33,571 nt of DNA, taken from NCBI GenBank assembly GCA_030431525.1, contig JAUIJC010000043.1:1-33571 (forward strand), written 5' to 3'. Position 1 is the stretch's first letter. Each line of letters starts with the position of its first letter. Below are positions 1-33,571 of the stretch, piece by piece. The DNA comes from Bacteroidia bacterium. Lineage in GTDB: Bacteria > Bacteroidota > Bacteroidia > Cytophagales > JAAEPT01. The notes below the pieces were generated by a model, which searched no databases, was not told the DNA's origin, and worked only from the letters and a program-made list of their open reading frames with translations. A program made the position numbers and the translations under genes.

Positions 1-1
1 T

Positions 2-3000
2 TACAATAGCTTTTTGGCCCAAACTACATTGTTGGATGAGGAGGGCTGTCCATACAACCCTGCGCCTAACTTGAAGTCTATTGTTGACTTGGATGAGTGT
101 GGTATCATCGGCGACAGCCTTGCCATGAGCATCACTTTGGTCAACGTGGGTTCATTGGATTTCCCTTCTGGTGCGCCGGTAAGTATGTATGCCGGAAACC
201 CTACTGAGCCGGGTGCAGAACATATCATGACGGTTTATTTCACAGATCCAATCGCTATTGATGATTCTGTGACGCAGTCGTTTATTGTGGATGTTTCTGG
301 TGTTACGGCTCGTCCGTTTGATTTGTACGTAGTGGCAAATGATGATGGCACTTTGCCATTACCGTTTGACCCAATGCAGGATTGGCCAGGTCCTAACTTG
401 CAGGAGTGTGACTTTGCGGATAACCGAAATGACATCACCACTGCTCCATGGGTAAAGACCGGTTCTGATTTGTTTGAGTGTAGCTCTTCAACGGATATTC
501 CAGTTACGGCCATAGGCGAGAATTTTACTGGGGTGCTTTGGCGAGGAGATGGCACTTTTGCTGATGCCACTTCTTTGGAAACGACCTATAATCCAAGTGC
601 TGCTGAAATTGCCCAAGGCTTTGCGGACTTGACCATTGAAACTACAGGGAGCGTATCATGTCCGGAAACAACCGATTCTTTGAGGGTTTGGATCAGTGAG
701 CAGTCCACTGTGAGTGGAGGCGGCGATGTGTTCTCATGTGGTAGTAATTCTACCGTTTCCTTGAACGGAACGGTGACAGGTGGCGCCACCGTAGAGTGGA
801 TTGGTGCCGGAGGAACTTTTGTTCCAAATGCGAATGCCCCTGTTGTGGACTATGTTCCAAGTCAAGATGAGTTGGATGCCGGTATCACTGCTTTGATTTT
901 TGAGGGCAAGCCAAATGGCGCTTGTCCGGGTGTACGTGACACTATATTAGTATACTTTACTCCGTCTCCTGTAGCTGTTGCCACGACAGGCGGAAGTGCT
1001 TGTTCTAATAATCCCGTTATTGATGTGATGGGTAATGGTAGCCAGAATGCTACTAGTTATACCTGGATTGGTGGATCAGGAACATTTGCTAATCCAAATT
1101 CTCGCAATACCCAATACACCGCATCTGCAAGTGAAGTGGCCAATGGTTCGGTTACTGTTTCATTGGTTGCCTCACGTGCTGATTGTGCTGCCGATACAGC
1201 TCAGGCGGTCTTGACCTTTAACGAGGCTCCGGTGATTGAGGCGGGAAGCAATTTGGATGTCTGTGAGAACAATCCAGTAGCACAACTCAACGCCAATATG
1301 GTGAACTCCACCTTGGGGGCTTGGACTGGTGGTGCGGGAGTTTTCAATCCTTCTGATTCTTCATTGAATGCAACCTATACCTTGGATGCCTCTGAGGTGA
1401 CTGCTGGCGAAGTAGTGTTGTATTTCAATTCCGAGGGTGATGCAGGGAACTGTGTTACTGTAAGGGATTCCATTACAATCTCAGTCTTGCCATCTCCAGA
1501 AGTTAATGCTGGAACTGATATTTCGGTATGTGAGAACAACGCCAATGTTTATTTGGACGGTTCGGTAACAGGAGCTTCAGGTGCACAATGGAGTGGAGGA
1601 AGTGGTTCATTCTTGCCAAGCGCCTCTAACCTCAATGCGACTTATCAACCTACTGCTGCTGAGATTGCCGCAGGTTCATTGACCTTGACGCTCACTTCCA
1701 CTGGAAATGGCTTGTGTAATGCCGTTTCTGATGAGATGGTCATCACCTTTACTCCTGCACCAACTTCGGATGCGGGAACAGATCAAACCATTTGTCGTGA
1801 GCAATCCAGCATTTCTTTGGCTGGTGTTGTCACTGTAGGAACAGGCGGTGTTTGGACTGGAGGAAACGGAACCTTTACGCCAAATGCATCGGATTTGAAT
1901 GCTACTTATACACCTACAGCTACTGAATTGGCGCAGCCAAGTTTGACTTTGACGCTGACCACTTCTGGAAACCAAGGCTGTAATGCTGTGAGTGATCAGG
2001 TTGTATTCACTTTCCAAGATGCACCAATCGTTTCTGCAGGAGCTGATATTGTGGCTTGTGGTGATATGAGCAACGTTGCGCTTAGTGGTAGTGTGCAAAA
2101 CGCTACTGGTGGCCGTTGGACAACGCTTGGTACAGGAACATTTACTCCTGGACGAAATAACTTGAATGCAAGCTATCAACCTTCGGCAGATGATATTGCC
2201 GCTGGTTCTGTTTTGATTGAATTGCGTGACCGAGGTACTTCAGAATGTGCGCGTGTTCGTGATACCATTCAAATCTTCTTCGAGAATACACCTGTTGTTG
2301 ATGCAGGTCCAGACCGTACGCGTTGTACCAATGAACTTCCTTTCACTTTGGAGGGAACCGGTAACCCTGCGGTTTGGTCTGGCGGAACTGGAACATTCTC
2401 CAATGTGAATGATTTCAATTCTACTTATACCCCAACAGATACGGAGATTGCCAATGGGTCAGTAACCTTGACCTTGACCACTGTTGCAAATGGCACATGT
2501 CCTTCGGTCTCTGACCAAGTGACCTTCACTATTTTGCCTGCTCCAGAAGTTGAAGCAGGGGAGGACCAAACCATGTGTGGTAATGAGACCAGCATTTCAT
2601 TGGCAGGTACTATTACGAATGCAACTGGTGGTCAGTGGACCACTTCAGGAACTGGTACCTTCTCCAACACAACTGATTTGAATGCTACTTACACTCCATC
2701 CACTGCAGACAAAAATGCTGGGACGGTGGTGTTGACCTTGACCAGTGTGGACAACGGATTTACCTGTCCAACGGAGTCGGATGCATTGACCTTGACCATC
2801 ACTCCGCCAATTACGGTGAGTGCTGGTCCTGATTTGACGGTTTGTGAAAATGCTGATCCAGCTCAGTTGGCAGGAACTGTAACTGAGGCAACAGGTGGAG
2901 CATGGACAAGTTCTGGTTCGGGAACATTCAACCCGAGCAATACAGACTTGAATGCTACTTACACACCTTCGGCTGCTGACTTGGCTGCTGGTTCAGTAAC

Positions 3001-6000
3001 CTTGACCTTGAATACCACTGGAAATGGAGGTTGCCCAGGTCAGTCGGACCAAATGGTCATTACTTATACACCTGCACCAACTGCGGATGCGGGAACAGAC
3101 CAAACCGTTTGTGAGGATGTGGCTTCCATTAGCCTTTCTGGTTCAGTAACTGCTCCGGCTGCCGGTGGACAATGGACCACCAGCGGAACGGGAACGTTTA
3201 CTCCGAATCCATTTGATTTGAACACTTCCTATGTTCCTTCTGCGGCTGATGCAGCAAGTGGTTCCATCACCTTCACATTGAACACTACAGGAAACCAAAC
3301 CTGTAATACAGTGACCGATGAGGTAACGGTAACCTTTGAGCCTGCTCCAGTGGCAGATGCTGGTGCTGACCAAACGGTATGTGCGAATGTGGAATTTGTT
3401 CAGTTGAGTGGTCAAGTGGAGAACGCCACGGCAAATGTATGGACAACCTCAGGATCGGGCACCTTCTCTGATGCCAATAGTTTGGCTTCTACTTATACGC
3501 CTTCGGCGAATGACACAACGCTTGGTTTTGTAGTGTTGACCTTGACGGCCACCGGAAACACAGCTATTGGTTGTGGAACGGATGCCGACCAAGTACGCAT
3601 TGATTTCACTCCGGCTCCAGTAGTGGATGCGGGTCCTGACTTCAATGTTTGTGCGGACAATAACGCCGTGCAGTTGAGTGCTACTTATACTCGTGCTACA
3701 GGTGTTTTGTGGAGCACTTTGGGTAGTGGCACTTTCTCAAACTCAACCGCTGATAATCCGACCTATTCACCATCTACGGCTGATACGACGGCTGGCAGCG
3801 TGATTTTGGTGGTGCAAGCCACAGGGATTACTGGTTGTAGTGATGTTACAGACACCTTGACCTTGACGATTAATCCTGCGCCAGTGGTGGTTGCAGGGAA
3901 TGATACAACCCTTTGTGAAGGCGGAGATTTGCAGTTGAGCGGACTGGTTCAAAATGCTTTAGGAGGTATTTGGGCTACTTCTGGCACAGGAATCTTTGTG
4001 CCTTCGGCAAGCGACTTGAATGCAACTTACCAGCCTTCCCAAGCGGATATTAACGCTGGTGCTGTTAGCCTTACCTTGACTTCCCAAGGCAACGGTTTGT
4101 GTGGCGGTGTGCAGTCCAGCTTGTTGTTGACCATCCAACCGCTTCCGACAGTAAATGCTGGAACGGATGATTTGGTTTGTGCCAACACTGCAGGTGTAGC
4201 CTTGAATGGTTCTATTTCAAATGCCTCTGGCGCCACTTGGGAAACTGGTGGAACAGGTTCATTTAGCCCGAACGCTACAGACTTGAATGCGAGCTATGTG
4301 CCTTCTGCTGCTGACTTGACAGCTGGAAGCGTTCAGTTGAATTTGGTTTCAGACGTTACCGACGCATGTTCTTCCTTTGAAGATTCGGTGGTAATTACTT
4401 TCCAGCCGATGCCAATGGTTGACGCGGGTGATGATGTGACCATTTGTGAAAATGCAGACCGCTTCACCTTGAATGGTACTATTGATAATGCGACTGGAGG
4501 GATTTGGACAACTGACCACTATGGTGAGTTCTTCCCAAGCGTGGATGACTTGGATGCCGAGTTTGTCATCAACGGTAGCCATGAGGAGCAAGTAACAGCG
4601 CCTGGAACTTGGAATGTGATTTTGACTTCTCAGTCGGATGGAATTTGTCCATCAGTGTCTGACAGCTTCACTTTGGTACTTACGCCGAAGCCGGTTGTCA
4701 ATGCTGGAGATGATATTGTGGTTTGTAGCAATGATTCTTCGGCCATTGCCCTCAATGATGCATCTGTTTCAGGAGCGAGCGGGGGAGTATGGTCAACTTC
4801 GGGAACAGGTCAATTCTTCCCGAATGCGGCTACGGTGAATGCCTCTTATCAGCCTTCCGCTGCTGACCTTGCTGCGGGAACCATCACCTTGAGTTTGATG
4901 AGTACTGGCAATGGTACTTGTACGCCAGTTACTGATGAGTTGGTCATCACTATTGAGCCAGGTCCAACCGCTGAGGCTGGTGCCGATGTGACCATTTGTG
5001 AAAGCAACCCAGTGGTTAACCTCAATGGCGTAGCTACCAATGCAACAACGACGACATGGTTCACCTCTTCTGGAGAAGGAACGTTCTCTCCGAATGCCAA
5101 CGACCTCAATGCCACCTTTACACCAAGTGCGTCTCAGATTGCTGCCGGTGTGGTGGTGATTCGATTGGAGGTTCAAGGCGGTGCGCAATGTCCGGTAGCT
5201 GAGGATCGATTGACAGTTCTTATCGATAGAACACCTGAAGTGGATGCAGGTTCTGACTTCTCCATGTGTGAGAATGTGACTGACATCCAATTGAGCGGGA
5301 CTTACGATCATACTTCAGGAATTATCTGGAGCACTCTTGGATCTGGAACTTTCGTTGATGCAACGGATGCCAATACTACCTATTCACCTTCGGCTGCTGA
5401 TTTGGCAGCAGGTAATGTTCAGTTGGTGTTGACCACTCAAGCGAACGGCGCTTGTATTGGTCAGGATGACACCCTTGCTATCACGTTTACAACTAGTCCA
5501 ACAGCTGATGCTGGTCCTGCAACGACTTGTGCTGATGAAAACGGCATTGACTTGCAAGGTACCGTAACTGTTGCCTCTGGCGGATTGTGGACAAGCTCAG
5601 GTTCTGGAACATTTACTGTGAATAGTGGAGACGGGTTGGATGTGACTTATGTGCCATCTGCCGCCGACATGACTGCAGGTTCTGTTCAACTCACTTTGAC
5701 CACTACTGGAAATGGTACTTGTGTGCCAGCTTCGGATGTGATTGATATCAGCTTGAGCCCAGCAGCAACTGTTGAAGCGGGTACGGATCAAGTGATTTGT
5801 GCCTCTGACGTGGTAACAATTGCAGGTACGGTGAACAATGCCACTGGTGGAACTTGGACAACTTCTGGTTCAGGTAGCTTCGCAAATGCAGGAGCTTTGA
5901 ACACAACATATACACCTTCGGCAAGTGATTTGGCAGGAAGCACTGTAATGCTTTACCTCACTACTACAGGGAACCCTTGTAAGCAGGTGGTGGATAGCAT

Positions 6001-9000
6001 GAAAGTGACCTTCGCTCCAGTGCCAACCGTAGAAGCTGGACCAAATCAGTTTATCTGTGCTGACGAAAGCACCATCAATTTGGATGGAAGCTTGACTGTC
6101 GCTGGTAATGGCCGTTGGTCTACGGTTGCTGGAACGGGAACGTTCTTGCCGAATGAGAATGACCTTCAGGCAAGCTACCAGCTTTCAGCAGCGGATTTGG
6201 CTGCCGGTCAAGTGGAGTTTGTATTGGAGAGCATTTATGGATTCTGTCCTACAGTGACAGACACGATGACGCTTACTATTAATGGTTTGCCAACCATTGA
6301 TGTGGGTGTGGATATCGACTTGTGTAACAACATTGCCGATACCGCTTTGACGGCAACAACTACGAATGCCACCGGAGTGATTTGGTCGACTACTGGTACT
6401 GGAACCTTCAGCCCAGACAATAATTCCTTTGTTGTGGATTATGCGCCTTCGGCTGCTGATTTGGCAGCGGGTAGCGTATTGATTAGCGCAACGACTGAAG
6501 GTTCGGCCTTGTGCCCGACAGCTACTGACCAGTTGGTGATGACTTTTGCGCCAGCGCCAACTGCTTCGGTAACCATGCCAAGTGCTTGTTCTGAAAGCGA
6601 CACCATTTCATTGAGTGGTTCTTACACCAATGCTTCAGGTATTGTTTGGACAACAACTGGCGCTGGGTCATTCTTCCCAAGTGCGACCAATCCAAATGCA
6701 TACTATATCAAAGGTGCAGGTGAGACTGGTTCTGTTGACTTCACCTTGACGACCACGGGTAATGGCGTATGTGCTCCGGCTACTGCAGTTGGAAGCATCA
6801 ACCTTACTCCGTTGCCTAAGGCCGATGCAGGTATTGATGATATCGTCTGTGTGGTTTCCCCACAAATTAGCTTGAATGGTTCCGTGGTGAATGCTACGGG
6901 TGGTACTTGGACCAGTATGGGCTCAGGAAGCTTCGGCAATGCCAATGCTTTGAATACAACCTATAATCCTTCTGCTACTGATATAGCTTCTGGAAGTGTT
7001 CAGCTTGTCTTGACGACAACAGGCAATGGAATCTGTGCTTTGGATACAGATACCGTAGAAGTTACCATTTCAGATAAACCAACCGTTGATGCGGGTCCGG
7101 ATGTGCAGTGTGCGATTGGCGATACCATTCAGTTGGGTGCTAGAATCACAGATGCGACTGGTGCTACTTGGACGACCTCAGATGGTACGGGAATATTCTT
7201 CCCTTCTGCCAACCAAGCTTATACTTCGTATTTGCCAAGTGCGGCGGACTTCGCCAGTGGAGATATCAACTTTACAGTAACTACGACTGGAGGGTGTACT
7301 GATGAGAGCCAGAACATTCAGATGTATTTTGTCCAGCCTCCAATTGCTGATGCAGGTTCTGACAACTCATTCTGTGAGACAGTAGACGATTTTGACATTA
7401 CTGGTCTTGTAGGTGTAAATGACTTGGGGTGGTGGACAACCCTCGGTGATGGTGTCTTTGCAGATACGTTGAGCCTTGTTGGCAACTATACGCCATCTGA
7501 TGATGAGAAGGCGAGGGGATATGCCGACTTGGTGTTGAACTCGAAGAAAAACGCAAGTTTCTGTCCTATTGCTCAGGATACGCTTCGAATTGATTTCGAG
7601 CATTTGCCAACAGTGGACGCAGGCCCTGCGGAAATCTGTTCGGACCAAACGGATATTCCATTGAGTGCAACTTATACCAACGCCTCTGGTGTGGTATGGT
7701 CTCATAATGGAAGCGGTTCCTTCAACCCAGTGAATGGTGCTATCACCGATTACCGAGTTGGAGCTGGTGAAACCGGCGTGGTTACCGCAACAGTTACTAC
7801 CCAAGGAGAGGTATTGTGTCCTGCCACAACTGACCAAGTAGAAATTACCATCCAGCCAATGCCGTTGGCTGATGCTGGAGCTGACTTGGAGGTTTGTGAT
7901 AATGTGACCGATGTGCCATTGACTGGTACGGTGACCAATGCGACTACTGGAACATGGACAACCACTGGTTCGGGTACATTTACCGATGCCAATGCATTGA
8001 GTACTTCTTACCAGCCATCCGCATCGGATATTGCTTCTGGTACGGTGGTCTTGTCCTTGACAACTACGCACGATGTGTGTATGAATCACACGGACCGTGT
8101 AACATTGACTTTCACACCTTCGCCAACAGTTAGTGTGGCTGATACTACAATCTGTACTACTTCGGATGATATTGTGTTCTTCCCGACCAGTTCTGATGCG
8201 ATTGCTTACAACTGGACAACTTCTGGTGCTGGTAGCTTCGTGGATGCCACCAATGAGAACGGCAACTATGTGATTGATGCTTCCGATTATTCGGCGGGTT
8301 CATTCACTGTAACAGTAACCGTTCAAGGTGATGGTGTTTGTACCGATGTAAGCGACAACGCAACCGTGACCATCAACCAAGGTCCAACCTTGTCGGCTAC
8401 GCCTGAAATTAGCTGTGCGGATATTGCCGGTACCCAGTTGGATGCGACCTACACGGACGCTACTGGTGTACGATGGAGCACTTCAGGTTCTGGTTTGTTT
8501 ACTCCAGACTTTACTTTGGATAACCCATTGTATATCCCATCTCCAGATGATGAGTTGCAGGCAAGTGTTGACTTGTATGTAGAAACCACAGGCAATGGCC
8601 TTTGTGAGCCTGCCCGTGATACGGTGAGCGTTTACCCAGTATCCCCACCGAGCTTGGTGGCCACGGCAGTTGCCGATACAGTTTGTGCGGGAATTGCAGG
8701 TGTGAGTTTGGATGCTGATATGGAAGATGCCACTGGTGTGATTTGGAGCACCAACGGCACCGGTACTTTCGATGACAACACTTCATTGACTCCGGTATAT
8801 GAGCCATCCGTTCAGGATACGACCAATGGTTCGGTCATCTTCTTCGTGGAGACTACTGGCAATGGAACTTGTAAGCCAGCTTACGATACGGTTCAAGTTG
8901 GATTCAGCTCCGAGCCTGTTGCAAGCGTGGACTTGGCAGACCAATCCATTTGTGCCTCCCAGAATGAGGTTGATTTGGAAGCTTCCTTCCGCAATGCGAC

Positions 9001-12000
9001 TGGCGGATTGTGGACAACGCTTGGTTCGGGAATCTTCTCACCAACCGATGTCGTTACGAATCCTGCCTACCGCTTAAGCGCTGATGATAAATCTAACGGC
9101 TCTGTACAGGTTGTATTCCAGACTACTGGTCAGCGATTCTGTCCTCCGGCCACTGACACCTTGAACATCACCATCCAGCCATTGCCGATTGTGGATGCTG
9201 GTGTGGATACCTTGGATGTTTGTGAGACTGATAATGTCATCAACTTGAATGGTACGGTGACAAACGCTACTGGCGGAACTTGGACAACTACGGGTAACGG
9301 TACCTTCTCCGATGTAACGGATTTGAATGGTACTTATACCTTGTCTGATAATGATATCGCCGACAGCGTAGTTGTCTTGACCTTGACCAGCACAGGCAAT
9401 GCCTTGTGTGAGGCCGAGACAAATAACCTACGTATTCATGTGGTGCCAATGCCAGTGGCTAATGCTGGAATGGACGAAGGCTTCTGTGCCGATATCGACT
9501 CGGTGTTCTTGAATCCTTCTTTGGAGACTGCTGTAAGAGGAGAATGGCAGACCATGGGAACGGGAACGTTCTCTGCGGATAGCAGTGCCTATGTGCCATC
9601 AAATGCAGATAAGACTGCTGGTTCTGTGAACTTGGTGTACGAGGCCTTCCCTTATGGAAGCTGTACTTCTGATTTTGATACGGTGACCTTCACTTTCCGT
9701 CCGGTGCCTTCGGCTGATGCTGGAGATGACTTGGTGGTTTGTGGTGATACGGCCGGAGTGTTTATCTCAGGTAGCTTCACCAATGCTGGAAACGGCGGAT
9801 GGACCACAACTGGTTCTGGTGTGTTCCTTCCGATGAAGGATTCCATCAATGCCACTTACCGTCCATCGGATGCGGACATCGAATTGGGTCAAGTTGGCTT
9901 GGTGTTCCGAACTACCGGTAACGGTATTTGTGCCTCGGCTCGTGATACCTTGGTGCTGGACATCAACCCAGTGCCGGTGTTGGATGCCGGACAGCGTCAG
10001 ACCATCTGTGCTGACCAGCCATTGGTTGACTTGAGCGGTAGCTATACAGGAAACGGTTCGGTACGATGGACAAGCCCAACGGGTGGAACATTTGCCAACA
10101 ATGCCGATACCGTAACTACTTATGCGATTACTGCACAGGACATCTCGGCTGAGACAGTAACCTTGACCTTGACTTACACTGATGCAGGTCTTTGTAAGCC
10201 ACAAACGGATGAGGTGACCATTACCATCCTTCCAACTCCTGTGGTGGATGCAGGTCCAGATTTGACCTTCTGTGCGGACGTTGGAACCTTCGATATCAGT
10301 GGTTCTGTGGAGAATGCTGGTGGAGGCGTTTGGAACGTGAACGGAGATGGTTCCTTTATCCCATCAGAAGACAGCTTGGAGATTACCTACTATGTGGCTC
10401 CAGTGGATACGGCTCAAGGAAGCTTGACCTTCGTGTTGACCAGTACTGACAACAAAGGCTGTATGCCAGTTTCGGATACTGTGGAAATCACGCTGACGCC
10501 GACACCGAAAGTGATGACCTTCGGGGATACCACTATCTGTACCTTGGAAGATTCTGTACAGATTTCGGGTGACATTACGGTAGCGAGTGGTGGAATGTGG
10601 AGCACGAATGGTACGGGTATCTTCGCTCCAAGCTCCGCTGATTTGACCACCTATTATTACCCATCAGCCAAGGACAGAAACTTGGGTCAGTTGACCTTGA
10701 CCTTGACTTCGACTGGTAATGGTTTGTGTAATGCCTACGAGGGTACAAGCATCGTAACCTTCGTTACGCCTCCGACGGTAAATGCTGGAACTGACCAGAC
10801 CATTTGTGCGGATGCTGATACGATTTATTTGCAAGCTGACTCGGATGCCTCGGGCATTGTTTGGTCAACGACTGGTACAGGAGCATTTGTGCCGGATGCC
10901 AATACCTTGAAAGCATCTTACGTGATGACTGCCGAGGATACGGTAGCAGGTGGAGTTGCCTTTACCTTGCAAACTGACCCGACACAATACTGTGCAAGCG
11001 TAAACGATAAGGTGGTTTACACCATTAACCCAGCGCCAAAAGTGGATGCGGGTATTCCGGTTACGGTTTGTGCCGACACGGCTGGCATTGAGTTGAATGG
11101 CTCGGTGATGCACGCCACAGGCGGACTCTGGAGCACGACTGGTTCTGGAACATTCAAACCTACGACCAGCGACTTGGGTGCAACTTATGTTCCTTCGGTA
11201 GCTGATACAGCAAACGGAAGCGTGAACTTGGTGTTGACAAGTTCTGGAGCTGGCAAGTGTAAGGCTGTGATGGATACGGTAACCATCACCATTGATCCAG
11301 CGCCAGCGATTACCGCTGACCAAGCTCGTTACTGTAAGGATGAGACTGGTGGAATGTTGAGTGGCTCTTCACTCCATGCTGGAGGTATCTCATGGACAAC
11401 TGCTGGTGGTGGTATCTTCACCCCAAGCGCCTTCGGCGACACAGTTTCTTATGTGCCTTCGTTGGATGAGGTTGATGCCGGTGAAAGCTACATCACGTTG
11501 ACCACTGAAGCGACAGGGCTTTGTAAGCCAGTTTCGGAAACCGTTCGTTTGATCATCAAAGATTTGCCTACGGTGAATGCAGGCCCAGACTTGATTCACT
11601 GTGACAACGATGAGGTGTTCTTGGTAGGTGAGGTGGACATCAACGCTACTTCGGTTTGGTTGAACGCCAGTGGCGATACAGTGAGCTTCCCTGAAATGCT
11701 TGATGCTGATATGGAGTATGTCTTGGCTGTGTTGGATAACCAAGGTTGTCGAAATGCTGATACGGTTGCTGTAAGCCGTATCCCACGCATCGACTTCAAC
11801 CTTGATCCATTGACCTGTCACAACTTGGGTGAAGTGTTTGACACCGATCCACAAGGTGATATCGCTAATGGTAACTTCGAGTGGTTCGTGAACGGAACAA
11901 TTCAGAACCGCAATGCACCGACCATCGAGGCCAATACAGCAGGTTCCTATGTGGTTGTTTACAACGAGGGGAACTGTACTACAATCGATTCTACCTACTT

Positions 12001-12973
12001 GCGAGGTAATCCGAAGTTGTACAGCCAAGACTGGATCATGTGTGAGGACGATACCTTGGAGATTCGTACGACGAACCAAGCGAATGTCACTTACGATTGG
12101 TCGCCGAAAGGAAACATCATCTCAGGTGATGGAACCAACAAGATTCAAGTATCTGTCAACACCATTACCACCTTCTTGGTGACTGGCACGGACCAGTTCG
12201 GTTGTATTGGAATGGATACCATCTTGGTGGAGACACGTCAGGTGCCAGAGTTGGAGATTGTAGGTGGCGAGGCTTGTGACCAAGACACCGTGCTCTTGGA
12301 TGCTACGCCATCGAACATCACTGATCCATTGGAGAAGTACACTTGGTATAAGGATGGTCAGTTGCTTGAAGATAGTTTGGCTGTCTATGGAGCTGTGAAC
12401 ACTGGTACTTATAAAGTGGAGTACAGCATCGGCGAATGTATGCGTTCAGATACTGCCGACTTGTTGTTCAACCCATTGCCAGTGGCAGATAACGTGGATC
12501 GTGTTCCGTTCTGTCCGGATGACACCATTGCCATCTTGGATGCCGGACCAGCCTACACTTACTACTGGTACCATGATGAGTCGACATCGCAAATCGTTGA
12601 GGTTGATCTTCCAGATGTATATCCAGTTGATTTGATCAACGAGTTCAACTGTAAGATTACTGATACCTTGATTGCTGAGAGGGCTTGTCCTCCACAAGTA
12701 GTCTTCCCGAATACCATTACTCCGGATTGTGCTTGTCCAAACGGATATTTCGGACCAGCCTTTAAGGATGTCGGTAAATTCCAGATGTGGGTGTACAACC
12801 GTTGGGGTGAGGTGATGTTCTATACCGAGGACCCTGATGAGCACTGGGATGGTACTTACCGTGGGGAAGTTGTTCCAGTAGGTGTTTATCCATGGAGAGC
12901 GAACTGGGAAGGTGATAGCGATGAGTACAAAGGGCCGTTCGACGCCCAAGGAAAAGTGACTGTAGTACGATAA
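2..12973 (+). CDS. Giant tandem-repeat surface protein with T9SS type B C-terminal domain (5' end outside window)
   Basis: The frame is open from the left edge (codons before the TTG at 14 read Tyr-Asn-Ser-Phe), so the start is missing and more than 4,300 codons are visible. The first ~150 residues look like a CARDB-type beta domain. About 42 tandem units of ~88 residues follow, then a partial unit and four divergent Ig/PKD-like domains. The last ~93 residues carry the gliding-motility-associated C-terminal domain (CHU_C, T9SS type B sorting): a VFPNTITPD start, then VYNRWGEVMF, WDGTYRG and VPVGVYPW. Proteins of this build, such as the SprB adhesin of Flavobacterium, are exported by the T9SS and displayed on the surface. 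Lysine is scarce in the repeats and each unit has about two cysteines. The Ser-Phe-Leu-Ala-Gln at the very start could be the end of a signal peptide, which would put the true start just outside. An adhesin role is inferred. No porP/sprF gene follows. Confidence 0.93.
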   Translation, partial: YNSFLAQTTLLDEEGCPYNPAPNLKSIVDLDECGIIGDSLAMSITLVNVGSLDFPSGAPVSMYAGNPTEPGAEHIMTVYFTDPIAIDDSVTQSFIVDVSGVTARPFDLYVVANDDGTLPLPFDPMQDWPGPNLQECDFADNRNDITTAPWVKTGSDLFECSSSTDIPVTAIGENFTGVLWRGDGTFADATSLETTYNPSAAEIAQGFADLTIETTGSVSCPETTDSLRVWISEQSTVSGGGDVFSCGSNSTVSLNGTVTGGATVEWIGAGGTFVPNANAPVVDYVPSQDELDAGITALIFEGKPNGACPGVRDTILVYFTPSPVAVATTGGSACSNNPVIDVMGNGSQNATSYTWIGGSGTFANPNSRNTQYTASASEVANGSVTVSLVASRADCAADTAQAVLTFNEAPVIEAGSNLDVCENNPVAQLNANMVNSTLGAWTGGAGVFNPSDSSLNATYTLDASEVTAGEVVLYFNSEGDAGNCVTVRDSITISVLPSPEVNAGTDISVCENNANVYLDGSVTGASGAQWSGGSGSFLPSASNLNATYQPTAAEIAAGSLTLTLTSTGNGLCNAVSDEMVITFTPAPTSDAGTDQTICREQSSISLAGVVTVGTGGVWTGGNGTFTPNASDLNATYTPTATELAQPSLTLTLTTSGNQGCNAVSDQVVFTFQDAPIVSAGADIVACGDMSNVALSGSVQNATGGRWTTLGTGTFTPGRNNLNASYQPSADDIAAGSVLIELRDRGTSECARVRDTIQIFFENTPVVDAGPDRTRCTNELPFTLEGTGNPAVWSGGTGTFSNVNDFNSTYTPTDTEIANGSVTLTLTTVANGTCPSVSDQVTFTILPAPEVEAGEDQTMCGNETSISLAGTITNATGGQWTTSGTGTFSNTTDLNATYTPSTADKNAGTVVLTLTSVDNGFTCPTESDALTLTITPPITVSAGPDLTVCENADPAQLAGTVTEATGGAWTSSGSGTFNPSNTDLNATYTPSAADLAAGSVTLTLNTTGNGGCPGQSDQMVITYTPAPTADAGTDQTVCEDVASISLSGSVTAPAAGGQWTTSGTGTFTPNPFDLNTSYVPSAADAASGSITFTLNTTGNQTCNTVTDEVTVTFEPAPVADAGADQTVCANVEFVQLSGQVENATANVWTTSGSGTFSDANSLASTYTPSANDTTLGFVVLTLTATGNTAIGCGTDADQVRIDFTPAPVVDAGPDFNVCADNNAVQLSATYTRATGVLWSTLGSGTFSNSTADNPTYSPSTADTTAGSVILVVQATGITGCSDVTDTLTLTINPAPVVVAGNDTTLCEGGDLQLSGLVQNALGGIWATSGTGIFVPSASDLNATYQPSQADINAGAVSLTLTSQGNGLCGGVQSSLLLTIQPLPTVNAGTDDLVCANTAGVALNGSISNASGATWETGGTGSFSPNATDLNASYVPSAADLTAGSVQLNLVSDVTDACSSFEDSVVITFQPMPMVDAGDDVTICENADRFTLNGTIDNATGGIWTTDHYGEFFPSVDDLDAEFVINGSHEEQVTAPGTWNVILTSQSDGICPSVSDSFTLVLTPKPVVNAGDDIVVCSNDSSAIALNDASVSGASGGVWSTSGTGQFFPNAATVNASYQPSAADLAAGTITLSLMSTGNGTCTPVTDELVITIEPGPTAEAGADVTICESNPVVNLNGVATNATTTTWFTSSGEGTFSPNANDLNATFTPSASQIAAGVVVIRLEVQGGAQCPVAEDRLTVLIDRTPEVDAGSDFSMCENVTDIQLSGTYDHTSGIIWSTLGSGTFVDATDANTTYSPSAADLAAGNVQLVLTTQANGACIGQDDTLAITFTTSPTADAGPATTCADENGIDLQGTVTVASGGLWTSSGSGTFTVNSGDGLDVTYVPSAADMTAGSVQLTLTTTGNGTCVPASDVIDISLSPAATVEAGTDQVICASDVVTIAGTVNNATGGTWTTSGSGSFANAGALNTTYTPSASDLAGSTVMLYLTTTGNPCKQVVDSMKVTFAPVPTVEAGPNQFICADESTINLDGSLTVAGNGRWSTVAGTGTFLPNENDLQASYQLSAADLAAGQVEFVLESIYGFCPTVTDTMTLTINGLPTIDVGVDIDLCNNIADTALTATTTNATGVIWSTTGTGTFSPDNNSFVVDYAPSAADLAAGSVLISATTEGSALCPTATDQLVMTFAPAPTASVTMPSACSESDTISLSGSYTNASGIVWTTTGAGSFFPSATNPNAYYIKGAGETGSVDFTLTTTGNGVCAPATAVGSINLTPLPKADAGIDDIVCVVSPQISLNGSVVNATGGTWTSMGSGSFGNANALNTTYNPSATDIASGSVQLVLTTTGNGICALDTDTVEVTISDKPTVDAGPDVQCAIGDTIQLGARITDATGATWTTSDGTGIFFPSANQAYTSYLPSAADFASGDINFTVTTTGGCTDESQNIQMYFVQPPIADAGSDNSFCETVDDFDITGLVGVNDLGWWTTLGDGVFADTLSLVGNYTPSDDEKARGYADLVLNSKKNASFCPIAQDTLRIDFEHLPTVDAGPAEICSDQTDIPLSATYTNASGVVWSHNGSGSFNPVNGAITDYRVGAGETGVVTATVTTQGEVLCPATTDQVEITIQPMPLADAGADLEVCDNVTDVPLTGTVTNATTGTWTTTGSGTFTDANALSTSYQPSASDIASGTVVLSLTTTHDVCMNHTDRVTLTFTPSPTVSVADTTICTTSDDIVFFPTSSDAIAYNWTTSGAGSFVDATNENGNYVIDASDYSAGSFTVTVTVQGDGVCTDVSDNATVTINQGPTLSATPEISCADIAGTQLDATYTDATGVRWSTSGSGLFTPDFTLDNPLYIPSPDDELQASVDLYVETTGNGLCEPARDTVSVYPVSPPSLVATAVADTVCAGIAGVSLDADMEDATGVIWSTNGTGTFDDNTSLTPVYEPSVQDTTNGSVIFFVETTGNGTCKPAYDTVQVGFSSEPVASVDLADQSICASQNEVDLEASFRNATGGLWTTLGSGIFSPTDVVTNPAYRLSADDKSNGSVQVVFQTTGQRFCPPATDTLNITIQPLPIVDAGVDTLDVCETDNVINLNGTVTNATGGTWTTTGNGTFSDVTDLNGTYTLSDNDIADSVVVLTLTSTGNALCEAETNNLRIHVVPMPVANAGMDEGFCADIDSVFLNPSLETAVRGEWQTMGTGTFSADSSAYVPSNADKTAGSVNLVYEAFPYGSCTSDFDTVTFTFRPVPSADAGDDLVVCGDTAGVFISGSFTNAGNGGWTTTGSGVFLPMKDSINATYRPSDADIELGQVGLVFRTTGNGICASARDTLVLDINPVPVLDAGQRQTICADQPLVDLSGSYTGNGSVRWTSPTGGTFANNADTVTTYAITAQDISAETVTLTLTYTDAGLCKPQTDEVTITILPTPVVDAGPDLTFCADVGTFDISGSVENAGGGVWNVNGDGSFIPSEDSLEITYYVAPVDTAQGSLTFVLTSTDNKGCMPVSDTVEITLTPTPKVMTFGDTTICTLEDSVQISGDITVASGGMWSTNGTGIFAPSSADLTTYYYPSAKDRNLGQLTLTLTSTGNGLCNAYEGTSIVTFVTPPTVNAGTDQTICADADTIYLQADSDASGIVWSTTGTGAFVPDANTLKASYVMTAEDTVAGGVAFTLQTDPTQYCASVNDKVVYTINPAPKVDAGIPVTVCADTAGIELNGSVMHATGGLWSTTGSGTFKPTTSDLGATYVPSVADTANGSVNLVLTSSGAGKCKAVMDTVTITIDPAPAITADQARYCKDETGGMLSGSSLHAGGISWTTAGGGIFTPSAFGDTVSYVPSLDEVDAGESYITLTTEATGLCKPVSETVRLIIKDLPTVNAGPDLIHCDNDEVFLVGEVDINATSVWLNASGDTVSFPEMLDADMEYVLAVLDNQGCRNADTVAVSRIPRIDFNLDPLTCHNLGEVFDTDPQGDIANGNFEWFVNGTIQNRNAPTIEANTAGSYVVVYNEGNCTTIDSTYLRGNPKLYSQDWIMCEDDTLEIRTTNQANVTYDWSPKGNIISGDGTNKIQVSVNTITTFLVTGTDQFGCIGMDTILVETRQVPELEIVGGEACDQDTVLLDATPSNITDPLEKYTWYKDGQLLEDSLAVYGAVNTGTYKVEYSIGECMRSDTADLLFNPLPVADNVDRVPFCPDDTIAILDAGPAYTYYWYHDESTSQIVEVDLPDVYPVDLINEFNCKITDTLIAERACPPQVVFPNTITPDCACPNGYFGPAFKDVGKFQMWVYNRWGEVMFYTEDPDEHWDGTYRGEVVPVGVYPWRANWEGDSDEYKGPFDAQGKVTVVR
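464..11566 (+). repeat. About 42 tandem ~264-bp (88-residue) domain repeats inside the giant gene
   Basis: Each unit follows one pattern: P-x-V-x-A-G-x-D near the start, a Cys within about 5 residues (often I/V-C-E/A-N), an L-x-G strand, a G-G-x-W-T-T centre, G-S/T-G-T-F, a D-L-N-A-T-Y-x-P-S turn, A-A-G-S-V strands, then T-G-N-G-x-C and a D-x-V-x-x-T-I end. Reading the translation gives about 42 full units, and 11.1 kb divided by 42 is 264 bp. The paired Cys may form one disulphide per domain (inference). Units are clearly diverged in DNA rather than near-identical. Some vary in length: the unit near 2300-2550 is shortened in its middle, and the one near 4420-4690 carries an insertion. The fold is probably an Ig-like or PKD-like beta sandwich. 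Confidence 0.9.
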
Positions 12974-12993
12974 ATCGTACATTGAAATAGATG

Positions 12994-13028
12994 AAAAAAG
13001 GAGACTTCATTTGAGGTCTCCTTTTTTG
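12994..13028 (+). terminator. Rho-independent terminator of the giant gene
   Basis: A perfect 12-bp stem (AAAAAAGGAGAC at 12994-13005 with GTCTCCTTTTTT at 13016-13027) closes a 10-nt loop and ends in a T run, 20 bases after the giant gene's stop codon. Confidence 0.9.
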
Positions 13029-13082
13029 TTTTTCCGGATTGAATGATGAGTTTAAGCGAACTTTTCAACAAACAATTAAGTC

Positions 13083-13499
13083 ATGCAACCACTTGTCCCA
13101 TACCTCATGTTTGAAGGCGACTGCGAGGAAGCCCTTCACTTTTACAAAACCCTTTTTGGGGGTGAGATTGAAAACTTAAGCCGTTTTAAGGATGGCCCAA
13201 TGGAAACGCCAGACGCCTCCAAAGAAAAAGTGATGCATGCTGAATTCACCTTCTGGGGTGGAAAGGTTATGGTTTCAGATACGCTAAAGGAAGCAGAATA
13301 TACTACGCCAGCAGTGGCTGGAAATGTTCATCTTAGTCTTAGTTTTAAAAATACCTCGACAATGAAGGAGGTCTTCGAAAAGTTGAAGGAGGGAGGCAAG
13401 GTGACCATGGACCTTCAGGAAACATTTTGGGGAGACCAATTTGGGATGGTCCAAGATAGATTTGGCATCCAATGGATGTTATCAGCAAAAGAAGATTAG
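13083..13499 (+). CDS. VOC family (PhnB/glyoxalase-like) protein
   Basis: This 138-residue protein begins with QPLVPYLMFEGDCEEALHFYKTLFGGEI, a typical opening for PhnB-like members of the vicinal oxygen chelate fold: a beta strand, an acidic turn, and a helix ending in F-Y-x-x-L-F-G-G. It ends with the paired-strand signature F-G-M-V-Q-D-R-F-G-I-Q-W-M, also usual for this family. The family includes metal-dependent dioxygenases, isomerases and resistance proteins, but most PhnB-like members have no known substrate, so none is assigned. Length is normal for a single-domain VOC protein. There is no clear ribosome binding site. It stands alone between the giant gene's terminator and a convergent reductase gene, so it probably has its own promoter, which I could not identify. 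Confidence 0.88.
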   Translation: MQPLVPYLMFEGDCEEALHFYKTLFGGEIENLSRFKDGPMETPDASKEKVMHAEFTFWGGKVMVSDTLKEAEYTTPAVAGNVHLSLSFKNTSTMKEVFEKLKEGGKVTMDLQETFWGDQFGMVQDRFGIQWMLSAKED

Positions 13500-13528
13500 A
13501 GAAGTCATTTTTTAAATGAAAAAGTAGC

Positions 13529-13563
13529 CCCCGATGAAGCATTGATAATTTGCTTCATCGGGG
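13529..13563. terminator. Bidirectional terminator between convergent genes
   Basis: A perfect 12-bp stem (CCCCGATGAAGC at 13529-13540 and its complement at 13552-13563) encloses an 11-nt loop. It lies between the stop codons of the VOC gene and the minus-strand reductase gene. Flanking T-rich sequence on the plus side and an A-run on the left (T-run on the minus strand) suit termination in both directions. Confidence 0.85.
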
Positions 13564-13590
13564 ATTATTTATGTTTGAGAGACGGAGCTT

Positions 13591-14499
13591 TTATGCAGCC
13601 CTTTGGTTCATGTTTCTCCAAGTAGGTACAATGATATCACGGGTAAATTCTCGGAAGGTTAGACCAAGGTCTGCCTCTTCAGTTCCTCTTCCAACTTCAT
13701 GGGTATAGCGATCACTGTTGAGGAACTGGTAAAGCTCAACCATTTTGACAGCAGCCTTCGAGGGGATCTCCATTTGTTCTAATCCGCGAATTGCATTCTC
13801 TCGATTGCTCTGAACATAGCGAAGTTCCGGCCGATCAATCTCTTCAGCCATGATGGTGGTCATCTGCTTCATGCTCAAATCTTCAGGGCCGTGAAGCTCT
13901 TCAATATTTTTCCCAATGATTTCTGAGCTTATCAACCATTCGGTAGCGGCTTTGGCAACGTCATGGGTGGAAACTACAGGAATTGGTTTGTTTGGGTTCA
14001 GAGGGGAGGAGATAATATTTTGGGTTTGTACCATATGAAGCATGGATACCATGTTCTCCATGAAGAATCCACATCGCAAATGGGTGACATTTAGGAAGTC
14101 AATCTCATTCAGGGCATTTTCCAGATGATTCAGACCAACGATAAAACCTGTGCCTTCTGTCAGTTCTGCGCCCAGACTACTCAGTGAAACTGCCGTCTCA
14201 ATCTTATTTGCTTTGATTGCCTTGGCAATAGCATGACAGGCTTGATCTTGAAACTCCATCGGGTTTTCCTCGTCGTAGGGAGTTGGAAGCATGCAGAATA
14301 CGCCAGACACGTTTTGAAGTGCCTTGGTCATAAAGCTGGTATCACAAATATCTCCGCAGGCAAGGTCGGCTCCCATTTGCTGTAGGTCTCGCAATCTTTC
14401 AGGATGACGCGCAATGGCGCGCACTTCCATGCCTTCATCTATTAATCGTTCAGCAACCTGCCTTCCGACATGGCCACTGGCTCCTATAATGGCGTACAT
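13591..14499 (-). CDS. NmrA-like NAD(P)-binding reductase (atypical SDR)
   Basis: The protein (302 residues) starts MYAIIGASGHVGRQVAERL. This is a beta strand followed by the glycine motif G-A-S-G-H-V-G (residues 6-12), the dinucleotide-binding turn of NmrA/atypical short-chain dehydrogenases. A basic residue after the second strand (Ala-Arg-His-Pro near 35) suggests NADP preference. The rest (VSGVFCMLPTPYDEENP, AVSLSSLGAE, LNHLENALNE, THLRCGFFMENM) follows the NmrA/HSCARG layout, in which the classical Tyr-x-x-x-Lys pair is not retained and the protein may sense NAD(P) or reduce an unknown quinone-like substrate. The substrate is not known. It is monocistronic and converges on the VOC gene. 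No promoter is recognised in the gap upstream. Confidence 0.87.
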   Translation of the reverse strand: MYAIIGASGHVGRQVAERLIDEGMEVRAIARHPERLRDLQQMGADLACGDICDTSFMTKALQNVSGVFCMLPTPYDEENPMEFQDQACHAIAKAIKANKIETAVSLSSLGAELTEGTGFIVGLNHLENALNEIDFLNVTHLRCGFFMENMVSMLHMVQTQNIISSPLNPNKPIPVVSTHDVAKAATEWLISSEIIGKNIEELHGPEDLSMKQMTTIMAEEIDRPELRYVQSNRENAIRGLEQMEIPSKAAVKMVELYQFLNSDRYTHEVGRGTEEADLGLTFREFTRDIIVPTWRNMNQRAA

Positions 14500-14692
14500 A
14501 ATGGTAGTCGTGAAATGGACACTTTTTTTCGTATGAACGAAGAGAAAGAAGGTTACGTTTTACGCGTTCCTTTGAATGACATGCATTAGCGATAAAGTCA
14601 TTCATTGGCTCGGTTAGCGAAGGAGATAGACCAAGCTGACTGGTTTAGCTTAGTGTTTTTCTTTTGCTTCTTTGTTAGTGAGGGCCTCGGAC

Positions 14693-14723
14693 TTTGCTGA
14701 CACGTAAGGAATTGATAAATTTG
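14693..14723 (+). promoter_or_regulatory. Bacteroidota housekeeping promoter for ffh
   Basis: A -33 element TTTG (14693-14696) is separated by exactly 19 nt from a -7 element TAAATTTG (14716-14723), matching the Bacteroidota consensus TTTG-N19-21-TAnnTTTG. Transcription would start near 14730, leaving a leader of about 108 nt before the ffh start codon. Confidence 0.75.
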
Positions 14724-14729
14724 CCGATT

Positions 14730-14830
14730 CAGTTAACAGTGGATAATTGTCAGGTGATGATGGAAAGGGTTATCCTGCCCTCCAAACCGGTCGCCATTTT
14801 CCCACACTGTTAACTGTTAACTGTTAACTG
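14730..14830 (+). repeat. Inverted repeat plus three tandem TGTTAAC heptamers in the ffh leader
   Basis: CAGTTAACAGTG at 14730-14741 is the exact reverse complement of CACTGTTAACTG at 14805-14816. The right arm is part of three perfect tandem heptamers TGTTAAC (14808-14828). Because of these, the inner 10-mer CTGTTAACTG occurs three times (14807, 14814, 14821), so the left arm could pair in three registers. The array ends 9 bases before the ATG. Function unknown; it would form an RNA stem in the leader. Confidence 0.8.
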
Positions 14831-14837
14831 ACAAGTC

Positions 14838-16178
14838 ATGTTTGATAATCTTAGCAATAAACTCGACCGCGCTTTTAAGACCCTGAAAGGGGAAGGCCGT
14901 ATCACGGAAATTAACGTTGCCCAAACCATTAAGGAGATTCGTAGGGCTTTGGTAAATGCCGATGTAAACTACAAGGTAGCCAAAGACATTACCGAGCGAA
15001 TCAAGGATGAGGCGATAGATCAAAAGGTTTTGATTGCCGTTAAGCCTGGTGATTTGCTTGTTAAGATTACATCGGACGAGTTGGCCAAGTTGATGGGTGG
15101 AACCAAAGAGGATATTGACCTCTCTGGAAATCCAGCTGTCATTTTGATGTCAGGTTTGCAGGGTTCTGGTAAAACCACCTTTACGGGTAAGCTTGCCAAT
15201 ATGCTCAAGGACAAAGGCAAAAAAGTGTTGATGGCGGCATGTGACGTTTACCGTCCTGCGGCGATTGACCAGCTTAAGGTTCTTGGTGAGCAAATCGGTG
15301 TCGAGGTTTATTCTGAGGTAGACAATAAGAATCCAGTAGAGATTGCCCAAAATGCCATCCAGCATGGTCGTCAGATGGGAGCGAAGGTGGTCATCATCGA
15401 TACCGCCGGTCGTTTGGCCATCGACGAGCAAATGATGGATGAGATTGAGCGCGTTAAGAAAGCAATCAATCCTTCTGAAACATTGTTCGTGGTGGATGCC
15501 ATGACTGGTCAGGATGCCGTAAACACAGCCAAGGTCTTTAACCAACGCATCAACTTTGATGGGGTGGTGCTTTCCAAGTTGGACGGTGACTCACGTGGTG
15601 GTGCGGCGCTTTCCATCCGCAACGTGGTGGAGAAGCCGATTAAGTTCATCTCCACAGGGGAGAAAATGGACGCTATCGACGTGTTCCACCCTGAGCGTAT
15701 GGCTCAGCGTATTTTGGGAATGGGTGACGTACTTTCCCTTGTTGAGCGTGCACAGCAGGCTTACGACGAGGACGAAGCACGTCGCTTGAGCAAGAAAATC
15801 CGTAAGAACCAGTTTGACTTCAACGACTTCTTGACGCAAATTCAGCAAATCAAGAAGATGGGTAACATCAGCGACTTGGTGGAAATGATTCCAGGTGCCA
15901 GCAAGGCCCTTCAAACCCAAGACGTGGAAATCGAGGATGATGCCTTCAAGCCAATCGAGGCCATCATTCACTCCATGACTCCTAAGGAGCGCGCTAATCC
16001 AGAAATTTTGAACAGCAGCCGTCGTCGCCGTATCGCAGCGGGTAGCGGAACCAGCGTGGAGCAAGTGAACAGTCTGTTAAAGCAGTTCCAAGAAATGCGC
16101 AAGGTGATGAAGAAAATGAGCAAGTTCATGGACGGCAAGAAAAACCTCTCCAAGTTGATGGGAGGTGGCATGGGTTAA
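14838..16178 (+). CDS. ffh: Signal recognition particle protein Ffh
   Basis: Ffh is the GTPase subunit of the bacterial SRP. It binds signal sequences emerging from the ribosome together with the SRP RNA and docks at the receptor FtsY at the inner membrane. The 446 residues show the usual N domain (MFDNLSNKLDRAFKTLKG). The G domain has the P-loop GLQGSGKT (106-113), DVYRPAAIDQL, DTAGR (188-192), TGQDAV and SKLDGDSRGGAALS. From about residue 300 comes the methionine-rich M domain with the RNA-binding segment SRRRRIAAGSG (about 393-403). Length and start agree with the family. There is no Shine-Dalgarno sequence, which is normal for this phylum. It is transcribed alone from the promoter at 14693-14723 through an unusual repeat-bearing leader. 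Confidence 0.98.
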   Translation: MFDNLSNKLDRAFKTLKGEGRITEINVAQTIKEIRRALVNADVNYKVAKDITERIKDEAIDQKVLIAVKPGDLLVKITSDELAKLMGGTKEDIDLSGNPAVILMSGLQGSGKTTFTGKLANMLKDKGKKVLMAACDVYRPAAIDQLKVLGEQIGVEVYSEVDNKNPVEIAQNAIQHGRQMGAKVVIIDTAGRLAIDEQMMDEIERVKKAINPSETLFVVDAMTGQDAVNTAKVFNQRINFDGVVLSKLDGDSRGGAALSIRNVVEKPIKFISTGEKMDAIDVFHPERMAQRILGMGDVLSLVERAQQAYDEDEARRLSKKIRKNQFDFNDFLTQIQQIKKMGNISDLVEMIPGASKALQTQDVEIEDDAFKPIEAIIHSMTPKERANPEILNSSRRRRIAAGSGTSVEQVNSLLKQFQEMRKVMKKMSKFMDGKKNLSKLMGGGMG

Positions 16179-16199
16179 TGCTAAATATTTAAAAGTCAG

Positions 16200-16249
16200 G
16201 TCTTAGACTTAAAAAAGCGATGCGTCAGCAAGCATTTTAGGTCTAAGGC
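16200..16249 (+). terminator. Possible ffh 3' stem-loop
   Basis: GTCTTAGACTTAAAA at 16200-16214 pairs with 16235-16249 over 15 positions, two of them G-U. It lies 21 bases after the ffh stop codon. The T tract after it is weak (CTTTCCTC), so it may be a 3' protective hairpin rather than an efficient terminator. Confidence 0.45.
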
Positions 16250-16305
16250 CTTTCCTCAAAAAGGCGGTTAATGGGCTGTTAAGGCTGAAAAAAAGGGCTT
16301 AACCC

Positions 16306-16336
16306 TTTGGTAAAATAAAATAGCTTTCTACCTTTG
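16306..16336 (+). promoter_or_regulatory. Promoter of tRNA-Cys
   Basis: TTTG (16306-16309), a 19-nt spacer, then TACCTTTG (16329-16336): an exact match to the Bacteroidota housekeeping consensus. It lies 27 bases upstream of the tRNA, giving a leader of roughly 20 nt. Confidence 0.85.
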
Positions 16337-16363
16337 TAACCGTTCCGAGAGGGACGCCTAGAT

Positions 16364-16437
16364 GGTCTCGTGGCCGAGTGGCTAGGCATCGGTCTGCAAA
16401 ACCGAGTACAGCGGTTCGAGTCCGCTCGAGACCTCCA
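16364..16437 (+). tRNA. tRNA-Cys (anticodon GCA), CCA encoded
   Basis: The acceptor stem GGTCTCG (16364-16370) pairs with CGAGACC (16427-16433). The anticodon stem TCGGT/ACCGA holds the loop CTGCAAA with anticodon GCA at 16396-16398. The T arm is AGCGG-TTCGAGT-CCGCT. The discriminator is T16434 (U, the cysteine identity base), followed by an encoded CCA at 16435-16437. It is a single-gene transcription unit with its own promoter and terminator. Confidence 0.96.
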
Positions 16438-16440
16438 TCC

Positions 16441-16478
16441 AAAACCCGCAAGTGGCACTTAGCTCTTGCGGGTTTTTT
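16441..16478 (+). terminator. Terminator of tRNA-Cys
   Basis: A perfect 12-bp stem (AAAACCCGCAAG at 16441-16452 with CTTGCGGGTTTT at 16465-16476) encloses a 12-nt loop and runs into a T tract, directly after the tRNA. Confidence 0.93.
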
Positions 16479-16607
16479 GTTTTGGTTCACCCTAATTTTC
16501 AGGGGATTGAACCAAGGCAGGGGTAAAAAGTGTTTCCCCGATACAACTCTGTAAATTCATGTGTCGTTAGGCAGTCAGTGAGGAGGAATAGAAAAAAGGG
16601 AAGGTAA

Positions 16608-17999
16608 ATGAAGAAAGTTATAGCTGTGGTATTGGTAGCATTGGCAAGTTTGGTAGTGTTCTTTGGCACTGGCAGTTTTTCCAATCCAGAGGACGTGATG
16701 GACGCTGTGGTGGCACAGAGCCGTCTATCTGAAGCTCAGCGCGACAGCATCGCCCAGATGTTCGAGCAGGAAACCATCGAAGACCTTGACAAATACCTTG
16801 AGAATGCGGAACGCAACCATCGTTTTCATGGTGGGGTGCTGGTAGGCAAGTCAGGCAGGGTCATTTTCGAAAAGGCATACGGCTCCGCTAATCCTGCGGA
16901 TAAGGATACCTTGGAAGTGGATGACGTCTTTCAGTTGGCATCAGTGAGTAAGCAGTTTACTTCCGTGGCCATCATGATGCTTAAGGAGCAGGGGAAAATC
17001 AACTTTGATGACAGCTTGAGGACTCATATTCCTGAATTGCCAGACCTCTATGATGCGATTACCATTCGTCATTTGCTCAACCATACTTCGGGCTTGCCTG
17101 AATACTTTTACTTGTTGGAAGCTTTCCGAGAAGGTGAGGTTCCAGCGACCAATGACGACGTCATTAGGTTGATGTCCGAAAAGAAAATTTGGCCTGCTTT
17201 TAAGCCAGGAGTGCGCTTCAAATACCGCAATACCAACTATGCGCTGTTGGCCTCCATTGTGGAGCGATTGAGTGGAAAGTCTTTTTCCCAGTATGTTAAG
17301 GATGAAATGTTCACGCCATTGGGCATGAAGCATACATTTGTCTATAGCCATGCGGATGATACCACCGAGTATCCAGAGCACCTGGCAGGTTATCAACGTT
17401 GGAGAAGGACTTATTTGGAGATTCCACAAAGGCGCCATGACGGCGTGGTGGGCGACAAGAATGTCTATTCCAATTTGAAGGACTTGCTCATTTGGGACTG
17501 GGCGCTACAGACCAATCAGTTGGTTTCCGCGACAACCATGAAAGAGGCGACTACACCTGCCAAATTGAAAAATGGCAATATGGCGCCGTACGGTTTTGGT
17601 TTCCGCTTCCATCGTGACGGAAGGAAGATTGACACCGATGTCATTTACCACCCAGGACTTTGGAATGGTTTCCGTACCAATTTGACCCACTTCAAGAAGG
17701 ACTCCATCACGGTTGTGGTCTTGACGCACACTCAGAACCGCGCTAAAGGCATTATCACCAAAAGGGTGGAGGAAATAGCTTCTGAGGAAGGAGGATTGGA
17801 TAGAGGCTGTGTGTTGGCCTTCAAAGTGATTGACGGAGGGAAGCTTTCCCGCAAGGAAAAGAAAACCGTAGCCAAATGTGAGGACGAATGGCTGGAAACT
17901 ATCGGTTTCCTACATCGCTATGGATTAAACATTGAGGCCGACCGAATGCTCAAAGCTTATTCTCCAGACCAGCATAAGATTGTGGCAAGCAATCCTTGA
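16608..17999 (+). CDS. Serine hydrolase, beta-lactamase class C / penicillin-binding-protein-like family
   Basis: The 463-residue protein opens with a basic pair and a hydrophobic stretch (KKVIAVVLVALASLVVFFG), a signal peptide or N-terminal anchor, so it works outside the cytoplasm. The class C beta-lactamase-like domain (about residues 60-380) has the S-V-S-K active site (Ser112, Lys115), a Y-R-N motif (206-208) in place of Y-x-N, and H-P-G (348-350) where KTG or HxG is expected. HLLNHTSGLPEYF is also typical. Members act as esterases, D-amino-peptidases, DD-peptidases or unknown hydrolases, and resistance to beta-lactams should not be assumed. A purine-rich stretch (GGGAAGG) precedes the ATG. 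The next gene begins 14 bases after the stop, so the two are probably co-transcribed. Confidence 0.9.
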   Translation: MKKVIAVVLVALASLVVFFGTGSFSNPEDVMDAVVAQSRLSEAQRDSIAQMFEQETIEDLDKYLENAERNHRFHGGVLVGKSGRVIFEKAYGSANPADKDTLEVDDVFQLASVSKQFTSVAIMMLKEQGKINFDDSLRTHIPELPDLYDAITIRHLLNHTSGLPEYFYLLEAFREGEVPATNDDVIRLMSEKKIWPAFKPGVRFKYRNTNYALLASIVERLSGKSFSQYVKDEMFTPLGMKHTFVYSHADDTTEYPEHLAGYQRWRRTYLEIPQRRHDGVVGDKNVYSNLKDLLIWDWALQTNQLVSATTMKEATTPAKLKNGNMAPYGFGFRFHRDGRKIDTDVIYHPGLWNGFRTNLTHFKKDSITVVVLTHTQNRAKGIITKRVEEIASEEGGLDRGCVLAFKVIDGGKLSRKEKKTVAKCEDEWLETIGFLHRYGLNIEADRMLKAYSPDQHKIVASNP

Positions 18000-18013
18000 T
18001 GGTTCGCTAAACA

Positions 18014-18553
18014 ATGAAACACCTTTACTTTTTGGCCATTGTGCCCACAGAACCGCTTCTGTCTTCTCTTCAAGAGGAGAAGGAGCGGTTCTCTGCTTTA
18101 TACCATACATCCCATGCGTTGAAATCCCCGCCTCATATTACTCTTTACAAGCCTTTTCGGTGGGAGGATGAGCAAGCGTTGATATCTAAATTGGAGGAAG
18201 CGGTAAAGGATATGCCTTCGTTTGCCTTGAACTTGAAGGATTACGGCGCTTTTGCACCAAGGGTCATTTTTGTAGATGTGGAGGGTTCCGAAAAGTTGGG
18301 TATGCTCAAAAATGCCGTGGAGGAAACCATGGCTGATGCATTGCAGGTAGAAAAAGAACATCGTCCATTCGCCCCACACTTGACTTTGGCCCATAAAGAC
18401 CTGTCTCCTCAAAATTTTAAAAAGGCTTGGCACGAGCTCAAAGAAAAACCCTTCCAAGCTTCGTTTGAGGTAGAAGGGTTCTGGTTACTGAAGCACAACG
18501 GAAGAAAATGGGAGATGGATCGGTTTATTAATCTTTCTTCTTTTTCACATTAA
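18014..18553 (+). CDS. 2H phosphoesterase, 2'-5' RNA ligase (LigT-like) family protein
   Basis: The 179-residue protein has the two H-x-T motifs that define the 2H phosphoesterases: H41-I-T43 (in PPHITLYKPF) and H122-L-T124 (in FAPHLTLAHK), placed in the two halves of the fold as expected. Family members hydrolyse 2',3'-cyclic phosphates or join RNA ends with 2'-5' linkage in vitro; the cellular substrate is usually unknown, and so it is here. It is 14 bases downstream of the serine hydrolase gene, so probably in one operon. Its last 26 bases overlap the end of the convergent DUF4421 gene, and no terminator lies between them. Confidence 0.88.
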   Translation: MKHLYFLAIVPTEPLLSSLQEEKERFSALYHTSHALKSPPHITLYKPFRWEDEQALISKLEEAVKDMPSFALNLKDYGAFAPRVIFVDVEGSEKLGMLKNAVEETMADALQVEKEHRPFAPHLTLAHKDLSPQNFKKAWHELKEKPFQASFEVEGFWLLKHNGRKWEMDRFINLSSFSH

Positions 18554-19643
18554 ACCGATACCCAATAAAGGTTTTAAACTTCCCTAATCCGTATCTAAGG
18601 TGTTGGTTTTCGGGAATGAAAAAATAAAGGCGCTCGGAGGTGAGTTGCATCCCACAGAAAAAGCGGTCTCCATTGTATCCAATCGAATTGATGGACTGGA
18701 TGCGAAGGGCTGGCCGAATATAGGAGAAGGTTCGGAACTCTGGATCTTCTGTTTTTAACGTTCCTCCAGACAAAGCTACTCCAGGAAGAAGGGAGAGGCT
18801 AAGGTAGAAATGCTTCTTATAGACAAAAGTATAGGCGTAGCCCGATGAAACTCCCAATGAGAGAATTTGATAGTCTGTCAATTGTAGGTTTTCGTTGAAC
18901 TTCCCTCTTAGGTTGGGTGGAATGAGGTTGGAATCTGCTTGGGCGGAGTTCATCGTAAAGAAGGGAGCAAGCATGATGGACCCCTGACTTTTTAGTTGAA
19001 TGCGGTCCATCATCTGAACAGCACGCAACGAAAACCTCTCCTTGTTAAAAGCGTAGAGGGCTTGAATCTCCAAGAAAATGGTGACAAAATCTCGTCGTTG
19101 AGGCAGAGGACTGGAAGGTGTTGGGCCTGGAAACACCTTGCTTCGTTCATTTTGGTAGTAACCACGGTAAATCTGGAGGTCAGCGCTCAAGGTGCCAATG
19201 TTGAGGTACAAACTCCCCTGAAAATCCAGACGATTGGTTTGTCCATAATACCTATCATCCTGACTCAGAAAAGTCGGTTCAACGGAAACATCCAAGCCCG
19301 CCATTTTATAAGTAAAGCCCAAACCAATGCCGTAGGAGATGTTTGGCAGGTAGGTGACGTTGGATGATGATGGCCGATGATTGAGCTGTTGGTGGGTATA
19401 TTTTAGAATCGCATAGGTCTTCAAGGACAGCAAATGCTGATAAGAGCCCACATAATTTGTGTCATAGTCTCCAGTGTGTTTTACGGTCGGTGTGGGTTCA
19501 TATTGAGCAAGCCCTAATTGGCTCGCCAAAAGAAATCCCAACAGTAAAACGAACCGAAGTAATTTTTCGCCGAAAAGCCCCCAACATGGTGCCGTTTGTC
19601 CTCGTAAGGTCAAAGTATGTGGAAAAGCTTTTCGTTGAGTCAT
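18528..19643 (-). CDS. DUF4421 family outer-membrane protein
   Basis: A hydrophobic signal segment (LLRFVLLLGFLLASQLGLAQ) is followed by about 330 residues rich in alternating beta strands. They match my recollection of DUF4421: YLPNISYGIGLGFTYKMAGLDVSV, GQTNRLDFQGSLYLN, then QGSIMLAPFFTMNSAQADSNLIP, and an end like FIGYRFNVKKKKD. Such proteins are found in Bacteroidota and are predicted outer-membrane barrels of unknown role. The frame extends to 19703, but the first good start is the ATG at 19641-19643; a TTG at 19613 is also possible. The gene overlaps its convergent neighbour by 26 bp and, with the ATG start, its divergent neighbour by 27 bp. Function unknown. Confidence 0.82.
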   Translation of the reverse strand: MTQRKAFPHTLTLRGQTAPCWGLFGEKLLRFVLLLGFLLASQLGLAQYEPTPTVKHTGDYDTNYVGSYQHLLSLKTYAILKYTHQQLNHRPSSSNVTYLPNISYGIGLGFTYKMAGLDVSVEPTFLSQDDRYYGQTNRLDFQGSLYLNIGTLSADLQIYRGYYQNERSKVFPGPTPSSPLPQRRDFVTIFLEIQALYAFNKERFSLRAVQMMDRIQLKSQGSIMLAPFFTMNSAQADSNLIPPNLRGKFNENLQLTDYQILSLGVSSGYAYTFVYKKHFYLSLSLLPGVALSGGTLKTEDPEFRTFSYIRPALRIQSINSIGYNGDRFFCGMQLTSERLYFFIPENQHLRYGLGKFKTFIGYRFNVKKKKD

Positions 19644-21479
19644 TGTAAAAACTGTCTGTGGGTGCTGATGAACGCCTTGCTCGTGTTCACGGCCTATGCA
19701 CAACCATCTTATACGGCAAATGATCAGGTGAAGGCTTACGACGAGCCCTTTCTCTACGGTTCAAACATGGGCTATTTCTCGGGTTGGACGGATGAGCAAT
19801 TAGCCGAAATATTGGCGGGAAAACCCTCTGAAGGAATTGATGGGGTGGGAGTTCATACGCTTCGTCCGACATTGCCTGAGGACTTTTTGGAGCAATGGGG
19901 CTATAACATTCGTGTTGACGCCTTCAACTATTACATGAGTCTGGGGATTAAGGAAAACACGGTGTTTTTGGAAGGGCCTTCAGAGGCGCATCGTTCCACC
20001 GAAAATCACTGTGCCCAAGCGCAATCCAAATTATTCAAAAACCTCTATGAACCCATTTGGGATGGAGGCCTGAACGGCACGCCATATAATGATCAGAACT
20101 ACTTTGCCAGCTACGTTTACAAAACGGTGTCGCAGTACAAGGGAAAAGTCCGTTTTTGGGAAATTTGGAACGAGCCAGATTTCACCAATAGTTCCTTTGG
20201 CTGGCAAGGCCCAGAGGTGGGAGATAGCTGGTGGAATAAGGATCCAGCGCCCTGTGATTTGCCGAATACTTATGCGCCCATCCAATATTACATTCGTCAG
20301 CTTCGCATTGCCTACGAAGTAATAAAAACCGTTGATGAGGATTCCTATATAGCGGTTGGAGGTCTTGGTTATGCCAGTTTTTTGGATGCCATTCTTCGGA
20401 ATACCGACAATCCCGATGGTGGAAAAGTGACCAATGCTTATCCACAAAAAGGAGGAGCTTATTTTGATGTGATGAGCTTCCACGCTTATCCACAATTCGA
20501 GCAATCGGTGAAGCTAAAACGAAATTCTGACCAAGCCGTGCAGGGTACGCTGGACATCATGCAACGATTTCAGGATGTCCTTGAGAACCGTGGCTATGAT
20601 GGAAATACCTATCCCAAAAAAGTTTGGTTGCTGACCGAAACGAATATTCCGCGCAAAGCTTTTGGCGATGATATTGGCGGATTGGAAGTTCAGAAAAACT
20701 ACCTCATGAAAATGATGGTGAAGGCGCAGGAAGCAGGAATTGCCCAAGTGTATTCCTATTCCCTCGCCGATGTGGGCGATTATGCCTCAGCGGTGTCTGG
20801 CTTTCAGTTGATGGGGCTTTATGAAAACATTTCGAACAAAGGCCCTTCCCAGATTCAGGCGACGGGAGGAGGGATGGCCAATAGGTCTTTGTGGATGGTG
20901 CTGGAAGGTGCCCGTTTCCAACAGGAAAGGACATTCACCTTGGCTCTGCCCAATGGGGTGGAAGGATTGACTTTTTTAACCAAGGACGGCCATTATGCCT
21001 ATGTCCTTTGGGCAAAAACTCAGCAGGATAGAAGTGAGTCCGCTTCGGGGAGCTACACCTTTCCTGCGTCCATGAATGTGGGCCAATTGGACCTTTATCG
21101 TTGGGATTTCTCCCAGAATCTATCCGTGGAAAAAACTTCAGGAACTGACATTCCCTTGTCAGGAAGCCCCATTATTTTAGTGGAAAATGAGATTCAAAGT
21201 CTTAGCCTTGAAACCAAGGAGCAAATCAAAGTTTATGCAGTTCCAAACCCAAGTGCGCAACGTACGGAGGTAAACTTCACTTTGACGACTTCGGATTATT
21301 GTTCGCTTCAGATTCGGGATGCCCAAGGAAATCTGGTGCGAGAGGTTTTGGAGGATGAGTTTATGAACCAAGGCCACCACAAGCTGTCCGTGGATATTTC
21401 AGACTTAACAAAAGGGGTGTATTTGATTCGGCTGGTGACAGGTGAAAAAATGGTGGTGAGCTATTTGGTGGTGCAGTAG
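19617..21479 (+). CDS. Secreted glycoside hydrolase-like protein (clan GH-A type) with T9SS type A C-terminal domain
   Basis: The 620-residue protein starts with a signal peptide ending in VFTAYAQ. The catalytic region looks like a (beta/alpha)8 glycosidase of clan GH-A: FWEIWNEPD places the likely acid/base at Glu186 after a beta strand, and VWLLTETNIP places the likely nucleophile at Glu341. MSFHAYP between them is also common in GH39- and GH5-like enzymes. I cannot assign a CAZy family or substrate. After a beta-rich linker, residues about 535-620 form a T9SS type A sorting domain (VYAVPNPS, LQIRDAQGNLVREV, LSVDISDLTKGVYLIRLVTG), so the protein is probably secreted across the outer membrane. 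Its 5' end faces and overlaps the DUF4421 gene. ATG at 19668 is a second possible start but would shorten the signal peptide. Confidence 0.85.
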   Translation: MWKSFSLSHCKNCLWVLMNALLVFTAYAQPSYTANDQVKAYDEPFLYGSNMGYFSGWTDEQLAEILAGKPSEGIDGVGVHTLRPTLPEDFLEQWGYNIRVDAFNYYMSLGIKENTVFLEGPSEAHRSTENHCAQAQSKLFKNLYEPIWDGGLNGTPYNDQNYFASYVYKTVSQYKGKVRFWEIWNEPDFTNSSFGWQGPEVGDSWWNKDPAPCDLPNTYAPIQYYIRQLRIAYEVIKTVDEDSYIAVGGLGYASFLDAILRNTDNPDGGKVTNAYPQKGGAYFDVMSFHAYPQFEQSVKLKRNSDQAVQGTLDIMQRFQDVLENRGYDGNTYPKKVWLLTETNIPRKAFGDDIGGLEVQKNYLMKMMVKAQEAGIAQVYSYSLADVGDYASAVSGFQLMGLYENISNKGPSQIQATGGGMANRSLWMVLEGARFQQERTFTLALPNGVEGLTFLTKDGHYAYVLWAKTQQDRSESASGSYTFPASMNVGQLDLYRWDFSQNLSVEKTSGTDIPLSGSPIILVENEIQSLSLETKEQIKVYAVPNPSAQRTEVNFTLTTSDYCSLQIRDAQGNLVREVLEDEFMNQGHHKLSVDISDLTKGVYLIRLVTGEKMVVSYLVVQ

Positions 21480-21511
21480 GGGCGGACCTATGTGTCCGCC
21501 CATGGTGTTTT
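21480..21511 (+). terminator. Terminator of the glycoside hydrolase gene
   Basis: GGGCGGAC (21480-21487) pairs with GTCCGCCC (21494-21501) around a 6-nt loop, immediately after the stop codon. The sequence then runs ATGGTGTTTT up to the first base of the insertion sequence, so the IS may have inserted at the T tract. Confidence 0.7.
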
Positions 21512-21556
21512 GAGGCTGTCTCAAATCTACCCTGAGACAGCCTCTTCTTTTTTTAT
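21512..21556 (+). terminator. Inward-facing terminator at left IS end
   Basis: GAGGCTGTCTCA (21512-21523) and TGAGACAGCCTC (21533-21544) form a perfect 12-bp hairpin followed by TTCTTTTTTTAT. Read on the plus strand it would stop transcripts entering the IS from the left. The left arm is also the terminal inverted repeat. Confidence 0.8.
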
Positions 21557-21603
21557 ATCTCTTGGCTAACCTAAAGATTTATCTGTCTTGATTTCCTCTG
21601 TTG

Positions 21604-23214
21604 TCAGGCGCCAAGCTGATATTGGATGTAAGGCTTGTTTTGTACTTCTGAAAGGAAGTTTTTAAGCCCCAACCTAGCCCACTTATCCAAGTTGTGTGCA
21701 ATGGCCAACAAGCCAATTTCGATTGAGACCTTTTTCAGTCCTCTGAGGAAAAATCTTCTGAAGCCCTTGTTGCCCTTCAAATTTCCAAAGACGGCCTCGA
21801 TGTCCGCCGGACGTTTTTTTCTCCTTTTTACTCCCTCCTCACTTAGGAGTTTTTTACGGGCAACTTGCTTTAGCCTGTTTAGATTGTGATTCACTTCGAT
21901 TACCCTGTTGCCTTGTTGGTTGTGGCAGACAGCCCTGATAGGGCAACCGTGACAGTTTTTGGCTTTATAGCGGGAGATTGTCTGTTTAAAACCTGTTGAG
22001 GTTTCTCTCTGGTAGTCGCCTAAATGCCTCATCTCTTGTCCCATCGGACAGTAAAGGCAGTTTTTATCGGCGTTGAAATGAAGCTTGCCCGAGTCCCTAA
22101 GGTTGTCTTTCCTGGAGGATGCCTGTTTCTGCTCCTTGTGGAAATAATTGTATTTGACAAAGGCTTGGATGCCGTCCTTCTCCAATCTTGTGTAGTTCTC
22201 CTCGGAACCATAGCCCGCATCGGCGGTGATTGTTTTAGGAAAGATGCCGTGGGCCTCCCGGAAGCTGTCCAGATGATGGGGAAGTGTAGTGGTGTCAGTC
22301 GTTTTCTGGTAGAGGTCGTAGTTGGTGATAAACTGGTCCTTGGAGGTCATCTGCACATTATAGCCAGGTTTGAGCTGGCCGTTTTGCATGTGGTCGTCCT
22401 TCATGCGCATGAAAGTGGCGTCGTTGTCAGTTTTCGAGAAGCTGTTGCGCTCACCAAGGATCTCCTCTTTCTGTTGGTACTCCTCCAGCTTGTCAGGCCA
22501 GTTTTTCTTGGCGTAGGTGACTTTTTGCCTGACTTTCTTGTCCGTGGTGTCCTTGTTCTGTGCCTTGAGGTTTTTGTCGATTTTGTTAATCGTCTTGCGG
22601 ACCTCCTCTGGGTCAAGCGTGGAGAAATCTGCCGGACGATCCTGGGCCATCTCCTCCTTACAGACGGATTCGGCGTAGTCCCATAGCTCTTCGAGTTGCT
22701 CGTAGATCCGCTCCTTGTTGCGCTTTACTGCTTTGCCCCAAACGAAGGTGTAGCGGTTGGCGTTCGCCTCGATCTTCGTGCCGTCGACATAAGCGTCTTT
22801 CAGGCCCACATGCCCCGATTCGACAAGAAGTACGACCACTTCCGAAAAGATCGTCTTGACTAGGTCCTTGAGTCGCTCGCCACGGAAACGGTTGATGGTG
22901 TTGTGGTCGGGGGTGCTCATGCCAGCCAACCACATGAAATGGATGTTTTCTTGAAGGGCCGCTTCAATCTTACGACTTGAGTAGATGTTCCTCAAATAGG
23001 CGTAAACCAAGACCTTGAGCATCATACGGGGATGGAAGCTCGACGTACCACCTCCCTTGTAGCGTTCTAAAATCGGCTTGAGGTTGATTTGGTCGATTAC
23101 GCGGTTCACCACTCGAACAGGGTGGTGCTCGTCAATCAGATCGGACAGGTTCGGTGGAAACAAAACTGTTTGTCCTGGTTCATATTGCTTAAAAGTCTTC
23201 TTGGAATGGGCCAT
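21604..23214 (-). CDS. IS1182 family transposase
   Basis: This DDE-type transposase catalyses movement of the surrounding IS. From the ATG at 23212-23214 it is 536 residues; an in-frame TTG at 23259 lies in the terminal hairpin and is unlikely to be the start. The N-terminal DUF772-like domain (PGQTVLFPPNLSDLIDEHHPV, MMLKVLVYAYLRNIYSSRKIE, DHNTINRFR) precedes the catalytic core. Catalytic acids are likely the Asp of YVDGTKIEA, the Asp of ITADAGYGSEEN and the Glu of RPADIEAVFGNLK. A cysteine cluster (CLYCPMG, CHGCPIRAVCH) may bind zinc. No frameshift or internal stop is present, so the enzyme could be active. Its reading frame lies inside two inward-facing terminators. Confidence 0.95.
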   Translation of the reverse strand: MAHSKKTFKQYEPGQTVLFPPNLSDLIDEHHPVRVVNRVIDQINLKPILERYKGGGTSSFHPRMMLKVLVYAYLRNIYSSRKIEAALQENIHFMWLAGMSTPDHNTINRFRGERLKDLVKTIFSEVVVLLVESGHVGLKDAYVDGTKIEANANRYTFVWGKAVKRNKERIYEQLEELWDYAESVCKEEMAQDRPADFSTLDPEEVRKTINKIDKNLKAQNKDTTDKKVRQKVTYAKKNWPDKLEEYQQKEEILGERNSFSKTDNDATFMRMKDDHMQNGQLKPGYNVQMTSKDQFITNYDLYQKTTDTTTLPHHLDSFREAHGIFPKTITADAGYGSEENYTRLEKDGIQAFVKYNYFHKEQKQASSRKDNLRDSGKLHFNADKNCLYCPMGQEMRHLGDYQRETSTGFKQTISRYKAKNCHGCPIRAVCHNQQGNRVIEVNHNLNRLKQVARKKLLSEEGVKRRKKRPADIEAVFGNLKGNKGFRRFFLRGLKKVSIEIGLLAIAHNLDKWARLGLKNFLSEVQNKPYIQYQLGA

Positions 23215-23229
23215 CCTCAAAGCTAACAA

Positions 23230-23275
23230 TCTGATAAAAATGAAAAGAGGCTGACTCAACTTTTGAGACAGCCTC
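23230..23275 (-). terminator. Inward-facing terminator at right IS end
   Basis: On the minus strand, 23275-23264 (GAGGCTGTCTCA) pairs with 23258-23247 with one mismatch around a 5-nt loop. TTTTCATTTTTATC follows. It would stop transcripts entering the IS from the helical-protein gene, and mirrors the left end. Confidence 0.72.
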
Positions 23276-23289
23276 CTACAACGGAAATC

Positions 23290-24822
23290 TTAAACCGCCT
23301 GAAGAGCATTCACCTCATCCACCAACAACTCATAATAAGGCTTGTTATACATCTTGGCTTTGAGCCAACAATAGAACGTCATGGCCTGAAGGTCCTCGGC
23401 CTCCCAGTATTCCATGGAGCCTTCCACCAACTTGATGAACTCATCCGTGTGAGCGATGTGTGGTCTGTTGTTCAATCGCTTGATGATGGAAAGGAAGGTT
23501 TTGATACGTTTGTAAAGAGGGCGCTCAAACAGGTTTTTATACGTCCTTTCTAAGGAACGGATGCGGGTTTCTACCACATCTGGATTACCGAGTTCAAAAT
23601 GGTTGAGGATTTCCAACAACTGTTTCTTCATCAGCCATTCCTTGCCCATCAGCTTCGCATAATGAGCGTCGGATTCATCGAGCTTCATGCCGTTCACCAA
23701 GGCTTTTTCATATTCATGGCGATAGAAATAGTTGATGCTCAGGTGGACGTAAGTGTTGTAGAGGTCGGGTTTGTTCAAGAACGCCTCTTTTTGTTCCAAG
23801 GACTTTTCAAGTAATTCCACGCATTCATCAACCTTGCCCAAATAGGATTTAATCACAGCCATTAAGAGATTCCATTTCTGGTAATACTCCTTGTAATAGC
23901 GTTTTCCATGCGCCTGAAGAGCATCCCAAAGCAGGTTTGCAAAGGTTTCCGCATCCTTGAATTTACGTGAACGGAAAAGGGTGTGCGCCATGATATAGAG
24001 CAGACGCACCTTAAGGTGATGGTTGTAGGCGTTGAAGCGATTGTCTTCCTCCAATTTTCGGTACACCTCCAAGATGTAGGGCAGGAAGCTGTGGAAATCC
24101 TTACGGGCCAAGGCAACACTTCGTGAAATCTCAATGAGGTGAAACTGAAGTTTTAGGTCTTTTTCAACCTCCTCGGTAAGGTTATAGGCTTGCAGGGTTT
24201 CACGCACCAACTTATCCAAGTCCAGTTCCTTTCCTTGCTCCAAGGATTTGTTCAGTCGGTGACGGATAAGGTAATTCGCGGTTTTAGCATTTTCCTCTAC
24301 GGCCAACAGTCGTTGGCATTCCTGCTTTTTTTCAATCAATTCCTCAATGGGAACAGCCCGCTCGCTCAGGGAGTATTCGATGCCCAAACTGTAAAGTTTA
24401 TTGAGCAGGTGATGGTCATTGGCCTTCTGGCCCATTTCTTCCGTTTTTCGGAAAAAATGCCACGCTGATTCTTCACGCTTCTGCTGAAGTAAAAACTTGG
24501 TGAGTGAAAGTCCGCTGGCCAGTTTGGCGTCCATGGTAGGATCCTGACGCATCTGGCGAATGTGGATAAACTCATGAATTTCCTTGATGAGTCGCTTTCG
24601 GGTGGCATGGTAGGCATCCAAGTTTTTGATGCCTTCGGGATAAAGGAGACCAAGCAACTCCTCGCGAGTATATTCTGTTTCCTCGCGTAGAATCTCAAAA
24701 AGGTCGAGGTCTCGGCGTTCTTTCTTCTTGCGTTGGCGGTTAATAAAGGTTTTGAATTCCTTGATTTCCTCCTCTTGGAGGGCGTGTATCGATTCGCGCA
24801 AATGGTCCATAGAAAAAGCCAT
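23290..24822 (-). CDS. Uncharacterised all-helical protein, TPR-like
   Basis: I do not recognise a named family for this 510-residue protein. It has no signal peptide or membrane segment and is rich in Leu, Glu, Lys, Arg, Tyr and His. The N-terminus (LRESIHALQEEEIKEFKTFINRQ, then LFEILRE and a Lys/Arg-rich stretch to ~90) resembles a group of Bacteroidota hypothetical proteins that open with an 'E-x-x-x-F-x-x-F' helix and continue as helical repeats. The rest reads as successive antiparallel helices, some with TPR-like spacing (YNTYVHLSINYFYRHEYEKALVNGMKL). A cytoplasmic scaffold role would fit but is inference. The gene is followed after 14 bases by the IS, so any terminator of its own has been displaced. 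The glycosyltransferase gene lies downstream of its start on the map but upstream in transcription, 111 bp away. Confidence 0.85.
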   Translation of the reverse strand: MAFSMDHLRESIHALQEEEIKEFKTFINRQRKKKERRDLDLFEILREETEYTREELLGLLYPEGIKNLDAYHATRKRLIKEIHEFIHIRQMRQDPTMDAKLASGLSLTKFLLQQKREESAWHFFRKTEEMGQKANDHHLLNKLYSLGIEYSLSERAVPIEELIEKKQECQRLLAVEENAKTANYLIRHRLNKSLEQGKELDLDKLVRETLQAYNLTEEVEKDLKLQFHLIEISRSVALARKDFHSFLPYILEVYRKLEEDNRFNAYNHHLKVRLLYIMAHTLFRSRKFKDAETFANLLWDALQAHGKRYYKEYYQKWNLLMAVIKSYLGKVDECVELLEKSLEQKEAFLNKPDLYNTYVHLSINYFYRHEYEKALVNGMKLDESDAHYAKLMGKEWLMKKQLLEILNHFELGNPDVVETRIRSLERTYKNLFERPLYKRIKTFLSIIKRLNNRPHIAHTDEFIKLVEGSMEYWEAEDLQAMTFYCWLKAKMYNKPYYELLVDEVNALQAV

Positions 24823-24933
24823 TAAATGTTAATGTAGGAAAAAGTCAGCCTAAGCCGTTGGGAGTGTGAATCGATGGTTCCAAAAAACGAATGAGCGATG
24901 GTTTCCCCTAAAAAAGTAGATGATAAATGATCT

Positions 24934-26052
24934 TTATCGCCCTTGTAAATGGAAGTTCACGAGTTTTTCCACAAAAAATTCCCACGAGTATTTTTCCCGT
25001 TCCTTGATTACGTTTTGGCTAAATATAGAAGCTTTCTGGTTTTGAAAGAAATCATCTATAGCGTCCGCAATGGCAGTTTTGTTGCGCTCCACCACATAGC
25101 CAACCTTTCCATGAGGGACCGTTTCTGACAATCCGCCCACATTGGTCACTAGCATTGGGCAACCAAAATGATAGGCCATCGGGGTGATACCACTTTGGCT
25201 TGCAGTGTGATAGGTTTGCGCTACCATGTCGCAGGCCGAGAAGTAATATTTGATTTCCTCCTGTGGGATAAATTCATTGCGGATGATGATGCGGTTAGCA
25301 ATATTTTTTTCCTCGATGAGCTGAAAATATTCCTCAGGATCGTCGTAAAACTCTCCAGCCACAATCAATTTCACATCCTTCATTCGGTCATCAGCCATGG
25401 CCTCCAAAAGTAAATCCAGCCCCTTATATTTTCTGATCAACCCGAAGAAGAGCAAGTATTTTCCATCCACATCCAGCTTGAGATGTCGGCGCGCATTTTC
25501 CTTTGGAATCACCTCTCCGAATTGGTCGTTGATAGGGTGGGGCATATAAAGCGTGGGCGATTCAGAAAATTCCTTCAACTCTTCCTCCACCTTGCGCGAC
25601 ATGGCGATAAAACCATCACAAGCCTTGGTAAAATATCCCGTCAAAGCTTTGTCGCCAAGGCGATGCTCATGCGGAATCACATTGTCCGTAAGCCCAATAA
25701 CCTTGGTGTTTTTGTCTAATAGCCGAGCCACCGTGCCCAAGCATGGAGCCATAAACGGAAGCCAATAGCGGATAATCACCAAGTCTGGTTTTTCCCGTTT
25801 CAGGAGTTTTCCTGTGGTTATCCAACTGATTGGATTCACCGAGTTCAAAAGAGATCGAATGGGCAATCCCTCAGGGGCAGGATCAGCGCTGAATTGTGTT
25901 TTTCCCGGAAAAAGAAAATTTGGGTACTGAAGGCTAAAGCTGACCAGAGAAGCCTCGTGTCCTGCTTTGATCAATGCACGGCAAAGGGCTTCGTTGGTGT
26001 CGGCGATTCCGCCTCGAAGGGGATGAGCTGGGCCAATGACGGTGATTTTCAT
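24934..26052 (-). CDS. Glycosyltransferase family 4 (GT-B) protein
   Basis: The 372-residue protein begins MKITVIGPAHPLRGGIADTNEALCRAL, the N-terminal Rossmann half of GT-B enzymes with its glycine-rich acceptor loop. The C-terminal half has LLFFGLIRKYKGLDLLLEAM, VAGEFYDD and CPMLVTNVGGLSETVPHGKVGYVV, the nucleotide-sugar binding half of GT4. It probably adds a sugar to a surface polysaccharide or glycolipid at the cytoplasmic membrane face; donor and acceptor are unknown. The E-x7-E region reads SQSGITPMAYHFG, without either canonical glutamate; I have seen the same change in Bacteroidota relatives, so it is probably a subfamily trait. It is preceded by a strong hairpin (26089-26124) and a palindromic element. 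Confidence 0.9.
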   Translation of the reverse strand: MKITVIGPAHPLRGGIADTNEALCRALIKAGHEASLVSFSLQYPNFLFPGKTQFSADPAPEGLPIRSLLNSVNPISWITTGKLLKREKPDLVIIRYWLPFMAPCLGTVARLLDKNTKVIGLTDNVIPHEHRLGDKALTGYFTKACDGFIAMSRKVEEELKEFSESPTLYMPHPINDQFGEVIPKENARRHLKLDVDGKYLLFFGLIRKYKGLDLLLEAMADDRMKDVKLIVAGEFYDDPEEYFQLIEEKNIANRIIIRNEFIPQEEIKYYFSACDMVAQTYHTASQSGITPMAYHFGCPMLVTNVGGLSETVPHGKVGYVVERNKTAIADAIDDFFQNQKASIFSQNVIKEREKYSWEFFVEKLVNFHLQGR

Positions 26053-26088
26053 AATTCAATCGGGATTGGCGCTAAAATAAGTAAGTGC

Positions 26089-26124
26089 GTCCAATTCGTT
26101 GGAACAAACCGTTCCGAATTGGAC
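26089..26124 (-). other. Hairpin in the leader of the glycosyltransferase gene
   Basis: GTCCAATTCG...GAAC at 26089-26105 pairs with 26111-26124 (14 paired bases, with a 3-nt TTG bulge on one side and a 5-nt loop). It lies 37 bases before the glycosyltransferase start on the minus strand. No T run follows, so it is not an ordinary terminator; a leader structure is possible. Confidence 0.55.
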
Positions 26125-26179
26125 TCATACATTCAAATTAAATCACGTAAAAAAGTATGTATGGTGCAGGAGTGCACTA

Positions 26180-26295
26180 CGTAGCGACGCTTTGAAAGCG
26201 TCGAAACCAAGACACCGAAGGTGGATTGCTAATGCTGTACATTTTGCAATCTGTCTTTGACAGATTGGACTTGACGCTTTCAAAGCGTCGCTACG
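26180..26295. repeat. 116-bp compound palindromic element (REP/MITE-like)
   Basis: Perfect 23-bp inverted arms lie at 26180-26202 and 26273-26295. Each arm itself contains a near-palindrome, GACGCTTT-G-AAAGCGTC. Inside are a 9-bp hairpin with a 3-nt loop (CAATCTGTC at 26247-26255, GACAGATTG at 26259-26267) and a small CACC-GAA-GGTG hairpin (26213-26223). It has no open reading frame. It lies between the DUF4349 stop codon and the glycosyltransferase gene. The outer GTAGCGAC resembles the head of the palindrome at 30733. Confidence 0.88.
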
Positions 26296-26317
26296 CAGAA
26301 TATTGTTCAAAGAATGA

Positions 26318-27031
26318 TTACCCCCTCACAAACAACCAACTCACAGACTTCCAAAGCCCGATTCCCACATAGCCCAAAATTCCCGGCTTTACCTTTTTGG
26401 TAATGTAAATGGTGATGGTGGAGTAATCAGAAAGATGCTTGAGACGCTTGAGACGTCCTTTCATGGATTCGATTTCGCCGTTCAGGCGCTCCAATTCCTT
26501 TTCCACCAAAAGCGTGGTTTCCACATTTTCGGCCTTGGCCAGTAATTCCAGATAGCGGTCGCGGGACTTCATGGCGTTTTCCAAGCGGATTTCCACATCA
26601 CGATATTCCTCGGTCACATCTTGGCTGGAAATGGAGCGATCCTTGGCCTTTCCATGGGTGGCAATTTCGTCCAAGGCTTTTTCAAGATGAGCTGATTTCA
26701 CACGGATGGTCGAACGGTAGGGAGCCAAGGTCTGCGCATAGCCTTCATATTTTTCGGCTATCTCCATCAGCGTTTTGTTCAAGCTGTCTGGTTCCTTGAC
26801 AATCATATCCATGTGGGCATTATAGATGATGACTTTTTGGTCAAGGACTGTGGTTTTATTCTCATCGTCCACAGATATGTAGTTATTAATCTGAGATGGA
26901 TCTTCGGAGTTGTAAACAACACCGGTAGCTGTCGAGCCCTCAGAAGGGTTCACGGCATACGGGGATGAAGAATAACATCCAGTTAAGAGGAGTGAGCTCC
27001 CAAGAAATAAGCTGTATAAAAATCTTTTCAT
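26318..27031 (-). CDS. DUF4349 domain lipoprotein
   Basis: From the ATG at 27029-27031 the 237-residue protein starts MKRFLYSLFLGSSLLLTGCYSSS. This is a lipoprotein signal with lipobox L-L-T-G-C, so the mature protein is lipid-anchored at Cys19. The body matches DUF4349: VIIYNAHMDMIVKEPDSLNKTLMEIAEKYEGYAQ, then SQDVTEEYRDVEIRLENAMKSRDRYLELLAKAENVETTLLVEKELERLNGEIESMKGRLKRLKH as a long coiled coil, then DYSTITIYI and a C-terminal hydrophobic segment (GILGYVGIGLWKSVSWLFV) that may be a membrane helix. The family is widespread and functionally undefined. An upstream in-frame ATG at 27055 would add eight residues before the signal and is less likely. It is followed by the palindromic element. Confidence 0.87.
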   Translation of the reverse strand: MKRFLYSLFLGSSLLLTGCYSSSPYAVNPSEGSTATGVVYNSEDPSQINNYISVDDENKTTVLDQKVIIYNAHMDMIVKEPDSLNKTLMEIAEKYEGYAQTLAPYRSTIRVKSAHLEKALDEIATHGKAKDRSISSQDVTEEYRDVEIRLENAMKSRDRYLELLAKAENVETTLLVEKELERLNGEIESMKGRLKRLKHLSDYSTITIYITKKVKPGILGYVGIGLWKSVSWLFVRG

Positions 27032-27134
27032 GGCGATCAATTTAAGGTTTTCCAATTACTGGATAAAAAATAATAGCTGTTAGCATTCGAGTGGCGTACA
27101 CCTTATTAAGATTCATGATTCAGATACGTCCTTT

Positions 27135-28283
27135 ATGCGCCTCTTCGTTACACTCTTTATTGTCATAAGTCACAGCATACTTTCCTTGGGACAACCCTTC
27201 TCCGAAAAGACTAATGATCCGTTTGGCTTAAGTTCATTTGGGGCATATCCCCAACCTGCCTTTGGGGATTTGGATGGAGATGGGGATGAAGACTTATTGG
27301 CCGGAGGTTTTGGCTTCTTTCAGTATCAAGAAAATGGCTTGAATGGAGGTGAGGAGCTGAGTTTTGAGGGGCCTGATGTGAATCCTTTTGGGCTTTCTCC
27401 CAATGATGAATTTGCCATTTTACACCCTGCTCTGGTGGACATTGATGCTGATGGTGATCTTGATCTCTTTTCGGGAGAGGATACCTATATCGCCTTTTAT
27501 GAAAATATCGGAACAGCGACTGAGCCACAGTTTGACGCGCCAGTGAGAAGTCCGTTTGGTTTGCAAGAGGCTGGGGTGTCGTACTATCCAGCTTTTGGGG
27601 ATATTGATAACGATGGTGATTTGGACCTGTTTGTTGGCGAGTTTCTTACGGGTGTTCAGTGGGCTGAGAACACAGGGACGGCAACAGCTCCGCAGTTTGC
27701 TCCATTAATCGCACAGCCAATGGGTTTTCAACCGATGACTTCGGGGTTCTTTCCTGATTTGGGAGACTGGGATCAAGATGGTGACCTTGACCTAATCGTA
27801 GGGGAGGACAATGGGAATTTCCTCTATTATGAAAATACAGGAACAGACGAGCAAGCGGAGTTTTCGAGTCCTGTTCAGAATCCGTTTGAATTAAGTGGTG
27901 CGGGTTCAATGGTGAATCCTGTGTCAGTGGATATAGATGGTGACGGTGATTTGGATTTGGTGGGAGGTGTGCAAGGAGCTGGTTCTTATGCTTTCTATGA
28001 GAATGAGGGAGGAGGAAGTGTGCCTGTGGATCCTGTAGTGATTGCCAGTCTGACTTCCCAAAAAAACGAGGCCTTCGTCTTCGGTCCAAATCCGTGTCAA
28101 GGACAATTATGGGTCAAAGGCGGAGAGATGAACTTTGAGGTAGTGGCTCTGACGGGCGAGCAGATGTTAAAGGGAAAGGTGAACAATCAATGGATTGATG
28201 TTCAGTCGCTTCCTTCGGGAGTCTATTTTTTAATCTTCGAATCCGAGAAGGATAAAGGTGTAAGACGGTTTGTGAAGGAGTAA
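27135..28283 (+). CDS. FG-GAP/VCBS repeat protein with T9SS type A C-terminal domain
   Basis: The 382-residue protein has a signal peptide (MRLFVTLFIVISHSILSLGQ). Five Asp-rich calcium-binding loops follow, of the pattern D-x-D-x-D-G-D-x-D-L (first at residues 45-53, last near 265), each followed by F/Y-Y-E-N-x-G-T. These are the FG-GAP/VCBS repeats that build integrin-like beta-propeller blades. Residues about 310-382 form a T9SS type A sorting domain (VFGPNPCQGQLWV, VVALTGEQMLKG, VQSLPSGVYFLIFES), with a KGVRRFVKE end. It is probably a secreted, Ca-binding surface or extracellular protein; the ligand is unknown. It is shorter than most such proteins. It is divergent from the DUF4349 gene with a 103-bp gap and seems monocistronic. 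Confidence 0.9.
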   Translation: MRLFVTLFIVISHSILSLGQPFSEKTNDPFGLSSFGAYPQPAFGDLDGDGDEDLLAGGFGFFQYQENGLNGGEELSFEGPDVNPFGLSPNDEFAILHPALVDIDADGDLDLFSGEDTYIAFYENIGTATEPQFDAPVRSPFGLQEAGVSYYPAFGDIDNDGDLDLFVGEFLTGVQWAENTGTATAPQFAPLIAQPMGFQPMTSGFFPDLGDWDQDGDLDLIVGEDNGNFLYYENTGTDEQAEFSSPVQNPFELSGAGSMVNPVSVDIDGDGDLDLVGGVQGAGSYAFYENEGGGSVPVDPVVIASLTSQKNEAFVFGPNPCQGQLWVKGGEMNFEVVALTGEQMLKGKVNNQWIDVQSLPSGVYFLIFESEKDKGVRRFVKE

Positions 28284-28357
28284 TTGAGTTTAAAAATTTG
28301 ATGTTGCTTTTTGTTGGTAGGCAGGCTTAGGGACGGAATCCAAACACAAAAAATCCC

Positions 28358-28365
28358 TACCTTTG
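28358..28365 (+). promoter_or_regulatory. Probable -7 element for pyrR
   Basis: TACCTTTG matches the Bacteroidota -7 consensus TAnnTTTG and lies 61 bases upstream of the pyrR ATG. No good TTTG is found 19-21 bases further upstream, so the promoter is weaker or activated. Confidence 0.5.
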
Positions 28366-28426
28366 CCCCAATGCGCCCATAAATGAGTGTAGGCGCAGAA
28401 TTGTGGCGTGTTTTTTCCACCCAATT

Positions 28427-28978
28427 ATGCAACAACAAGTCATCCTTGGAAAAGAACTTCTTCAGGTTACGCTTCGTCGCCTGTGTCAAGAGATTCTTGA
28501 AAACCACGGGGATTTTTCCAATTCGGTTTTGATAGGGCTACAACCTCGTGGCATTTACCTAGCAAAACGCATCCAACAAATTTTAAAGGAGGATTTGGGT
28601 AAGGACATTCCCTTGGGGGAATTGGACATTACCTTCCACCGCGATGATTTCCGTCGTCGGGGCACTCCCTTGCGAGCCAATGCCACCAATGTCCCTTTCT
28701 TGGTAGAAGGAAAGAAGGTTGTGTTGGTGGACGATGTGTTGTTCACTGGAAGATCAGTGCGCGCCGCACTGGATGCGATGACGGCTTTTGGCCGTCCCGA
28801 AAAGGTGGAGTTGTTGGCCTTGATTGACCGTTGTTACACACGCGAGCTTCCTATCGAGGCTGATTATGTGGGCAAGGAAATTAACAGCATGATCTCCCAA
28901 AAGGTGAATGTGCAGTGGGAAGGTGTTGATGGAGGAGAGGAGGACAAGGTGTGGTTGGTTTTAAGTGAAAACGGTTAA
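28427..28978 (+). CDS. pyrR: PyrR: phosphoribosyltransferase-family pyrimidine regulator / uracil phosphoribosyltransferase
   Basis: PyrR proteins use PRPP and uracil to make UMP and, in Gram-positives, bind pyr mRNA leaders to attenuate transcription. The PRPP-binding signature is VVLVDDVLFTGRS (residues 98-110 from the ATG at 28427). IGLQPRGIYLAKRI, GELDITFHRDDFRRRGTP and ALIDRCYTRELPIEADYVGKEI are also typical of PyrR. The ATG at 28427 matches the family start (183 residues); an in-frame GTG at 28403 would add eight unlikely residues. The downstream pyrB gene and the phosphoribosyltransferase fold support pyrimidine control. I see no attenuator-like anti-terminator in the leader, so RNA regulation is unproven here. 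The stop codon lies inside the first unit of a heptamer repeat. Confidence 0.93.
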   Translation: MQQQVILGKELLQVTLRRLCQEILENHGDFSNSVLIGLQPRGIYLAKRIQQILKEDLGKDIPLGELDITFHRDDFRRRGTPLRANATNVPFLVEGKKVVLVDDVLFTGRSVRAALDAMTAFGRPEKVELLALIDRCYTRELPIEADYVGKEINSMISQKVNVQWEGVDGGEEDKVWLVLSENG

Positions 28979-29049
28979 CAGGTATCAGTTAACGGTTATC
29001 AGTTATCAGCGGTTAGGAGGCTTGGTACTTGGTACTCTGCACTCCATAC
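28973..29049 (+). repeat. Eleven-unit degenerate 7-nt tandem repeat between pyrR and pyrB
   Basis: From the last pyrR codon the sequence divides without a break into eleven 7-nt units. Most end in C, with forms such as GGTTAAC, AGTTAAC, GGTTATC, AGTTATC and two identical adjacent TTGGTAC (29022-29035). The array ends 13 bases before the pyrB ATG. The first unit contains the pyrR stop codon. Similar heptamers (TGTTAAC) lie in the ffh leader. Confidence 0.75.
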
Positions 29050-29062
29050 TCAGATTCAGAAC

Positions 29063-29992
29063 ATGGCGGAATTAAGTGTAAGGCACTTGTTGGGCATCAA
29101 GGACCTGACAAGGGAGGATATAGAACTGATTTTTGAAACGGCGGACCACTTCAAGGAGGTTATCAATCGTCCTATTAAGAAGGTGCCCTCATTGAGGGAC
29201 ATTACCGTGGCGAACATCTTCTTTGAGAACTCGACAAGGACGCGCCTGTCCTTTGAGTTGGCGGAGAAAAGGTTGTCGGCTGACGTAGTGAACTTCTCGG
29301 CGGGTCAGTCTTCTGTGAAAAAAGGAGAGACCTTGTTGGATACAGTGAACAACATCCTGTCCATGAAAGTGGATATGGTGGTGATGCGCCATTCCAGCGT
29401 AGGAGCGCCACATTTCCTTTCACGACATATCAAGGCGAACATCGTGAACGCTGGTGACGGCACTCATGAGCACCCGACCCAAGCCTTGTTGGATTCCTTC
29501 TCTATCCGTGAGAGGCTGGGCCAAGTGGAAGGAAAGAAAGTCTGCATTTTCGGAGATATCCTTCACTCACGAGTAGCACTTTCAAACATCTTTGCTTTGC
29601 AAAAGCAGGGTGCTGAAGTGATGGTCTGCGGACCAGCTACCTTATTGCCAAAATACATCGGTGAGTTGGGCGTAAAAGTGGAGACTGACGTCCGCAAGGC
29701 CCTTCAATGGTGTGATGTAGCCAACGTACTCCGTATCCAGTTGGAGCGCCAAGGTGGAGATATCGCCTATTTCCCTTCGCTTCGTGAGTATTCCCAAGAG
29801 TTCGGTATCGACAAAGCCTTGTTGGATTCTTTGGATAAGGAGATTGTGGTGATGCACCCAGGACCAATCAACCGTGGAGTGGAATTGGCTTCTGATGTTG
29901 CGGATTCCGAACAGGCGATTATCCTTGATCAGGTGCAAAATGGTGTGGCAGTGCGTATGGCTGTGCTTTACTTACTTGCTCAGAAGGGGTAA
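29063..29992 (+). CDS. pyrB: Aspartate carbamoyltransferase catalytic subunit
   Basis: PyrB joins carbamoyl phosphate and aspartate to form carbamoyl aspartate, the first committed step of pyrimidine synthesis, in the cytoplasm. The 309 residues include the carbamoyl-phosphate binding motif S57-T-R-T-R61 in FFENSTRTRLSFE, HPTQ (137-140) in the GDGTHEHPTQALLD segment, FGDILHSRVALSN, and HPGPINRG (265-272). Length is normal for the catalytic chain. No regulatory chain (pyrI) gene is adjacent. It follows pyrR with an 84-bp gap occupied by the 7-nt repeat array, so co-transcription is likely. No ribosome binding site is visible; the array lies where one would be. Confidence 0.98.
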   Translation: MAELSVRHLLGIKDLTREDIELIFETADHFKEVINRPIKKVPSLRDITVANIFFENSTRTRLSFELAEKRLSADVVNFSAGQSSVKKGETLLDTVNNILSMKVDMVVMRHSSVGAPHFLSRHIKANIVNAGDGTHEHPTQALLDSFSIRERLGQVEGKKVCIFGDILHSRVALSNIFALQKQGAEVMVCGPATLLPKYIGELGVKVETDVRKALQWCDVANVLRIQLERQGGDIAYFPSLREYSQEFGIDKALLDSLDKEIVVMHPGPINRGVELASDVADSEQAIILDQVQNGVAVRMAVLYLLAQKG

Positions 29993-30013
29993 GAAACTGA
30001 GGTATAAATTTGC

Positions 30014-30047
30014 AAATCCCATTTGTCAAATCAGACAGATGGGATTT
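30014..30047 (+). terminator. Terminator of pyrB
   Basis: AAATCCCATTTGTC at 30014-30027 pairs with GACAGATGGGATTT at 30034-30047 (14 pairs, one G-U) around a 6-nt loop. ATTGTATCC follows, a weak T tail. It is 21 bases after the pyrB stop codon. Confidence 0.7.
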
Positions 30048-30130
30048 ATTGTATCCGGACTTTACTTTCCAATCCGGCCCTTGTGAATGAGTGTGCCCGT
30101 CGAAGTTTCGTATATTTCAATAGGCTAATT

Positions 30131-30159
30131 TTTGATAATTTCTGACCGTATTACCTTTG
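30131..30159 (+). promoter_or_regulatory. Promoter of the toxin-antitoxin operon
   Basis: TTTG (30131-30134), a 17-nt spacer and TACCTTTG (30152-30159) resemble the Bacteroidota consensus, with a spacer 2 nt shorter than usual. The start would be near 30166, about 48 bases before the antitoxin ATG. No clear operator palindrome was found. Confidence 0.6.
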
Positions 30160-30213
30160 ATAGGCGTTAACAACATACAACACAAAAGAGATCTTACTCT
30201 AATTTAGATAATC

Positions 30214-30411
30214 ATGGAAGCAAAAAATTTCAGGGACCTTTCTATTGAGGTACTTAAGAATATGCCTGAAGGGGCAACTTTGGAGGAGGTAATGCAGAAA
30301 ATCAGACTCACGGCCCAAGTGTTAAAAGGATTGGAGGATGAGGAAAAAGGGCGTGTTTTGACAGGAGATCAGCTTCGAAAAAACATCAAATCATGGACAT
30401 TCCGCAAGTGA
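30214..30411 (+). CDS. Probable antitoxin of a type II toxin-antitoxin pair
   Basis: The 65-residue protein is small, acidic and helical (MEAKNFRDLSIEVLKNMPEGATLEEVMQKIRLTAQVLKGLEDEEKGRVLTGDQL...), with a basic end (KNIKSWTFRK). I do not recognise a named antitoxin family; a helix pair rather than a ribbon-helix-helix is my reading. The call rests mainly on position: its last 19 bases overlap the start of a ParE/RelE-like toxin gene in another frame, the standard antitoxin-toxin arrangement for translational coupling. It has its own promoter upstream and probably represses it, as such antitoxins do. Confidence 0.75.
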   Translation: MEAKNFRDLSIEVLKNMPEGATLEEVMQKIRLTAQVLKGLEDEEKGRVLTGDQLRKNIKSWTFRK

Positions 30412-30728
30412 TTTGGACCGACAATGCCGTTACTGGTTTACGTCGGATTTTTGATTACATTGCAGAGGATTCGCCAACTTACGCAGAAAGTTTTTTGGAA
30501 GGCTTGATTGATGCTACCGAAGCTCGTTTGGTTGCCATGCCCAACTCTGGAAGGGTTATTCCCGAACTCCAAGACACTCATTTGGGATTTGTCAGAGAGC
30601 TAATCTACAAAGGGTATAGAGTGATTTATAATCCATCAGGTTTTCCAGAAAAGATTGCTGTGTTGGCCGTTCTTCACTCAAGAATGGATTTCTTACGGCA
30701 ATTTAAGTCTGAGTGGATTCTTGAATGA
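30393..30728 (+). CDS. ParE/RelE family toxin
   Basis: The 111-residue protein fits the ParE/RelE superfamily: IWTDNAVTGLRRIFDYIAEDSPTYAESFLEGLIDATEARLVAMPNSGRVIPEL gives the two N-terminal helices, with the DSP-x-x-A motif and the P-N-S-G-R-x-x-P-E loop. Then REL, GYRVIYN and a VLHSRMDF strand with Arg form the C-terminal core. ParE toxins poison gyrase and RelE toxins cleave mRNA at the ribosome; the sequence alone does not decide, although the DSP and GR-x-PE pattern leans to ParE. It is coupled by a 19-bp overlap to the preceding antitoxin gene. A REP-like palindrome directly follows. Confidence 0.88.
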   Translation: MDIPQVIWTDNAVTGLRRIFDYIAEDSPTYAESFLEGLIDATEARLVAMPNSGRVIPELQDTHLGFVRELIYKGYRVIYNPSGFPEKIAVLAVLHSRMDFLRQFKSEWILE

Positions 30729-30732
30729 TACT

Positions 30733-30761
30733 GTAGAGACAAGGCATTGCCTTGTCTCTAC
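30733..30761. repeat. REP-like perfect palindrome
   Basis: GTAGAGACAAGGCA (30733-30746), one central T, then its exact complement (30748-30761) make a 29-bp palindrome with 14-bp arms. It starts 4 bases after the toxin stop codon and ends 17 bases before the Crp/Fnr stop. This kind of GTAGAGAC-headed palindrome recurs in many Cytophagales and cyanobacterial genomes. It may also act as a terminator for the convergent genes. Confidence 0.85.
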
Positions 30762-30778
30762 GAGCATATAGCATAGCC

Positions 30779-31477
30779 TCAGTTCTGCGCTATTTTTTCC
30801 AAATAGGAAATTTTTAGCAGTCCAATCTCCCGTTTATCCACTTCAATAATACCTTCCTTTTTAAAGGCTGAAAGAACACGCATACAGCTTTCTGGGGTGG
30901 TGAGGGCAATATTGGCCATTTCCTCGCGAGAAAGTTCGATGTCCAGAATGATGCTGTCAGACCTGAATCCAAAGATGCTATGCAACTTCAAAAGTGTGCT
31001 GGCCATGCGTTGACGAACGGATTTTTGGTTACTGTCCGTTAGTCGGAGGGTCATGTGCTGGAGGTCGGCGCTGGTCTTTTTCAAGAGCGTTTTGGCAAAG
31101 TTGGAGTCCTCCTCAATTAACCGGAAGATTTCATCTGCGGGAATAAAGCAAATAGAGGAGTCTACCAAGGGGATCGCCGTGCAGTCATAATGGCTGTGGG
31201 AAAGCAATTGTTGATAGCCCAATACTTCGCCTGTGCTGGCTAAGGCCACAATCAATTCGTTGCCGTTGCTTCCCAATTGTGTGATTTTCACCTTTCCCTT
31301 GTGCACCACATAAATGCCAAATACAGGGTTTCCCTCGTAAAAAATGGGTTCACCTTTTTTGTGCAGTCGATGCCCTTTTTGCCCGTTGATGATTTCCAAA
31401 TGCCCTTTACCAATATCAGAGAAGATGGAATGGCATCGTGAACTGCAAGTAAGACAGTCGATTGATTTTTTGTTCAT
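30779..31477 (-). CDS. Crp/Fnr family transcription regulator with FNR-like cysteines
   Basis: From the ATG at 31475-31477 the protein has 232 residues. A cyclic-nucleotide-type effector domain (HKKGEPIFYEGNPVFGIYVVHKGKVKI, residues ~39-66) leads through a helix dimer interface (about 118-160) to a C-terminal winged helix (LSREEMANIALTTPESCMRVLSAFKKEGIIEV). The recognition helix has Glu and Arg at the FNR/CRP contact positions. Near the N-terminus is C-x2-C-x3-C (Cys8, 11, 15), and Cys110, in DSSICFIPADEIF, aligns with Cys122 of E. coli FNR (SMVCEIPFETL). This suggests an oxygen- or NO-sensitive iron-sulphur cluster (inference). It is divergent from hmp. The frame continues to 31546 with ATG starts at 31522-31525, so the N-terminus may be longer. 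Confidence 0.88.
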   Translation of the reverse strand: MNKKSIDCLTCSSRCHSIFSDIGKGHLEIINGQKGHRLHKKGEPIFYEGNPVFGIYVVHKGKVKITQLGSNGNELIVALASTGEVLGYQQLLSHSHYDCTAIPLVDSSICFIPADEIFRLIEEDSNFAKTLLKKTSADLQHMTLRLTDSNQKSVRQRMASTLLKLHSIFGFRSDSIILDIELSREEMANIALTTPESCMRVLSAFKKEGIIEVDKREIGLLKISYLEKIAQN

Positions 31478-31606
31478 GTGCAAAAGATAGGGGATTCCAT
31501 CAGGATTCTGCATGACGGCCATCATGTCCACAACACGTTTTGCCACAGGTGGGTTTCAATTCCATGGAGAGAACTTTGAGTCATTAACATTCTAACCAAG
31601 TTTTCT

Positions 31607-32821
31607 ATGGCACTTTCTCCATCAACGATTGAAGTAGTCAAGGCTACGGCCCCAGTATTGGCGGTTCACGGCGAGCAAATCATCAAGGTTTTCTATGGGC
31701 ATCTTTTCACGGATTATCCAGTGATGAAGAACGTCTTCAATATGACGCATCAGAAAACGGGTGACCAACCTCGAAGTCTTGCTCATGCCGTACATGCTTA
31801 TGCCTCACATATTGACAATTTACCTGCTTTGAAGGGGGCAGTCGAGCAGATTGTCCACAAACATGTTTCAGTGAATGTCAAGCCGGAGCATTATCCCATC
31901 GTAGGGAGTTTATTGCTACGTTCCATCAAGGAGGTTTTGGGTGAGTCCGCAACTCCAGAAATCATGCGTGCATGGGAGGAGGCGTATAATTTTTTGGCGG
32001 ATTTGCTGATTGAGGCGGAGGAAAAGCTTTACCAAGAGCATGAGCAGAAAAAGGGTGGATGGCGTGACGGAAAAACCTTTGTGGTCTTTAAGAAGGTGAA
32101 GGAAAGCGAGGAGATTTATAGTTTTTATTTGAAGCCTGAGGATGGTGGTGAGGTACCCGCCTTTGAGGAAGGTCAATATTTGGGTGTTCAGGTGAAAGTG
32201 GATGGAGCAGAATATCTGCGGACACGAAATTACAGCCTTTCCAACGCTTCGGGCGAAGGCTATTATCGCATCAGTGTCAAAGATGAGGGGGATAACGCCA
32301 CTTCGGCTTACATGCACCAATTCTTGAAGGAAGGGGATACCCTAACTGTTTTCCCGCCAGCTGGGGTGTTTACTTTGGCAAACAAAAATGCTCCTGCGGT
32401 ATTTATCAGCGGAGGAATTGGGCAGACGCCGTTGTTGAGTATGCTCCAAGCCTTGTTGAAGGATGGCACTCCACAGCCAATTCATTACATTCATGCATGT
32501 AGGAATGGTCAGGTTCATGCCTTTGGTGAGCAATTGCGCCAATGGGAAAATGCGCATGATAACCTCAAGTACGCTTGTTTGTATGAGGAGCCTACGGTGC
32601 AGGATATTTCCAAGGGTGGATTTGAAGGCGAGGGGAGATTGGATGCGGACTTCCTGAAAAAATACCTGATTGAGGGAGCGGATTATTATTTCTGTGGACC
32701 AAAAGGTTTTATGCGCTCCGTCAAGGAACTGTTGAATGCCTTGGGCGTGCCCGATGAAAAGCAACATTTTGAGTTCTTTGGTCCGATGGCGGATATCGCT
32801 CCTGAGCGGGTGAATGCGTGA
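31607..32821 (+). CDS. hmp: Flavohaemoglobin, nitric oxide dioxygenase
   Basis: Hmp converts nitric oxide and oxygen to nitrate using NADPH, FAD and haem. The globin domain (residues 1-~140) has the distal Tyr30 and Gln54 and the proximal His86 (in HKHVSVN), matching E. coli Tyr29, Gln53 and His85. The reductase part has the FAD motif RTRNYSLSN, then the NAD(P) site GGIGQTPLLSML, and ends with YYFCGPKGFM and HFEFFGPM. The 404 residues give the usual full length. It is divergent from the FNR-like regulator with about 130 bp between the preferred starts. The gap holds no obvious palindromic FNR or NsrR operator. A terminator follows. Control by the adjacent regulator is inferred from position. 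Confidence 0.95.
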   Translation: MALSPSTIEVVKATAPVLAVHGEQIIKVFYGHLFTDYPVMKNVFNMTHQKTGDQPRSLAHAVHAYASHIDNLPALKGAVEQIVHKHVSVNVKPEHYPIVGSLLLRSIKEVLGESATPEIMRAWEEAYNFLADLLIEAEEKLYQEHEQKKGGWRDGKTFVVFKKVKESEEIYSFYLKPEDGGEVPAFEEGQYLGVQVKVDGAEYLRTRNYSLSNASGEGYYRISVKDEGDNATSAYMHQFLKEGDTLTVFPPAGVFTLANKNAPAVFISGGIGQTPLLSMLQALLKDGTPQPIHYIHACRNGQVHAFGEQLRQWENAHDNLKYACLYEEPTVQDISKGGFEGEGRLDADFLKKYLIEGADYYFCGPKGFMRSVKELLNALGVPDEKQHFEFFGPMADIAPERVNA

Positions 32822-32835
32822 TTTTATGTAGGAAC

Positions 32836-32878
32836 CCCGCCTGTTTTTGATGGAGCAGGCGGGATTATTTTCTTTTTG
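32836..32878 (+). terminator. Terminator of hmp
   Basis: CCCGCCTG (32836-32843) pairs perfectly with CAGGCGGG (32856-32863) around a 12-nt loop. ATTATTTTCTTTTTG follows, 15 bases after the hmp stop codon. Confidence 0.85.
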
Positions 32879-32913
32879 AAAATGATCCTAAGTATGATCG
32901 GGTTGTTGTTTTT

Positions 32914-33375
32914 TTAAGAATATTTGAATTTCCAATCATTCAACAGTTTAGCAAGGTCTTCGGCTTTCATGCCATACGTGTTTGGTAGACCGCCTTCACT
33001 TCCAGAGAGATTACGAGCTACTTTTTTTCCAGAGCTATGTTTGTTATGTTCTTTTGAGTAGTTAAACATAACCATCTTGTTTGTTCCTATTATTCCAGTG
33101 GTGAATGATTCTATATCTGACCAACTAGTGAAGTGAGACTTATATAAGTTTCGAATTTCAAATCCTTTTGATGTTAATTTTAAATAAGATGAGTTTGGTA
33201 GAAGTTGAATGAGAAAGACAATGATGCCTAAACCAAAAAATAATATTGATGACCAAGCAATAAATGGCTTGTTGTCCTTAATGAAAAATCCTGCTGTCAC
33301 AAATAGGATAGAGATCAATAGCAGACCTAATGTTTTAAGTTTTTTGGGTTTTAAAATCTTGGTTTCTTCTTTCAT
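32914..33375 (-). CDS. Small membrane protein, STM3941-like
   Basis: The 153-residue protein has two predicted transmembrane helices (LGLLLISILFVTAGFFI at about 16-32 and IAWSSILFFGLGIIVFLI at about 39-56). A PH-like cytoplasmic tail follows: YLKLTSKGFEIRNLYKSHFTSWSDIESFTT, then MVMFNYSKEH and a conserved end (LPNTYGMKAEDLAKLLNDWKFKY). This tail order resembles the STM3941 family as I recall it, known only as a membrane protein of unknown function. The gene is visibly richer in A and T than its neighbours, which may mean recent acquisition or relaxed codon choice. It is monocistronic on the minus strand. Confidence 0.78.
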   Translation of the reverse strand: MKEETKILKPKKLKTLGLLLISILFVTAGFFIKDNKPFIAWSSILFFGLGIIVFLIQLLPNSSYLKLTSKGFEIRNLYKSHFTSWSDIESFTTGIIGTNKMVMFNYSKEHNKHSSGKKVARNLSGSEGGLPNTYGMKAEDLAKLLNDWKFKYS

Positions 33376-33448
33376 GTAAGTTTTAATTAGGAGCCCTTTT
33401 TTTTAGGGTGAGTTTGCAAGATATTTGAAATTCCCTTCACAAAATTAT

Positions 33449-33496
33449 AAAACACAAAGCCCGCTTGCTTCTCACAGCAAACGGGCTTTGTGTTTT
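33449..33496. terminator. Bidirectional terminator at right end
   Basis: A 15-bp perfect stem (AAAACACAAAGCCCG at 33449-33463 with its complement at 33482-33496) continues inward with one mismatch to a small loop. A-run and T-run flank it on both sides. It immediately follows the stop codon of the partial minus-strand gene and is the upstream boundary of the small membrane-protein gene. Confidence 0.87.
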
Positions 33497-33571
33497 ACCC
33501 CTTTCCAAGGAATTTTTTGGGGAAGAAGAGCATGCCGAAACATTCTCCGTCCTCCTTGCTTAGGTGTCGGT
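33495..33571 (-). CDS. C-terminal end of an unidentified minus-strand gene (cut by window)
   Basis: On the minus strand, one frame is open from the right edge to a TAA at 33495-33497, giving the last 24 residues: HLSKEDGECFGMLFF and PKKFLGKG within them. The other frames are less plausible (one contains an early stop). The residue mix looks protein-like, and the stop sits directly before a strong terminator hairpin, as expected for a real gene end. Too little is present to name a family. Confidence 0.55.
   Translation of the reverse strand, partial: RHLSKEDGECFGMLFFPKKFLGKG

Follow-up and report, generated by a model that had tools for sequence, protein, structure and literature searches.

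What does the long open frame that enters this window from its left edge encode, and what would the protein do at the cell surface? The window, i.e., the whole stretch of DNA analysed, comprises bases 1-33571 (33,571 nucleotides) of contig C69 in a draft genome of 4.24 Mb and 75 contigs. The frame occupies 2-12973 on the forward strand and contains 4,323 codons without a stop, in agreement with the single unbroken frame over 12.97 kb described in an earlier, sequence-only reading; the other two forward frames contain 319 and 229 stops in bases 1-13100. Its 5' end is cut by the edge of the contig, so that the first tenth of a giant gene is missing from the window; the product of this gene is referred to here as giant 1. 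With residues numbered within the window frame, its features are the following:

2-448, + strand: module between the FG-GAP region and the units (residues 1-149), 60% identical to its counterpart in giant 3; unit 1 starts at residue 150
449-11569, + strand: 42 tandem units with two cysteines each, predicted to be Ig-like (residues 150-3856), from profile and alignment and from the structure prediction for units 9-11 (pLDDT 95.6)
11570-12703, + strand: half unit from residue 3857 (14 bits with the unit profile) and C-terminal linker with further cysteines (residues 3857-4234), from the profile match and the cysteine positions
12704-12931, + strand: CHU_C, or type B T9SS sorting domain (residues 4235-4310; PF13585, E 7.9e-7)
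12994-13027, + strand: terminator-like hairpin and T run, after the stop codon at 12971-12973

In the interval 12600-13600 there are two terminator-like sites, compared with a mean of 0.8 in shuffled sequences.

The giant gene is followed, within 13083-18553, by genes for a VOC protein, an NmrA-like oxidoreductase, ffh, a beta-lactamase-fold protein and an RNA 2',3'-cyclic phosphodiesterase. Further along the window lie a DUF4421 protein (18528-19703, - strand; E 1.6e-44), the TTG start of which overlaps the start of the next frame so that the true start is probably further in, an IS1182 family transposase (21604-23259, - strand; 452.7 bits against a cut-off of 270), and two more T9SS substrates with type A sorting domains (19617-21479 and 27135-28283, both + strand).

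A profile built from the units defines 42 complete copies of 84-93 residues (mean 88.3), close to the estimate of about 42 units of about 88 residues made at first sight. Exactly two cysteines are present in every one of the 42, and the earlier description of the units as 'usually' having two was thus right about the rule but understated it. Both cysteines, a tryptophan, a glycine and a phenylalanine are invariant, and a tyrosine is kept in 40 of the 42 units; within the 'DAG' signature, the alanine is found in 35/42 and the glycine in 34/42 units. Pairwise identity between the units averages 36% (range 18-60%), and exact DNA repeats in the frame reach 23 nt at most, which together make collapse of the array during assembly unlikely. 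An assembly artefact of the repeats was therefore rejected.

Three giants of this kind are encoded in the genome. Giant 2, on contig C8, comprises 5,020 residues from its likely initiator methionine, and all of its 48 units carry two cysteines. Giant 3 is split between contigs C29 (5' part) and C70 (3' part), the ends of which do not overlap and the join of which was deduced from phase and content; its known codons total 4,883, counted from one candidate methionine. The three proteins give 134 profile hits in all, and the two-cysteine rule holds in 131/131 complete units, the remaining three hits being incomplete (two half units, and a unit truncated at the end of a contig).

The upstream part of the giant 1 gene, anticipated by the sequence-only reading, was found on C8 in a genome search that used the giant 3 N-terminus as query; it is homologous to that query (73% identity over query residues 1-529). 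This start runs off the right end of C8, which repeats bases 1-137 of the window, an overlap of about 136 nt. Close to the contig ends, a T run differs in length by one base between the two copies: the frame is continuous and giant 3-like in the C69 version, and shifted in the C8 version. The same one-base difference may explain the break in the assembly between C8 and C69. The joined giant 1 comprises about 4,884 residues from the first methionine, with a computed mass of 504 kDa and a pI of 4.05 (signal peptide included), arranged as signal-like start, FG-GAP region, 149-residue module, 42 units and type B domain. Judged by eye, the start resembles a signal peptide, with a hydrophobic stretch ending in Q-Q-A-W-A-Q. 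FG-GAP_3 is detected both in giant 3 (E 5.7e-17) and in the part of giant 1 that begins on C8 (E 1.1e-18), and the FG-GAP region of giant 3 (L023:10490-12535, - strand) matches the solved structure 6mlt, 'Hemolysin-related protein', over query residues 366-505 (E 6.2e-20). We take 6mlt to be Bap1, a biofilm adhesin of Vibrio cholerae. A giant of a relative in the same order also matches 6mlt (E 8.8e-18).

AlphaFold2 modelling of units 9-11, with 38 unit triples of the window as input alignment, reached the pLDDT given above at a pTM of 0.76, and the model consists of beta strands with one short helix in each unit. The units are predicted to form Ig-like beta sandwiches, and the Ig-like fold, for which the earlier reading had suggested a test by structure prediction, is supported by matches of the model to GhpA, Ig and cadherin chains. 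A Cys-Cys bridge inside each unit is likely; spanning about 62 residues, it would let a stretched unit give way only at its ends, and a stalk under load would stay short and strong.

Pfam reports no model for the units in a scan of the whole protein at E up to 10, and CHU_C is the only model to pass its cut-off in whole-frame scans against Pfam (E up to 10) and NCBIfam (E up to 1). When the units are scanned singly, the nearest Pfam models are PKD-like, with 8/42 units matching at E up to 1 and a best value of 5.8e-4. At the same threshold PF22352, PF19406 and PF19081 (PKD-like or CHU_C-associated Ig-like) match 8, 2 and 1 of the 42 units, respectively; compared with these families, the units are marked by the invariant cysteine pair with W, G and F. 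The repeat, which the first reading could not name, has no Pfam match at the level of the whole protein (E up to 10), but its single units lie nearest PKD-like models and it has a solved relative, GhpA.

GhpA from Aureispira sp. CCB-QB1 (PDB code 9fly and seven further entries) is, like giant 1, a giant T9SS substrate with a tandem Ig-like shaft. It provided the best Foldseek chain (9fly, E 3.4e-13), ahead of cadherins, and among the families in the VIA-align 2 listing it was also the best by fold (9fly: Z 14.0, rmsd 6.7, 242 aligned residues, 24% identity), followed by NCAM2 (Z 10.8) and by five more GhpA entries (Z 9.1-9.5) among Ig proteins. In sequence searches of the PDB, GhpA was the only match below E 1 for the whole frame of giant 1 (E 1.2e-25) and for giant 2 minus its first 101 codons (E 5.3e-48), and a three-unit profile matched it in 26 stretches (E 7.4e-66; next match E 1.5e-7), all of these E-values being ones that may flatter the match, as HMMER reports high compositional bias in the GhpA alignments. 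The best-scoring stretches of the three-unit profile fall in the C-terminal part of GhpA, at about 5,020-5,580. GhpA was found by the longer queries and by the three-unit profile, and was absent from the PDB matches of a single-unit profile at E up to 10.

Of 394 other genomes sampled from the phylum, at least 14 contain two-cysteine units (E up to 1e-12), a lower bound obtained with at most 13 candidates scored per genome. Loci fetched from 12 of those 14, or from their genomes, contain 83 units at E < 0.01 with a profile of our own 134 units; 79 have two cysteines and four have one, and the longest unbroken run of units is 19. Separately, a 1,695-residue type A protein on contig C36 (L026:3180-8264, + strand) contains laminin-G and Ig domains and one weak unit match.

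The type B sorting domain and T9SS export of the earlier reading are supported by three lines of evidence, i.e., the PF13585 match (29.6 bits against a cut-off of 27), the presence of SprA, and a nearby PorP/SprF-family gene. The match to TIGR04131 at the same place is below the cut-off of 35, as it is in all three giants (24.1 bits in giant 1; 29.7 and 33.1 bits in the others), and of the 28 type B matches in the genome, those of the giants come 24th to 26th in rank. Type A matches number 124, nine of these below cut-off. SprA (TIGR04189) scores 2,217 bits against a cut-off of 200. A search of the PDB with the C-terminal 467 residues gave a best E of 0.19.

Giants 1 and 2 are transcribed away from each other, and the PorP/SprF-family gene (C8:19060-20013; 249.5 bits against a cut-off of 90.55) lies between them on the giant 2 strand. 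Excerpts of PMC12618676 describe PorP/SprF carriers as taking up type B substrates and deciding their final place. For F. johnsoniae the same excerpts report a frequent linkage of type B substrates with PorP/SprF genes, two of the substrates having been shown to need them, and state that these genes are commonly found directly downstream of the substrate; here, in contrast, the carrier-family gene is upstream of giant 2 and divergent from giant 1. Three of 12 type B genes in F. johnsoniae are given there as having no PorP/SprF neighbour. There are no PorP/SprF matches on C69, C70 or C29, hence none near giant 3 in these contigs. Elsewhere in the genome, three PorP/SprF-family genes follow in a row immediately after a 2,656-residue type B protein (L163, C20:108137-111697), and one of their tails has a C-x-x-C motif.

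Giant 1 is probably a T9SS type B surface contact fibre, in which an Ig-like stalk presents an FG-GAP tip. We infer the export route, the identity of the carrier, the disulphide, the outermost position of the N-terminus and the binding function as follows. Sec would export the protein into the periplasm and the SprA translocon would pass it through the outer membrane, whereupon a PorP/SprF-family carrier, most likely C8:19060-20013, would hold the C-terminal domain at the surface. A long stalk would be built from the 42 Ig-like units, with a single internal disulphide clipping each of them, and would present the N-terminal FG-GAP region at its far tip for binding to a surface, a polymer or another cell. 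At about 4 nm per unit, the 42-unit stalk would measure some 170 nm. Among the best matches in the open-licence PMC literature, no paper was recognised as describing this giant protein.

The same architecture might instead serve biofilm formation or cell cohesion, in which case the long array would be a polymer binding cells to one another. The protein is very acidic, by its computed pI, and long, it is one of three copies in the genome, and its FG-GAP region matches the structure presumed to be the biofilm adhesin Bap1. Giant adhesins with Ig-like repeats do make biofilm elsewhere, Acinetobacter BAP being the example in the excerpts of PMC4647330. Against this, the N-terminal region is present on other shafts in 23/240 genomes of the order besides this one, a distribution that suggests a separate function for the tip, and we consider a cohesive role unlikely. 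Of the order proteins with the N-terminal region, three were scanned. The first closes with a type A domain and has no FG-GAP match (E up to 0.001), the second has a type B domain at its end, and the third has a sub-threshold type A match there. The relatives found by the N-terminal region were rejected as a source of the units, as none of the 24 ORFs (400 residues or longer) in 12 loci fetched from them contains a two-cysteine unit. Tip and shaft seem to have been exchanged separately.

A more specific possibility is suggested by GhpA, which excerpts of PMC11205867 and PMC13319060 describe as a T9SS substrate that assembles as a heptamer. Giant 1 would then be a grappling hook for the capture of prey or neighbouring cells, with several copies wound into a multimeric shaft like the GhpA heptamer. 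Among solved proteins GhpA gives the best match both in fold and in sequence, the latter for giants 1 and 2 and for the three-unit profile, and the size class is similar (5,898 residues in GhpA, 4,884 in giant 1). However, heptamer and hook are features of GhpA, giant 1 being known here from its sequence and predicted fold, and the similarity extends beyond proteins of this design. A type A giant of 4,115 residues in another genome of the order (L149:4901-17245, + strand) matches GhpA more strongly than giant 1 does (E 7.8e-51). It has the same kind of units as giant 1, 20 in number, all 20 with two cysteines and 19 of them in an unbroken run, but it differs in its N-terminus and in its type A domain (33.7 bits against a cut-off of 27), and PKD_6 is found in 15 stretches. 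Its best GhpA-matched stretch, residues 805-2364, covers both the two-cysteine units (from 1296 on) and PKD_6 domains, either of which may carry the match, so that resemblance to GhpA goes with tandem PKD/Ig-like arrays in general. On this basis we rejected the idea that such resemblance proves a hook; it marks neither type B export nor hook function. Furthermore, the FG-GAP region and module of giant 3 have no GhpA match at E up to 1, and neither do two order giants that share the N-terminal region and are devoid of the units. The probe for the T6SS partner of ixotrophy, TssC (PF17541), gave no match in the genome, but it was also silent in 14/14 control genomes and therefore weighs on neither side. 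From the other evidence, a GhpA-like hook is improbable for giant 1.

The relationship between the three giants raises the further possibility that they work together. For 37 of the 42 giant 1 units, the best match in giant 3 is the unit with the same number, and same-numbered units share a mean identity of 0.55, all other pairs one of 0.36; the best of 10,000 random unit pairings reached 0.40. The spacing from first cysteine to first cysteine is equal in 21 of 39 steps between the two proteins, compared with a mean of 6.7 and a maximum of 15 equal steps in permutations (5,000 each). The matching of units by number implies that the duplication took in the entire gene, and within the sequence covered by the contigs no unit has since been added to or lost from giant 1 or giant 3. 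Over 3,558 codons, the two genes differ at 62% of third, 35% of first and 29% of second positions, a pattern as expected if the protein is under selection. The units of giants 1 and 2 also align in order, albeit with gaps (score 2.14, against 1.41 for the best of 300 shuffles). Unit-specific residues are strongest at positions 12-15, 83, 64, 71, 59, 63, 55 and 8, among others, and those at 8, 12-15 and 71 adjoin the cysteines at 10 and 72. Their location beside both cysteines is a hint, though not proof, that the two cysteine regions may meet.

These observations would fit an arrangement in which giants 1 and 3, and perhaps giant 2, are matched strands of one compound, hetero-oligomeric and register-locked stalk or hook with FG-GAP tips. 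In such a fibre unit i would pack against unit i, which would account for the same number, the same order and the nearly equal spacing of the units, and the strands would be packed as in a multimeric shaft like that of GhpA. We regard this arrangement as distinctly improbable, and retain the surface contact fibre as the preferred reading.

A gliding role, which the sequence-only reading had put beside adhesion, is weakened by our data. It would make giant 1 a SprB-like adhesin, carried on the periplasmic gliding track by a PorP/SprF partner, and SprB of Flavobacterium johnsoniae is indeed similar, as it is very large, ends in a type B domain and has a PorP/SprF carrier (excerpts of PMC12618676); a gene of the carrier family lies nearby in the present case too. 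The same excerpts report that other cargo can be sent to the gliding machinery by the SprB type B domain alone, and those of PMC12635249 give SprB a length of about 200 nm. The latter also report that substitution of either cysteine of the C-x-C motif in SprF abolishes gliding on agar, and that in F. johnsoniae a minority of SprF with a lone cysteine still links to GldK. The carrier beside the giants (C8:19060-20013) lacks the C-x-C tail of SprF, the partner of SprB; it has a lone cysteine and ends in R-I-P-C-P-S-F. C-x-C is absent from the last 45-50 residues of all 16 PorP/SprF-like proteins of which the tail was read (14 above and two below the family cut-off, six weaker match rows being left out of the count). 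The best piece for the gliding track protein GldJ reaches 138.7 bits against a cut-off of 458.2, with a model that also matches Caulobacter vibrioides and Methanosarcina acetivorans (2/14 controls), and the Pfam SprB repeat PF13573 is not found in the window frame at E up to 10. Because a lone-cysteine SprF still links to GldK in a minority of cases, the gliding role is weakened only, and it is the least probable of the roles considered.

The three giants belong to a known kind, i.e., giant T9SS surface proteins with Ig-like arrays, and a hitherto unnamed repeat of Bacteroidota giants is tied to GhpA, with the qualification that GhpA similarity alone does not equal a predatory hook. What sets them apart is that three giants share one genome, that two of them flank a carrier-family gene, and that the register of the 42 units is frozen. 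In bacteria, giant repeat proteins are generally regarded as prone to gain and loss of repeats; in contrast, giants 1 and 3 have kept 42 units in the same order despite drift to 55% identity. If the compound arrangement were true, the array would act as a molecular ruler rather than as a repeat that can expand, and if the length of the array is under selection, these giants would offer a system for testing what sets the length of a surface fibre.
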